A DNA stretch of 54,968 bases from an uncultured Flavobacteriaceae bacterium (lineage in GTDB: Bacteria > Bacteroidota > Bacteroidia > Flavobacteriales > Flavobacteriaceae): positions 1 to 54,968 of the forward strand of contig CANNAN010000022.1 of NCBI GenBank assembly GCA_947502635.1, written 5' to 3'. Shown in pieces: positions 1 to 54,968 of the stretch. A program made the position numbers and the translations under genes. The notes below the pieces were generated by a model. The model was given only the letters and a program-made list of their open reading frames with translations, searched no databases and was not told the origin of the DNA. Within the stretch, counting starts at the first letter, position 1, and each line of letters begins with the position of its first letter.

Positions 1-397
1 CTGTATCCCGTGGCACCTGCGGCTGCGTTCCAGCTGATGTCCGTTCCCACGGCCATATCGGTACCGCCGTTTAGCGGAGCTGATAGAGCCGTACACGCTG
101 GCACTGTTGGGAGGGTCTCCGTGGTGAAGGATTCCTGTGTGCATCCCGTGGCGTCTCCCACGGCATTGTAAGGTGTAACGGTCACGTATATCGTTCTGTT
201 TTCTGGCAGGTCTGAGGCGGGGTCTAGGGACGTGTCGTTGCCCAGGTCCTGGTCGTTGATAATTTCGGTCCCTCCGGAAGATGTCCCGACGCTGATCCTG
301 TACCCCGTGGCACCTGTGGCTGCGTTCCAGCTGAGGTCCGTCCCCACGGCCACATCTGTGCTTCCGTTTATTGGTGTCGACAGAGCCGTACAGCTAG
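1..397 (-). repeat. Tandem FN3-type repeat, period 297 nt (99 codons)
   Basis: The stretch at 1-100 is nearly the same as 298-397 (both carry GTGGCACC, GCGTTCCAGCTGA and CACGGCCA in the same order), giving a 297-nt period. By hand count 38 of the first 60 bases are G or C, far above the surrounding AT-rich DNA. More copies probably continue beyond the left edge. Confidence 0.8.
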
Positions 398-2516
398 GAG
401 AAACAGGGCAATCAAAAACATCTCTAAAAATATACCAACCATAAGTGTCAATTATAGACTGTCTTTCATTCAATGCATTGCAATATGGTACCCCTCGGGC
501 ACCTAATGTAACTCTATTGATGAGTGTTTGTCCTGACCAAGCTATTAAAGTGGTATCGTAATTTTCTCTTGTTAATGCTGTACGATCTAGCATATTGCTC
601 ATATTGGTAACATTTCCAAGAGCCCAATCATTTAAAGGTTGGTTAAAATTGGTAGCACGATTAAACATGCTTGCCATATTAGTAACCGAACCCGTTTCCC
701 AATCATTTAAAGGTTGGTTAAAATTGGTAGCACGATTAAACATGCTTGCCATATTAGTAACCGAACCCGTTTCCCAATCATTTAAAGGTTGGTTAAAATT
801 GGTAGCACGATTAAACATGCTTAACATATTAGTCACCGAACCTGTTTCCCAATCATTTAAGGGTTGGTTAAAACTAGTAGCACTGTAAAACATGCTTAAC
901 ATATTAGTCACCGAACCTGTTTCCCAATCATTTAAGGGTTGGTTAAAACTAGTAGCACTGTAAAACATGCTTAACATATTAGTCACCGAACCTGTTTCCC
1001 AATCATTTAAGGGTTGGTTAAAACTAGTAGCACCGTAAAACATCCACTGCATATCAGTAACCGAACCCGTTTCCCAATCATTTAAAGGTTGGTTAAAATT
1101 GGTAGCATTAGCAAACATGCTTGCCATACTAGTAACCGAACCTGTTTCCCAATCATTTAAAGGTTGGTTAAAATTGGTAGCGTCTCTAAACATGTTTGCC
1201 ATATCAGTCACCGAATCCGTTTCCCAATCGTTTAAAGGTTGGTTAAAATTGGTAGCGTCTCTAAACATGTTTGCCATATTAGTAACCGAACCTGTTTCCC
1301 AATCATTTAAAGGTTGGTTAAAATTGGTAGCACGATTAAACATGCTTGCCATATTAGTAACCGAACCTGTTTCCCAATCATTTAAAGGTTGGTTAAAATT
1401 GGTAGCATTAGCAAACATGGCTGCCATATTAGTAACCGAACCTGTTTCCCAATCATTTAAAGGTTGGTTAAAACTAGTAGCATTATTAAACATATTTCTC
1501 ATGTATATAACATTACTTACATCCCAGCTATTTATGGGTTGATTAAAGCTGATCGCACCATAAAACATCCCTTGCATATCAGTCACCGAACCCGTTTCCC
1601 AATCATTTAAAGGTTGGTTAAATGCTGTGGCTCTAAAAAACATCATCTCCATATCAATAACCAAATCCGTTTCCCAATCGTTTAAAGGTTGGTTAAAACT
1701 AGTAGCGTCGCTAAACATGCTTGTCATATAAACAGCTGAACTCGTTTCCCAATCATTTAAAGGTTGGTTAAAATTGGTAGCGCCGTAAAACATACTTTCC
1801 ATGCTAATTACTGATGATACGTCCCAGTCAAGGGGTTGATTAAAACTAGTAGCACTGTAAAACATACTGTCCATGTATCTAACATTACTTACATCCCAGC
1901 TATTTAGGGGTTGATTAAAATTAGTTGCAGAAAAAAACATATTCCCCATAGAAGTCACAGAAGCTGTGTTCCAATCATTTAAGGGTTGATTGAAATTAGT
2001 AGCTCTTGAAAACATCCCTAACATATCGGTAACAGAAGCCGTATTCCAGTTATTTATCACTCCGTTAAAAGCCGAAGCATTTCTAAACATATATCTAAGC
2101 GTTGTAACCAGAGAAAGGTCAGGGTTATCAATAACGCCAAAATTCAAGTTTTCACAACCATAAAAAGCGTTCTCCATGGTTTGCCATTGAATATCACCCC
2201 ATGCTAATATCTCTATAATCTTATTTTTATCGCCAGCATTATTAAAGTAAATAGATGGGAAGTCGCCACTAATTTGAATGGTGTACCTTCCAGGACTCGC
2301 GTATGTATGTGGGATATCTCCTGTTACGTTTGTATTTGTTAAACCGTCTCCCCAGTCTACTGTGTAATTATATGTATAACTGGGATTTGTAGGGATTGTA
2401 ATTTGGTTTGAGGCCGAAGTGCCTGACTGTTCCGTATCCCAAATAGAATTAAAGGTCTGTCCAAATAGGTTATAACAGAAAAGTATAAGTAGTGCTGTAA
2501 AAGTCTTTTTCGTCAT
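1..2516 (-). CDS. BspA-repeat surface protein with PKD-like and FN3-type domains (partial, 3' end outside window)
   Basis: An open frame runs on the minus strand from the ATG at 2516 to the left edge without a stop (at least 838 codons), so the C terminus is missing. It starts with a signal peptide (MTKKTFTALLILFCYNLFGQ). A PKD-like stretch with VDWGDG follows. About twenty 25-residue repeats of the type MFNRATNFNQPLNDWETGSV then fill roughly 2095-595; this is the BspA / DUF285 leucine-rich-like surface repeat. The rest is a Cys-bounded FN3-type repeat of about 99 residues (CTALSTPINGSTDVAVGTD...), of which one full and one partial copy are visible. Such proteins in flavobacteria are usually exported and end in a T9SS or gliding-motility C-terminal domain, which would lie outside the window. 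Role is probably adhesion or surface display (inference). The FN3 part is much more GC-rich than the repeats. Confidence 0.9.
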   Translation of the reverse strand, partial: MTKKTFTALLILFCYNLFGQTFNSIWDTEQSGTSASNQITIPTNPSYTYNYTVDWGDGLTNTNVTGDIPHTYASPGRYTIQISGDFPSIYFNNAGDKNKIIEILAWGDIQWQTMENAFYGCENLNFGVIDNPDLSLVTTLRYMFRNASAFNGVINNWNTASVTDMLGMFSRATNFNQPLNDWNTASVTSMGNMFFSATNFNQPLNSWDVSNVRYMDSMFYSATSFNQPLDWDVSSVISMESMFYGATNFNQPLNDWETSSAVYMTSMFSDATSFNQPLNDWETDLVIDMEMMFFRATAFNQPLNDWETGSVTDMQGMFYGAISFNQPINSWDVSNVIYMRNMFNNATSFNQPLNDWETGSVTNMAAMFANATNFNQPLNDWETGSVTNMASMFNRATNFNQPLNDWETGSVTNMANMFRDATNFNQPLNDWETDSVTDMANMFRDATNFNQPLNDWETGSVTSMASMFANATNFNQPLNDWETGSVTDMQWMFYGATSFNQPLNDWETGSVTNMLSMFYSATSFNQPLNDWETGSVTNMLSMFYSATSFNQPLNDWETGSVTNMLSMFNRATNFNQPLNDWETGSVTNMASMFNRATNFNQPLNDWETGSVTNMASMFNRATNFNQPLNDWALGNVTNMSNMLDRTALTRENYDTTLIAWSGQTLINRVTLGARGVPYCNALNERQSIIDTYGWYIFRDVFDCPVSPSCTALSTPINGSTDVAVGTDLSWNAATGATGYRISVGTSSGGTEIINDQDLGNDTSLDPASDLPENRTIYVTVTPYNAVGDATGCTQESFTTETLPTVPACTALSAPLNGGTDMAVGTDISWNAAAGATGY
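595..2095 (-). repeat. About 20 tandem 75-nt repeats (25 codons each) inside the BspA-type gene
   Basis: The unit spans from one AACATG block to the next, at 75-nt steps (about 667, 742, 817, 892 and so on up to about 2089). One unit near 1830 is 72 nt, losing one Asn codon and staying in frame. Neighbouring units at 667-890 and 892-1040 are almost identical, while units above 1500 are more diverged. This pattern points to recent unit duplication at the C-terminal side of the array. Confidence 0.92.
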
Positions 2517-2647
2517 AGTATGGTGTGTGTGTTTAATCAATCTATAATGAAGTGAAATATGATGATAGATTTCAGTGTTGGTTTTGTATATTTTTATAAT
2601 TTGATAAAATCAACAATACATTTTTTGGGCTGTAAATTGATTTAATT

Positions 2648-2664
2648 ACACTGATTATCAGTGT
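2648..2664. promoter_or_regulatory. Perfect palindrome, candidate operator
   Basis: ACACTGAT-T-ATCAGTGT, two 8-bp arms around one base, about 130 bp upstream of the surface-protein start codon. The position suits a regulator site. There is no T-run, so a terminator is unlikely. The binding protein is unknown. Confidence 0.4.
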
Positions 2665-2845
2665 GTTATATTTTTGAATAAAATAATATTTGAAACTGTT
2701 GTAGTTTGACTGTTTAAGATGTATCGAAAAAGAAGTAGGTATTTGTTTTTCATTGGGTTGTACTTTAAGTTATCTTTATATTTGAAAATTAAAAACAAGA
2801 ATGGTACAAAGACCTATGCTAAAAATTTAATACTTGTTTTAGTTT

Positions 2846-2945
2846 TTCTATAAGATTTTATCGAACAAATATGCGCCATCATAAACATAAAAGAAACATC
2901 CTTTTCAGTGAAAACACACACCCGGTAAACGGGGGGGTAAAATCA
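2846..2945 (-). repeat. Duplicated upstream element, copy 1 (candidate regulatory site)
   Basis: Shares near-identity over its last ~72 bases with 6388-6462. Common blocks are GAAACATCCTTTTCAGTGAA and ACCC-x-GTAAAC-x-GGG followed by TAAAA. The x positions are G/G here and A/A in copy 2, so the symmetric core is kept although bases differ. It sits about 400 bp upstream of the minus-strand surface-protein gene. A shared operator or leader for a common regulator is inferred. Confidence 0.6.
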
Positions 2946-3250
2946 AAAAAAAGATAGAGTCGTTTTTTTGAAGTTATGTAGATAATTTAAATAGTAAGCA
3001 TTGAAGATAATGATTCACTAAATTAGATCTTGGAATAGAATGACATGTTCATGTTTAACGATCATAATTTGACTCGATATCTTAATGAGTTCTGTTTTAG
3101 AACAAACAGAACTCTCATTAAAGCTACTTTTTTAATAAGATAAAGGAAAAAGTAGTGAACCCTGGTAAAATATATCAAGAGGGAATTTGAAAATAACTGA
3201 CTACTAACTTCTATTTGAAAAAAAATAATAGAACAAAAAGTAAGAATTCA

Positions 3251-3892
3251 TTAATCCAAATACTTCATTTTTATAGCGTGTTTAGTCAATCCTGCTAAGT
3301 TCCTTACTCCTAATTTTGCAATCAAATTTTTACGATAACTTTCAATGGAATGCTTACTTAAAAATAATTTATCTGCTATTTCTTGGGTAGTAAATTCTTG
3401 TGCTATTAGAGTAATCACATCAACTTCACGCTTTGTTAATTTGATGTTTTCTTTTTCCTTTTTAGAGAATCTATTTTTCATAAAAATATCTGATATCTCT
3501 CGTGAAAAATATTTATCTCCTTTTAAAATAGTTTCTATTGCTTTGAGTAATTCTTTTTTTTCAGCATTTTTAGGTACATAACCATCCACATCACTTTCAA
3601 TAAGCGTATCAATCATATCGGGGTTCGTATGCATGCTTACAGCAAGTATTTTTAGATTACTATTTTTTTCTTTCAAAATTTTAGTCAACGCAATCCCATC
3701 CATTTCAGGCATGGTAATGTCTGTAATAATAAGGTCTATCTGCTCGTTACTATTAATACCTACATACTTAGCAACCTGAGCACCATTTTTTGCGGTTAAC
3801 AAAATATTATATGCTTTTTCTGATTCGAAAATACTTAATAAACCATCTAAAAACATTTTATGGTCATCTGCGATAATTAAATTATACTTCAT
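3251..3892 (-). CDS. LuxR/NarL-family response regulator
   Basis: A 213-residue two-component response regulator. The N-terminal receiver domain has the acidic pair DD near residue 9-10, the phospho-acceptor Asp58 in the motif TDITMPEMDG, and a conserved Lys in the VPKNAEKKEL stretch. The C-terminal LuxR-type helix-turn-helix (about 150-210) reads LTKREVDVITLIAQEFTTQE, then IADKLFLSKHSIESYRKNLI. Its start overlaps the 3' end of the histidine kinase by 11 bp, so the two are co-transcribed and almost certainly form a pair. Targets are unknown. The repeated element upstream of both this operon and the surface-protein gene is a candidate binding site (inference). Confidence 0.95.
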   Translation of the reverse strand: MKYNLIIADDHKMFLDGLLSIFESEKAYNILLTAKNGAQVAKYVGINSNEQIDLIITDITMPEMDGIALTKILKEKNSNLKILAVSMHTNPDMIDTLIESDVDGYVPKNAEKKELLKAIETILKGDKYFSREISDIFMKNRFSKKEKENIKLTKREVDVITLIAQEFTTQEIADKLFLSKHSIESYRKNLIAKLGVRNLAGLTKHAIKMKYLD

Positions 3893-6041
3893 TAGTAATG
3901 GGGGGTGTTAAATTAGAAATTTCGATACTTATTATCGTACCTATTTTAGGATTAGAGTCAATATATAAAGCACCTGATATTTTTTTTAATCTATTTTTCA
4001 TGTTTTTAAAACCAATTCCTTGGGTTTGTTTTTTGGCATCGAACCCAATGCCGTTATCTTCAAAAATAATCCCAAGTGCGTTGTCTATTAAGTTAATTTG
4101 AATATCAATGATACTCGCTTTCGCATGTTTAATGGTATTGGTTATTAATTCTTGGATAATTTTAAAGATTTCGGCTTGTAAATTCTCATTGAGAAGATCA
4201 ATTTCTTCTACTGGGTATACATTTATGTTTGAAGAAATAGAACTTCCTTTTAAAATGTTATTAAGATATTCTTTAAGAATATTACAAAAATTATTTTCAC
4301 TAAATTTTTCAGGAATTAAATTATGTGATAAATCTCGAACTTGCCTATAGGTATCATCTATTTGAAGATTAATTGAAGCTAAATCATTGCTGTTAGAATT
4401 ATTTAATCGTAACTTAATACCAGCTAAATTACCACCTATACTATCGTGTAACTCTTGAGCAATACGTAGACGTTCATTGTTTTGACCTTTTATCGAAGCC
4501 TTAACTAATTTTAATTCTTGATCTTTTAAAATAGAGGCTATTTTTTGCTCATTAACTTCATCTTGTTTTTTATTTAGTTCGTTCTGTGTATTTAACTTTT
4601 GATAATATGTATAAAGTAAACCAATCATTGGTACTAAAAAGATAAGAAAAGAATATAAAACTATATTTTTAATACTTTTTTGCCTTTGTGTTTCTGCTTG
4701 TTGAATTAAAAATTGAGCCTCTTTTATTTCTTGATTTTTTCTTAGTAAACTATTTTCATTAATTGTTTTTTCTGTAGCATTTTGAATAGATAATAATTCG
4801 TTTTCATTCTCTTTATTCTCTATTTCTCTTTGTAGTTCCATATTTTGAATAGCCTCCTTTTGATTTTTTAATTCTAAATCTCTATTGACTTTTTCCACTT
4901 GTAGAATACTAATTTCTTTTTCTTTTTGAAGTGTTTGGTACTTAACTTCTAACTCATAGATCTCTTTGTTTCTCTGAAGTTGACTCATAGAATCTTTTAT
5001 AGTAAAATATTGAGAAGAAAAATAATATGCTTTTTTATAATCAGCCTTGTTTATTGCTATCGTTTTCAGGTTCTCATAAATATTTAACTGTTGGTCTAGA
5101 TACCCTAACTCAATCGTATTCACTAAAGCTGAGGTATAAATCAATTCTGCATCAGAAAACCTTTTCTTATTAATCAAAATGCTAGCTATATTCATTTCAG
5201 CATTTAATTTTTCTTTATAAAATTTATTTTTGCTAGCTATTTTTATAACTTTATCATAAAGTGCTAAAGCTTCATTTGTTTTATTTTGTGTTTGGGCATT
5301 AGAAGCCAAATTCATTAATGTAGATGTTATTGCAGAAGTATATTGTTGTTTTTTAGCTAGTTTAAGCCCTTTTTTTAAAAAAAGATCGGAAGTTTCGAAA
5401 TCTTTGTTTTCTGAATAAATCTGACCTAAATTGATATAACTGCCCATAGCTATTTCAATGTTTTTTTTATACGTTAAGCACTCTTTAAAAAGTTGCAAAG
5501 CTTGTTTTGAGTCTCCTATTGCAACATAATTTACCGCAAGCCCATGTAGATGTGTGAAATAATCTTCCTCCTCATTATATTTTTTAGCTAATATGATTCC
5601 TTTTTGATGCCACTTTTTACTTTCTTCAGCTAAGCCTTTATCGGCACAATTAATGGCTAATAAATTATAAGCTGCCGTTTTCCTTCTAGATATTAGTGAA
5701 TCATTTCCTACCGTATTCAATTTCATAAATTGGTTGACATAGAAGTTGGAAGAATCGACTAATTGTCTATTGTTAAAATAATGTGCCAATAATAAATGAG
5801 CATTGATTTTAGCAAAATGTGTGCGCGCTTTTTTTCGTATTTGATGTCCAATAGTGTATGCTTCTGCATCACCTCGATTTAAAATTTCAAAAGCATCAAT
5901 TATTTGTGCTTTTTCTTTTTCTTTTATTTTTGATGATATGCCTATTTTAAAAGAAGAGTTTGAGTCATTAACCTGAGCTGCTATTGTAGTTGAAAGCAGT
6001 AGTGTGGTTAGTAAAAATAAGAAGTGCAATGACTTTAACAT
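3882..6041 (-). CDS. TPR-containing sensor histidine kinase
   Basis: 719 residues. A signal peptide (LHFLFLLTTLLLSTTIAAQV) is followed by a periplasmic array of tetratricopeptide repeats (about 60-350), a coiled coil rich in Glu/Lys/Gln (about 360-450), one membrane segment (IVLYSFLIFLVPMIGLLYTY, about 460-480) and a cytoplasmic second coiled coil. The HisKA_3 box RIAQELHDSIGGNLAGIKLR carries His532. A HATPase_c domain ends the protein (N box ELITNTIKHAKA, G boxes DNGIGFD and GIGFKNMKNR). This is the NarX/DesK type of kinase that pairs with LuxR regulators, here the overlapping downstream gene. The signal sensed by the TPR domain is unknown. Operon order is kinase then regulator. Confidence 0.95.
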   Translation of the reverse strand: MLKSLHFLFLLTTLLLSTTIAAQVNDSNSSFKIGISSKIKEKEKAQIIDAFEILNRGDAEAYTIGHQIRKKARTHFAKINAHLLLAHYFNNRQLVDSSNFYVNQFMKLNTVGNDSLISRRKTAAYNLLAINCADKGLAEESKKWHQKGIILAKKYNEEEDYFTHLHGLAVNYVAIGDSKQALQLFKECLTYKKNIEIAMGSYINLGQIYSENKDFETSDLFLKKGLKLAKKQQYTSAITSTLMNLASNAQTQNKTNEALALYDKVIKIASKNKFYKEKLNAEMNIASILINKKRFSDAELIYTSALVNTIELGYLDQQLNIYENLKTIAINKADYKKAYYFSSQYFTIKDSMSQLQRNKEIYELEVKYQTLQKEKEISILQVEKVNRDLELKNQKEAIQNMELQREIENKENENELLSIQNATEKTINENSLLRKNQEIKEAQFLIQQAETQRQKSIKNIVLYSFLIFLVPMIGLLYTYYQKLNTQNELNKKQDEVNEQKIASILKDQELKLVKASIKGQNNERLRIAQELHDSIGGNLAGIKLRLNNSNSNDLASINLQIDDTYRQVRDLSHNLIPEKFSENNFCNILKEYLNNILKGSSISSNINVYPVEEIDLLNENLQAEIFKIIQELITNTIKHAKASIIDIQINLIDNALGIIFEDNGIGFDAKKQTQGIGFKNMKNRLKKISGALYIDSNPKIGTIISIEISNLTPPITNEV

Positions 6042-6628
6042 AACAGGTATTTTAAATAGGCAACATGTATTTTGTTAAAAAAGGAGTTTTGAAATAAACT
6101 TCAAAAAAACAGCTTTTTTTTAAATAAAACGAAAACAGATCCTTAAAAAAGCACGTGTTTTTAGTTTTTTGGAAATTTTTCACAATCCTTTCTTTAAATC
6201 TTCAATGGGTTTTACCATTATAATTCTTAGAAGTTTTATAGGGCAGTAACCTGTGCCAAAAATGGACCTTTTACCTCGCTTGTTTTTGTAATACCAAATA
6301 AACTTCAAAATATTTGATATAAGTTATAAAGTCAATACAATGCGGTAGTTAAGTTTTTTGTTATTCTATAAAATATCATAAGACAAAGATGCATTATCAT
6401 AAGCATTAAGGAAACATCCTTTTCAGTGAAAAAAAACACCCAGTAAACAGGGGGTAAAAAGCATATCAATTTATTAAATGTTTTTAATTAATAATGCTAA
6501 ACAATTTTAATGTCATATTGAACTTGTTTAGATACTTTATATTTAAAGGTCAGAAAGTTAATTTTAAGATTCTCTCTTTTTAATAAAGTATCATCATGTA
6601 ATAATAAAAAGTGTTTAAAGCATAAAAA
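6042..6628. other. Intergenic region upstream of the kinase operon
   Basis: About 590 bp with no convincing gene. It holds copy 2 of the duplicated element (6364-6462). No clear -33/-7 promoter pair for the kinase was recognised. Confidence 0.6.
6364..6462 (-). repeat. Duplicated upstream element, copy 2 (candidate regulatory site)
   Basis: Near-copy of 2846-2945 in the same orientation, about 370-400 bp upstream of the histidine kinase start. It contains GAAACATCCTTTTCAGTGAA and the core ACCCAGTAAACAGGGGGT. Homology to copy 1 fades towards 6364, where only TTCTATAA and nearby bases match. Confidence 0.6.
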
Positions 6629-6656
6629 AGCGCCTAGTAACTATTTACTAGGCGCT
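6629..6656. terminator. Intrinsic terminator after superoxide dismutase gene
   Basis: Perfect 12-bp stem AGCGCCTAGTAA / TTACTAGGCGCT with a CTAT loop. An A-run precedes it and a T-run follows, so it can act on both strands. It lies 27 bp past the sod stop codon. Confidence 0.9.
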
Positions 6657-6682
6657 TTTTATTCAATTTTATGGCAAATATT

Positions 6683-7291
6683 TTATTTTGCTTCTGCGTA
6701 ACGTCTTTCAACTTCGTTCCAGTTAATAACGCTAAAAAATGCATTAATGTAATCTGGACGTCTGTTTTGATAATTTAAATAATAAGCGTGCTCCCAAACG
6801 TCAATACCTAAAATTGGTGTACCACCACAACTAACTTCTGGCATTAATGGATTGTCTTGATTTGGTGTAGAGCAAACCTCTACTTTACCACCTTTATGTA
6901 CACACAACCAAGCCCATCCTGAACCAAAACGTGTCCCTGCAGCTTTAGAAAAAGCGTCTTTAAATGCATCGACAGAACCATAAGCAGCTTCTATAGCATC
7001 TTTTAACTCTCCAGATAAATATCCTTTTCCTTCAGGATTCATTACCTCCCAAAATAATGAGTGATTATAAAAACCACCTCCGTTATTTCTCACTGCACCA
7101 TTAGTCATATCTAAATTTCCAAGAATATCTTCAATAGACTTTCCTTCTAGATCTGTTCCTGCAATAGCATTATTTAAATTGTTTGTATATCCTTGGTGAT
7201 GTTTAGAATGGTGTATTTCCATAGTACGAGCATCAATGTGAGGTTCTAATGCATCATACGCATATCCTAATTTCGGTAATTCGAAAGCCAT
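6683..7291 (-). CDS. sod: Superoxide dismutase, Fe/Mn family
   Basis: A 202-residue cytoplasmic enzyme that converts superoxide to hydrogen peroxide and oxygen. Family signatures are all present: [12 protein letters not shown] with the first metal His27, [13 protein letters not shown] with the second, GSGWAWL, and [18 protein letters not shown] with the Asp and His ligands. Length is normal for the bacterial enzymes. The GGG before FYNH resembles manganese or cambialistic types more than strict iron types, but metal choice cannot be settled by eye. A -7-like box lies at 7328-7335 on this strand. The gene is divergent from the AddA-like helicase and is closed by the hairpin at 6629-6656. Confidence 0.96.
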
Positions 7292-7327
7292 AGTTTTAGT
7301 TTTAAAATATTAATATTTAATTTCCAT

Positions 7328-7335
7328 CAAATTTA
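7328..7335 (-). promoter_or_regulatory. Candidate -7 box for sod
   Basis: Read on the minus strand this is TAAATTTG, matching the Bacteroidota TAnnTTTG consensus, about 36 bp from the start codon. No TTTG box is seen at the expected distance upstream, so support is partial. Confidence 0.35.
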
Positions 7336-7416
7336 CATATAATACAGGTTAATTAAAAATAATAAATTGTTATGAAACCATTGATAGTTTTTATCTTGTA
7401 TCCAAAATTATAATTT

Positions 7417-10400
7417 ATGGATCAAAACCATTCTTTTACTATTTATAATGCTTCCGCTGGAAGTGGAAAAACGTTTACTATTGTAAAAGAATATTTAAAA
7501 ATCTTGTTTCGGTCTAATCATTCTGAACATTTTAAACGCATTTTAGCTATTACGTTTACAAACAAGGCTGTTGCCGAAATGAAAGACCGAATTATTGAAA
7601 CACTTAAACAATTCTCTAACAAAACGATATTAGATAAACCAAATAGTATGTTTCATGCTATTTGTGAAGAATTGCAAATGGATCCAAAGGTGCTTTATAG
7701 TAAATCGGAGCAACTATTAAATACCATTATGCATAATTATGCAGCGTTTGATATTTCTACTATAGATGGTTTTACACATAAACTTATAAGAACCTTTGCT
7801 TACGATTTGAGGCTCCCTTTAAATTTTGAAGTAGAACTAGATCAAGATGCTTTATTAAATGAAGCTGTTAATAGCTTAATTGAAAAAGCAGGAACAGATG
7901 ATGCACTTACCAAAGTACTTATTGATTTTGCTATTGAAAAAGCCGATGATGATAAAAGTTGGGATGTCTCTTTTGATTTTAATAAAATAGCAAAGCTATT
8001 GATTAACGAAAATGATATTCCTTTTATAGAAACATTAAAAGATAAAACATTAGATGATTTTAAAGTACTTAAAACTCAATTAAAAAAAGATCTTACATCT
8101 GTAGAGGATAATATCATTCAAAAAGCGCAAAGTGTAATAACTTTAATGAAGGAAGCTGGTTTAGAATTTAATGATTTTTCTGGGAGCTATTTACCAAAGC
8201 ATTTTAAAAACTTAGCAGACAAAAAGTTTGATCTAAATTTTGAAGCAAAATGGCAAGAAGATCTAGATACTAAAACATTATATCCTAAACGTGTTACAGA
8301 TACTATAGCTTCCATAATAGAACAAATTCAACCACAAATAGCTGCTGGTTTTAATGAAACCAAACAGATGGTTTTTCATCTTAAATTTTTAAAAGCGTTT
8401 TACAAAAACATCACACCATTATCTGTTTTAAATGCTATTAACAATGAATTAAAAGCTCTTAAAGAAGAACAGAATAAAATGCTTATTTCAGAATTTAATA
8501 CGATTATTAGTAAAGAAATAAGAAACCAGCCCACTCCTTTTATTTACGAACGTATAGGCGAAAAATTCAATCATTATTTTATTGATGAATTTCAAGATAC
8601 TTCGGTAATGCAATGGGAGAATTTAATTCCGCTTTTAGGAAATTCTTTGTCTACCGAAACAGGAAACGCCATGTTGGTTGGCGATGCGAAACAGGCTATT
8701 TATCGCTGGCGAGGAGGAAAAGCAGAACAATTTATTGGATTGTTTAATAATGATAATCCATTTCATATTAAAAAACATGTTGAAAACCTGCCAACAAACT
8801 ACAGAAGCTTTAAAGACATTGTAAATTTCAATAATGGTTTTTTTAAGTATTTATCGAACTTGATCTTTAGTAAAAAAGATTATAAAGACCTTTATGAAAA
8901 AGCACATCAAAATATATTTTTAGAAGATGCTGGTTATGTTGAGCTATCTTTTTTAGATATTGATAGGGAAGACGACAGAGATGAATTGTTTTCTGAAAAT
9001 GTTTTAAAAACGATTCATAATTGTTTGAAAAATGGTTTTAGATTAGAAGATATTTGCATACTAGCGCGTAAGAAAAAAGAAGGGGTTGCCGTTGCAAATT
9101 ATTTAGGACAACATCATATTCCTATAATTTCTTCCGAAACCTTATTAATTAATAATTCAGCAGAAGTTGTTTTTATAAATAATGTTTTGGCACTTTTAAT
9201 TCAGCCAAAAAACAATGAAATAAAAATTGAGGTTCTTAATTATTTACATAGTCTTTTTAATGTTGAAGACAAGCATGAGTTTTTTTTAAAGCACATAAAT
9301 TTATCAGCCTCTAATCTATTTAAAAGTTTTGAAGCATTTAATATATATATAAATAGCGACTTATTGTTGCAGTTGCCCCTTTATGATTTAGCAGAAACTA
9401 TTGTTAGAGGTTTTAATTTAGTTGAATCTTCCAATGCTTATGTGCAATTTTATTTAGATCTTGTTTTAGATTTTTCACAAAAAAAAGGATCAAATATTTC
9501 TGGATTTTTGGAATATTTCGATAAGAAAAAAGAAAGCTTAAGTATTGTGTCTCCTAAAGGCCAAAATGCGGTTCAAATAATGACGATTCATAAATCTAAA
9601 GGTTTAGAGTTTCCTGTGGTTATTTTTCCATATGCTGATTTAGATATTTATAGAGAGTTAGACCCAAAAGAATGGTTTGAGATAGATAAGGAAAAGTACG
9701 CTGGCTTTACACATACTTTGTTAAATTATAATAAAGCTTTTGAGAATTACGGAGAAGAAGGGCAGCGTATTTACAATAACCATCAATCTGAACAAGAATT
9801 AGATAATATCAATTTATTATATGTAACCTTAACCAGAGCCGTTGAGCAACTTTACATTATTTCTACAAAAGACGTGTCTTCAAAAGGAATTCCTAATAAC
9901 AAAAAGTATTCAGGTTTATTTATAAGTTATCTGCAGCAGTTAGATTTGTGGGATGATTCACAATTAACATACTGTTTTGGTAATTCTAAAAAAACGACCG
10001 AAAGGACAACGATTACAAAAGAAGCCAATGTGCAACAAGAATTTATTTCGACAGCAAAAGAAACCCATAATATAAAGGTTATAACTAAATCTGGACTCCT
10101 TTGGGATACAAGCCAACAAGAGGCCATAGAAAAAGGAAATCTTATTCATAATATCATGTCACAAATTAATACAAAAGATGATGTCGGTTTTGTTATGAAT
10201 GATTTTATAAAAGCTTCTTTAATTACAAAAGAACAAACCATTGAGTTAAAACAAATAATAATTAAAATTATTGAACACCCTAGGCTCGAAAGTTACTATA
10301 ACTCTAATGATACCATATATAATGAAAGAGACATTATTACTAAAGAAGGCCTTATTTTAAGACCAGATAGGTTAGTTATAAATGCTAACAACGAAGCAGT

Positions 10401-10548
10401 AATTATTGATTACAAAACAGGTGTTGAAGATAAAAAACACTGGCAGCAATTACAATCTTATGAAGATGTTTTAGAAGACATGAAAATAAAGGTTATTAAT
10501 AAGATTCTTATCTATATAAATGATGATATTAAAATAAAAGAAGTCTAA
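7417..10548 (+). CDS. UvrD/RecB-like helicase-nuclease (AddA-like subunit)
   Basis: 1043 residues of the superfamily 1 helicase plus nuclease type. Walker A is ASAGSGKT (residues 12-19). Walker B is DEFQD from residue 390. The helicase motifs GDAKQAIYRWRGG and MTIHKSKGLEFPVV follow. The C terminus carries a RecB-type PD-(D/E)XK nuclease (RPDRLVI, then IIDYKTG at about 985-1005). Such proteins unwind and resect double-strand breaks in the RecBCD/AddAB pathway. A second protein with a nuclease domain but no visible helicase motifs lies at 12348, beyond the OmpA gene, and probably supplies the AddB-like partner. It starts at the first ATG after the divergent sod gene. Confidence 0.9.
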   Translation: MDQNHSFTIYNASAGSGKTFTIVKEYLKILFRSNHSEHFKRILAITFTNKAVAEMKDRIIETLKQFSNKTILDKPNSMFHAICEELQMDPKVLYSKSEQLLNTIMHNYAAFDISTIDGFTHKLIRTFAYDLRLPLNFEVELDQDALLNEAVNSLIEKAGTDDALTKVLIDFAIEKADDDKSWDVSFDFNKIAKLLINENDIPFIETLKDKTLDDFKVLKTQLKKDLTSVEDNIIQKAQSVITLMKEAGLEFNDFSGSYLPKHFKNLADKKFDLNFEAKWQEDLDTKTLYPKRVTDTIASIIEQIQPQIAAGFNETKQMVFHLKFLKAFYKNITPLSVLNAINNELKALKEEQNKMLISEFNTIISKEIRNQPTPFIYERIGEKFNHYFIDEFQDTSVMQWENLIPLLGNSLSTETGNAMLVGDAKQAIYRWRGGKAEQFIGLFNNDNPFHIKKHVENLPTNYRSFKDIVNFNNGFFKYLSNLIFSKKDYKDLYEKAHQNIFLEDAGYVELSFLDIDREDDRDELFSENVLKTIHNCLKNGFRLEDICILARKKKEGVAVANYLGQHHIPIISSETLLINNSAEVVFINNVLALLIQPKNNEIKIEVLNYLHSLFNVEDKHEFFLKHINLSASNLFKSFEAFNIYINSDLLLQLPLYDLAETIVRGFNLVESSNAYVQFYLDLVLDFSQKKGSNISGFLEYFDKKKESLSIVSPKGQNAVQIMTIHKSKGLEFPVVIFPYADLDIYRELDPKEWFEIDKEKYAGFTHTLLNYNKAFENYGEEGQRIYNNHQSEQELDNINLLYVTLTRAVEQLYIISTKDVSSKGIPNNKKYSGLFISYLQQLDLWDDSQLTYCFGNSKKTTERTTITKEANVQQEFISTAKETHNIKVITKSGLLWDTSQQEAIEKGNLIHNIMSQINTKDDVGFVMNDFIKASLITKEQTIELKQIIIKIIEHPRLESYYNSNDTIYNERDIITKEGLILRPDRLVINANNEAVIIDYKTGVEDKKHWQQLQSYEDVLEDMKIKVINKILIYINDDIKIKEV

Positions 10549-10809
10549 ATTTTTGAAAAATCATTTCAGATAAGAAAAACTATAAAAAGGGCCTTAATTC
10601 ATCTAATTTTATACTATTTCAGATTCATTTCCCCTCAGTTTTTACAGAAAAAGAAAGAATGAGCGTACAGTTTTTGTAGTTGTAGAAAGAATCAATTAGA
10701 CAAGGCTGTTAGTGAGTTTGTTAAAGTTTGGGAAGCTATAAATTTTATCTAAAATCATTCTGAACTGTCGATGGACAAACGGAATGTTCTATTTTTTTAT
10801 ATATTTGTC
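10549..10809. other. Intergenic region before the OmpA promoter
   Basis: About 260 bp with no recognisable gene, hairpin or repeat. The next coding start lies beyond the promoter at 10810-10840. Confidence 0.6.
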
Positions 10810-10840
10810 TTTGTTAATAAAATTTAACAACTTACTTTTG
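10810..10840 (+). promoter_or_regulatory. Bacteroidota-type promoter of the OmpA gene
   Basis: TTTG at 10810-10813, a 19-bp spacer and TACTTTTG at 10833-10840 match the -33 TTTG / -7 TAnnTTTG consensus exactly. Transcription should start near 10847, giving a leader of about 30 nt to the ATG at 10877. This rules out the upstream ATG at 10784 as the real start. Confidence 0.75.
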
Positions 10841-10876
10841 TTTACAATTAACACTTTAAAAATTAAACTTTTGAAT

Positions 10877-12253
10877 ATGAAAAATCTTAGCAGATTATTG
10901 TTCGCTATGTTGTTTATACTTGGTTATAGCAATGTTAATGCGCAAGACAAAAACAATCCATGGCAAATTACAATTGCAACAAATGCAGTTGATGCTTATC
11001 CTTCTGGTGACGGTGCTCCTTTTAGTGAGACTATCTTTAGTAAATATGTAGATGTAGACAATTGGAATATTTTACCTTCTTTGTCATCTATCTCTGTATC
11101 TAAATACATCGGTGATGGTTTCTCTTTTGGAATTGCTGGTTCTCTTAACAAAATAGATAGCTGGGGAGAAGATGCTAATGGAGATGCTCTAAAAGTAGAT
11201 GACTTGTCTTACTATGGTGCAGATGGAACTATTAAATATAATGTTGGAGAAACATTAGATTGGAAAACTTTCGAACCTTTCGTAGGTGTTGGTGGAGGTT
11301 ACACATGGGTAGACGAAGTTGGAGCTGGAACTTTAAATGGAACTTTAGGTTTCAATCTTTGGTTTAGCGAAAATATTGGTTTAACTGTACAGTCTTCGTA
11401 CAAGCATGCATTTGAAGATTATTTAAACACTCACTTCCAACACACAGTTGGTCTTTCTATCAAATTTGGTGGAGCAGATGCTGACGGTGATGGTATTTAT
11501 GATAAAGATGACGCTTGTCCAGATGTTCCTGGTTTAGAAGCTTTCAATGGTTGTCCTGATACTGATGGTGATGGTATTGAAGATAGTAAAGATTCTTGTC
11601 CTAACGAAGCTGGTTTAGCTGAGCTTAACGGATGTCCTGATACTGATGGTGACGGTGTTGCTGATAAAGATGATAAATGTCCTACAGTTGCTGGATTAAA
11701 AGCTTTAGCTGGTTGTCCAGATGCTGACGGTGATGGTGTAACGGATGCTGATGATAAATGTCCTAACACTGCAGGTCCTGCTGCTAATAGCGGTTGTCCT
11801 TGGCCAGATACTGATGGTGACGGTGTATTAGACAAAGATGATAAATGTCCAGATGTTGTAGGTACTGTTGCTAACAATGGTTGTCCTGAAGTAACTGAAG
11901 CAGTTCAAAAAACTTTGAATGAGTATGCTAAAACGATCTTATTTGATACTGGAAGATCTACTATTAAAACACAATCTGAAGCTGTATTAAAAGATATCAT
12001 TGCTATCTTAAATGAATATAGTACTGCAACATTTACTGTTGAAGGGCATACAGATAGTAGCGGTGGAGAAAAAACTAACCAAAGATTATCTGAGTCTAGA
12101 GCAAATGCTGTAAAAGATTATTTAGTTGCTAATGGTATCAGTACTGCAAGATTATCTGCTGTTGGTCATGGTGAAGCTAAACCAATCGATTCTAACAAAA
12201 CTAGAAAAGGTAGAGCTAACAACAGAAGAGTTGAAATCAACTTAATAAAATAA
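10877..12253 (+). CDS. OmpA-family outer membrane protein with TSP type-3 repeats
   Basis: 458 residues from the chosen start. A signal peptide ends near NVNAQ, followed by a beta-barrel-like N-terminal half (about 25-200). Five calcium-binding thrombospondin type-3 repeats follow ([19 protein letters not shown] type, about 205-340), and the C-terminal OmpA peptidoglycan-binding domain carries [12 protein letters not shown] and NRRVEI. It anchors the outer membrane to peptidoglycan. The frame is open back to an ATG at 10784, but that segment lacks signal-peptide order and contains the promoter, so the later ATG is preferred. Codons look strongly biased (frequent GGT, GCT), typical of an abundant porin. 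A terminator follows. Confidence 0.95.
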
Positions 12254-12288
12254 GAAACTATTAAATAGTTTTTAATAAGTTTTATAAA

Positions 12289-12312
12289 AACGCTTCGGAT
12301 ATCCGAAGCGTT
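12289..12312. terminator. Intrinsic terminator after the OmpA gene
   Basis: Perfect palindrome AACGCTTCGGAT / ATCCGAAGCGTT with A-run before and T-run after, 36 bp past the stop codon. Confidence 0.9.
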
Positions 12313-12347
12313 TTTTATTTTTATACAATACTACCAACTAAGCTTCA

Positions 12348-15107
12348 ATGACAACTTTTATTTTTGATGTTCTAAAAGATTTACAAAACAATGATGAAAA
12401 TCTTTCTGAATTGACCTTTGTTTTACCAAGTAAAAGAGCGGGGTTATTTCTAAAACATCAACTAGCTAAAGTTACTAAACAAACCATTTTTTCTCCCCTT
12501 GTAGTAAGCATTGAGGAATTTGTAGAAGACTTATCTCAACTCAAAAATATTTCCAATACAGAACTTCTTTTTGAGTTTTACAATACATATATTAAATTAA
12601 CTAACGCCAATGAAACAGACTCTTTTGAATCGTTTTCAAAATGGGCTCAAATATTGCTTCAAGACTTCAATGAGATAGACAGGTATCTTATACCTCAAAA
12701 AAATATTTTCGATTATTTAAGTGCTATTCAAGATTTAAATCACTGGTCTTTAGAAAATGATAAAACGGATTTTGTTAAAAATTATTTGTCTTTTTGGAAC
12801 AAACTTCATGGTTATTACACCTTATTTACAGAGCGACTTATAAATAAAAAAATAGGTTACCAAGGTTTAATTTATAGAGAAGCCGCTAATAATTTAGAAT
12901 CTTATATTCAAGATAATAACGAAAGGCAACATGTTTTTTTAGGTTTTAATGCTTTAAATACTTCAGAGGAAACCATCATACAGAAATTACTTCAAAATAA
13001 CTTAGCGAAAATTTATTGGGATATTGATGCCGTCTTTATAGATAATCAAAAACACGATGCTGCTTTATTTACACGGCAACATAAAAATAATTGGGCTTTT
13101 TTTAAAAACAAGCCTTTTAATTGGATAACGACAAATTATTCAAAAGAAAAGAATATGTCCGTTTTTGGTATTCCAAAAAATATTGGGCAAGCAAAATATA
13201 TTGGTACGCTTTTAAATAATTTGCAAAAAGACAATCAATCATTACAAAATACAGCAGTTGTTTTAGGTGATGAAAATTTACTTATTCCCGTATTAAATTC
13301 GCTTCCTTTAGCTATTGATGCGTTAAACATAACCATGGGTTTTCCTTTAAAATCTATCCCTATAGCCTCTTTGTTTGAGTCCTTATTTCATTTACATAAA
13401 ACACCATCAAATACATTTTACTATAAAGACGTTGTAAGCATCCTATCACACCAATTTATAAGGCCGTTATTCTATATTGAAGATGTCGATTTCGCAACAA
13501 AAATAATTGAGACCATAGATGCTAATAATTTAGTTTACTTAACCGTAGAACGCTTAAAAATACTTGCAGAGAATTCTAAAGACCTTATTGATTTATTGTT
13601 TTCAAATTGGAAACAATCTGTAAGCAAAGCTTTGAATAACTGTTCTCAATTAATATTGCATATTAAAAACTATTTAGACGATAAAAAAGATTCTAATTTA
13701 CTATCGCTAGAATATTTATTTCGTTTTAACGAATTATTTAATGAGTTATCTCGCTTAAATATAGAATACAATCATATTAAAGATATTTCAACACTACATA
13801 GTGTCTATAAAGAGCTATTAAGTTCTGAAAGTTTAGATTTTCAAGGAGAGCCTTTACAAGGGCTTCAAATTATGGGGATGCTAGAATCGCGTGTTTTAGA
13901 CTTTGAAACTGTTATTATTTCGTCTGTAAATGAAGGCATCCTTCCTTCTGGAAAAACCAATAATTCATTCATCCCATTTGATGTTAAAATAGAAAATAAT
14001 CTACCAACTTATAAAGAAAAAGATGCTGTTTATACCTATCACTTTTATAGACTTTTGCAACGTGCTAAAAATGTATACATACTTTACAATACAGAAGCCG
14101 ATATTTTAACAGGCGGGGAGAAAAGCAGGTTTATAACACAGTTGGAATTAGAAGGGGTACATCATATAAATCATCAAATTATAGCACCACAAGTTCCTGT
14201 AATTCAAACGGCATTAAACGTTGTAGAAAAAACGGATGCTGTTTTAAATGAGTTGAAAAAGGTAGCATATAAAGGGTTTTCTCCATCTTCACTAACTAAT
14301 TATATAAGAAACCCAATTGATTTTTATTATCAGAAAATATTAAAAATAAAAGAGCATGACAACGTAGAGGAAACTGTTGCAGCCAATACCTTAGGAACCG
14401 TTGTGCATAATACCTTGGAAGATTTTTATAAACCGTTAGTAGGTTCTTTTATATCTGTAGAAATTATAAAAAAACTAAAAACGAATATTGTAAAAACAGT
14501 AACGCATCATTTTAAAGATGTTTATAAAGAAGGGGATATTACTAAAGGTAAAAACTTAATAATTTTTGAAATTGCAAAGCGGTATGTGTCTAATTTTTTA
14601 GATTTAGAAATTAAAGATTTAAAAGCGGGTAATGAAATAAAAATTGTGGCCATTGAAGCTAATAATAATGTTATTGTTGATATTCCAGAACTTGATTTCC
14701 CTATCACCATTACAGGTAAAGTAGATCGGGTTGATGAATATAATGGTGTGACCAGAATTGTAGACTATAAAACAGGGAAAGTAGAGCCGAATAGTGTAGA
14801 AATTGTAGATTGGGAAACGATGACTACAGATTATTCTAAATATAGTAAAAGTTTTCAAGTGCTTACATATGCCTATATGATGTATGTATCACATCAAATT
14901 AAGCTTCCAGTAGAAGCTGGCATCATATCATTTAAAAACCTTGGTAAAGGCTTTCTAAAGTTCTCTAAAAAAGACAAAGCGGGTGCATACGCTAAAAAGG
15001 ATGCGTTGATTACTCAAGAAACACTTGATAATTTTTATAATGAATTAAAACAACTCGTTTTAGAGATTTGCAACCCTAATATACCATTCACAGAAAAAGA
15101 AATATAA
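12348..15107 (+). CDS. PD-(D/E)XK nuclease, AddB-like subunit with degenerate helicase
   Basis: 919 residues. The N terminus reads FVLPSKRAGLFLKHQLA, where an ATP-binding loop would be expected. The normal GxxGxGKT is absent, as in AddB-type inactivated helicases. The middle has a helicase-like fold signature (GLQIMGMLESRVLDFETVII, then SVNEGILP). The C-terminal nuclease has GFSPSSLTNYIRNPIDFYYQ, GTVVHNTLEDFY, then GKVDRVDEY and RIVDYKTGK (about residues 775-808). I see no cysteine cluster like that of Bacillus AddB. It most likely partners the AddA-like protein at 7417 in break resection. A hydrolase follows after 2 bp and is probably co-transcribed. Confidence 0.85.
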   Translation: MTTFIFDVLKDLQNNDENLSELTFVLPSKRAGLFLKHQLAKVTKQTIFSPLVVSIEEFVEDLSQLKNISNTELLFEFYNTYIKLTNANETDSFESFSKWAQILLQDFNEIDRYLIPQKNIFDYLSAIQDLNHWSLENDKTDFVKNYLSFWNKLHGYYTLFTERLINKKIGYQGLIYREAANNLESYIQDNNERQHVFLGFNALNTSEETIIQKLLQNNLAKIYWDIDAVFIDNQKHDAALFTRQHKNNWAFFKNKPFNWITTNYSKEKNMSVFGIPKNIGQAKYIGTLLNNLQKDNQSLQNTAVVLGDENLLIPVLNSLPLAIDALNITMGFPLKSIPIASLFESLFHLHKTPSNTFYYKDVVSILSHQFIRPLFYIEDVDFATKIIETIDANNLVYLTVERLKILAENSKDLIDLLFSNWKQSVSKALNNCSQLILHIKNYLDDKKDSNLLSLEYLFRFNELFNELSRLNIEYNHIKDISTLHSVYKELLSSESLDFQGEPLQGLQIMGMLESRVLDFETVIISSVNEGILPSGKTNNSFIPFDVKIENNLPTYKEKDAVYTYHFYRLLQRAKNVYILYNTEADILTGGEKSRFITQLELEGVHHINHQIIAPQVPVIQTALNVVEKTDAVLNELKKVAYKGFSPSSLTNYIRNPIDFYYQKILKIKEHDNVEETVAANTLGTVVHNTLEDFYKPLVGSFISVEIIKKLKTNIVKTVTHHFKDVYKEGDITKGKNLIIFEIAKRYVSNFLDLEIKDLKAGNEIKIVAIEANNNVIVDIPELDFPITITGKVDRVDEYNGVTRIVDYKTGKVEPNSVEIVDWETMTTDYSKYSKSFQVLTYAYMMYVSHQIKLPVEAGIISFKNLGKGFLKFSKKDKAGAYAKKDALITQETLDNFYNELKQLVLEICNPNIPFTEKEI

Positions 15108-15109
15108 GA

Positions 15110-15952
15110 ATGATTAAAAAGAGAATCGATATTATTGAAGGAAATCACGAAAAGCCTATTTTAATAGACGCTACTTATGTTTCAAATGTTGAGAATAAAC
15201 CTATTATTATATTTTGTCATGGTTACAAAGGTTTTAAAGATTGGGGGGCATGGAATTTAATGGCAAAAGCCTTTGCTGAAGCTGGATTTTACTTTATAAA
15301 ATTTAATTTTTCGCATAATGGAGGTACTATGGAACAACCTATAGATTTCCCTGATTTAGAAGCTTTCGGTAATAATAACTATACAAAAGAACTAGATGAT
15401 TTAGAATCTGTAATCGATTGGGTTTACAACGATTCTGATTTTAAAGACGAAATAGATACAAGTAATATCAATTTAATCGGTCATAGTAGAGCTGGGGGTA
15501 TAGTTACAATAAAGGCAGATGAAGACAGACGAATTAGTAAAGTAATTAGTCTCGCAGGTGTTTGCGATTTTAAAAAAAGAACGGCAACAATAGGTAATTT
15601 AGAATCCTGGGAAAAAGACGGCGTAAAATATGTTCTTAATGGTAGAACAAAGCAACAAATGCCTCATTATTATCAATTCTATAAAGATTTTGTAAAAAAT
15701 GAAGCACGTTTAACTATTAAAAGAGCTGTATCAAATTTAAAAATACCTTACCTAATTATTCATGGCAACGCAGATACGAGTATTTCTATTGAAGAAGCCG
15801 AAAAACTTTATAAATGGAATCCAAATAGCAAGCTGGAAATTATAGAAGGTGCCAATCATGTTTTTGGAGCTTCACATCCTTGGACACAAAATGATATGCC
15901 CGCGCATTTAGTTGATGCTGTAAATAAAATAATCCGCTTTATTAAAAACTAA
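15110..15952 (+). CDS. Alpha/beta hydrolase
   Basis: 280 residues without a signal peptide, so cytoplasmic. The oxyanion region is FCHGYKGFKDWGAW near residue 35. The nucleophile elbow GHSRAGG gives Ser in the middle of the protein. An acid in HGNADTSISIEEA and a His in GANHVFGASHPW complete a plausible triad. Dienelactone hydrolase-like and prolyl oligopeptidase-like esterases share this plan; the substrate is not known. It lies 2 bp after the AddB-like gene and probably belongs to its transcript, though a link to DNA repair is not implied. An inverted repeat at 16015-16088 separates it from the convergent beta-galactosidase. Confidence 0.85.
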   Translation: MIKKRIDIIEGNHEKPILIDATYVSNVENKPIIIFCHGYKGFKDWGAWNLMAKAFAEAGFYFIKFNFSHNGGTMEQPIDFPDLEAFGNNNYTKELDDLESVIDWVYNDSDFKDEIDTSNINLIGHSRAGGIVTIKADEDRRISKVISLAGVCDFKKRTATIGNLESWEKDGVKYVLNGRTKQQMPHYYQFYKDFVKNEARLTIKRAVSNLKIPYLIIHGNADTSISIEEAEKLYKWNPNSKLEIIEGANHVFGASHPWTQNDMPAHLVDAVNKIIRFIKN

Positions 15953-16014
15953 ATTGATGTGAGTTTGACATAAAATTTATAAAAAATAGATAAAAGTTCA
16001 ATAAAATAAGGCTT

Positions 16015-16088
16015 GTCACCTTGAGCGCAGTCGAAAGGTCTTAAAAATTCAGTTGTTTTAATTAGGTTTCGACTCCGCTCAACCTGAC
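16015..16088. repeat. REP-like inverted repeat between convergent genes
   Basis: The left arm GTCACCTTGAGCGCAGTCGA (from 16015) pairs with the right arm TTTCGACTCCGCTCAACCTG (from 16067), with small mismatches and a ~28-bp AT-rich loop. Sequences of this kind recur between convergent genes in flavobacterial genomes as far as I recall. Here it may also act as a bidirectional terminator. Confidence 0.6.
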
Positions 16089-16106
16089 ATTATTTTTAAA
16101 TGATAC

Positions 16107-19256
<3,150 letters not shown>

Positions 19257-19484
19257 TTAGGTCTTTAATTTTCATTGGGAAAAACATATGCTAATACACA
19301 CAGTTTATCCAAAGATAAGTTTTCCTAACCAACCAATATAGGGATTATTGTATCTAAAATTATTGATTAAAAAATCTTCAACATATTTAAGACTTTTTTT
19401 AATTTTTAATACTTTTCTAAGGATTTTAAAATAAATGTATTACATTTTGAGCGATTAAAAATGAAGATTTGTAGCTAAATACAT

Positions 19485-20501
19485 ATGAGTATCCTATTTA
19501 AAAACATAAATAAACAAAAAGAAATTGTTACACTTACTAAGCATGAACAAATAGTTAATGCCATATTAAACGCAATAGAATCGAAGGAGTTAAAAAAAGG
19601 AGACCGTTTACCATCTATTAACAAAATGGTTGCAGAAATTGGATTCGCTCGCAAAACTATTGTTAAAGCCTACGAAGATTTAAAAGGCAGGGGTATTGTA
19701 GAATCTAAAAACTTTAAAGGTTATTATATTGCTGATGTAAATACAAATACAAAACTAAGAGTAGCCCTTTTGCTTTTTGCTTTTCACTCATTTCAAGAAG
19801 ACTTTTATAACACCTTTAGAGAAGAATTAGGTAAAAAATATATTATAAATGTTTTTTTTCATCATAATAATATGGATGTTTTTAAAGACATTCTAAGAAG
19901 GATCTCAGGCAGGTATGGAATGTATGTTATTGCGCCTATTCAATGCCCCGAAGCAGGACTCTTATTGAAAAAGATACCTAGTGAAAAACTATTAGTTATA
20001 GATAGGCATATTTCTTTACCAAGTGATTACCCTTATATCACTCAAGAGTTTGAATATTCAACCTACAGTCAATTAAAAAAACTACTTCCACAAATTAAAA
20101 AATATAAAAAATTTATCTTATTTTTTAAAGAGGGGTCTGATTATCCAATAGGGGTCCTTAATGCTTTCAATCAATTTGTAAAAGAATTTAATATTGATGC
20201 CAAAGTAGAAAAAGAATATAAAAAAGGTAGTGTCGCTAAAAGCACCTTATACTTTTTTATTAGTGATGGCTATTTATGGGAAATTCTTAGAGACAGTAAA
20301 TTGAAAAATTATACGCTCGGAGAAGACATTGGGGTTTTGGCTCATAACGATAATGCCATTAAAGAAATAATTTTTGGAGGTATCACTACAATTTCCACAG
20401 ACTTTAAAAAAATGGCTTTAGAATCTGCTAATTATTTAAAATTTAGAGAATTTACTCGCAAAGTAATCCCCTCCGAGCTTATCCGTAGAAATTCATTATA
20501 G
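19485..20501 (+). CDS. GntR-family regulator with sugar-binding C-terminal domain
   Basis: 338 residues. The first ~80 form a GntR winged helix (QIVNAILNAIESKELKKGDR, LPSINKMVAEIGFARKTIVK, AYEDLKGRGIVESK). The remainder resembles the periplasmic-binding-protein fold of LacI/AraR regulators (LRVALLLFAFHSFQEDFYNT, ending in GITTISTDFKKMALESANYL), suited to sense a sugar or glycoside. It stands upstream of susC on the same strand, divergent from the GH2 gene. It is therefore the likely local regulator of the locus. Three GTAGCATA boxes between its stop and susC are candidate operators. The effector is unknown; an alpha-galactoside or galactosyl-glycerol is inferred from the operon. Confidence 0.88.
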   Translation: MSILFKNINKQKEIVTLTKHEQIVNAILNAIESKELKKGDRLPSINKMVAEIGFARKTIVKAYEDLKGRGIVESKNFKGYYIADVNTNTKLRVALLLFAFHSFQEDFYNTFREELGKKYIINVFFHHNNMDVFKDILRRISGRYGMYVIAPIQCPEAGLLLKKIPSEKLLVIDRHISLPSDYPYITQEFEYSTYSQLKKLLPQIKKYKKFILFFKEGSDYPIGVLNAFNQFVKEFNIDAKVEKEYKKGSVAKSTLYFFISDGYLWEILRDSKLKNYTLGEDIGVLAHNDNAIKEIIFGGITTISTDFKKMALESANYLKFREFTRKVIPSELIRRNSL

Positions 20502-20585
20502 TAACAATTTATAGGGTTTTTCGTGTAACTGCCTAGTTTTTAGACATATTTTTTGTATATTCTTAATATATGTCGATTTTTTTCA

Positions 20586-20639
20586 TATATTTGCAAAGTA
20601 GCATAGTGTAGCATACTTTTAAATAACTAAAGTAGCATA
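20586..20639 (+). promoter_or_regulatory. Candidate susC promoter with three GTAGCATA boxes
   Basis: TATATTTG at 20586-20593 matches the TAnnTTTG -7 box, though no TTTG lies at 19-21 bp upstream. GTAGCATA occurs at 20598-20605, 20608-20615 and 20632-20639. The first two are 10 bp apart, one helical turn, and cover the expected transcription start. This arrangement suits a repressor, probably the GntR-type protein just upstream. Confidence 0.5.
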
Positions 20640-20675
20640 CAGTATCACAGATTAAACTAACTTAAATATTGACTT

Positions 20676-23600
20676 ATGAAAAAAAATGTACTAAGACTAT
20701 TATTTGCCTTGGTCTTTTCCCTTTTGGGAATGGTTGCTAATGCTCAAATATCAACTGTCTCAGGAACAGTTACAGATGGAAAATTTCCGCTTCCTGGAGT
20801 TAACGTTATTGTGAAAAATACAACAAATGGTACCTCAACAGATTTTGATGGAAATTTTACTATTAGTGATATTAGTTCTGGAGACATTGTTGTTTTTAGC
20901 TATGTTGGGTATGAGACTCAAGAAGTTACAATTGGAAATGAAACCACAATTAATGTCATCTTAATTGAAGATGCGGCAGCATTGGACGAAGTGGTTATTG
21001 TAGGTTATGGAACATCGAATAAGCGCGAATTGACAGGTTCTATTGGATCTGTTAAAGGCGGTGATTTGGCAAATACAGTTGCAGGAAATCCAACCGCAGC
21101 CTTGCAAGGGAAACTTACAGGGATACAAGTGGAAAACCCTGGAGGGCAACCAGGAGGAACTGGTAATGTATTTATTAGAGGTATAAATTCTTTAAGTAAT
21201 GCATCGCCACTTTATATTGTAGATGGATTATTTGTAGATAATATGAACTACATAAATCCTAACGATATTGATAATATTTCTGTTTTAAAAGATGCAGCGG
21301 CAGCAGCAATATATGGTTCTAGAGCTGCTAATGGTGTTGTTTTAATTAAAACAAATCATGGTAGAAAAAATAAAGCTTTAGAGGTCACTTTTAATTCTAG
21401 AGTCGGTTTTGATACACCAAGTAAAAAATTAGACTTTATTGATGGTCAACAGTATACAAACTACTTAAATCAGCGTTTTGCAAATGATGGAAGCTCTACG
21501 ACAGTATCTTTTAATGGTGTAAATACCGATTGGCAAGAGGAATCTTTACAATCTGGGATTATTGAAGATTACGGATTATCCCTTTCAGGAGGTGGTGAGA
21601 AATCATCTTATTACTCATCTATAAATTATTATAACCAAGATGGTATTTTAGTAGGGTCTGGGTTTAAAAGGTTAAATGCTAGATTTAATAGCAACCATGA
21701 GTTTGGTAGGTTTAAACTATCTCAATCATTAGGTATTACCGAAGCTAAATTGCAAGAAAATAACTGGTATGGTTTCGATGGTACTACAGCGCCTACAGTT
21801 GCCTTAAGGAATGCAAGCAATGATGGTGGTTTCGAAGGGCCTTCTACAGATGTACAAGGACCAGGAGGTGTTAATCAATTTGCTTTAGCGACTCTTGAGA
21901 ATAATTTAGAAACAACAAGAACCTTATTTTCTAGTTTAAAATTAGATTACAAAATAAGTGAAGCTTTAACGGCGTCTATCAATTTAGGTGTAGATTATAC
22001 TTCTCAAAAACGTTTTCAGTTTACACCAACTTACTTCATGAGTTTAGTGGATCCAGTAAGAAATGTAAATGATTTGAACGATTTAACAGAGTTTAAACAA
22101 GAAGATATTAACTTATTGTTTGAGCCTACCTTATCATATAAGAAAACATTTAATGATGTACACAAAGTATCTGCTGTTTTAGGGTATACCCGTTTTGTTG
22201 AAACACAAAATAGTAGTGGTATCTACGGCCAAGGTACACCAGCGAATAGTATTCAAGTTGTAGGTGCCTTACCTTCAAGTGATCAAAATATACTTCTAGG
22301 ACAAAATAATGAAGCTGGTTTAATATCTTATTTTGGTCGTTTAAACTATAATTATAAAGACAAATATATTTTCTCAGGAACTTTAAGAAGAGATGCTTCT
22401 TCTAGATTTGCAAAAGAAAATCAAGAAGGCTATTTTCCATCAGTTTCTGCAGCATGGAATATTAGTAATGAAGGTTTTTGGGATTCTGAAACCATTAACT
22501 TTTTTAAGTTAAGAATGTCTTACGGAGAGTTGGGATCATACCCTGATGTATTTTATCCTACACAGGCTGTATTTCTTGCTAACCAATCCAATACAAGTTT
22601 TGGAGGAGGTACAGCAAATGGTTTAGCGCAAACCACACTTGCAGATGAAAATCTGGTATGGGAAACTACAAAAACATTCGATATTGGAGTCGATGTATCT
22701 CTATTAAATAGTGCCATTACTTTTTCAGCAGATTATTATTCAAAAGATGTTGAAGACGCATTAGTGCCAATCAGCATTCCTTCTACAGCTGGTGTTAGTC
22801 TGCCAGTTACTAGAAATGCAGGGACACTTATTAACAATGGTTTTGAGTTTGATCTTACTTACAAAAAGTCGGAAGGTGATTTTACTTATAGCGTAGGCAC
22901 AAATTTTTCTTTCAATCTTAAAAATGAAGCAAAAGATATTCCAGCAACGATTTTAGGACCTGGAATAGATGAAGATTTACGTGTTGTAAATAGAACCGAA
23001 GCTAATGGACCAGTTGGTGCATTTTATGGTTGGGTTGTTGAAGATAAAGTGGATCCTGCTACTGGTGATTTTGTTAGAGTTGATACAGATGGTGTTGCTG
23101 GAATTACTTCAGACGATCAAACGATTATTGGAAACCCAACACCAGATTTTACCTATGGTTTAAATTTCTCAGGTGAATATAAGAAATTCGATTTCTCATT
23201 GAATTTTAATGGAGTATCTGGTAACGAAATATATAACTTAAGTAGATATTACAATATCTTATGGCAAGATGGCGGGAAGCTAACCGATGTGCTTAACTCA
23301 TGGACGCCTACAAATACAGATACTAGTATTCCAAGAGCAACAGTAGATGATCCTGCTGGTAATAAAGAGCCTTCTTCTTTCTTTGTAGAAAACGGATCTT
23401 ATTTCAGATTGAAGAATTTAGAGGTTGGATATAATTTTGGAGAAAAAGCACTTGGTATTGATTGGGTGAAAAGTGTGAGATTGTCATTAAACGTTCAAAA
23501 TGTTTTTGTAATAACAGATTATACTGGTTACGATCCAGATATAGCATCAACCAATGGTGGTAGAGCAAATTTAAATTCAGGTGTTCCTGGAGTTAGATCT

Positions 23601-23690
23601 GGAGTAAACCCTTTATTAGGTAGAGGTCTAGACCAAAGAGCATATCCTAATGCCAGAACAGTTATGTTGGGTTTACAAGCTAAGTTTTAA
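20676..23690 (+). CDS. susC: SusC/RagA-like TonB-dependent receptor
   Basis: 1004 residues. A signal peptide (about 1-23, ending VANAQ) is followed by a carboxypeptidase-like regulatory domain (VSGTVTDGKFPLPGVNVIVK, FSYVGYETQEV), then the plug (about 110-230) with DEVVIVGYGT and FIRGINSLSNASPLYIVDG, and the 22-strand barrel to the C-terminal LQAKF. It imports an oligosaccharide or glycoside across the outer membrane with energy from TonB. The SusD partner follows after 17 bp. The ligand is not readable from the sequence; the cytoplasmic alpha-galactosidase and glycerol genes downstream suggest an alpha-galactosyl-glycerol. Confidence 0.96.
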   Translation: MKKNVLRLLFALVFSLLGMVANAQISTVSGTVTDGKFPLPGVNVIVKNTTNGTSTDFDGNFTISDISSGDIVVFSYVGYETQEVTIGNETTINVILIEDAAALDEVVIVGYGTSNKRELTGSIGSVKGGDLANTVAGNPTAALQGKLTGIQVENPGGQPGGTGNVFIRGINSLSNASPLYIVDGLFVDNMNYINPNDIDNISVLKDAAAAAIYGSRAANGVVLIKTNHGRKNKALEVTFNSRVGFDTPSKKLDFIDGQQYTNYLNQRFANDGSSTTVSFNGVNTDWQEESLQSGIIEDYGLSLSGGGEKSSYYSSINYYNQDGILVGSGFKRLNARFNSNHEFGRFKLSQSLGITEAKLQENNWYGFDGTTAPTVALRNASNDGGFEGPSTDVQGPGGVNQFALATLENNLETTRTLFSSLKLDYKISEALTASINLGVDYTSQKRFQFTPTYFMSLVDPVRNVNDLNDLTEFKQEDINLLFEPTLSYKKTFNDVHKVSAVLGYTRFVETQNSSGIYGQGTPANSIQVVGALPSSDQNILLGQNNEAGLISYFGRLNYNYKDKYIFSGTLRRDASSRFAKENQEGYFPSVSAAWNISNEGFWDSETINFFKLRMSYGELGSYPDVFYPTQAVFLANQSNTSFGGGTANGLAQTTLADENLVWETTKTFDIGVDVSLLNSAITFSADYYSKDVEDALVPISIPSTAGVSLPVTRNAGTLINNGFEFDLTYKKSEGDFTYSVGTNFSFNLKNEAKDIPATILGPGIDEDLRVVNRTEANGPVGAFYGWVVEDKVDPATGDFVRVDTDGVAGITSDDQTIIGNPTPDFTYGLNFSGEYKKFDFSLNFNGVSGNEIYNLSRYYNILWQDGGKLTDVLNSWTPTNTDTSIPRATVDDPAGNKEPSSFFVENGSYFRLKNLEVGYNFGEKALGIDWVKSVRLSLNVQNVFVITDYTGYDPDIASTNGGRANLNSGVPGVRSGVNPLLGRGLDQRAYPNARTVMLGLQAKF

Positions 23691-23707
23691 TCAATAAAAA
23701 ATATATT

Positions 23708-25276
23708 ATGAAAAAAATAATAAAAATGAAGTCCTTATTAGGCATAATAACAGGTTCGTTATTAGTGTTGTTTGCTTGTTCTGATGATATATTAGATCAA
23801 CAAAATAACAATGCAACATCTACAGCAAATTTTGGTACGTCTGTAGAGCAAGTGAAGTCTGCTATAAATGGCGCCTTTCACCCAATTACAGGAACTTTTT
23901 TCTGGGGTAGAATTATACATACGGGTGCGATGCTACGTTCAGATGAATTCAATGTATTTCCATTTGGATCGAATACTGCGATGTCAACGTTTTTAGGAAA
24001 CCCAGGAGATCGTTGGGCTACCGAACCTTGGCAAGAACTTTATAAGTCTATAGCACGTTGCAATAATATCATTATTAATACAACTGAAGAAGGTATTACA
24101 GACCAAACCACCAGAGAAAATTTAGTTGGACAAGCTTATTTCTTGCGTGCTTTTAATTATTGGTATTTAGCAAACCTTTATGGTAGTGTTCCTTTAATTA
24201 CGGATTTGCCAGACTTAGACAACCTTTTAGTTGATAAAGCGTCAACCGCAGATATTTGGGCGCAAATAATTTCAGATTTAGAAATGGCAGAAACGATGTT
24301 GCCAGATAGTTGGACAGGAGAAGATTTAGGAAGACCAACAAGTGGAGCCGCTACAGCATTAAAAGGTAAAAGCTATTTATACATGAAACAATATGGTGCA
24401 GCAACAACGGCCTTTAATAGCTTAGTTGGTAGATATAGTTTATTGTCTGGTGCTCAATTTGGAGATAACTTCTCAACTACTAACGAAAATAATAGTGAGT
24501 CTATATTCGAATTACAATTTTTAGGTCAAGATACTTTTGTTTGGGGGTCTGATATTCCTGGAACTGGAAGCATGGGGAATTTTCATATTGATTATGCACC
24601 ACCTGCAAAATCTCCAGATAGGAGTCATGTAGTGAACCCTTGGTTAAAAGATTTATACGAAGCACATGGAGATGTTGTACGTAGAAATGAAACGTTGGCA
24701 TACAATTATCCTGGAGCAACAGGTTATGGGGGTGTTGATTTTAATGTTGATTTTGTTGACGATATTCCGTTTGCTACAGATGCTGGAGTAGAAGCTATTT
24801 TTTCTAAAAAATATGCAGGAATGGATTTAGGAACAAGAGATCAAGTAGATTTTTTAGGAACGAATGTAGGAAATAATTGGAGAGTAATTCGTTACGCCGA
24901 TGTCTTATTAATGTTAGCTGAAGCTATGAATGAAGATGGTATGACTTCTCAAGCGATACCGTATGTAGATATGGTTAGAGAGCGAGCAGGATTAACTTTA
25001 ATAGCAGATACAAATCCTGCAATTAATCAAGCAGATATGCGTCAAGCCATTATAGATGAGCGCGCTATGGAATTAGCAGGTGAAGGGCATCGTTTCTTTG
25101 ACTTGGTAAGATGGGGTTTAGCAGAAGATTATATGGGAGCCACGTCTTTACATGGCGCGCATCCTAAATCTTTAAGTCAAGGTGTTTTTCAAACAGGAAA
25201 ACATGAATTAATATGGATTCCAAATTCAGAAAGAGATTCCAACCCTAACCTGGGACAAAACCCTGGTTATAATTAA
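23708..25276 (+). CDS. susD: SusD/RagB-like nutrient-binding lipoprotein
   Basis: 522 residues. The lipoprotein signal ends in VLFAC, with Cys about 24-25, followed by SDD, a typical surface-export start in Bacteroidota. The SusD fold is shown by QAYFLRAFNYWYLANLYGSV, then NNWRVIRYADVLLMLAEAMN, DERAMELAGEGHRFFDLVRW and a C-terminal LIWIPNSERDSNPNLGQNPG. It forms the lid on the SusC barrel and captures ligand at the cell surface. It directly follows susC. A strong hairpin after it (25319-25351) separates the SusCD part from the catabolic genes. Confidence 0.96.
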   Translation: MKKIIKMKSLLGIITGSLLVLFACSDDILDQQNNNATSTANFGTSVEQVKSAINGAFHPITGTFFWGRIIHTGAMLRSDEFNVFPFGSNTAMSTFLGNPGDRWATEPWQELYKSIARCNNIIINTTEEGITDQTTRENLVGQAYFLRAFNYWYLANLYGSVPLITDLPDLDNLLVDKASTADIWAQIISDLEMAETMLPDSWTGEDLGRPTSGAATALKGKSYLYMKQYGAATTAFNSLVGRYSLLSGAQFGDNFSTTNENNSESIFELQFLGQDTFVWGSDIPGTGSMGNFHIDYAPPAKSPDRSHVVNPWLKDLYEAHGDVVRRNETLAYNYPGATGYGGVDFNVDFVDDIPFATDAGVEAIFSKKYAGMDLGTRDQVDFLGTNVGNNWRVIRYADVLLMLAEAMNEDGMTSQAIPYVDMVRERAGLTLIADTNPAINQADMRQAIIDERAMELAGEGHRFFDLVRWGLAEDYMGATSLHGAHPKSLSQGVFQTGKHELIWIPNSERDSNPNLGQNPGYN

Positions 25277-25318
25277 TAATAAAAACGTATTTGATTTTAG
25301 TTTGTTTTTTGATTGAAT

Positions 25319-25351
25319 AAAAGCCGAGTCCCTTAAATATACTCGGCTTTT
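25319..25351 (+). terminator. Hairpin between susD and the catabolic genes
   Basis: Perfect 11-bp stem AAAAGCCGAGT / ACTCGGCTTTT around an 11-base loop, followed by an AT-rich run. It would end or weaken transcription from susCD into the alpha-galactosidase gene. Partial read-through would give high SusCD and lower enzyme levels. Confidence 0.8.
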
Positions 25352-25446
25352 AATTAATCAGATCGAGAAAATATGTTCAAAAATTTTGAAAAAAGAACTA
25401 AAGCAGTAGCTAGATTAATGATTTTTTCAATTGATATAAAATTAGA

Positions 25447-27219
25447 ATGATGAAAAAAAATCATATAATTTCTGAGAAGGATATTCACATAGAAGGCGAC
25501 TTAAATAATTTTAAAACAGAATTATCAGTCCTTTCTAAAAATTCAAGTGTGTCTGTATTTGGATTTAAAATTTCTGCGATATCATCGCCAGAAACTCCAA
25601 AACCAATAACATTAAAATGGAAAATTCCTGCTCATAATGTTAAAGGTGTTTGGAAACCAACCACAGATTTTGCAAAAAGAATTCAGGCAGATTGGGAAAT
25701 GAATCATATGGAATCTAGGATATCTATTGATGCACCAGTTATTAGTCTGTTTGGGCATGATGATAGCAATCAGCACACGTTTGCTTGTTCTAATGCCATA
25801 AATAAATTAGAGCTCAATGCAGAGATTAGAGAAGAAGACGATTGTTTTTATTGTCATATAACCCTGTTTTTGGAACAGCAATCTAAGGTTAAAGATTACC
25901 ATATCGAAATAAGAATAGATCAGGAGGAAAAACATTTTTCTCAAGCCTTAAAAGGTGTTTCCAAATGGTGGGAAACTTTTGATAATCTGAAGCCAACTTC
26001 TGTTCCTGATATTGCATTGAGGCCACTTTATTCAACGTGGTATCAATTTCATCAAAATTTAGAAGAAGCTGTTTTAATAGAAGAATGTAAACAAGCATAT
26101 AATTTAGGGTATAAGGCTGTTATAATTGATGATGGATGGCAAACCAATGATGGGAATAGAGGATACGATTTTACAGGAGACTGGGAACCCGAGCGTCTTT
26201 CAAAAACCAAAGAATTTGTAGCCAATATTCATGCTACAGGAATGAAAATCGGATTTTGGTATTCAGTGCCTTTCTGCGGAAAAAAATCAAAAGCATACAA
26301 ACGTTTTAAAGGCAAGTTTTTGACAGAGAATCACCGTTGGGCACCTGTTTTTGATCCTCGGTATCCCGAAGTTCGTGAGTATCTTATAAGTATTTATAAA
26401 AATGCCATATTAGATTGGAATTTAGATGGATTTAAACTCGATTTTATTGACGATTTTAGATTGTATGTCGATACACCAAAAGTAAATCCTAGTATGGATT
26501 TCATTTCTATCAATGCAGCAGTAGATAGATTATTAACAGATGTTATCACAACACTTAAAAATATAAACCCTGAGGTTTTTATAGAATTCAGGCAAAAATA
26601 TACAGGGCCAGCTATGCGTAAATATGGTAATATGTTCCGTGCATTCGATTGCCCTGGCGATGCCACTATGAATCGTGTTAGAATTGCAGATATTAGAATG
26701 TTAGCAGGAAATACAGCAGTGCATTCCGATATGATTACTTGGCATCATGATGAAGATTTGGAAGTAGCTGCCTTACAAATGGTAAACACATTATTTGGAG
26801 TTCCTCAAATTTCAGTAGTGCTTAAAGATATTCCTAAAGACCATTTAGAAATGGTTAAGTTTTATACATCTTATTGGAATACAAATAAAAAACTTATTAC
26901 AAAAGGGTACTTTATACCACTTAATCCACTTGCAAATTACCCCATTCAGAAGGTTAGCAAAAATGATAAAATTATTATCGGCTTACATGATGATTATGTG
27001 GTTGAACTTGATGAAGTATCTGAAAATATTGATATTTTAAATGCTAAATTATCGACTTCGGCTATAATTAAATCAGACTTCGATTTAGGGGATTATAATT
27101 ACCGTATCTTTAATTGCAGGGGGAATCTTGTGAATGAAGGTCGTTTAATGCTAAATAAAGGTGTGTTAGAAATTAAAGTTCCTGCTTGTGGCTTAATTCA
27201 ACTAACTTTAAATAAATAA
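25447..27219 (+). CDS. GH36-type alpha-galactosidase, cytoplasmic
   Basis: 590 residues with no signal peptide. A beta-rich N-terminal domain (1-190) precedes a TIM barrel. Recognisable GH36/GH27 features are YSTWYQFHQN, VIIDDGWQTN (Asp228-Asp229), MKIGFWYSVPF and LDGFKLDFIDDF with the likely nucleophile Asp332. The segment AFDCPGDATMNR (Asp401, Asp405) probably holds the acid/base. The enzyme should release terminal alpha-galactose from small substrates; raffinose-synthase-like relatives share DDGWQ. The cytoplasmic location means substrate must cross the inner membrane intact, and a symporter gene follows after 7 bp. Glycerol kinase and G3P dehydrogenase in the same operon point to a galactosyl-glycerol. 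Exact specificity is inferred. Confidence 0.88.
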   Translation: MMKKNHIISEKDIHIEGDLNNFKTELSVLSKNSSVSVFGFKISAISSPETPKPITLKWKIPAHNVKGVWKPTTDFAKRIQADWEMNHMESRISIDAPVISLFGHDDSNQHTFACSNAINKLELNAEIREEDDCFYCHITLFLEQQSKVKDYHIEIRIDQEEKHFSQALKGVSKWWETFDNLKPTSVPDIALRPLYSTWYQFHQNLEEAVLIEECKQAYNLGYKAVIIDDGWQTNDGNRGYDFTGDWEPERLSKTKEFVANIHATGMKIGFWYSVPFCGKKSKAYKRFKGKFLTENHRWAPVFDPRYPEVREYLISIYKNAILDWNLDGFKLDFIDDFRLYVDTPKVNPSMDFISINAAVDRLLTDVITTLKNINPEVFIEFRQKYTGPAMRKYGNMFRAFDCPGDATMNRVRIADIRMLAGNTAVHSDMITWHHDEDLEVAALQMVNTLFGVPQISVVLKDIPKDHLEMVKFYTSYWNTNKKLITKGYFIPLNPLANYPIQKVSKNDKIIIGLHDDYVVELDEVSENIDILNAKLSTSAIIKSDFDLGDYNYRIFNCRGNLVNEGRLMLNKGVLEIKVPACGLIQLTLNK

Positions 27220-27226
27220 TAAGATT

Positions 27227-28882
27227 ATGGATACGCTGTCAATTATTTCTTTTATTGGTTTTACATTATTGGTAGCTTTCATTGCCTGGTATGCCACCCG
27301 CAAAACAGATGAAAAATCTGCGGATGGCTATTACCTTGGTGGAAGAAGTTTGGGTTATATAACGATAGCAGGTTCTTTATTATTAACAAACCTTTCTGCA
27401 GAGCAAATAGTTGGTCTTAATGGTCAATCTTTTGCACAAGGTGTTTTAGTCATGGCATGGGAAACTCTGGCAGCAATTTCAATGATAGTAACTGCTATTT
27501 ATTTATTGCCTAAGTACATGCGGTCTGGTATAACCACAATACCAGAATTTATTCAAGAGCGGTTTGATGCACAAACAAAATCCATTTTATCATTATTGTT
27601 TTTGGTGGCTTTTGGTATCGTATTATTACCAACAATTTTATATTCGGGATCGTTAGCATTTAGTACGATGTTTGATTTGCCCGAAGTTTTAGGCGTATCG
27701 CAATCTACAGTTATATGGATATGTGTTTGGTCAATAGGTATTATAGGTTCCATATATGCCATTTTTGGTGGTTTAAAAGCTGTGGCGGTTTCCGATTTGG
27801 TAAATGCCATTGGGTTATTAATAGGAGGTCTTTTAATTCCCGTTTTTGGTTTAATGCTAATAGGAGACGGAAATGTGTCTAATGGATTAAGTACTCTATG
27901 GGAAGCAAATCCTGAAAAATTTAATGCTAAAGGGGATATAGATTCCTTTATTCCGTTCGGGACTATTTTTACAGGAATGATGATTGCACAAATGTACTAT
28001 TGGGGAACCAATCAATCTATTTTACAACGTGTTTTTGGAGCTAAAAGTTTAAAAGAAGGCCAAAAGGGGATGATATTGGCTGGTTTTGTAAAGTTCTTAA
28101 TTCCTATCATTGTGGTATTACCAGGTATTATTGCATGGCATGTATTTGGAAATGATTTAGATAATGCAGATCAGGCTTATCCTGCTTTGGTTCGTAAAGT
28201 TTTACCAGGAGCCTTTTTAGGGTTCTTTGCAGCGGTTCTTTTTGGAGCTGTTTTGAGTTCATTCAATAGTTTATTAAATAGTAGCTCGACACTATTTGGA
28301 GTAGATCTATATCGTCAATATTTTGATAAAAATGCTTCTGAGCTTAAAATGGTAAAAGCTGGGAAAATATTTGGGTTGCTTCTAGCTATTATATCGATGA
28401 CTATTTCTCCATTTATTGCCAATGCCCCAGATGGGTTGTTTTCATATATTCAGGAATCATTAGGAAGTTTAAGTGTGCCTATTCTAGCCGTAGTAACCGT
28501 TGGAATAATTACCAAAAATGTACCTGCAATTGGCGCTAAAATAGTATTAACTGTTGGTGTGCTTATGTATTTAATAAGTCAATTTGTATTAAGCCCCCAT
28601 TTTGTAGATGCTGCACTAGCAGAAGCAGCCTCGAATGGGATAACAGATGTTAAAGAATTAGGTATTATAAAAGCAAAAGCATATCCCCATTTTTTACATA
28701 TTATGGGCATACTGTTTGTCATTAATGTTGGGTTTATGTTGTTGATGGGGAAACTATACCCAAACAAAAATGTTTACACACCAAAAATCACAGAGCAAAT
28801 AGATATTACGCCTTGGAAATATGCTAAAGTGGTGGGAATTATCATTACCATATTAGTATTAAGTACCTATCTTATTTTTTAA
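27227..28882 (+). CDS. Sodium:solute symporter (SSS family, SglT-like)
   Basis: 551 residues, strongly hydrophobic, with about 13-14 membrane segments. Family marks include the early GYYLGGRSLGYITIAGSLLL, then TNLSAEQIVGLNGQSFAQG, GGLKAVAVSDLVNAIGL and the later FGAVLSSFNSLLNSSSTLFG. It carries a sugar or glycoside with sodium across the inner membrane. It sits 7 bp after the alpha-galactosidase and 16 bp before glpK. Since no glycerol facilitator (GlpF) is encoded here, this transporter probably brings in the intact galactoside, and glycerol appears only after cleavage (inference). Confidence 0.93.
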   Translation: MDTLSIISFIGFTLLVAFIAWYATRKTDEKSADGYYLGGRSLGYITIAGSLLLTNLSAEQIVGLNGQSFAQGVLVMAWETLAAISMIVTAIYLLPKYMRSGITTIPEFIQERFDAQTKSILSLLFLVAFGIVLLPTILYSGSLAFSTMFDLPEVLGVSQSTVIWICVWSIGIIGSIYAIFGGLKAVAVSDLVNAIGLLIGGLLIPVFGLMLIGDGNVSNGLSTLWEANPEKFNAKGDIDSFIPFGTIFTGMMIAQMYYWGTNQSILQRVFGAKSLKEGQKGMILAGFVKFLIPIIVVLPGIIAWHVFGNDLDNADQAYPALVRKVLPGAFLGFFAAVLFGAVLSSFNSLLNSSSTLFGVDLYRQYFDKNASELKMVKAGKIFGLLLAIISMTISPFIANAPDGLFSYIQESLGSLSVPILAVVTVGIITKNVPAIGAKIVLTVGVLMYLISQFVLSPHFVDAALAEAASNGITDVKELGIIKAKAYPHFLHIMGILFVINVGFMLLMGKLYPNKNVYTPKITEQIDITPWKYAKVVGIIITILVLSTYLIF

Positions 28883-28898
28883 ATTGAATCGTATAAAC

Positions 28899-30380
28899 AT
28901 GAGTAAAAAATATGTCATCGCGTTCGATCAAGGAACAACAAGTACAAGAACCATTGTTTTTGATGAAAAAGGGGCTATTGTTTCAATTTCTCAAAAGGAA
29001 TTAAAGCAATACTATCCGCAACCTGGTTGGGTAGAACATGATGCATTAGAAATATATAACGACCAATTAGAGACATTCAATAAAGCGGTTTCAGACTCAA
29101 GAATTGATCCAAAAGATATTGCTGCCGTAGGTATTACTAACCAAAGAGAAACCACCGTTGTTTGGGATAAAGAAACAGGAAAGCCCATCCATAAAGCCAT
29201 TGTTTGGCTGGATAAGCGAACTACTGATATTTGTAAAGATTTAGAAAGGAAAAAACTTTCAAACTATATTAAAAAAAATACAGGTCTGGTTATAGATTCG
29301 TATTTCTCAGGCACCAAATTAAAATGGATTTTAGATCATGTTGAAGGTGCCCAAGAAAAGGCAGAAGCTGGCAAACTTATGTTCGGAACTATTGACAGCT
29401 GGTTAATTTATAAGTTTACAAACGGTAAAAAACATGTAACGGATCATACCAATGCATCCCGAACCATGATATATAACATTAAGAAATTAGAGTGGGATAA
29501 AAAACTACTTGAAGCATTAAATATTCCCTCAAGTATATTACCTGTGGTTCAAACGTCATCTTCAGATTTTGGATCCATTGATTATAAGGGTGTTGAAATC
29601 CCAATTTACGGCGTCGCTGGAGATCAACAAGCTTCCTTATTTGGTCAGGGCGGGTTCAAAGCTGGTATTGCAAAAAGCACCTATGGAACCGGGTGTTTTA
29701 TTCTATTAAACACTGGTGAAAAACAAGTGAAATCGAAAAAAGGTTTATTAACGACTCTAACTTGCAGTTTGGATTCTGAACCAGTAAATTATGCTTTAGA
29801 AGGAAGCATATTTGCTGGTGGAGCATCCATTCAGTGGCTCAGGGATCGTATGCAAGTGATTGAAAAAGCAAGCGAAACAGAAGCTATTTGCAACAACCTT
29901 CCGCCACTTAAACACGTATATGTAGTACCTGCGTTTGCAGGTTTGGGAGCACCACACTGGGATGCCAAAGCAAAAGGAAGTGTTTATGGTATGACTCTGG
30001 ATACAGGAAGGGAAGAGCTCATTAAAGCGACTGTTAACGCTTTAGCATATCAAACCAAAGATGTTATTGGCGCTATGGAAAAAGATAGTAACAATAAGAT
30101 AGTAACATTGAAAGTAGACGGAGGAGCTAGTGCAAATAATTACCTAATGCAGTTTCAATCGGACCTTTTAAATGTTGAGGTAGACCGACCAAAAATGATT
30201 GAAGTTACAGCTTTTGGAGCCGCATTATTAGCGGGTATAAAAGCAGGTGTTTGGACAAAAAATGACATCTCTGAAATAAGAGAAGTTGATACCGTGTTTA
30301 GTCCAGAAATGGAAGAAAAAACACGAAAAAAGAATTATAAAGGCTGGAAAAAAGCTATAAAAAGAACAAAAAGAAAGTAA
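28899..30380 (+). CDS. glpK: Glycerol kinase
   Basis: 493 residues from the ATG at 28899; the frame is open to a TTG at 28884, but SKKYVIAFDQGTTSTR is the usual N terminus. It phosphorylates glycerol to sn-glycerol 3-phosphate. FGGY-kinase marks are DQGTTSTR, TNQRETTVVWDKETG, GTIDSWLIYKFT, VAGDQQASLFGQ, GTGCFILLNTG and KVDGGASANNYLMQFQSD. Length matches bacterial GlpK. It lies between the symporter and glpD (1 bp gap to the latter). The absence of glpF suggests the glycerol is made inside the cell, here by the alpha-galactosidase. Confidence 0.97.
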   Translation: MSKKYVIAFDQGTTSTRTIVFDEKGAIVSISQKELKQYYPQPGWVEHDALEIYNDQLETFNKAVSDSRIDPKDIAAVGITNQRETTVVWDKETGKPIHKAIVWLDKRTTDICKDLERKKLSNYIKKNTGLVIDSYFSGTKLKWILDHVEGAQEKAEAGKLMFGTIDSWLIYKFTNGKKHVTDHTNASRTMIYNIKKLEWDKKLLEALNIPSSILPVVQTSSSDFGSIDYKGVEIPIYGVAGDQQASLFGQGGFKAGIAKSTYGTGCFILLNTGEKQVKSKKGLLTTLTCSLDSEPVNYALEGSIFAGGASIQWLRDRMQVIEKASETEAICNNLPPLKHVYVVPAFAGLGAPHWDAKAKGSVYGMTLDTGREELIKATVNALAYQTKDVIGAMEKDSNNKIVTLKVDGGASANNYLMQFQSDLLNVEVDRPKMIEVTAFGAALLAGIKAGVWTKNDISEIREVDTVFSPEMEEKTRKKNYKGWKKAIKRTKRK

Positions 30381-30381
30381 G

Positions 30382-32067
30382 ATGCAAGTGATGGAAAGAC
30401 ATATAGAATTTTCAGTTTTAAATAGAGCAGCACAAATCGAAAAATTACAAACGACAAAATTTGATTTGGCGGTAATTGGTGGTGGTGTTACAGGAGCAGG
30501 AATAGCTTTAGATGCGGCTTCACGTGGTCTAAAAGTATGTCTCGTTGAGAAGAATGATTTTGCTTCAGGAACCAGTAATAAATCTACAAAATTGATTCAT
30601 GGAGGCTTACGCTATCTCAAACAATTTGAAATTGGATTAGTGAGAGAATCAGGGTCAGAACGCGCCATAGTTCATAAACTCGCGCCGCATTTAGTTATTC
30701 CAGAAAAAATGTTATTGCCTTTAGTAGAAGGAGGTACCTATGGCAAAATGATGACTTCCATTGGGTTAAAAGTTTACGATTTTTTAGCAGATGTTACAGG
30801 GGATGATAGACGTAAGATGTTGGATAAGGAAGAAACCCTAGAAAAAGAATCCCTGCTTAATAAAGAGGTTGTTTTGGGTAGCGGACTTTACGCAGAATAC
30901 AGAACAGATGATGCGCGTTTAACCATAGAAATATTAAAAAAAGCGGCATCTTTTGGAGCAACCATCATTAATTATTGTGAAATGGAATCGTTTAATTATA
31001 ATGACGATTCTAAAATTAAAAGTTTAAACTGTAAAGACAACAATACAAGAAATACATTCAAAATAAAAGCCAGAAATTACGTTTCGGCTGCTGGGCCTTG
31101 GGTAGATACATTACGTACCAAAGACCAATCTATGAATAAAAAGTATTTACACTTAACTAAAGGTGTACATATTGTATTTCCTTATGAAAAATTGCCTGTA
31201 AAACAACCTCTTTATTTTGATGTACCCGATGGGAGAATGATTTTTGCTATTCCAAGAGGGCGTGCTACTTATGTGGGGACAACAGATACCAATTATTCAG
31301 GGAATTTAGAGCGCGTTATTGCTACTAATGATGATGCCGAATACCTGTTAAACGCTATTAATAGTACATTTCCAGATGTTAATGTTGCTATTGAGGACAT
31401 TGAATCTAACTGGGCTGGTTTAAGACCATTAATTCATGAAGAAGATAAAGATCCTTCAGAATTATCTAGAAAAGATGAATTGTTTGTTTCAGATAGTGGG
31501 CTCATTTCTATAGCAGGTGGAAAACTTACAGGATATCGTAAAATGGCACATCGTGTTATTGAAGCGGTTTTAAAAACGATGAAAAAAAAGCACAAAGAAA
31601 ACTTGAAGCAATCTGAAACAGAAAAAATTTCTTTGGTAAGTCCAGCGCTTAAATCATCTCAAGAAGTTAATCAATATCAAATAGAGCTAGAAAAAGAACT
31701 CAACATATTAGGTGTTACAGATGCTTACCATGCTTGGTATTTATGTACTACCTATGGAAGACAATCTGATATCATTATCGATAAATCAAAAGAGTTTGAA
31801 AATAAAGATGCATTAGTACGACTAATTAGAGCAGAACTGTGGTACTGTATTCATCATGAAATGACTAATAGTTTAACCGATTTCTTTGTACGTCGTACAG
31901 GAAGGCTCTATTTCAATATTCCTAGCGTAAAAGAGTACATGGAAATTATTTCAAATGATTGTTTAAATTATTTAAATTGGGATGCTAAACGTATGGCTTC
32001 AGAAAAAGAAAATCTAGAGTTACTTTTGCAAGATGCGACAACTTACTACAGCAAAGATTTCAAATAA
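30382..32067 (+). CDS. glpD: FAD-dependent glycerol-3-phosphate dehydrogenase
   Basis: 561 residues. The N-terminal FAD fold reads LAVIGGGVTGAGIALDAASR, followed by STKLIHGGLRYLKQFEIGLV, the substrate-domain motifs RGRATYVGTTDTNY and NWAGLRPLIHE, and ISIAGGKLTGYRKMA. The C-terminal domain (about 420-545) is the aerobic GlpD type. It oxidises glycerol 3-phosphate to dihydroxyacetone phosphate and passes electrons to the quinone pool at the inner membrane. The start is 1 bp after the glpK stop, so the two are translationally coupled. A later ATG (MERHIEF) three codons in is an alternative start. Confidence 0.96.
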   Translation: MQVMERHIEFSVLNRAAQIEKLQTTKFDLAVIGGGVTGAGIALDAASRGLKVCLVEKNDFASGTSNKSTKLIHGGLRYLKQFEIGLVRESGSERAIVHKLAPHLVIPEKMLLPLVEGGTYGKMMTSIGLKVYDFLADVTGDDRRKMLDKEETLEKESLLNKEVVLGSGLYAEYRTDDARLTIEILKKAASFGATIINYCEMESFNYNDDSKIKSLNCKDNNTRNTFKIKARNYVSAAGPWVDTLRTKDQSMNKKYLHLTKGVHIVFPYEKLPVKQPLYFDVPDGRMIFAIPRGRATYVGTTDTNYSGNLERVIATNDDAEYLLNAINSTFPDVNVAIEDIESNWAGLRPLIHEEDKDPSELSRKDELFVSDSGLISIAGGKLTGYRKMAHRVIEAVLKTMKKKHKENLKQSETEKISLVSPALKSSQEVNQYQIELEKELNILGVTDAYHAWYLCTTYGRQSDIIIDKSKEFENKDALVRLIRAELWYCIHHEMTNSLTDFFVRRTGRLYFNIPSVKEYMEIISNDCLNYLNWDAKRMASEKENLELLLQDATTYYSKDFK

Positions 32068-32082
32068 AATTCGACTAATAGC

Positions 32083-35000
32083 ATGAAAAATAGTGTATTA
32101 AAATTAGTGACTTGTTTGTTTACTTTAATATTGCTATTCCATTGTAAAAAAGAAGAAAAAGTTAGTATCTCAAAAAAAATTTTTGAAACGCTGGATGCAT
32201 CCTTTTCTGGTATACATTTTTCAAATAACCTTACCGAGAATGATAGTTTAAATTATTTTACTTATTCCTATTTGTACATGGGAGGAGGCGTAGCTATTGG
32301 AGATATTAATAATGATGGTTTAAAAGATGTATTTTTCACTGGGAATCAAGTTTCAAATAAATTATACCTAAATAAAGGGAATCTTCAGTTTGAAGATATT
32401 ACCGATAAAGCTGGAGTTTCGGGAGATAAAAGGTGGTACACGGGTGTGACCATGGCAGATGTAAATGCCGATGGTTACTTAGATATTTACTGCTCAGTTG
32501 GGGGTAAATTTCAAGCTAAAGAAAATCAATTATACATTAATAATCAAGATGGCACTTTTACAGAAAAAGCAAAAGATTATGGTCTGGCAGACATTGGAAA
32601 TAGTGTGCAAGCCACATTTTTCGATTATGATAAAGATGGCGATTTAGATGTTTATGTCGCTAATTATCCACCAACAAAATTCAATGCTTCGGTTTATGTT
32701 TATGAGCAAAAAATGGCTCATGTAAATGATATTGAAACGGATCATTTGTATAGAAATGATGGTGCTGTTTTTGTAGATGTCACAGAAGAAGCTGGTGTTA
32801 AAAGCTTTGGTTTAACATTAAGTGCTACCGTTGGTGATTTAAATAACGACTCCTGGCCAGATTTATATATTTCAAATGATTTTGCATCGCCCGATTATTT
32901 ATATATGAATAACCAAGATGGCACTTTTAGGGAGGTTGTTAAAGAGGTTATGTCGCATACTGCTTTCTATGGGATGGGGGTTGATATTTCCGATTTTAAT
33001 AATGATGGAAACCTAGACGTTTTTCAAGTTGATATGGACGCTAAAACCAATAAACGTAAAAAAGCAAATATGGCAGGGATGAATCCAGATCTGTTTTGGG
33101 GTGTTGTAGATGCTGGTTTTCATTACCAGTATATGCAGAATTGTTTGCAAATGAATACAGGTGTTTTCAATGATGGAAACCCCTTCTTTTCAAATATTTC
33201 TCGACTCACAGGAGTCTCGTCAACCGATTGGAGTTGGGGACCACTCTTTGCAGATTTTGATAACGATGGCTTAAAAGATTTGTTTGTTTCTAACGGGACA
33301 CGTCGCGAGGTTAACAATAGGGATTTCTTTAATCAAATTGATGATGCTTTTACCATTGATAGTGATAAAACTTTAGCCATGAGTTTAAAAATTCCATCAG
33401 AAAAGATTGATAATTTTATTTATAAAAATAATGGTGATTTAAACTTTAAACAAGCCAATAAAGATTGGGGGATAACATTTAAAGGTTTTTCAAATGGTGT
33501 GGCTTATGCTGATTTGGATAATGATGGTGATTTGGAAATTATCACAAATAATATTGATGATTATGCTTCTGTTTTTGAAAATAAAAGTTCTGAAACTAAT
33601 AATTATTTGAGTATACAATTTGAAGGCACCGAAAAGAATAGTTTTGGTTTAGGAAACCGTGTTTTTGTCACTTCTAACGGTGAAACACAAATGCAAGAAC
33701 TAACACTAACACGTGGGTTTCAATCTTCGGTAGCACCAGAAATACATTTCGGTTTGGGTAAATCTGAAATCATTAATGAGCTAAAGGTGGTTTGGACAGA
33801 TGGAAAAATTCAAAAACTAAATAATGTTTCAAGCAATCAAACCATTGTTTTAAAATATTCGGATGCTAAAAGTGATTCTGAAACTGTTTTAAATGATACA
33901 GAAAAATTGTTTTCTTCTCATGTTAAAGGTGTTTTTCCTGAGTATAAACATGACGAAAATAATTTTGATGATTTTAAATACCAAGTACTTCTGCCTCATA
34001 AAATGTCAACATTCGGTCCAGGACTAGCTGTTGGTGATTTGAACGATGATGGTTTAGACGATTACTTTGTTGGCGGGGCGTTTAATAGAACAGGACGCTT
34101 GTTTTTTCAAAATGAAAACGGATTTGAAAATCAAAATTCTGAGGTATTCGAATCTGATAAATTGAGTGAAGATGTAGGCGCTTTAGTTTTTGATGCAGAT
34201 AATGATGGCGATAATGATTTGTATGTAGTTAGTGGCGGTTATGAATTTTCACCAAAATCTAAAATGCTTCAAGATAGGTTGTATATAAATGACGGAAAGG
34301 GAAACTTTACGAAAGGTGTTTTACCCGAAATGATAGTAAGCGGATCTAAAGTTTATAATCTTGATTTTAATAAAGATGGAAAACAAGATTTGTTGGTTTT
34401 AGGAAGGCAAATACCAGGACATTATCCAGCACCAGCACATAGTTTTTTGTTAGAAAATAAAACAGAAAATGGCCTTTCGAAATTTGAAGATGTGACCGAA
34501 AGTTTAGCCAACTCTTTTAAAAATTTAGGGATGGCAACAAGTGGAATCGTCACCGATTTTAATAAGGATGGGTGGCAAGATATTATTATAGTTGGTGAAT
34601 GGATGCCCATTCGTGTATTTCAAAATACAAAGAATGGTTTTGAAGAAGTATCGGAGGCTGTTGGTCTATCAAAAGATACCACGGGATGGTGGTGGAGTAT
34701 CAATGAAGGTGATTTTGATGGAGATGGTGACATGGATTACGTGGTTGGAAACAATGGTCTTAATTATAAATATAAAGCAACCGAAGACGAAACTTTTGAC
34801 ATTTATGTGAATGACTTTGACAATGATAATAAAAAAGATATTGTATTAAGTTATTATAATGAAGGTAAGCAATACCCTGTAAGAGGGCGGGAATGTTCAT
34901 CACAGCAAATCCCGAAGATTAAAGACAAATTTAAGAACTACGAAAGTTTTTCGGAAGCGACTTTGGTTGATGTTTACGAAGAGAAATCTTTAGAATCTGC

Positions 35001-35391
35001 CTTGCATTATCAAGTAAAATCTTTTGCAAGCGTCTATCTGGAAAATAAAAATGGAAAATTTATAATCCATGAATTACCTGTTGAAGCTCAAATGTCGAGT
35101 ATTAATACCATTTTAATTGATGACTATGATCATGATGGGGCTCTTGATGCATTAGTGGCAGGAAATTTATTTTCTTCGGAAGTTGAAACACCAAGAAATG
35201 ATGGCGGTTACGGACTCTTTTTAAAAGGGAACAACAATGGTGCTTTTAAAGCTGTAACATCATCTGAAAGTGGTTTCTTTACACTAGGGGATGTTAAAGA
35301 CATGAAACCTATTCATATTAGAAATAAAGAATTTATTATAGTGACAAAGAATAATGGTTTTTTACAATTTGTAGGCACTGAAAAGAATTAA
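32083..35391 (+). CDS. FG-GAP/VCBS-repeat lipoprotein with ASPIC/UnbV segment
   Basis: 1102 residues. The signal CLFTLILLFHCKKEE has a lipobox ending at Cys21. At least eight FG-GAP/VCBS repeats with Ca-binding DxNxDGxxD or DxDxDGDxD loops follow (for example AIGDINNDGLKDVFFTGNQ, DYDKDGDLDVYVANY, DFNNDGNLDVFQVDMD), together forming beta-propellers. About residues 495-600 match the ASPIC/UnbV domain (NYLSIQFEG, LTLTRGFQSSVAPEIHFGLG, LKVVWTDGKIQ). Such CRTAC1-like proteins often accompany SusCD loci. Their role is unknown, possibly glycan binding or surface scaffolding. It is the last gene of the operon, 15 bp after glpD. Confidence 0.88.
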   Translation: MKNSVLKLVTCLFTLILLFHCKKEEKVSISKKIFETLDASFSGIHFSNNLTENDSLNYFTYSYLYMGGGVAIGDINNDGLKDVFFTGNQVSNKLYLNKGNLQFEDITDKAGVSGDKRWYTGVTMADVNADGYLDIYCSVGGKFQAKENQLYINNQDGTFTEKAKDYGLADIGNSVQATFFDYDKDGDLDVYVANYPPTKFNASVYVYEQKMAHVNDIETDHLYRNDGAVFVDVTEEAGVKSFGLTLSATVGDLNNDSWPDLYISNDFASPDYLYMNNQDGTFREVVKEVMSHTAFYGMGVDISDFNNDGNLDVFQVDMDAKTNKRKKANMAGMNPDLFWGVVDAGFHYQYMQNCLQMNTGVFNDGNPFFSNISRLTGVSSTDWSWGPLFADFDNDGLKDLFVSNGTRREVNNRDFFNQIDDAFTIDSDKTLAMSLKIPSEKIDNFIYKNNGDLNFKQANKDWGITFKGFSNGVAYADLDNDGDLEIITNNIDDYASVFENKSSETNNYLSIQFEGTEKNSFGLGNRVFVTSNGETQMQELTLTRGFQSSVAPEIHFGLGKSEIINELKVVWTDGKIQKLNNVSSNQTIVLKYSDAKSDSETVLNDTEKLFSSHVKGVFPEYKHDENNFDDFKYQVLLPHKMSTFGPGLAVGDLNDDGLDDYFVGGAFNRTGRLFFQNENGFENQNSEVFESDKLSEDVGALVFDADNDGDNDLYVVSGGYEFSPKSKMLQDRLYINDGKGNFTKGVLPEMIVSGSKVYNLDFNKDGKQDLLVLGRQIPGHYPAPAHSFLLENKTENGLSKFEDVTESLANSFKNLGMATSGIVTDFNKDGWQDIIIVGEWMPIRVFQNTKNGFEEVSEAVGLSKDTTGWWWSINEGDFDGDGDMDYVVGNNGLNYKYKATEDETFDIYVNDFDNDNKKDIVLSYYNEGKQYPVRGRECSSQQIPKIKDKFKNYESFSEATLVDVYEEKSLESALHYQVKSFASVYLENKNGKFIIHELPVEAQMSSINTILIDDYDHDGALDALVAGNLFSSEVETPRNDGGYGLFLKGNNNGAFKAVTSSESGFFTLGDVKDMKPIHIRNKEFIIVTKNNGFLQFVGTEKN

Positions 35392-35449
35392 TTTTATAAT
35401 TCCGTAAGAGTGAATTTAATTTTCAGTGTAACTTTTTTATTTGTTTTGT

Positions 35450-35733
35450 TCAAATTATGGGGTTTAGAAAAATCAATACCATAGGCATTGAGCAAGCAAA
35501 TAAAGTAATGCACTTATCAGCCATAGCTTATAACCTGCAAAAGTATTTGAGATTTATCCAAAAACAAGTGAAAAGTGGAGCAGGAATGCAGTTTTATAAA
35601 AAAGGAATGAAGAGAGATAAATTCCCCTTTTTAATGGCATTTAAAAATCAAGAAATAACAATGAGCTAAAAACAAAAGCTCCTTAAAAAGAGCTTTTGAG
35701 TTAAGTTTTGTGGTTTTTAGTACCTTGTGCAAC
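35450..35733 (+). pseudogene. 3' remnant of an IS1182-family transposase
   Basis: The frame at 35457-35669 begins abruptly with GFRKINTIGIEQANKVMHLS, then AIAYNLQKYLRFIQKQVKSG, the C-terminal part of IS1182-type DDE transposases. After AGM it diverges from the copy at 51.5 kb. A hairpin AAAAGCTC / GAGCTTTT (35674-35697) follows, and the end is CTTGTGCAAC at 35724-35733, the same terminal sequence as in the element at 50681-51722. The catalytic domain and left end are missing. It marks the border between the intact metabolic locus and the decayed region. Confidence 0.8.
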
Positions 35734-35771
35734 GATTACCTGTGTTGTTGCCAGTTTTTTGTTTTCTATAT

Positions 35772-36902
35772 TCAATCTAATGTGGTAATTAACGGTGCTA
35801 TATACGCTTTCAAAATTTTGTAGTGCATATTAATAACAGATTTATTGAAACCATGCGCAGTTTTTGGCAGAGAAAAGAATTCCTTTTTTGGTGCATTTAT
35901 TTTATTAAAATATGCTTTAGTAATCTCTATAGGAGTTAAAATATCTTCTTCTCCTTGAATTAAAAATATTGGAATTTTAAAATTCAAACCACTCTCCATG
36001 AAGTTAATTGTAGAACTCATTGATTGAACGCCAAGACCCTTATGACCAATAAAACTTATAAAGGAATAATCATCACCTAAAGAACAATGTTTAATATCTT
36101 TTTCATTATCATATTCGGCAGGTAGTTTCCACCATATATTGGGTGGTGAAACTGAATTTTTTTTCATATTCTTTGATGACACGAATTAATTTACCATTAT
36201 CCTTAGCATTAGCGTATGGAGGATTTCCAATAGTATTTAGAATGCCTATTGATTTTTCATCGTTTAGGTCTTGAGCCATTTGAAAAACTTTACGATAACT
36301 AAATAAAAAATTATTTGTATGGTTTACAACTTGAGAATGCCCTATGTACGCATAAAAGAGATCTGGGCGTTTTAAAGCCATTTCTGTTCCAAGTACAGAC
36401 CCCCATGAAGTTCCAAAAAGGATGATTTTTTGCTTTCCTAAATGCTTTATGATGTATTCAGAAAGGGCAATGCCATCTGTAACCATCTGTTCGATGGTTA
36501 GTGGATTTGACTTAAAATAATCTGGACTTAATTCAATTGGAGCATTAAGCCCAAAAGTTCTTCCTGCACCTCTTTGATCCCATTGAATTAGAATGAAGTC
36601 TTTTTCCAATCGCTATAAATTGCATCTGCATAAGGGCTTAAAACACTACCTGGACCACCATGAATAAACAATACGATAGGTTTTAAACGATTTCCTTTTA
36701 TGGTAACCCAATGCTCAATGCCATTTATTGGGATGTATCTTTCTTCAAGAATTTGATTTTTTATAAGAACATTATTATTAATGCTTTCAGGTGATGTCTT
36801 TGCAACCGCCAACTCTGGCTCACTAATTTTTCCATTTTCTTTTAATTGAGCCAAACATAAAAATGGCAGTAGAAATAAAATAAACGTCAATGTAATTTTC
36901 AT
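35772..36902 (-). pseudogene. Alpha/beta hydrolase (proline iminopeptidase-like), two frameshifts
   Basis: Three overlapping frames join into one secreted hydrolase. The first (36588-36902) has a signal peptide (ILFLLPFLCLAQ) and the oxyanion motif VLFIHGGPG. The second (36109-36609) has LIQWDQRGAGRTFG and the nucleophile elbow FGTSWGSV. The third (35772-36182) has FLIQGEEDILTP and the His in PKTAHGFN. The first break, near 36603, needs one extra G in GATTGGAAAAAG. The second lies in a run of eight T on the plus strand (36157-36164), where seven would restore the frame. The intact relatives cut N-terminal proline or act as esterases. Sequencing error in homopolymers is a possible alternative, but several neighbours are broken too. 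Confidence 0.8.
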
Positions 36903-37031
36903 GATTTCTAACTTTAAATGTTAATTTGAAATCAAAACTACATATTGAAAGTATTGCAATCGACCGAATAAAAAAAGTCGAACGCATTTGTTGTTATTAA
37001 ATGTGTTCGACTTTTTGCAAGAAGTTTATAA

Positions 37032-38103
37032 CTACCTATTTCTAAAAGCAGTTGGAGTTTGGTTCGTGAATTTTTTGAAAGCAGTATTAAAAGATGATTT
37101 AGAATTAAACCCTACTTGATAAAGAATTTCTAAAATCAAAAAAATGCTGGTTGGGATAGCGATTAATTAAAAGAGATAAATCACGAACGGGAATATCCAC
37201 TTGTTTAGAGAACTCTTGTATGGTCAATGAAGGTTCAAGATAGAGTTCATTTGTCAAAACATACGTTCTAACATAATCCATTTGAGAATTCATTTCATCT
37301 GACTTTTGGAAATTTAATGATTCTTCATTAAAAGTGATATGTTTTATTTCTTCATTTAATGCAGTCATTTTCGCATCTACACTTTTAAAAAGATCAGGAT
37401 TTTTCAATGCTTTTAATATAAACCAGCAACTGATAACGAGTGTACAAATACTAACAATAACATTTGACCAATTAAGTAATAAATTATAACTAGTGTATGT
37501 AAGGAAAAATTTAAAGATAAGAAGGACATGTGCCACCAAGAAAAACACGGTTATTTGGAATAACCACTGGTAAGAGGAAGCACCTGAATTAGTATGATTC
37601 TCTGAGTAAATCGCCTTGTACTTTTTTAGGATTTTGAAAATTACTAACATATAAAAGACATATTGTAACTCTCTTAAAAGATAAAAAAAGCGTATCTCAA
37701 ACATCTTTTGAAAGTGTTCACTAATGTATATAATATCAACCATGCTGGATAAATAAAATCTAGGAACTAGCACCAAATTTGCTATAAAAAATGGGAGGGT
37801 TAGCAACAAATGTTTGGGTTTTAATCGAAAATCCGAATAACAAACCGCCTTTACATATAAATAAAATAGAGGTAGAATTAACAAACTAACCGTCATTCTA
37901 AAAACCTCAAAATTTAAGCCTACTTCAATATATTTATCAGTAAAAAGACTGCTTATGTCGAATACTGAAAGGATAAGGAAATATGAAAAAAGTTTATTAG
38001 AGAGTTTGTTTTTTGTATCAACAGTTTGTAGAAAAAAAGCAAAGAGTAGCATTAAAAAAGCGCTAATTAAAGTAATAGCATTTATGAAGATAAATTTATT
38101 CAT
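37032..38103 (-). pseudogene. AraC-type regulator with seven-TM-like N-terminal domain, broken in the HTH
   Basis: The frame from 38103 encodes about seven hydrophobic segments (residues 1-230), a linker, and the start of an AraC domain (LTIQEFSKQVDIPVRDLSLL, INRYPNQHFFDF). It then stops at 37105. Another frame continues at once with ILYQVGFNSKSSFNTAFKKF and TNQTPTAFRNR before a TAG at 37032, the second half of the AraC DNA-binding domain. About 25 residues that normally join these halves are absent, so an internal deletion with a frame change is the simplest cause. The protein cannot bind DNA as encoded. It lies next to the broken hydrolase and may have been its regulator. Confidence 0.8.
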
Positions 38104-38249
38104 TACCTATTTATTTTTCTTTGTCATCATAATAGATTTGCAATCTAAAAGAAAATCGACAATTTCTTCTATTATTAATATCATTATCTATTGAAATAAG
38201 AAAGCTGATTTATAAGCAATAAAAATTATTTTCTCTTGGTTTTTTTGAA

Positions 38250-38509
38250 TGTTCGTAAAGGGACATGGCATTACACAAGTTAAAGATTAGAGTTTACACT
38301 AAATTAGTTTATAACCTTGTAGACTGTTGTTTATTTCTAAGATGCTTTTCAGCAAAGAAACCTAAAAATACGTTTCTAAAAAATACTTTCCAAATGCCAT
38401 GGCCAATATCTTCAATAGCAATATGTTTTCCTGCGCATTGATTAGCTAATTTTCTCCTTTTGCGCACCATCATGAATTTAAAAACCTCTCTCGATTCATC
38501 TCTAATCAC
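38250..38509 (-). pseudogene. Solo end of an IS481-like element with transposase C terminus, copy 1
   Basis: The plus-strand end begins TGTTCGTAAAGGGACATGG at 38250. The minus-strand frame reads HIAIEDIGHGIWKVFFRNVF then LGFFAEKHLRNKQQSTRL, the C terminus of an IS481-type DDE transposase (compare EDVDDGIWxVxFxxxxLG in the family). The same sequence recurs at 40172-40259 and 48190-48537. The catalytic part and the other end are absent. It should not be annotated as a gene. Confidence 0.75.
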
Positions 38510-38539
38510 ATATATGCTGTTATGTATCGTTTTATTCTT

Positions 38540-38923
38540 TTAACACATCCAGAATTTCATTTTTTCAAAGTCAATTATTCTAGGTCCATCCGAACATCCG
38601 CCAACCTCCTCAATATTCACATCTTTTTCGTCAGTTCCAATTATCCAAACTCCAGATTTATGTTTTAAAATCTTACCCTCATCAATAATTTCACCTTTTG
38701 CTTTCAATATCGTTTGTCCGTCACCTTCATAAATGATTTTTATTGTCCCTTCTTTAATAATTACTGTTACTTTTTCTCCCATTGATTTACCGCCCCATTC
38801 AGCAAATGCAACGTCATATCGATACTTTCCGTCAGTGGGAATATTGTCAGATTTTGAGTTTTGAGCTAAACTCATGTTCAGCGTGAATAAGGTCAATAAA
38901 AAAGTAAATATTTTAAATTTCAT
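38540..38923 (-). CDS. Small secreted hypothetical protein
   Basis: 127 residues. It begins with a clear signal peptide (FTFLLTLFTLNMSLAQ) and continues as a single small beta-rich domain (KYRYDVAFAEWGGKSMGEKV, TVIIKEGTIKIIYEGDGQ) with two Cys, in EEVGGCSDGP and the C-terminal KFWMC. The pair could form a disulfide in the periplasm. I do not recognise the family. It lies between an IS remnant and the CpeT-like gene; its 3' end is 31 bp from the remnant, so the region may have been reshuffled. Start choice rests on the signal peptide. Confidence 0.7.
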   Translation of the reverse strand: MKFKIFTFLLTLFTLNMSLAQNSKSDNIPTDGKYRYDVAFAEWGGKSMGEKVTVIIKEGTIKIIYEGDGQTILKAKGEIIDEGKILKHKSGVWIIGTDEKDVNIEEVGGCSDGPRIIDFEKMKFWMC

Positions 38924-39042
38924 ATATTTCTGTAATTACGTAAGGATATTTTTCTCTTATAAAGCACACTAAATGCTAGATCTAATACGCGTTGAAAACG
39001 AGCATCAGTGGGTGAATACGTTTAATTTAAAGAGAAAACCTG

Positions 39043-39687
39043 TCATTTCTTTTTTCTTTTAAAGATATAGCCTCTTGTTTCTGCTCCCCAAACTTGTTCA
39101 TCTTTATTATTCCAACCTTGATCCCACGAAATAATTTGGTCTTTACATACATTTACTTTTGAAGTAACATAGGTAGCTCCTCTTAAAGAACTCTTACAAT
39201 CTTTATTATTGGTTGACCCAGAATAACAATCTTCCTCTTTTTTAAGAAATACGGCACACCCTTCTCTTAAAATTAAAGAATCTGGAGTGATTTGTTTAAA
39301 AATAATTGGATTTTCCCACCCATGAATGTATTTAGATGGATTTGCTAATTCAAAAACACGACTTTCAATCAAACCATCTTGATTTATAGAAAGTTTATAA
39401 ACTCTTTGTCGATATGGCTTATCAATATATTTTGTTACCGCTTGTTCTACATATAACCACTTAGTATTCTTATCATTTTTCCATATTGGATACATTACTA
39501 GGTTTATATTGTAAAATAAAGCATCTTCCTTAGCCTGTTCTTCACTTGAAAACTCTCCACTCATCATATCAAATAAGTTTGACAACGCTTCGTGATGATT
39601 ATCTTTCGTTGAATTAAGTTTTTGGTCTGTACAAGAAATTAGGTTCATAATTCCGATCAATCCAACGAGAAAATACAATTTATTCAT
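39043..39687 (-). CDS. CpeT/CpcT-like lipoprotein
   Basis: 214 residues. A lipoprotein signal ends LIGIMNLISC, with Cys near residue 19. The mature part follows the CpeT/CpcT (DUF1001) pattern: MSGEFSSEEQAKED, NLVMYPIWKNDKNTKWLYVE, PYRQRVYKL, an ESRVFEL stretch, LREGCAVFLKK, SSLRGATYVTSKV, SWDQGWNNKDEQVWGAETRG and a final YIFKRK. In cyanobacteria this fold attaches phycobilin to phycobiliproteins. A heterotroph lacks those, so the fold here probably binds another hydrophobic or tetrapyrrole-like ligand at the membrane (inference). No pigment genes lie nearby. It is transcribed with, or just upstream of, the small secreted protein at 38540 (119 bp gap). Confidence 0.82.
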   Translation of the reverse strand: MNKLYFLVGLIGIMNLISCTDQKLNSTKDNHHEALSNLFDMMSGEFSSEEQAKEDALFYNINLVMYPIWKNDKNTKWLYVEQAVTKYIDKPYRQRVYKLSINQDGLIESRVFELANPSKYIHGWENPIIFKQITPDSLILREGCAVFLKKEEDCYSGSTNNKDCKSSLRGATYVTSKVNVCKDQIISWDQGWNNKDEQVWGAETRGYIFKRKKK

Positions 39688-40171
39688 ACCGAATTATTTA
39701 ATGTTTTCATATACAAAGATAAGTACGGTATATTATTTATTTCACCCTGAATCCAGTGAAATTTAATGGATTATACTTCATAACATTTGGTATGTGAAGC
39801 GAAGTGAATAACGAACTATGATTTTTATAGAATACAGTGTTAGTGGTCTTTCTTTTACTTATTAATTGATGACATTTAAGTCATTTTTTTGTTCTGGTTG
39901 TTTTGCCTTTTGTTTTATCAATTTAACTGCAATTATCTATGCTCCTCTTAAGTTTGTACATCATTAAATTCAGGCATTAATGAGAAAGAATAAAAGAGAG
40001 AAATAAGGTGGTTGGTTTATGTAGTGAAGCAAAGACTTCGACAACATTGATACCTTTCTTTCTTTAAAAGCTTCATTTCCAACTTCTAATATTTCACAAA
40101 CGTGTCTTTTAAGCTACCTGAAACATATTGGAATTTGATTCCGTTTTGATTTGCTAAAATAATTAGTTGCA
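39688..40171. other. Intergenic region, no gene seen
   Basis: About 480 bp between the CpeT-like gene and an IS end. I find no supported frame or RNA gene. The stretch near 39781 (CATTTGGTATGTGAAGCG) is faintly like the dispersed palindromes found at 42.4, 44.3, 48.5 and 50.6 kb, but too weak to claim. Confidence 0.5.
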
Positions 40172-40259
40172 TGTTTGTAAAGGGACATGGTTTACACAAG
40201 TTAAAGATTAGAGTTTATACAAAATTAGTTTCTAACTTTGTAGATTGTTGTTTATTTCA
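40172..40259 (-). pseudogene. Solo end of the IS481-like element, copy 2
   Basis: Begins TGTTTGTAAAGGGACATGG at 40172, matching copies at 38250 and 48190. On the minus strand the last transposase residues NKQQSTKLETNFV and a stop remain. The junction to unrelated DNA is at about 40259-40260, exactly where the hypothetical gene at 40257-40841 ends, so that gene takes its stop codon from IS sequence. Confidence 0.75.
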
Positions 40260-40841
40260 GTTAATCCAATTTTGAATTTCAGATTTAACTTTTTCTAATT
40301 CTTTTGAAATAATATATTCTTTATTTTTCTTTTTCTCCTCTCTAATTTTTTTCAATCTATCATAAATTTTATAAAACTCTACTAAAGATTTTAAGTTAAA
40401 ATTGTTTTTGAAATAAGAAAACAATGTATCAATTGATCTTTGAATTTTCTTTTCTTTTAACAGAACTTTTATATCGTTAGTAATGGTTGACGGGATATTA
40501 AATTCATCCCAATGCTTAATGTTATCCAAAAATGATTGAGTCAAATTTTCTCTACATATTTCTTGTTTCTCTAATAAAAATGTAAAATATTTTATTTTAT
40601 CATTTAAGAGCATCTTACTACTAATGTCATTTTCTAATACCGCTCTTATTTTTTGTCCAAGTTCATATCCAGTACCAAATCCAATATAATATTCAATTCC
40701 AGGTGATGTGTAAGGTTCAGGGATTTTGGATTCTTTTATTCTATTATTTAAAATGTATTGAGTAATATGAACAGAACTATTCAGCCCTTTTATTCGGCCA
40801 TCATATATTCCTTTAATAGTAGGATGAAGCATTCCTCCCAT
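40257..40841 (-). CDS. Hypothetical protein, 3' end truncated by an IS remnant
   Basis: 194 residues with no signal peptide in the frame as given. It has a Gly-rich start (MGGMLHPTIKGIYDGRIKGL), a YYIGFGTGYELGQKI segment and a Lys/Glu-rich helical C terminus (YDRLKKIREEKKKNKEYIIS). I do not recognise the family; the look is of the C-terminal part of a larger protein, so the N terminus may be lost too. The stop codon (40257-40259) falls within the IS481-like end, so the original C terminus is cut off. It may be a fragment that is no longer functional. Confidence 0.45.
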   Translation of the reverse strand: MGGMLHPTIKGIYDGRIKGLNSSVHITQYILNNRIKESKIPEPYTSPGIEYYIGFGTGYELGQKIRAVLENDISSKMLLNDKIKYFTFLLEKQEICRENLTQSFLDNIKHWDEFNIPSTITNDIKVLLKEKKIQRSIDTLFSYFKNNFNLKSLVEFYKIYDRLKKIREEKKKNKEYIISKELEKVKSEIQNWIN

Positions 40842-40897
40842 ATTTTTTTGAGTTTGTTTTTTATATACTGTTACCTGTTGGCTTTTTATTTTGTCGT

Positions 40898-41356
40898 CTA
40901 TTTATTATTCCAACTCCATAAACCAAAATTAACAGATTTACTTATTTTCAAATCGTTTCTTGCTATAATAGCCATTATTTGTCCTCTGTGATGTGATTCG
41001 TGAGCAATCATTTGAGCAAAAAAAGCTGTAGGATGTGGTTTATAACCTTTAATACTTTCTTGTTTAAATAACGCATATAAAGTATCATTCATTTTTTGTG
41101 ATGATTTTTGAAGGGCTTCAATAAGTTTCTGTTTACTATTTGCGTATTTCTTATCTATTTTTAAGTCAATTTTTTCACCGACTTTACTAATCCAAAATGA
41201 ACGTATATTGTTAATGTGCACAAATTGTTCTCCGATACTCCTTCCTTTGTTGTTTAGTTTTGTAGATAACCAATCATCTTCGATATTATCAAGCAAGTAT
41301 AAAGTAACTTTATTGTTCTGATTCCAAGAATAGATTATGTCTGCTTTGATGTTCAT
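40898..41356 (-). CDS. DinB-family protein
   Basis: 152 residues, a four-helix bundle of the DinB/YfiT type. The metal ligands are probably His in GEQFVHINNIRSFW (about residue 46) and the two His in MIAHESHHRGQIMAI (about 118-122). These proteins bind a divalent metal; some are thiol-dependent transferases (for example with bacillithiol or mycothiol). The start lies 5 bp after the SnoaL-like gene and follows a TetR regulator, so the three make an operon. The substrate is unknown. Confidence 0.85.
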   Translation of the reverse strand: MNIKADIIYSWNQNNKVTLYLLDNIEDDWLSTKLNNKGRSIGEQFVHINNIRSFWISKVGEKIDLKIDKKYANSKQKLIEALQKSSQKMNDTLYALFKQESIKGYKPHPTAFFAQMIAHESHHRGQIMAIIARNDLKISKSVNFGLWSWNNK

Positions 41357-41361
41357 AAATT

Positions 41362-41712
41362 TTAATTTTCTTTAAAGAAATCAGTAATCTGTTTAAGCTT
41401 ATTATTTTCGTAAAGGACAAAATTTGTACCATTACTAACAACCTCATTATTGTCATTGATCATATTCCAATTTACTAAACATCTATTGTGATGAATATTG
41501 ATGTCTGTAGAGACAAATGAAGCACCTTCAAATTCTTCTTGAAATTGTTTCATATAATCTGATAATTGTACATAACCTTTCACTTCAAAGTTTGGGTCTT
41601 TATACTCCAAGTCATCAGTTAGAATTTTTTGTAACTTTTCTGCTCGTTGAACTGAGTTGGTTTCATTCCAACAGGTTCTATAGATGTCCCATATTTGGCT
41701 AATTGCTTCCAT
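41362..41712 (-). CDS. SnoaL/NTF2-like protein
   Basis: 116 residues with the small cone-shaped alpha+beta fold of the NTF2 superfamily: an N-terminal helix (ISQIWDIYRTCWNETNSVQR), DDLEYKDPNFEVKGYVQLSD, and beta strands NRCLVNWNMINDNNEVVSNG and TNFVLYENNKLKQITDFF. Members bind or turn over small hydrophobic molecules, or are inactive ligand binders. It is the middle gene of the TetR-SnoaL-DinB operon, 5 bp after the regulator gene. Function beyond the fold cannot be given. Confidence 0.8.
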   Translation of the reverse strand: MEAISQIWDIYRTCWNETNSVQRAEKLQKILTDDLEYKDPNFEVKGYVQLSDYMKQFQEEFEGASFVSTDINIHHNRCLVNWNMINDNNEVVSNGTNFVLYENNKLKQITDFFKEN

Positions 41713-41717
41713 ATATT

Positions 41718-42290
41718 TTATTTTTTTAATGAATTAAGAAATGAAGTCATTAATAAATGACCTGAATCTTTTGTACTCTTTGACCTCGTTAGGAATCCGA
41801 AAAATGTAGTATGTATTATTTCGGTTAGTTTATCAGAACTAATAGAATTGCTTAAATCTCCATTTAATTGAGCTTCTTTAACTGTTGGTTCAAGGACTAT
41901 TAAAAAGTTTTTAAACTGTTGAGAAGATAATTCTGCAACAGAACTGTTTAAAGAACCCATTTCCGACATTATATTATTTACAAAACACCCTTTGTAATTA
42001 TTCTCGATTTGAGAAGTGAGCATATTCTTATATAATTCAATTAATTTGTCAAACGCTTTTAAAGAACTGTTATTTAATTGATTTTGTAAGTGATTGACTA
42101 TTAGTTCCCCGTATGTATTAATGGTTGTTAGCAGAAATGACTCTTTACTTTCAAAGGAATTATAAAAAGCACCTTTAGTCATTCCTGTTTCTTTACATAT
42201 CTCATTAATACCCAAATTATGAAACCCTTTAACCCAAAAGAGTTCCATACCTTTTTTTACTACTTTTTCTTTATTGTGTTTGTAGTTCAT
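41718..42290 (-). CDS. TetR/AcrR-family regulator
   Basis: 190 residues. The N-terminal helix-turn-helix is clear: KKGMELFWVKGFHNLGINEI, then CKETGMTKGAFYNSFESKES. The C-terminal part resembles the TetR_C group of NemR/AcuR-type proteins (LLTTINTYGELIVNHLQNQL, and GCFVNNIMSEMGSLNSSVAE with one Cys in a position often used for electrophile sensing). It heads the operon with the SnoaL-like and DinB-like genes and most likely represses it. A palindrome ACCGTTCGGT at 42312-42321 lies just upstream. The inducer is unknown. Confidence 0.9.
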   Translation of the reverse strand: MNYKHNKEKVVKKGMELFWVKGFHNLGINEICKETGMTKGAFYNSFESKESFLLTTINTYGELIVNHLQNQLNNSSLKAFDKLIELYKNMLTSQIENNYKGCFVNNIMSEMGSLNSSVAELSSQQFKNFLIVLEPTVKEAQLNGDLSNSISSDKLTEIIHTTFFGFLTRSKSTKDSGHLLMTSFLNSLKK

Positions 42291-42294
42291 ATTT

Positions 42295-42326
42295 CAAATA
42301 TAAACAAACAGACCGTTCGGTACAAG
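42295..42326 (-). promoter_or_regulatory. Candidate promoter and TetR operator
   Basis: Read on the minus strand, CTTG (42323-42326) and TATATTTG (42295-42302) are 20 bp apart, close to the -33/-7 consensus. Between them lies ACCG-TT-CGGT (42312-42321), flanked by CAG and ACA. A repressor bound there would block the promoter. The -7 box is very close to the start codon, so the transcript would be leaderless or nearly so. Confidence 0.45.
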
Positions 42327-42359
42327 ATTTATTTAAAATATTTACTCAAGATGTGATTT

Positions 42360-42495
42360 TTTACCGACGGTTTGTATATGAAAAATAGCGAGTTTAGTTA
42401 CTAGGTTTTCATTGTTAAAACTAAAGTAATAAAAAAGTGCAAAATCTTAAAGTTTTGCACTTAGTGAGCTATTTTTTATATGCGTTGTTATGTTA
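42360..42495. repeat. Dispersed cassette-like palindrome, copy A
   Basis: GACGGTTTGTATATGAAAAA then TAGCGAG on the left pairs loosely with GTGAGCTATTTTTTATATGC on the right, so the whole 135 bp is a large imperfect palindrome with a hairpin in the middle. The left block matches GATTTGTATATGAAAAGTTG at 44296 and resembles blocks at 48.5 and 50.6 kb. Confidence 0.55.
42435..42462. terminator. Intrinsic terminator after the SDR gene
   Basis: Perfect 10-bp stem AAGTGCAAAA / TTTTGCACTT with an 8-base loop and an A-run on the plus strand (U-run on the minus transcript). It lies about 50 bp past the SDR stop codon, inside the large palindrome. Confidence 0.75.
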
Positions 42496-42514
42496 TTAAG
42501 AGTATATAAAATAT

Positions 42515-43273
42515 TTAAGCAATTAATAAAGGATTAATATTGGTGCCTCCATCTACGTTATATTCAGCACCTGTAATAAAAGAAGCTTTATCAGAAGCAA
42601 GAAATGTCACCATTTCCGCAATTTCTTCAGGTTGCCCATATCTTTTTAGAGGTATTCGATTTTGCATCATATCTCCCAAACTTTTGAGTTGTTCTTCAGA
42701 CATACCTGTTTTACCAAAAATAGGTGTAGCAATTGGACCAGGATTGACAACATTTACTCTAATTTTTCGTGGAGCTAATTCTGTAGCTGCTGTTCGTGTA
42801 TATGAATTTAATGCAGCTTTTGATGCACCATAAACACCTGTATTTGGCATGCCTGTGTAAGCATTAATAGAAGATAAGTTGATAATGCTACCACTAACGC
42901 TAATAAGAGGTAAGAATTTTTCTATCGTGAATACAGCTCCTTTAAAATTAATTCCCATTAAGCTATCAAATGTTTCTTCAGAAATTTGACCAATAGGAAC
43001 AGGAGAAAAAACACCAGCGTTCACAAATAGTATATCAATCTTTCCATATTCATTTTTTATTTGATTAACAGCAATATCAATAGTAGAAAGATTAGAGACA
43101 TCTGCTGTAATCCCTTTAACACCTAGTTCCTTAGCAGCAGTGTTAATTTTTTCTGTCGAGCGACCTATTATAATAACAGTTGCTCCTTCTGCTTTGAATT
43201 TTTTGGCAGTTGAGTAACCAATACCACTATTCCCTCCTGTAATAACGGCTATTTTTTTATTTAATTGACTCAT
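42515..43273 (-). CDS. Short-chain dehydrogenase/reductase
   Basis: 252 residues from the ATG at 43273; the frame is open to 43369, but SQLNKKIAVITGGNSGIGYS is the usual SDR start. The cofactor motif TGGNSGIG, the structural NAG in LFVNAGVFSPVPIG, Ser in INLSSINAYTGMPN, and the catalytic YGASKAA (YxxxK) are all present, as is the C-terminal PEEIAEMVTFLASDKASFIT then GAEYNVDGG. It is a classical SDR that oxidises or reduces a small alcohol or carbonyl with NAD(P). It is preceded by an AraC regulator (92 bp gap, same strand), its probable activator. Substrate unknown. Confidence 0.93.
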   Translation of the reverse strand: MSQLNKKIAVITGGNSGIGYSTAKKFKAEGATVIIIGRSTEKINTAAKELGVKGITADVSNLSTIDIAVNQIKNEYGKIDILFVNAGVFSPVPIGQISEETFDSLMGINFKGAVFTIEKFLPLISVSGSIINLSSINAYTGMPNTGVYGASKAALNSYTRTAATELAPRKIRVNVVNPGPIATPIFGKTGMSEEQLKSLGDMMQNRIPLKRYGQPEEIAEMVTFLASDKASFITGAEYNVDGGTNINPLLIA

Positions 43274-43365
43274 TTTGTTAGATTTTAAATTATATAAAAT
43301 TTTACTTGGTGCAAATATCAAAGCATGAAACCTTATATGGATTATCAATCTACTTTTTAAGATAG

Positions 43366-44250
43366 TCAATCTCTAATCGAGTCGATTTTTAATTTTTCTT
43401 GAAACTGAAGTGGAGTTATTTTAGTATGTTTTTTGAAGAACCGAATAAAGTTAGAAGGCTCATTGAAGCCCATTTTAAAAGCAATTTCTTGAGAGGTGTA
43501 TTTGTTTTCAGAGATGTTTCTTTTGATTTCTAATAATAACCAACTATCTATAAATTCTTTGGCTGTCTTATTCGTAATTTCTTTACAAATTTCATTTAGA
43601 TAATTGTAAGAGACATTCAGCCTTTTTGCATAATCTTTGGCATTATGTATTTCATTATAATGCTTAATAATCAATTCCTTAAACAAATAGAAATTTTTTA
43701 ATTTCTCAGTTTCAAAAAAGGTATGCTTATTACAAGCAAGTTTTTTGATTTGAAATAATAGTGTCATGAAAGTAGAATGGATAATTTCGACCTTTAAATT
43801 TTTATCTATATCTTCAAGGAACTCTTCAATAAGTTGTAAAATAGGTAATATAGAATTTGTATTTTCTTGCCCTATTTGAATATTTGAAGTATGAAAAATT
43901 TGAAGAAAATGAAAAAGGTTTTTATCATTGATATTTTGTGTAATAAAATCTTCTTTGAATCCAATTACATATCCTTTGACATTATCCTTTTTATGAAATG
44001 AATGAATTTGTCCTTTTTTTATAGGTAGAATTGTTCCAGGAGATAAATTTTCCTCTTGAAAGTCAATAATATGTTTGCTTTCTCCTTCAAGTACAATAAT
44101 GAGCGCATGAAAATCTATTCGATGTGGTTTGGATAGGTCAAAATTATTTTCAGCTACCAATTCATAAAGTTTTTGAATTGAAATAAATTCAAAGGGAAGA
44201 TTTCGTTTAACAAAGCGTGAAAAAAGAATATTTTCTACCTCATTTTTCAT
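43366..44250 (-). CDS. AraC-family regulator
   Basis: 294 residues. The N-terminal cupin-like sensing domain (about 20-120) has FHALIIVLEGESKHIIDFQE and PGTILPIKKGQIHSFHK. The C-terminal double helix-turn-helix (about 190-285) has KDYAKRLNVSYNYLNEICKE and YTSQEIAFKMGFNEPSNFIR, then FFKKHTKITPLQFQ. Length and plan are those of AraC/XylS activators. It is followed by the SDR gene and likely controls it. The frame is intact, in contrast to the other AraC-type gene at 37032-38103. Confidence 0.93.
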   Translation of the reverse strand: MKNEVENILFSRFVKRNLPFEFISIQKLYELVAENNFDLSKPHRIDFHALIIVLEGESKHIIDFQEENLSPGTILPIKKGQIHSFHKKDNVKGYVIGFKEDFITQNINDKNLFHFLQIFHTSNIQIGQENTNSILPILQLIEEFLEDIDKNLKVEIIHSTFMTLLFQIKKLACNKHTFFETEKLKNFYLFKELIIKHYNEIHNAKDYAKRLNVSYNYLNEICKEITNKTAKEFIDSWLLLEIKRNISENKYTSQEIAFKMGFNEPSNFIRFFKKHTKITPLQFQEKLKIDSIRD

Positions 44251-44285
44251 GAAATTTTATTTTTTAATTTGTGAATTTAAGTAAT

Positions 44286-44391
44286 GGTTGGCAACGATTT
44301 GTATATGAAAAGTTGCGTGTAAATAAACGCAACTTTTCGATTTAATACTGACCATAAATATATAAAAAGCCATTGGATTGAGCACTTGCCA
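44286..44391. repeat. Dispersed cassette-like palindrome, copy B
   Basis: Starts GGTTGGCAACGATTTGTATA. It contains the perfect hairpin GAAAAGTTGCG (44307-44317) / CGCAACTTTTC (44328-44338) and ends near AGCACTTGCCA (44381-44391). The end block AGCACTTGCCA recurs at 50625-50635. Confidence 0.6.
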
Positions 44392-44443
44392 GTAATTTTT
44401 TATATACGTCTTAAGCTGTCATGCTTTCCACAAACGTTGTCCA

Positions 44444-45367
44444 TTAGCAACAACCCGTTCCTCCGCTCGATTCCATTCCGCAACAACTTTCTTTTTCCAA
44501 TGTTGCGGTTTCCTCACTCCCACAACATCCACTATCGGTTGTTTCGCAACAGCTACCTTCGTCCAGTTTATCTGCATAGATTGTGATGCTATAAATTCCC
44601 GAACCTGATTGTTTATATTTATTCAATTCGTTTTGATTTAGGTATTTTAGCAACAAGTCTTCTGGCAAGTCTATTTTTCGTTCTTTTTTAATTTGGATGT
44701 TCTTAAAACCTGCCGATTTGATAATGCCTAAATACTCGCCTTTTTCACTTGCTCCAGACACGCAACCTGAATATAGTTCAGCCACCTCCAAAATACCATT
44801 AGGAAGTGAGCCAACATAAACAATGTCGGAAATACTGAAATGGCCGCCAGTTTTTAAAGTCCTGAAAACTTCGTTAAAAGCTTTTTCTTTGTTGGGCACA
44901 AGGTTCATCACGCAGTTACTTATGACCACGTCTGCTACAGAACTGGAAATATTCTGCATATCCTCAATTTCGCCTAAAACAAATTCTACATTTTGGTAAC
45001 CTAATTTTTGATTGTTTTGTAAGGCTTTTATAATCATTTCTGGTGTCATATCAATACCAATTACCTTTCCTGTTTCGCCTACAATTCTACGAGCAATAAA
45101 TGAATCATTTCCTGCGCCTGAACCGAGGTCGATAACTGTGTCGCCTTTGTTAATATTTGCGATTTCCGTTGGTAGTCCACAACCCAAGGATAAGTCCGAG
45201 TCTTTTTCATAGCCCTCTATGTTCTCATAGTTTTCAGCCATAGAAGTGCTAAACTCATCTGTGGTACAACACCCTGAATCTGTTGAACAGCAACCTACTT
45301 GAATATTACCTTTTGCAATATTACCATAGGATTTTTTGATTTCTTCTTTAATTGTTTCTATTTTCAT
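44444..45367 (-). CDS. arsM: Arsenite methyltransferase
   Basis: 307 residues. The S-adenosylmethionine site is GDTVIDLGSGAGNDSFIARR, and the three Cys expected for As(III) binding appear in LSLGCGLPTEIANI, VISNCVMNLVPNKE and ELYSGCVSGASEKG. It methylates arsenite step by step to volatile or less toxic forms. There are extra Cys pairs near the N terminus (VGCCSTDSGCCTTDEF) and a Cys-rich tail (SCCETTDSGCCGSEE, SCCGMESSGGTGCC), which probably scavenge metalloid. It is the last gene of a unit that starts with a broken PIG-L deacetylase. The upstream twin box shared with the sigma factor gene suggests common induction. Confidence 0.93.
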   Translation of the reverse strand: MKIETIKEEIKKSYGNIAKGNIQVGCCSTDSGCCTTDEFSTSMAENYENIEGYEKDSDLSLGCGLPTEIANINKGDTVIDLGSGAGNDSFIARRIVGETGKVIGIDMTPEMIIKALQNNQKLGYQNVEFVLGEIEDMQNISSSVADVVISNCVMNLVPNKEKAFNEVFRTLKTGGHFSISDIVYVGSLPNGILEVAELYSGCVSGASEKGEYLGIIKSAGFKNIQIKKERKIDLPEDLLLKYLNQNELNKYKQSGSGIYSITIYADKLDEGSCCETTDSGCCGSEETATLEKESCCGMESSGGTGCC

Positions 45368-45378
45368 TTTTTTGAAAT

Positions 45379-46080
45379 TTAATTGTTTATTAATTCGGTT
45401 ATTGATGAAAGCATTTTTTGATGCGTTTCATTTTCTAATTCAAAGTATATTTTATCTCCAATTCTGTCAATTACATTGCTCGTCTTTACCATTTCTTGCT
45501 ACGTATCGTAGCAAAGCAAGGCTTCTTTCATTTTTTTAGATATTTTGGCATTGTTCAATTTTTCGGTTACCATAATATCCTCTTTTTTCGTCCAAGTAAC
45601 TCTTGGTATTCCTCCTTCAAAGAGCATTGGGGTTTCAGTGTCTATAACTGTGAAATAGGCAAGTCGTTTCCAAAATTGTAACGTGTCTTTTTTGCCGAAA
45701 AAAAGCCTTTTGATGATATGATGCAAGGCATATGGTCGTGATGTCCACTACCTCCGTGAACAGGATAGGTAATTACTACATGGGGTTGGTAATGTTGCAA
45801 CCATTTTAGTATTTCGGTTTCAAAATTAAATGGATTGACTTTTGCAAGCCCACCATCTCGATAGTCTAAAAAAGTTTTTTGTGCTTTTTGCATTTCTTTT
45901 TCTCTTACGACCCTCATTTCTTTAATGGATAAACCAAGGTTGTGTCTTACTTTGGTAGCATCACCTTTAGTAAGTGTCTAGGAGAATAATCTGGTTTCCT
46001 TCTTTAATCTGTTTGTCTATTGCTGCTGCTGGTCCAAATGATTCGCCATCAGGAAGAGGAAAGATGTACATAATTTTCAT
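45379..46080 (-). pseudogene. PIG-L/LmbE-family deacetylase, multiply disrupted
   Basis: From the ATG at 46080 the frame reads MKIMYIFPLPDGESFGPAAA then stops near 45977. Another frame continues with KGDATKVRHNLGLSIKEMRV and VITYPVHGGSGHHDHMPCII (the HDH metal motif of PIG-L enzymes). A third gives HHIIKRLFFGKKDTLQFWKR to ALLCYDT, a TAG at about 45500, then QEMVKTSNVIDRIGDKIYFE to a TAA at 45379. So there are at least two frame changes and one premature stop. Intact relatives deacetylate N-acetyl sugars, including bacillithiol precursors. It precedes arsM by 11 bp and follows a twin ACGCAAAA box. Confidence 0.8.
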
Positions 46081-46107
46081 ATTGTCTTTTTATTTGTTTA
46101 TTTAAAC

Positions 46108-46135
46108 ACGCAAAACAGTTAAAAAAGACGCAAAA
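46108..46135 (-). promoter_or_regulatory. Twin ACGCAAAA box, predicted ECF-sigma promoter (PIG-L/arsM unit)
   Basis: ACGCAAAA at 46108-46115 and 46128-46135, starts 20 bp apart, spacer CAGTTAAAAAAG. On the minus strand it reads TTTTGCGT twice. It ends 27 nt before the start codon. The same arrangement precedes the sigma factor gene (46987-47014). Confidence 0.7.
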
Positions 46136-46139
46136 AAAA

Positions 46140-46160
46140 AAGCGAGCCGTAGGCTCGCTT
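46140..46160 (-). terminator. Intrinsic terminator after the sigma-factor unit
   Basis: Perfect 9-bp stem AAGCGAGCC / GGCTCGCTT with GTA loop. The A-run on the plus strand (46131-46141) gives the U-run of the minus transcript. That run overlaps the distal ACGCAAAA box of the next promoter. Confidence 0.85.
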
Positions 46161-46167
46161 TAGAAAA

Positions 46168-46340
46168 TTAGTCGCAACTTTTAGTGCAACAACTTTTCAT
46201 TTCCAAATCGGTCGGACAACATTTTGTTTTATCGTAACATTCGGTTTTTGTTTTTTGATTGTTTTTTGGTCATTTATTCCTGTATACACTGCAAGTGAAG
46301 TACCAAAAGCAACCAAAACAATGATTACAATTTTTTTCAT
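46168..46340 (-). pseudogene. Small secreted Cys-rich protein, frameshifted
   Basis: From the ATG at 46340 the frame gives KKIVIIVLVAFGTSLAVYTG, a signal or anchor, then NDQKTIKKQK. The same frame then loses Cys and stops early. The next frame reads KTECYDKTKCCPTDLEMKSC then CTKSCD and a TAA at 46168, a Cys-rich C terminus like small metal-binding proteins of arsenic loci. A one-base change in the A-rich stretch around 46240-46255 would join them. It follows the sigma gene by 62 bp and shares its terminator, so it was probably co-transcribed. Confidence 0.65.
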
Positions 46341-46402
46341 TGTTGTTAGAATTTTTTGATTCGGGCAATATTCCCCTTATGTATAATAAAAAAGAGGCAA
46401 AA

Positions 46403-46951
46403 TTAAGTACAACTACAATTTTCATCTTCTGTGTCTCTCAAGTTTCCATAACTGTCGCTTGGAAAATTGCAACAAGCTAATATGAGTTCTTTCAGCTTTT
46501 CTTTGCCTCTTTGAACTCTTGATTTTGCACCTGAATAGGAAATATTAAGCTGTTCCGCCAAATCTTTTTGACTTATATTTTCAAATTCCGATTTAGTCAA
46601 AGCGACTTGGTATTTATCTGGAAGTTGTTTGATAAAAGGTTTAATGCAACATTCTGCAATAGTAGTGTTTAAAGATTGGGTTTCTTCTCCAGTAAAGGGC
46701 AAGAATTTGTTTTCAATATCTGTGTTCCTTACTATGTTCCTAAAGTGGTCGTTCGTTGCATTTCGGGCAATCGCATAAATGTAATTTTGTACACTTGTCG
46801 CTTTCTCTATTTTGTCCGAGTTGTCGATTATTTTAATAAAAACATCTTGCAAAATGTCATTGGCGATATTCTCGTCTTTTACCTTTTTTTGGATGAAGTT
46901 TTTTAATTCTTTATGGAAATCGTTCCAAATATTTTCGGTTAAGTCGTTCAT
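46403..46951 (-). CDS. sigZ: ECF RNA polymerase sigma factor (SigZ-like) with Cys-rich tail
   Basis: 182 residues. Sigma-2 is shown by ENIANDILQDVFIKIIDNSD and VQNYIYAIARNATNDHFRN; sigma-4 by LPDKYQVALTKSEFENISQK, then DLAEQLNISYSGAKSRVQRG. After sigma-4 comes an unusual tail, ELILACCNFPSDSYGNLRDT then EDENCSCT, with four Cys. No anti-sigma gene is next to it; the neighbours are a small Cys-rich protein, a PIG-L enzyme and arsM. The tail may bind As(III) or another soft metal and so control the factor directly (inference). A twin ACGCAAAA box sits 35 nt upstream and recurs before the PIG-L/arsM unit, consistent with autoregulation. Confidence 0.88.
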   Translation of the reverse strand: MNDLTENIWNDFHKELKNFIQKKVKDENIANDILQDVFIKIIDNSDKIEKATSVQNYIYAIARNATNDHFRNIVRNTDIENKFLPFTGEETQSLNTTIAECCIKPFIKQLPDKYQVALTKSEFENISQKDLAEQLNISYSGAKSRVQRGKEKLKELILACCNFPSDSYGNLRDTEDENCSCT

Positions 46952-46986
46952 TAATTTGTCAATTTTGTTCCTTCCTTATCTTAATG

Positions 46987-47014
46987 ACGCAAAAAAGTTT
47001 AAAAGGACGCAAAA
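46987..47014 (-). promoter_or_regulatory. Twin ACGCAAAA box, predicted autoregulated promoter of the sigma gene
   Basis: ACGCAAAA at 46987-46994 and 47007-47014, starts exactly 20 bp apart, spacer AAGTTTAAAAGG. Spacing, spacer composition and orientation match 46108-46135. It lies 35 nt before the start codon. Confidence 0.7.
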
Positions 47015-47310
47015 TGTTTCTTCAGCATTGTAGCTAACATTTCTGTATAAGGTTATTCTAGGAATAAGGTTAGTTGTAGAAGTTGATAATCGTTAGATTG
47101 TCAGCCTAGCACTAAGCTTATTCTTATTTTATGTTTTCCTATCCGTCTGGCAGGCGGGTATCTTTGTCTACTTAAAAATAATTAAATAAGTATAAGTGAC
47201 ACAGTAAATAAACACAAAATTTTGGGTAAACGATAAAAACCCACATTAATTTTATACGGTGTTGTGTTTTCGTGCTTTTTCAACTATCAAATATATTAGA
47301 TGTTAAAGAC
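47015..47310. other. Intergenic region with a GC-rich palindrome
   Basis: No gene seen. At 47141-47160 ATCCGTCTGGCAGGCGGGTA forms an imperfect palindrome (CCGTCTG / CAGGCGG) that stands out in AT-rich DNA. Similar sequences are, as I recall, dispersed in flavobacterial genomes. Confidence 0.5.
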
Positions 47311-48147
47311 TCATTCCAAAATAATTTCTTTAGATAAAGTTTTCACCTCTCTTAGCAAAAGGGGTAGAGCGGGATACATCATTTGTCCGTGATTAGAGCC
47401 ATCTAATTCATAAATTCGAACACGTTTATGTCCAGCAACCTTCATCATTCGCATCATATAAGCATTCTCTTCATATCTGCCCAACATTTCAAGTTCTCTA
47501 TCTCCTGTAAGAATTAATAGTGGTGGTGCATCTGCTCTTACATGAAATAATGGAGCCATCTTATCAATAATTGGTTGTTCTCCTGGAATTCCTCTTTCTT
47601 TTCTAACGGTAAAATGCGTTATAGTATGTCCAGAAAATGGAATTAATCCAGCGATTTTATTTGCATCGATATCATGAGCTTTTAAATATTTTTTATCTAA
47701 CCCAATCATATAAGTGAGGTAGCCCCCAGCTGACATTCCTGATACAAATATCAGTGAAGGATTTCCACCATATTTCACAATGTTTTTAAATGCCCAAGCT
47801 GTTGCTGCAGCAGCATCTTTAATACATTCCGAACTTTTTACTTTTGGCGACAACCTGTACTCAACACCTACAACTGCAACTCCTTTATTTTTAAGATATT
47901 GAGGTATTGCACGTTTTCCACCAGTTAATCCACCTCCATGGAACCACACTATTGTTGGGAAATTCTCAATACCTGTAGGATAATAAAAGTCAACTACACA
48001 CATCTGTTGCATATACTTATCACCTTTCATTATATCTGTGTCGTAATATTGAATTGAAGTTTCTGTTTTGTATTTAATTTTTTCTTGAGCGAAAACATTA
48101 GAGACTAATAATGCAAATGTGAGAACTATTGTTATTCTTAAGTTCAT
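47311..48147 (-). CDS. Secreted alpha/beta hydrolase (carboxylesterase/BD-FAE type)
   Basis: 278 residues with a signal peptide (IVLTFALLVSNVFAQ). The oxyanion motif TIVWFHGGGLTGG, the nucleophile elbow VSGMSAGGYLTYMI, an acid region (LLILTGDRELEMLGRYEENA) and the catalytic His in ELDGSNHGQMMYPAL fit the hormone-sensitive-lipase/BD-FAE group. It probably removes ester groups in the periplasm or outside; the target may be a decorated polysaccharide (inference). The frame is intact. An IS481-like end starts 43 bp upstream of its start codon, so its promoter region is short or partly of IS origin. Confidence 0.9.
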   Translation of the reverse strand: MNLRITIVLTFALLVSNVFAQEKIKYKTETSIQYYDTDIMKGDKYMQQMCVVDFYYPTGIENFPTIVWFHGGGLTGGKRAIPQYLKNKGVAVVGVEYRLSPKVKSSECIKDAAAATAWAFKNIVKYGGNPSLIFVSGMSAGGYLTYMIGLDKKYLKAHDIDANKIAGLIPFSGHTITHFTVRKERGIPGEQPIIDKMAPLFHVRADAPPLLILTGDRELEMLGRYEENAYMMRMMKVAGHKRVRIYELDGSNHGQMMYPALPLLLREVKTLSKEIILE

Positions 48148-48189
48148 AATTTATTATAAATAGTTTTTATAAAAGTATTGTTTTGTGCG

Positions 48190-48537
48190 TGTTCGTAAAG
48201 GGACATAGTTTACACAAGTTAAAGATTAGGGTTTAGACTAAATTAGTTTCTAACCTTGTAGATTGTTGTCTATTTTTCAGATGCTTTTCATCAAAGAACC
48301 CTAAAAATACGTTTCTAAAAAATACTTTCCAAATGCCATTACCAATATCTTCAATAGCGATGTATTTTCCTTTTAAAGCGGCCTATACATATACCAATAA
48401 TAGGACTTCCATCTTACAGCCCCACTTTTAGTTACTTTTAGGATTTTGTACTTAGAGTTATAGTCAAAAACTGGTATTTTTTCTGGGAATTGTCTGCTAG
48501 AAAAATCATGAGTATCGGCAGGAGTTTCATGTTTGCA
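48190..48537 (-). pseudogene. IS481-like transposase remnant, copy 3 (longest)
   Basis: Starts TGTTCGTAAAGGGACATAG at 48190. The minus strand reads KHETPADTHDFSSRQFPEKI, PVFDYNSKYKILKVTKSGAV, RWKSYYW, then after a frame change GKYIAIEDIGNGIWKVFFRN, VFLGFFDEKHLKNRQQSTRL and ETNLV. This is the C-terminal ~110 residues of the transposase. It shares its end with copies at 38250 and 40172, in the same orientation. Confidence 0.8.
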
Positions 48538-48695
48538 CGTTTATGTACATGGAAGGTTGCGTGTTTGAGTGCGAGGATTTTTCAGTCTCAATCATTTTCT
48601 CTTTCAGATTATTAAACACAACGGTCTTGATACATTGTAACAAGCCGTTTTATGTATTTCACCCAGTAAGTATGATTCTATCGTTTCTTTGAATA
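48538..48695. repeat. Intergenic stretch with cassette-like repeat, copy C
   Basis: GTACATGGAAGGTTGCGTGT then TTGAGTGCGAGGATTTTTC (from about 48543) matches parts of the repeats at 44301 (GTATATGAAAAGTTGCGTGT) and 50571 (GTGCGAGGATTTTCC). Only the left half is recognised. No gene is seen. Confidence 0.5.
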
Positions 48696-50510
48696 TTAGT
48701 TTTTAATAATTTTTTTAGTTGCTATTTTCCCGCTTTTCGAAGATATTTTCACAAAGTAAATACCACTAGATAGGTTTGAAACATCAACTTCTTCAGTTGT
48801 TGTTTCTTTTATCTGCTGTCCTATTTGGTTGTATATGATTGCTTTTCCTAAAGTTTCATCTTTTAAATCAATAGTAAATATATGAAATGTTGGGTTTGGA
48901 CTTATTGAAATAGTATTGTAGAAAACTTCATTGTTAATTGATAAAGTATATGCGCCTGGTTTAAAAGCACCTGCATAGATTCCACTACCATAATTTGCAG
49001 GTGAACTTATAGGTACGTGTACATTATTGTTGAATAAATCTTCAAATAATGGATCGCCCCATACAGCATTGGGAGATTCTACTTGCCAATCTGAGAAGTT
49101 GTAATTAGTTCCAGATTCCCACGTTTCTCCTCCGATTCTTACGCTATCATCTTGACTTAGACCAAACAAAAGATTATTAGAAGCCTTAACAGAACCTCGT
49201 AGTAACATCAAAAACCTTGTATTTGCTATATCACTATATATAATATTATTCATGATAATAGAGCCACCTGCAAGATAAGTTCCTGATCTATTATGTATGC
49301 CATCTTTTATTGGATTAACAACGGTATTTTGTTCTATTAACATCTTTTCATTGGTGAAATTAAGACCACCACTAGTTGGATCAGTCATGTCAAGGGAAAT
49401 TCCATTTATTTTAGAATTGATAGCTACTGAATGGCGAATAGATGAGTAGTTACTTGCCATACCGTAACCATAAAAATCATCATAGGAAAGGTTATTATGA
49501 AAAATAATGTGTTTAGGTCCAGCATGTTTGATTTTGAAACCAGCACTACTACCTCTAGATTCATTGTTTATTATATAAATAAAATCAGTATTGGTATCAC
49601 CACTAGCATAAATCAAATAACTAGATGAATTCCAATGATTACTATTAGGGTCTTTGTTGTCATAAGCAAGACATCTATCTATAAGATTCTGTGTTCCGTT
49701 TACTTTATAACCAGTTACATTGTTACTGAAGACCCATTGGCTATTTTTAACAGTAATATCTTTTGCGATATTATGATTTCCTGATAATATCATACCTCCT
49801 CTTTCTCCTATTCCAGCATTCTTTATTTCCATATCTGAATGAACAACATAGCTTGTTTGAAAACTCCAAAAACCATGGCCTTGAAAGTTACAATCCAGAA
49901 TTGCCTGTTCATTTGGGTAACTTCTAATCACCATTGGGTTCTGGGTAGAAAAATTTTGTCCTCTTAATGGAGATAACACTCCATTAACATTCCATATGTA
50001 AGTTTCTTGATATGTTCCATCTCTAATATATATGGTTTTTCCATTTCCATTCTGGATTTTCCGCATGGCGTATTCTATTGTTTGATATGGATTGTTTATT
50101 GTTCCTGTATTCGTATCATCACCAGTAGTAGCAACAAATAAAAAGTCTGTTGTGTTAACTGATAGCGTAAAATCACGTTCTATAAAATCGCCATCTTCTC
50201 GTGTTACTTTAAGCTGAATTTGGTGTGTGCCAATATCTGCTGTTGTTGCCGTCCAATTGACTTCTCCTTCTTGGCTGATAGACATGCCACTTGGTGCGGT
50301 GATAAGTTCCCAAGTCAATGATTGGTTGTCTTTTTCATATACTGAATAGTGAAAATCTAAGGGGACTCCAGGATGTGCACGAACTGGATTGTGCCAAAAC
50401 AATTTAAAATCGGTTTCTAAATAGTCATTATAGTTAACTTGTGCTGATAGATTTGTACTTCCAATAAAAAGAAAAAAAATAGTTATTGATTTTAGTAATG
50501 ATTTTTTCAT
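48696..50510 (-). CDS. T9SS-exported right-handed beta-helix protein
   Basis: 604 residues from the ATG at 50510, where a signal peptide begins (KSITIFFLFIGSTNLSAQ). The frame is open to 50636, but that part is intergenic repeat. After an Ig-like domain (about 70-125, SISQEGEVNWTATTADIGTH) comes a beta-helix of the pectate-lyase/DUF1565 type (TTGDDTNTGTINNPYQTIEY, TIYIRDGTYQETY, many short NN-containing coils, about 130-480). The end is a Por/T9SS sorting domain (ISISPNPTFHIFTIDLKDET, VSNLSSGIYFVKISSKSGKI, ATKKIIKN). It is secreted or attached to the surface. Carbohydrate binding or lyase activity is likely, but no catalytic residues can be named. Confidence 0.9.
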   Translation of the reverse strand: MKKSLLKSITIFFLFIGSTNLSAQVNYNDYLETDFKLFWHNPVRAHPGVPLDFHYSVYEKDNQSLTWELITAPSGMSISQEGEVNWTATTADIGTHQIQLKVTREDGDFIERDFTLSVNTTDFLFVATTGDDTNTGTINNPYQTIEYAMRKIQNGNGKTIYIRDGTYQETYIWNVNGVLSPLRGQNFSTQNPMVIRSYPNEQAILDCNFQGHGFWSFQTSYVVHSDMEIKNAGIGERGGMILSGNHNIAKDITVKNSQWVFSNNVTGYKVNGTQNLIDRCLAYDNKDPNSNHWNSSSYLIYASGDTNTDFIYIINNESRGSSAGFKIKHAGPKHIIFHNNLSYDDFYGYGMASNYSSIRHSVAINSKINGISLDMTDPTSGGLNFTNEKMLIEQNTVVNPIKDGIHNRSGTYLAGGSIIMNNIIYSDIANTRFLMLLRGSVKASNNLLFGLSQDDSVRIGGETWESGTNYNFSDWQVESPNAVWGDPLFEDLFNNNVHVPISSPANYGSGIYAGAFKPGAYTLSINNEVFYNTISISPNPTFHIFTIDLKDETLGKAIIYNQIGQQIKETTTEEVDVSNLSSGIYFVKISSKSGKIATKKIIKN

Positions 50511-50544
50511 AATTATTCTTTCAATTTTAACGTATATTTTTTTA

Positions 50545-50635
50545 TGGCTTGTAGCGTTCGATGTATGGAAAGTGTGGTTTTGTGTGCGAGGATTTTCCAA
50601 AGGAAAATCAGATGCTAGCAAATAAGCACTTGCCA
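50545..50635. repeat. Dispersed cassette-like palindrome, copy D
   Basis: GTAGCGTTCGATGTATGGAA leads to GTGCGAGGATTTTCC and the hairpin GATTTTCC-AAA-GGAAAATC (50591-50609), then GATGCTAGC and AGCACTTGCCA (50625-50635). It shares the right end with copy B and the middle with copy C. Confidence 0.6.
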
Positions 50636-50680
50636 TTAGATTAGGTACTAAAATAAGTGTTTTCTATACACATTGTGCCT

Positions 50681-51722
50681 GTTGCACAAGACTAATATAT
50701 TAATAAAATTATTATCCTTAGTTATGCAAGGCAAGAAAGACTATCAAGAGAAATTATTTGTTCAATTCCAGTTGAGCGAGCGTGTTCCCCTCGAATAAGA
50801 CCCATTATAGTCCTACCGACCCCGGTGCCTAGATCAGTGTCAAACCAGGAAAAGCAAGAAAGCTGAACTATATGAGCCAGCTCAATGTTGATAATGCCCA
50901 TCCATGTCATTACGGATATAGGGGCTTACCATGCCGACAAGAAGGACAATCGGTATTTACAGGGTATTACCAAACGATTAAAAAGGAGATTGTATAGGCA
51001 AGGACTCATTTGGAGAAACTGCGTAGCCGACACAGGTTATAGTAGTGGTGAGAACTATGCTTTTTTTAGAAACAGAAGGCTTAGCGAGTTTTATATCGCC
51101 CATGGTACTTACAAAGGAGAATCAGAAGATTTTGTTTATGACAAAGAACATGACCATTATTATTTGTCCACAAGGCCATGTAATTCTCTTTAAAAAAGTA
51201 TTTTATGAAGGAATCAATAACAACAAAAAGTGAGAATACCGAGCTTCAAAAAACGTCTGTTTAAACAGCCCGATTCGCTCCCAATGCTTAAAAAAAAGTC
51301 AAGAAAAGCGTATCACGATAACCTTTAGGAGTACGAGCGCAATAATAATGTGTAAACAGTAAACTGGGTCGGTATATGAAAGGCCAATGACAAAGTACGG
51401 TAGAACCAGTATTTGGAGCACTTACCCAGTTTCTTGGGCTTCGAAAAATAATACCTTGGGAATAAAACAGGCAAACAAAGTAATGCATCTATTAGCCATT
51501 GCTTATAACCTGAAAAAGTATCTGAAATTCACCCAAAAACGAGTGAAAAGTGGAGCAGGAATGCTTGCTTTATTATTTTTAGTAAAAAATACTGTGTATA
51601 AGCTCGAAAAGTTGTTTTTAAGGAACCTTAAAATAGCTGATTATAAAGCAATCTAAAAAAAGAAACTGCCTTAAAAGGCAGTTATAAAAGTCTGTTTTTT
51701 GTGATTTATTGGCTTGTGCAAC
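50681..51722 (+). mobile_element. Decayed IS1182-family element with terminal inverted repeats
   Basis: Bounded by perfect 10-bp inverted ends GTTGCACAAG (50681-50690) and CTTGTGCAAC (51713-51722). Inside, plus-strand pieces of one transposase appear in order: the N terminus QGKKDYQEKLFVQFQLSERV from 50724, the DDE part HVITDIGAYHADKKDNRYLQ and CVADTGYSSGENYAF (50885-51190), and the C terminus TLGIKQANKVMHLLAIAYNL then KKYLKFTQKRVKSGAGM (51450-51570). There are several frame changes and an internal deletion after the N terminus, so it cannot move by itself. A hairpin AACTGCC / GGCAGTT (51664-51683) ends it. The fragment at 35450-35733 has the same right end. Confidence 0.85.
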
Positions 51723-51751
51723 GATTACCAGTGTTGGCAACAGTTATTTTT

Positions 51752-52272
51752 CTATCTTTCCTCTATTAATTCATTTCTATTCAAGACATATTCATTTACT
51801 TTTTGATGAAATGTTATCCAATTCGGTGTTTTTTCCGACTGTTTGATACAGTCAAAACCTAGTTTTTCTAATATCCGATTTGGTGCTTTGTTATAAGATT
51901 TGGGTTCACAATAAAGTTTTTCAAGTGCAAAAGTTTTAAAATACAGCGGAATTGTTTTTTGTAGAAATTGAAACCCTAAATTCCTATGCCTAAAATTCGA
52001 TTTCCAAAGGTGCAGATGCATAAATGCAGTCTCTTCATATTTTATGTTGTCAATATTTGAATGACCTATAGGAATATTATCCAGAAACCAAAGTAAATAA
52101 TACAATTGTTTTTGTCAATTTCTATTTTTAATTTTTGTGTCCAATCTTTTGGCTTTAAAAATTTTGTTTTATCTGCACCAAATTTTAATAGTTCAAAGTC
52201 AGTTAAACTGTACCAATATTCAACAATCAATTCTGCATCTTTATGTTCTAATTCTTTAATTGTAGTCTCCAT
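51752..52272 (-). pseudogene. GNAT-family N-acetyltransferase, one frameshift
   Basis: The first frame (52272 down to about 52105) gives METTIKELEHKDAELIVEYW and KFLKPKDWTQKLKIEIDKNN. The second (to 51752) gives YYLLWFLDNIPIGHSNIDNI, HLHLWKSNFRHRNLGFQFLQ, KLYCEPKSYNKAPNRILEKL and GFDCIKQSEKTPN. Together they are one RimJ/RimL-like acetyltransferase of about 170 residues. One base change in the stretch GACAAAAACAATTG near 52108-52115 would restore it. The upper part overlaps the second frame, as expected from a recent single indel. Confidence 0.8.
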
Positions 52273-52296
52273 AATTATATTCGTTTTTAGGGAAGT

Positions 52297-52668
52297 CTAC
52301 AAAACGACATTAGTAAATAACTTATTAACTATTTTCCATTCGTCTTTTATTTTGAAAAGGGATAAGTAGTCATAATAATTAAATCCTAACATAGGTACGT
52401 GTAATTTTACCATTGCAATTTTTCCAAGTATATCTATCCCTACAATTGACATTTTAAAAGTTTCGTCTAAATCATTCGGGCTTTTTCTATTTTTAACGGT
52501 TTCAATATACGCGTCAACACTTTTAAAATATTCGCTTGAATTTATATCTCCCCATATATTTGCGTTAAGGCTAAAACAAGTTTCAAGATTTGCCGTGTTG
52601 CCGTAAAAAATTCCCTCGAAGTAGTTATTGATTAAATTTTCTATTTCTTTAATATTGTCTTGGTACAT
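52297..52668 (-). CDS. NTF2-like protein (putative lumazine-binding type)
   Basis: 123 residues without signal peptide. The pattern KEIENLINNYFEGIFYGNTA, then LETCFSLNANIWGDIN, KIAMVKLHVPMLGFNYYDYL and SLFKIKDEWKIVNKLF is that of the lumazine-binding-like group of NTF2 proteins. These are small ligand-binding or enzyme-like folds with diverse roles. It lies 24 bp after the start of the broken acetyltransferase and 12 bp before the tautomerase stop, in a same-strand run. The frame is intact. Function unknown. Confidence 0.8.
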   Translation of the reverse strand: MYQDNIKEIENLINNYFEGIFYGNTANLETCFSLNANIWGDINSSEYFKSVDAYIETVKNRKSPNDLDETFKMSIVGIDILGKIAMVKLHVPMLGFNYYDYLSLFKIKDEWKIVNKLFTNVVL

Positions 52669-52680
52669 TTTGACTATTTT

Positions 52681-52868
52681 TTAGCTGCTAAAGATTGTTT
52701 TTCCATTAAATCCCCAATTTTCAATAGGTATTTCGTCAATTACTACGTGAGTTGTTTCAGGTTTTTGTTTAAAATATTAACGACCAACTGTGTAGTACCT
52801 TCAATTAATAGTCTCTTTTGTTCTTTGGTTACATTTGTGTCTGTAACTCTTATGTTTATGTAAGGCAT
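52681..52868 (-). pseudogene. 4-oxalocrotonate tautomerase-like protein, frameshifted
   Basis: From the ATG at 52868 the frame reads PYINIRVTDTNVTKEQKRLL then IEGTTQLVVNILNK. It starts with the Pro2 that acts as catalytic base in the tautomerase family. It then leaves the family pattern and stops. Another frame carries on with KPETTHVVIDEIPIENWGFN then GKTIFSS and the stop at 52681, the normal C-terminal half. A single missing A in the run AACAAAAACC (about 52770) explains the break. It is too short for ordinary gene-length cut-offs. Confidence 0.75.
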
Positions 52869-52901
52869 AATTTTCTTTTGATTAAAATTAATTTTTGAAT
52901 G

Positions 52902-53747
52902 TTAAATATGGATGGCAAAACTGCCTGTTACTTGGTTGTTGTCAATTGGGTTATATCCAATTGAAAAATAGCCTTTTAGCCTTATGTTGGAATTTGAAAA
53001 ATATTTTCTCAATCCAATATTGGTATAGCTCATTTTTTCTTTAATCATAGAATATTCGGATTCTAAAAGAAGACTAAATCCTTTGTTGAAATTAACGAAA
53101 ATTGACTGTGAAAATTGATTGTTTGGCTCAAGCGTTAATGTTGAATTGATTCTTCTAGTGTCAATATCAAATACCAAAAATGTTTTACTCTTTTCTATAT
53201 ACCCAGAAATTTTGATGAATTTATAGTTAAATTTTAAATGATTCGCCCAAATACCATTATGATTAAACAAACCATAGGTGATTTTGAGATTTTGGCTTAA
53301 TCTAAAATTAATTTTTGTTCCTGTTCTACCTCCAATTATTTTGGATTGAGCGTTGGTTTCTGTTTGACTTTCCCAAGTAGTCGGATTTGGTCTTAATTCT
53401 GTTGCTGGTGTTGATACTGTTCCAAAATGCCAAGTAATGTTCTCAAATATATCATAGATAACTTCATAAGATGTAAAGCTCTGTGTCTGCTCACTACTTT
53501 CAAATTTTAAAACACCAAAAGAACGTAATCTTATCACTTGGCTTAATGAATATGTTAGCATTAATCCAGATTGTAAGGAAGCATTATTATCCATTTCAAA
53601 ATTAGTCGTGTTTACACCAGAATTTGAAACTAAACCTAAATACACTCTGTCTAACTCTAAATTATCTGACAACTCTATATCATTAATTTGAGCATTACAA
53701 TTTATAGAGATAAATAATATGCAAAAGAAAAAGATGTATTTGTTCAT
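52902..53747 (-). CDS. Outer-membrane beta-barrel-like hypothetical protein
   Basis: 281 residues. It has a signal peptide (FFCILFISINCNAQ) and then alternating beta strands rich in aromatic and polar residues (LMLTYSLSQVIRLRSFGVLK, NLKITYGLFNHNGIWANHLK, GFSLLLESEYSMIKEKMSY), ending in a strand with GSFAIHI. The plan is that of a small porin-like barrel of 12-14 strands. No specific family is recognised. It lies on the same strand as, and 44 bp after, the DoxX gene and may belong to its transcript, under the same regulator. Confidence 0.75.
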   Translation of the reverse strand: MNKYIFFFCILFISINCNAQINDIELSDNLELDRVYLGLVSNSGVNTTNFEMDNNASLQSGLMLTYSLSQVIRLRSFGVLKFESSEQTQSFTSYEVIYDIFENITWHFGTVSTPATELRPNPTTWESQTETNAQSKIIGGRTGTKINFRLSQNLKITYGLFNHNGIWANHLKFNYKFIKISGYIEKSKTFLVFDIDTRRINSTLTLEPNNQFSQSIFVNFNKGFSLLLESEYSMIKEKMSYTNIGLRKYFSNSNIRLKGYFSIGYNPIDNNQVTGSFAIHI

Positions 53748-53791
53748 TACTGAAGGATTAAGAAAGTAACTGCTAAAGTTTACTTATTGAA

Positions 53792-54208
53792 TTAATCCCA
53801 TTTTGAAGTTGTTGATGCCGCATACTTTCCAGCACCTAATAAAAATATTACGATTGTACCAAATAGATATAAGCCTTGTAGTTCAATTCCCCAACCACCA
53901 AATTGATTTAATGTAAAAATATCTGCCGTATGAGCCATTAAAACAGCGGTTAACATATTGAATGTTAAAACTAAACTAGCCAATCTTGCTCTCCAACCTA
54001 TAATTATTAGTATTGGTGCAATTATTTCGCCTATAAAAACCGAGTATGCAATTAATTCCGGAATTCCGATACCATTTAGTAAACTTTTGATAAATGAATA
54101 ATTGGAAGTCAAGTTTGCAATTCCGTGGAATAGAATAAGTACGCCAATACTCAATCTCTGTAACAATAAGCCTGTGTCTTTGTTTTGAAAATTTTCTAAA
54201 GTGTTCAT
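53792..54208 (-). CDS. DoxX-family membrane protein
   Basis: 138 residues from the ATG at 54208; upstream codons to 54241 exist but add only a short polar extension. Four membrane segments: LLLQRLSIGVLILFHGIANL, ELIAYSVFIGEIIAPILIII, LVLTFNMLTAVLMAHTADIF and LQGLYLFGTIVIFLLGAGKY. DoxX proteins are integral membrane parts of oxidoreductase complexes, often tied to thiol or quinone redox. The start is about 64 bp from a perfect inverted repeat (54272-54304), between this gene and the Crp/Fnr regulator; that repeat probably is its operator. Confidence 0.88.
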   Translation of the reverse strand: MNTLENFQNKDTGLLLQRLSIGVLILFHGIANLTSNYSFIKSLLNGIGIPELIAYSVFIGEIIAPILIIIGWRARLASLVLTFNMLTAVLMAHTADIFTLNQFGGWGIELQGLYLFGTIVIFLLGAGKYAASTTSKWD

Positions 54209-54271
54209 ATCATTTATTTTTTTTAAATTATTATTATACAAAAGTCAAAAAACTACAGAACAGACCACAGG

Positions 54272-54304
54272 ACATTTGTCACTATTAATTTGTGACAAAT
54301 GTCA
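54272..54304. promoter_or_regulatory. Perfect inverted repeat, candidate Crp/Fnr operator
   Basis: GACATTTGTCAC (54272-54283), 9 bp, then GTGACAAATGTC (54293-54304). The arms are perfect inverses. Each arm is also nearly self-symmetric (GACA-TT-TGTC and GACA-AA-TGTC), so two sites 21 bp apart (two helical turns) are possible. There is no T-run, so a regulator site is preferred over a terminator. Confidence 0.65.
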
Positions 54305-54323
54305 CACATTAAAGAAACTTATT

Positions 54324-54887
54324 TTAGGAATTTAATCGGCTTAAGGTTTCTCTACTTACACCTAAATAGGAAGCTATAAGTTTTTTAGGTACTCTTTGAA
54401 AAAGTTTTGGATATTGTTCAAGAAGTAATTCATATCGCTCTTTTGAAGAATTTTTTAATAACGATAAGATTCTGTTTTGAAGTGCTATTCTGCCAAACTT
54501 ACTTTTCTTTGCCCAAAATCGTTCCATTTTGTGCATTTCTTTGGTGAGTTTTTCTCTGTTTTCATAAGTTATATAAAGCAATTCACAATTTTCGATGCAG
54601 TCTATATTAATTTTTGATTTAGATTGTTTTACAAAAGATTCATAATCGGTTATCCACCAATTTTCCATTCCGAACTGTAAAATATGTTCTTTTCCGCTTT
54701 CGTCAAAAAAGTAACTTTTTAAGCAACCTTTCGCTATCCAATATTCCTTGTCGGCAATTTCCCCTTCCTGTAAAATGTATTGATGTTTGCGTTTAGTTGT
54801 AGTTTCAAAATGGCTCAAGATGAACTCAAACTCTTCGTTTGTCAGCTTAATTATTTCTTCAATATGTTGTCTTAGAGGATGTTTCAT
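54324..54887 (-). CDS. Crp/Fnr-family regulator
   Basis: 187 residues. The cyclic-nucleotide-binding-like domain (about 15-120) includes QYILQEGEIADKEYWIAKGC and LKSYFFDESGKEHILQFGME. The C-terminal helix-turn-helix (about 150-187) has RVPKKLIASYLGVSRETLSR. No FNR-type Cys cluster is seen, and the helix-turn-helix is short, ending LNS, as in many Bacteroidota members. The DoxX gene downstream on the same strand and the intervening perfect inverted repeat suggest it controls that unit. Signal unknown. Intact frame. Confidence 0.9.
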   Translation of the reverse strand: MKHPLRQHIEEIIKLTNEEFEFILSHFETTTKRKHQYILQEGEIADKEYWIAKGCLKSYFFDESGKEHILQFGMENWWITDYESFVKQSKSKINIDCIENCELLYITYENREKLTKEMHKMERFWAKKSKFGRIALQNRILSLLKNSSKERYELLLEQYPKLFQRVPKKLIASYLGVSRETLSRLNS

Positions 54888-54968
54888 TTAGTGTCTAGTC
54901 CTGAAATATGGCTACAGTTTAAAATTGAATTTACGCTGATAATTTATATACCATATTTGGTGTTTTAT
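54888..54968. other. Right edge, possible mobile-element end
   Basis: Only 81 bp remain. TAGTGTCTAGTCCTGAAATA resembles an insertion-sequence terminus as I recall it, but the rest lies outside the window, so this cannot be settled. Confidence 0.2.

Follow-up and report, generated by a model that had tools for sequence, protein, structure and literature searches.

Behind a SusC/SusD pair and a regulator gene of an uncultured Flavobacteriaceae bacterium stand genes for a putative alpha-galactosidase, a symporter, a glycerol kinase and a glycerol-3-phosphate dehydrogenase. This arrangement raises the question of which substrate could supply both a sugar and glycerol to one operon. The locus was analyzed within the 54,968-nucleotide stretch of DNA that contains it (the window) and by comparison with the corresponding loci of relatives.

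Organization of the locus

Open-frame coordinates and profile matches bear out the arrangement given in the first-pass annotation, in which a GH36-type gene, an SSS symporter gene, glpK and glpD are packed with gaps of 7, 16 and 1 bp behind a SusCD pair and a GntR regulator (Table 1). The likely ATG start of glpK lies 15 bases inside the TTG-started frame. Adjacent SusC and SusD genes, by which a polysaccharide utilization locus is recognized, are present (TIGR04056, SusD_RagB). There is no secreted depolymerizing enzyme in the operon, and its sole hydrolase has no signal peptide as judged by eye. The neighbouring GH2 gene was rejected as a member of the operon because it is divergent, encodes a signal peptide and has no operator; it probably lies outside the regulon.

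A hairpin with arms at 25323-25329 and 25341-25347 followed by TTTT was read from the sequence between susD and the enzyme gene. It is absent from the list of the terminator scan, the loop limit of which is 8. That scan found about as many sites as shuffles expect, and a sigma-70 scan found fewer.

Table 1. Annotated features of the locus, with positions in the window
Feature	Position	Strand	Evidence or remark
GH2 beta-galactosidase, neighbour	16107..19217	-	NF052611 1020.8 vs 999 bits; signal peptide by eye
GntR/AraR-type regulator, winged helix and LacI/AraR-type sugar-binding effector domain, 338 aa	19485..20501	+	
-7-like promoter box TAnnTTTG (TATATTTG)	20586..20593	+	5 bases ahead of operator
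Predicted operator copy 1, direct repeat TAGCAYANNSTAKCAYAS	20599..20616	+	
Predicted operator copy 2, direct repeat TAGCAYANNSTAKCAYAS	20633..20650	+	
SusC-type TonB-dependent outer-membrane transporter, 1004 aa	20676..23690	+	TIGR04056 786 vs cut-off 368.25 bits
SusD-type outer-membrane lipoprotein, 522 aa	23708..25276	+	Pfam SusD_RagB 138.5 bits
Terminator-like hairpin between susD and enzyme gene, possible attenuator	25323..25351	+	GCCGAGT/ACTCGGC then TTTT
GH36-like enzyme, predicted cytoplasmic alpha-galactosidase, 590 aa	25447..27219	+	
Sodium:solute symporter, SGLT type, 551 aa	27227..28882	+	NF007790 728 vs cut-off 401
GlpK glycerol kinase, 498 aa from TTG	28884..30380	+	TIGR01311 695.9 vs cut-off 590.35 bits
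GlpD glycerol-3-phosphate dehydrogenase/oxidase, 561 aa	30382..32067	+	
FG-GAP / ASPIC-UnbV repeat lipoprotein	32083..35391	+	Pfam; starts 15 bp after glpD

The GH36-like enzyme and the symporter

The enzyme scores 25.5 bits with the Pfam Melibiase model, below the cut-off of 27. All 44 aligned homologues match this model at E ≤ 0.01, with a best E of 3.1e-12. In the structure model, a GH36 fold spans the whole length of the protein. The first Foldseek matches are to a galactosaminidase (E 2.3e-27), alpha-galactosidases fill the top ten VIA rows, and the model is also matched by GH31 alpha-glucosidases, sulfoquinovosidases and a galactosaminidase. Both the KxD nucleophile motif and the DDGW motif are present, the candidate nucleophile D332 being aligned with D478 of AgaA. 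Residues D228, D229, G230, W231, K330, D332, R398 and D401 are invariant among the 44 homologues; D401, which lies in a fitting motif, is the candidate acid/base aspartate, at a position outside the coverage of the pairwise alignments. The GH36 label is thus weaker than originally claimed, as it is favoured by the fold and the active-site pattern but misses the Melibiase cut-off. The shortfall weakens the case for membership of the family but not that for the function. On the structure model and the active-site pattern, the enzyme is predicted to be a cytoplasmic GH36-type alpha-galactosidase.

The closest solved structure to the symporter is vSGLT (2xq2, E 2.6e-62). Four of the six galactose-contact residues of vSGLT, as named in the excerpt of PMC13099297, are identical (Q69, E88, K294 and Q428), the changes being N260 to Q (Q255) and S91 to A. 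Tyrosine Y263 of vSGLT is kept in a scripted alignment. The two substitutions would be compatible with another or a larger ligand.

Glycerol genes and the search for a GlpF channel

GlpK is the only match over the cut-off in the genome, and GlpD the sole match found. GlpD is a clear homologue of FAD-dependent glycerol-3-phosphate dehydrogenases/oxidases, yet scores under the equivalog cut-offs shown. As first reported, no glpF is found among the window genes scanned. The genome contains two MIP-family matches, of which the first is an aquaporin Z and the second belongs to a different type; both lack the GlpF motif NPARD. A GlpF-type motif was found in none of the seven genomes with glp genes inside the locus (with one untyped MIP fragment in G072), against eight of the ten others, which is in line with the earlier proposal that no glycerol channel is needed.

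GlpK and GlpD are fused into one protein in ten loci, Kordia and Aquimarina being among the bearers of the fusion, which is predicted to be a bifunctional enzyme converting glycerol to dihydroxyacetone phosphate. On well-supported branches of the GlpK tree, the location must have changed at least twice. Since a single change suffices for the GlpD tree, only GlpK argues for independent capture.

Conservation in relatives

The gene set, which the first-pass annotation had suggested seeking in other marine Bacteroidota, is kept in relatives: Zobellia, Maribacter, Flavivirga and Aquimarina are among those in which the locus is conserved. Of 60 close loci, 24 include glpK and glpD, linked in different gene orders; in Zobellia there are unlinked glpKD genes. 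Genes galK and/or galT occur in eight of the 60; they lie outside the locus in the present genome and inside it in some relatives. One locus (L009, on the same contig as L105) combines glpK, glpD, galK and galT with the core genes, and the fragment analyzed of genome G177 contains galK, the contig it belongs to also having glpKD and galT. A homologue of the FG-GAP/ASPIC lipoprotein is found in 46 of 79 loci. An acetyltransferase like the maltose/galactoside O-acetyltransferases, scoring under both cut-offs, is present in 20 of the 60.

A GH2 gene is found in only three of the 60 close loci. Among distant relatives a beta-galactosidase is added in L054, L059 and L065, where the enzyme is paired with a GH2 protein without signal peptide (by eye) and in L054 also with GlpD, and in L062 of Cohnella, where a GH42 gene lies just upstream. 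In L173, two operators precede a GH2 and SSS pair. The recurrent neighbours annotated include no sucrose, glucose or mannose genes and no sulfoquinovose genes, those genes occurring in fewer than four loci being mostly outside the annotation. The agarase marker PF17992, used as a proxy for red-algal life, was found in two of 249 genomes, neither carrying the enzyme, and is uninformative.

Regulation

The predicted operator consists of TAGCATA direct repeats, phased by 10 bp, just behind a -7 box. The window contains two exact sites, against a chance expectation of 0.01 even when one mismatch is tolerated. TAnnTTTG is the consensus of a Bacteroidota promoter element. The window and the 79 loci together contain 37 exact sites of the operator, and 31 of these have the box at most 16 nt upstream; its background is 0.63% of 20,000 random 16-mers. 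Within the genome, the exact operator is found only ahead of this susC, and the galK/galT cluster (L102) has none, though it contains a related regulator and symporter.

In relatives, the same operator recurs before unlinked glpK (13 genomes) or glpD (four genomes). These 17 are drawn from 32 distinct genomes in which the genes are unlinked. No exact operator was found before glpK or glpD in the other 15, although a weight-matrix site is present in one of them, G086. At glpD, two of the four sites stand some 190 bp away and may serve a neighbouring gene instead, and the TAnnTTTG box is on the gene side at only seven of the 17 glp sites. When the pattern was read backwards as a control, 2 matches were obtained versus 22 real ones (17 genomes), 1 versus 37 (27 genomes) and 6 versus 30 (249 genomes). 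That glpK and glpD are accidental neighbours was rejected, because operators stand before unlinked glp genes. The first-pass annotation had named unlinked regulation of glpK/glpD as an argument against its proposal; with an operator shared in 17 relatives and not in 15, the outcome leans towards a link with the glycerol genes, which in part of the relatives would belong to one regulon.

Operator matches outside the enzyme loci and glp genes were seen in G177 (C10, L142), G250 (C8:373246), G257 (C2, two sites at GH2 and SSS genes) and G236 (C1:4892098), the last ahead of a TetR/DUF1348 cluster, beyond which genes for GAPDH and aldose epimerase follow (L143). Eight matches of the 249-genome scan came from genomes that lack a homologue of the enzyme at 55% identity or more. 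Five were inspected (all but G116, G187 and G226): three precede other GntR-SusCD loci, that of G032 precedes a GntR-SusCD locus whose enzyme is 44% identical, and the last is inside a gene.

Proposed function and alternatives

The locus probably serves the regulated uptake and catabolism of alpha-D-galactosyl-glycerol, that is floridoside and/or isofloridosides, compounds of the type that serves red algae as chief osmotic solute. The heteroside would cross the outer membrane through SusC/SusD and then enter the cytoplasm intact, carried with sodium by the SGLT-like symporter. There, the GH36-like enzyme, acting as a retaining glycosidase, would release galactose, destined for galK/galT, and glycerol, which GlpK and GlpD would convert to dihydroxyacetone phosphate. 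The GntR/AraR-type regulator may repress at the TAGCATA repeats until released by the heteroside or a product. Intact entry, intracellular cleavage of an alpha-galactoside, delivery of glycerol to GlpK/GlpD and the lack of a GlpF-type channel, as first suggested, find support in the genome comparison. The compound need not be floridoside: the statement that floridoside fits exactly went too far, as isofloridosides, or digalactosylglycerol together with a beta-galactosidase, would give the same products. The proposal draws on the glp/gal linkage, GlpK capture, the regulon, the lack of a GlpF-type motif and the GlpK-GlpD fusion, and further on the enzyme fold, nucleophile and DDGW motif, the vSGLT-like symporter, the acetyltransferase and the LacI/AraR-type effector domain. 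Counted against it are the Melibiase miss, the galactosaminidase Foldseek matches, the beta-galactosidases in relatives, L102 without operator, the 15 of 32 genomes without glp operator, the two distant glpD sites, the box on the gene side at only seven of 17 glp sites, the single location change of the GlpD tree and the susD/enzyme hairpin.

Digalactosylglycerol (alpha-Gal-1,6-beta-Gal-glycerol), the headgroup of a plastid galactolipid, is a rather unlikely substrate. The GH36-like enzyme would cut off its outer alpha-galactose, and the inner galactose would be released by a cytoplasmic beta-galactosidase, leaving glycerol for GlpK/GlpD. The GH2 and GH42 genes of L054, L059, L065 and L062 and the operators at the GH2 and SSS pair of L173 are consistent with this route, and the available part of PMC8333865 presents galactolipid-derived galactosylglycerols as a proposed natural substrate of the E. 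coli lac system. Against it, GH2 is rare in close loci, the GH2 protein of the window has a signal peptide and its gene no operator, and the only exact operator sites of the genome precede this susC. An ordinary locus for melibiose, raffinose or galactomannan oligomers, with glpK/glpD functionally unrelated, is improbable: GH36 enzymes commonly act on raffinose-type sugars, but glpK/glpD recur in 24 of 60 loci, the GlpK tree points to at least two captures, the operator precedes unlinked glp genes in 17 of 32 genomes, and sucrose, glucose and mannose genes are missing from the recurrent annotated neighbours.

The overlap of folds, with GH31 alpha-glucosidases, sulfoquinovosidases and a galactosaminidase matching the model, would also accommodate a sugar other than galactose, for example in 2-O-alpha-glucosylglycerol, a cyanobacterial osmolyte, or sulfoquinovosyl-glycerol. 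This is very improbable given the alpha-galactosidases in the ten highest VIA rows, galK/galT as the linked sugar genes in eight of 60 loci, the four of six galactose contacts kept in the symporter, and the lack of sulfoquinovose genes among recurrent annotated neighbours. Least probable is that the locus is the general glycerol pathway of the lineage, with the galactoside genes secondary. The only full-scoring glpK and the only glpD found in the genome do sit here, but genes for sugar uptake and a hydrolase precede them, and no GlpF-type motif was found in the seven genomes with this arrangement (the untyped G072 fragment aside).

Galactosyl-glycerol is described, in the excerpt of PMC8509150, as the main photosynthetic product and an osmoregulator of red algae. 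No bacterial gene set consuming it is named among the literature matches listed. Should the galactosyl-glycerol assignment hold, the locus would provide a conserved, regulated marker for galactosyl-glycerol carbon flow and show that SusCD systems serve small osmolytes and not polysaccharides alone. The enzyme subfamily and the operator are directly testable items. The chances are about even for the broader proposal of a dedicated floridoside regulon, under GntR control, in algae-associated Flavobacteriaceae. Its members would be SusCD as importer, an SGLT-like symporter for the heteroside, enzymes of a divergent GH36-like "floridosidase" family and a specialized GlpK-GlpD module, fused in ten relatives. 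Such a regulon would be a so far unrecognized way of using the chief low-molecular-weight photosynthate of red algae.

Comparison with known systems

Like other Bacteroidota SusC/SusD loci, the present one unites a SusC/SusD pair, a local regulator, a hydrolase and an inner-membrane transporter. It differs from them in that its operon contains no secreted polysaccharidase, its sole hydrolase being predicted to be cytoplasmic, in its built-in glycerol catabolic genes, and in its predicted cargo, a small heteroside. The E. coli lac system likewise relies on intact uptake and cytoplasmic cleavage, here predicted for galactosyl-glycerol, and a galactoside-type-like acetyltransferase is found in 20 of 60 relatives' loci; the linkage here would be alpha instead of beta, and the SGLT-type symporter, SusCD and own glpK/glpD set the locus apart. 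Egel's proposal, as cited in the accessible portion of PMC8333865, is that the lac operon is a galactosylglycerol system.

GalV of Anoxybacillus, an 80 kDa GH36 enzyme used in biotechnology, resembles the 590-residue enzyme in its modelled GH36-type fold; by reverse hydrolysis it makes isofloridoside, evidence that this linkage is accepted by a GH36 enzyme, and the excerpt of PMC8509150 gives no link to glycerol genes for it. Vibrio vSGLT (2xq2, 3dh4), the best sequence match of the symporter among solved structures, shares the four conserved contacts but not N260 and S91. The regulator combines a GntR DNA-binding domain with a LacI-type effector domain, as do the AraR-type chimeric repressors of B. 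subtilis, whereas its predicted operator is made of direct repeats with a 10-bp phasing that closely follow the -7 box. The canonical glpF-glpK-glpD set includes the same two glycerol enzymes; here no GlpF-type motif was found, GlpK and GlpD are fused in ten loci, and glycerol is predicted to arise inside the cell.

Gene set of the locus

The genome of the uncultured Flavobacteriaceae bacterium comprises 5.44 Mb in 81 contigs. The predicted galactosyl-glycerol locus runs from a GntR-type regulator to a lipoprotein (table; L-numbers denote DNA stretches and G-numbers genomes). The gaps of 7, 16 and 1 bp from the enzyme gene to glpD, reported in the first-pass annotation, were correct on rechecking the open frames. 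As a terminator-like hairpin sits between susD and the enzyme gene, a single transcript over the whole set is only putative. The regulator combines a GntR domain with a LacI/AraR-type effector domain. A divergent GH2 β-galactosidase gene lies upstream, its signal peptide assigned by eye. Homologues of the FG-GAP/ASPIC-UnbV lipoprotein occur in 46 of 79 related loci, and 11 loci encode a protein with a PAP2 domain (c12).

Coordinates of the features of the locus and related stretches
Feature	Stretch	Position	Strand
Window	C22	1-54968	
GntR-type regulator, SusC, SusD, 590-aa enzyme, sodium:solute symporter (SSS), GlpK, GlpD, FG-GAP/ASPIC lipoprotein	Window	19485-35391	+
Operator, two copies	Window	20599..20616, 20633..20650	+
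GH36-like enzyme	Window	25447..27219	+
FG-GAP/ASPIC-UnbV lipoprotein	Window	32083-35391	+
Fused GlpK-GlpD frame	L008	13462-16632	
galT-galK cluster, own genome	L102	7936-13818	
Strong operator ahead of a TetR and two DUF1348 genes, then GAPDH and aldose 1-epimerase genes	L143 (G236, enzyme-bearing)	7096-11212	
Operator-like site (weight-matrix score 19.7), no obvious target gene	L142	6292-6316	
Two exact operators, GH2 β-galactosidase, SSS	L173	3646-6714	
GlpD, symporter, two GH36-like enzymes flanking GH2	L054 (Saprospiraceae)	3244-13374	

Neighbourhood in relatives

A peptide-pattern scan of genome contigs, with the best 80 of 87 relatives kept, yielded 79 loci, all of which were used: 60 close (enzyme at least 50% identical) and 19 distant. 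Both glpK and glpD were present in 24 of the 60 close loci and galK and/or galT in eight; one set or the other occurred in 31, and both in one (L009). These linked genes suggest that the neighbours provide a route for galactose and another for glycerol, the two halves of a galactosyl-glycerol. Neither set was found in 29 close loci within the stretches retrieved, 11 of the 60 being shorter than 21 kb and truncated by contig ends. Other partners were SSS (53), SusC (47), GntR (37), an acetyltransferase of maltose/galactoside-like type (20) and GH2 (3). The distant loci included glpD in two, GH2 in three and gal genes in none of the 19. The gene order enzyme-SSS-GlpK-GlpD, proposed earlier as the pattern to seek in other marine Bacteroidota, recurs in part: it is replaced by enzyme-GlpK-GlpD-SSS in Dokdonia and Aquimarina.

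Glycerol genes

Seventeen family genomes, our own among them, have an enzyme of 55% identity or more; one glpK above the cut-off and one full-length glpD were found in each, inside the locus in seven and elsewhere in ten. A MIP channel with NPARD, the signature of GlpF, was found in none of the seven, our own included, versus eight of the ten, one MIP fragment of G072 not being typeable (one-sided hypergeometric 36/19448, ~0.002, calculated by hand and ignoring relatedness). The absence of glpF noted at first reading is supported by this comparison; the MIPs of our genome are aquaporin Z and a second of another type.

GlpK and GlpD form a single open frame of 1055-1068 aa in ten loci (L008, L009, L010, L011, L012, L037, L038, L046, L049, L057). 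That of L008 was matched by both the GlpK and the G3P-dehydrogenase models. The fusion is a candidate natural bifunctional glycerol-to-DHAP enzyme. On its starred, well-supported branches the GlpK tree calls for two or more location changes, with L047 falling among canonical GlpKs; one change suffices in the GlpD tree.

Operator

The direct repeat TAGCAYANNSTAKCAYAS upstream of susC is common to relatives, and its two copies in the window compare with 0.01 expected. An exact site is contained in 32 of 80 stretches (window plus 79 loci), and a TAnnTTTG box immediately precedes 31 of the 37 exact sites, versus 0.63% of random 16-mers. The 17 genomes gave 22 matches versus 2 for the reversed pattern; both exact matches of our genome are at this locus. 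None was found at its galT-galK cluster (L102), whose regulator and symporter are 38 and 34% identical to their counterparts.

The operator also precedes unlinked glpK in G001, G236 and G018, and glpD in G211. A second set of 27 further genomes (28 sought) was drawn from 36 close loci without glpK. There, it stood 32-50 bp ahead of the glpK match start in 12 of the 26 genomes having such a match. In a further three it preceded the glpD match, by 47 bp in G268 and by roughly 190 bp in G266 and G267. Of the 37 matches in this set (reversed pattern, 1), 19 fell inside the retrieved enzyme loci or no more than 4 kb away, 15 preceded glp genes and 3 lay at other places. With five duplicates dropped, 17 of 32 distinct genomes carried it before unlinked glp genes (13 glpK, 4 glpD), the box being on the gene side at 7 of the 17 sites; in the other 15, no exact match turned up ahead of these genes. 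The first-pass annotation had named unlinked regulation of glpK and glpD as refuting its pathway; the shared operator, which suggests common control, leans in favour of the pathway in the 17 genomes but not in the 15. G086 has one additional glp site by weight matrix only.

Across 249 family genomes, 30 matches occurred in 22 genomes (reversed pattern, 6), including 14 of the 17 with a close enzyme. Among five matches inspected in genomes without one, three stood ahead of other GntR-SusCD loci, a fourth ahead of a locus whose enzyme is 44% identical, and the fifth within a gene. The operator therefore belongs to a wider regulator family, which seems to serve other substrates as well. L155, L156 and L157 are GntR-SusCD loci with the same operator and no GH36-like enzyme nearby. 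Further sites in L143 and L142 are listed in the table.

Symporter and proposed pathway

The closest solved structure to the symporter is vSGLT, the Vibrio galactose symporter (E 2.6e-62). Of six galactose-contact residues named in a passage of PMC13099297, Q69, E88, K294 and Q428 are identical, while N260 is replaced by Q and S91 by A. The K294 match is taken from the 3dh4 alignment row; 2xq2 carries alanine at that position.

In the proposed pathway, SusCD would take up the substrate, the symporter would import it with sodium, and the enzyme would cleave it in the cytoplasm. Glycerol would pass to GlpK and GlpD and galactose to Leloir genes; the GntR protein would repress at the transcription start.

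Nature of the substrate

Floridoside had been put forward as the substrate. The α linkage is indicated by the enzyme fold, and the galactose and glycerol halves by the linked genes; isofloridosides fit equally and cannot be told apart from floridoside on present evidence. PMC5928181 lists all three isomers for a red alga, and PMC8509150 describes isofloridoside production in reverse by a GH36 enzyme.

Digalactosylglycerol derived from plastid lipids is the chief alternative. It would account for the β-galactosidase added in L054, L059, L065 and L062, and for the two exact operators preceding the GH2-SSS pair of L173. The GH2 of L054 has no signal peptide by eye, and this arrangement resembles a digalactosylglycerol variant of the locus. 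In our genome, however, no β-galactosidase stands behind an exact operator site. The L173 pair is on a different contig of a genome that also has the enzyme locus.

Relation to known systems

No paper describing a floridoside or galactosylglycerol locus in Bacteroidota, Zobellia or Flavobacteria was among the matches listed, most subscription papers and bioRxiv being outside the search. If a galactosyl-glycerol is the substrate, the locus would be a variant of the known SusCD type that serves a small heteroside and has a glycerol module of its own.
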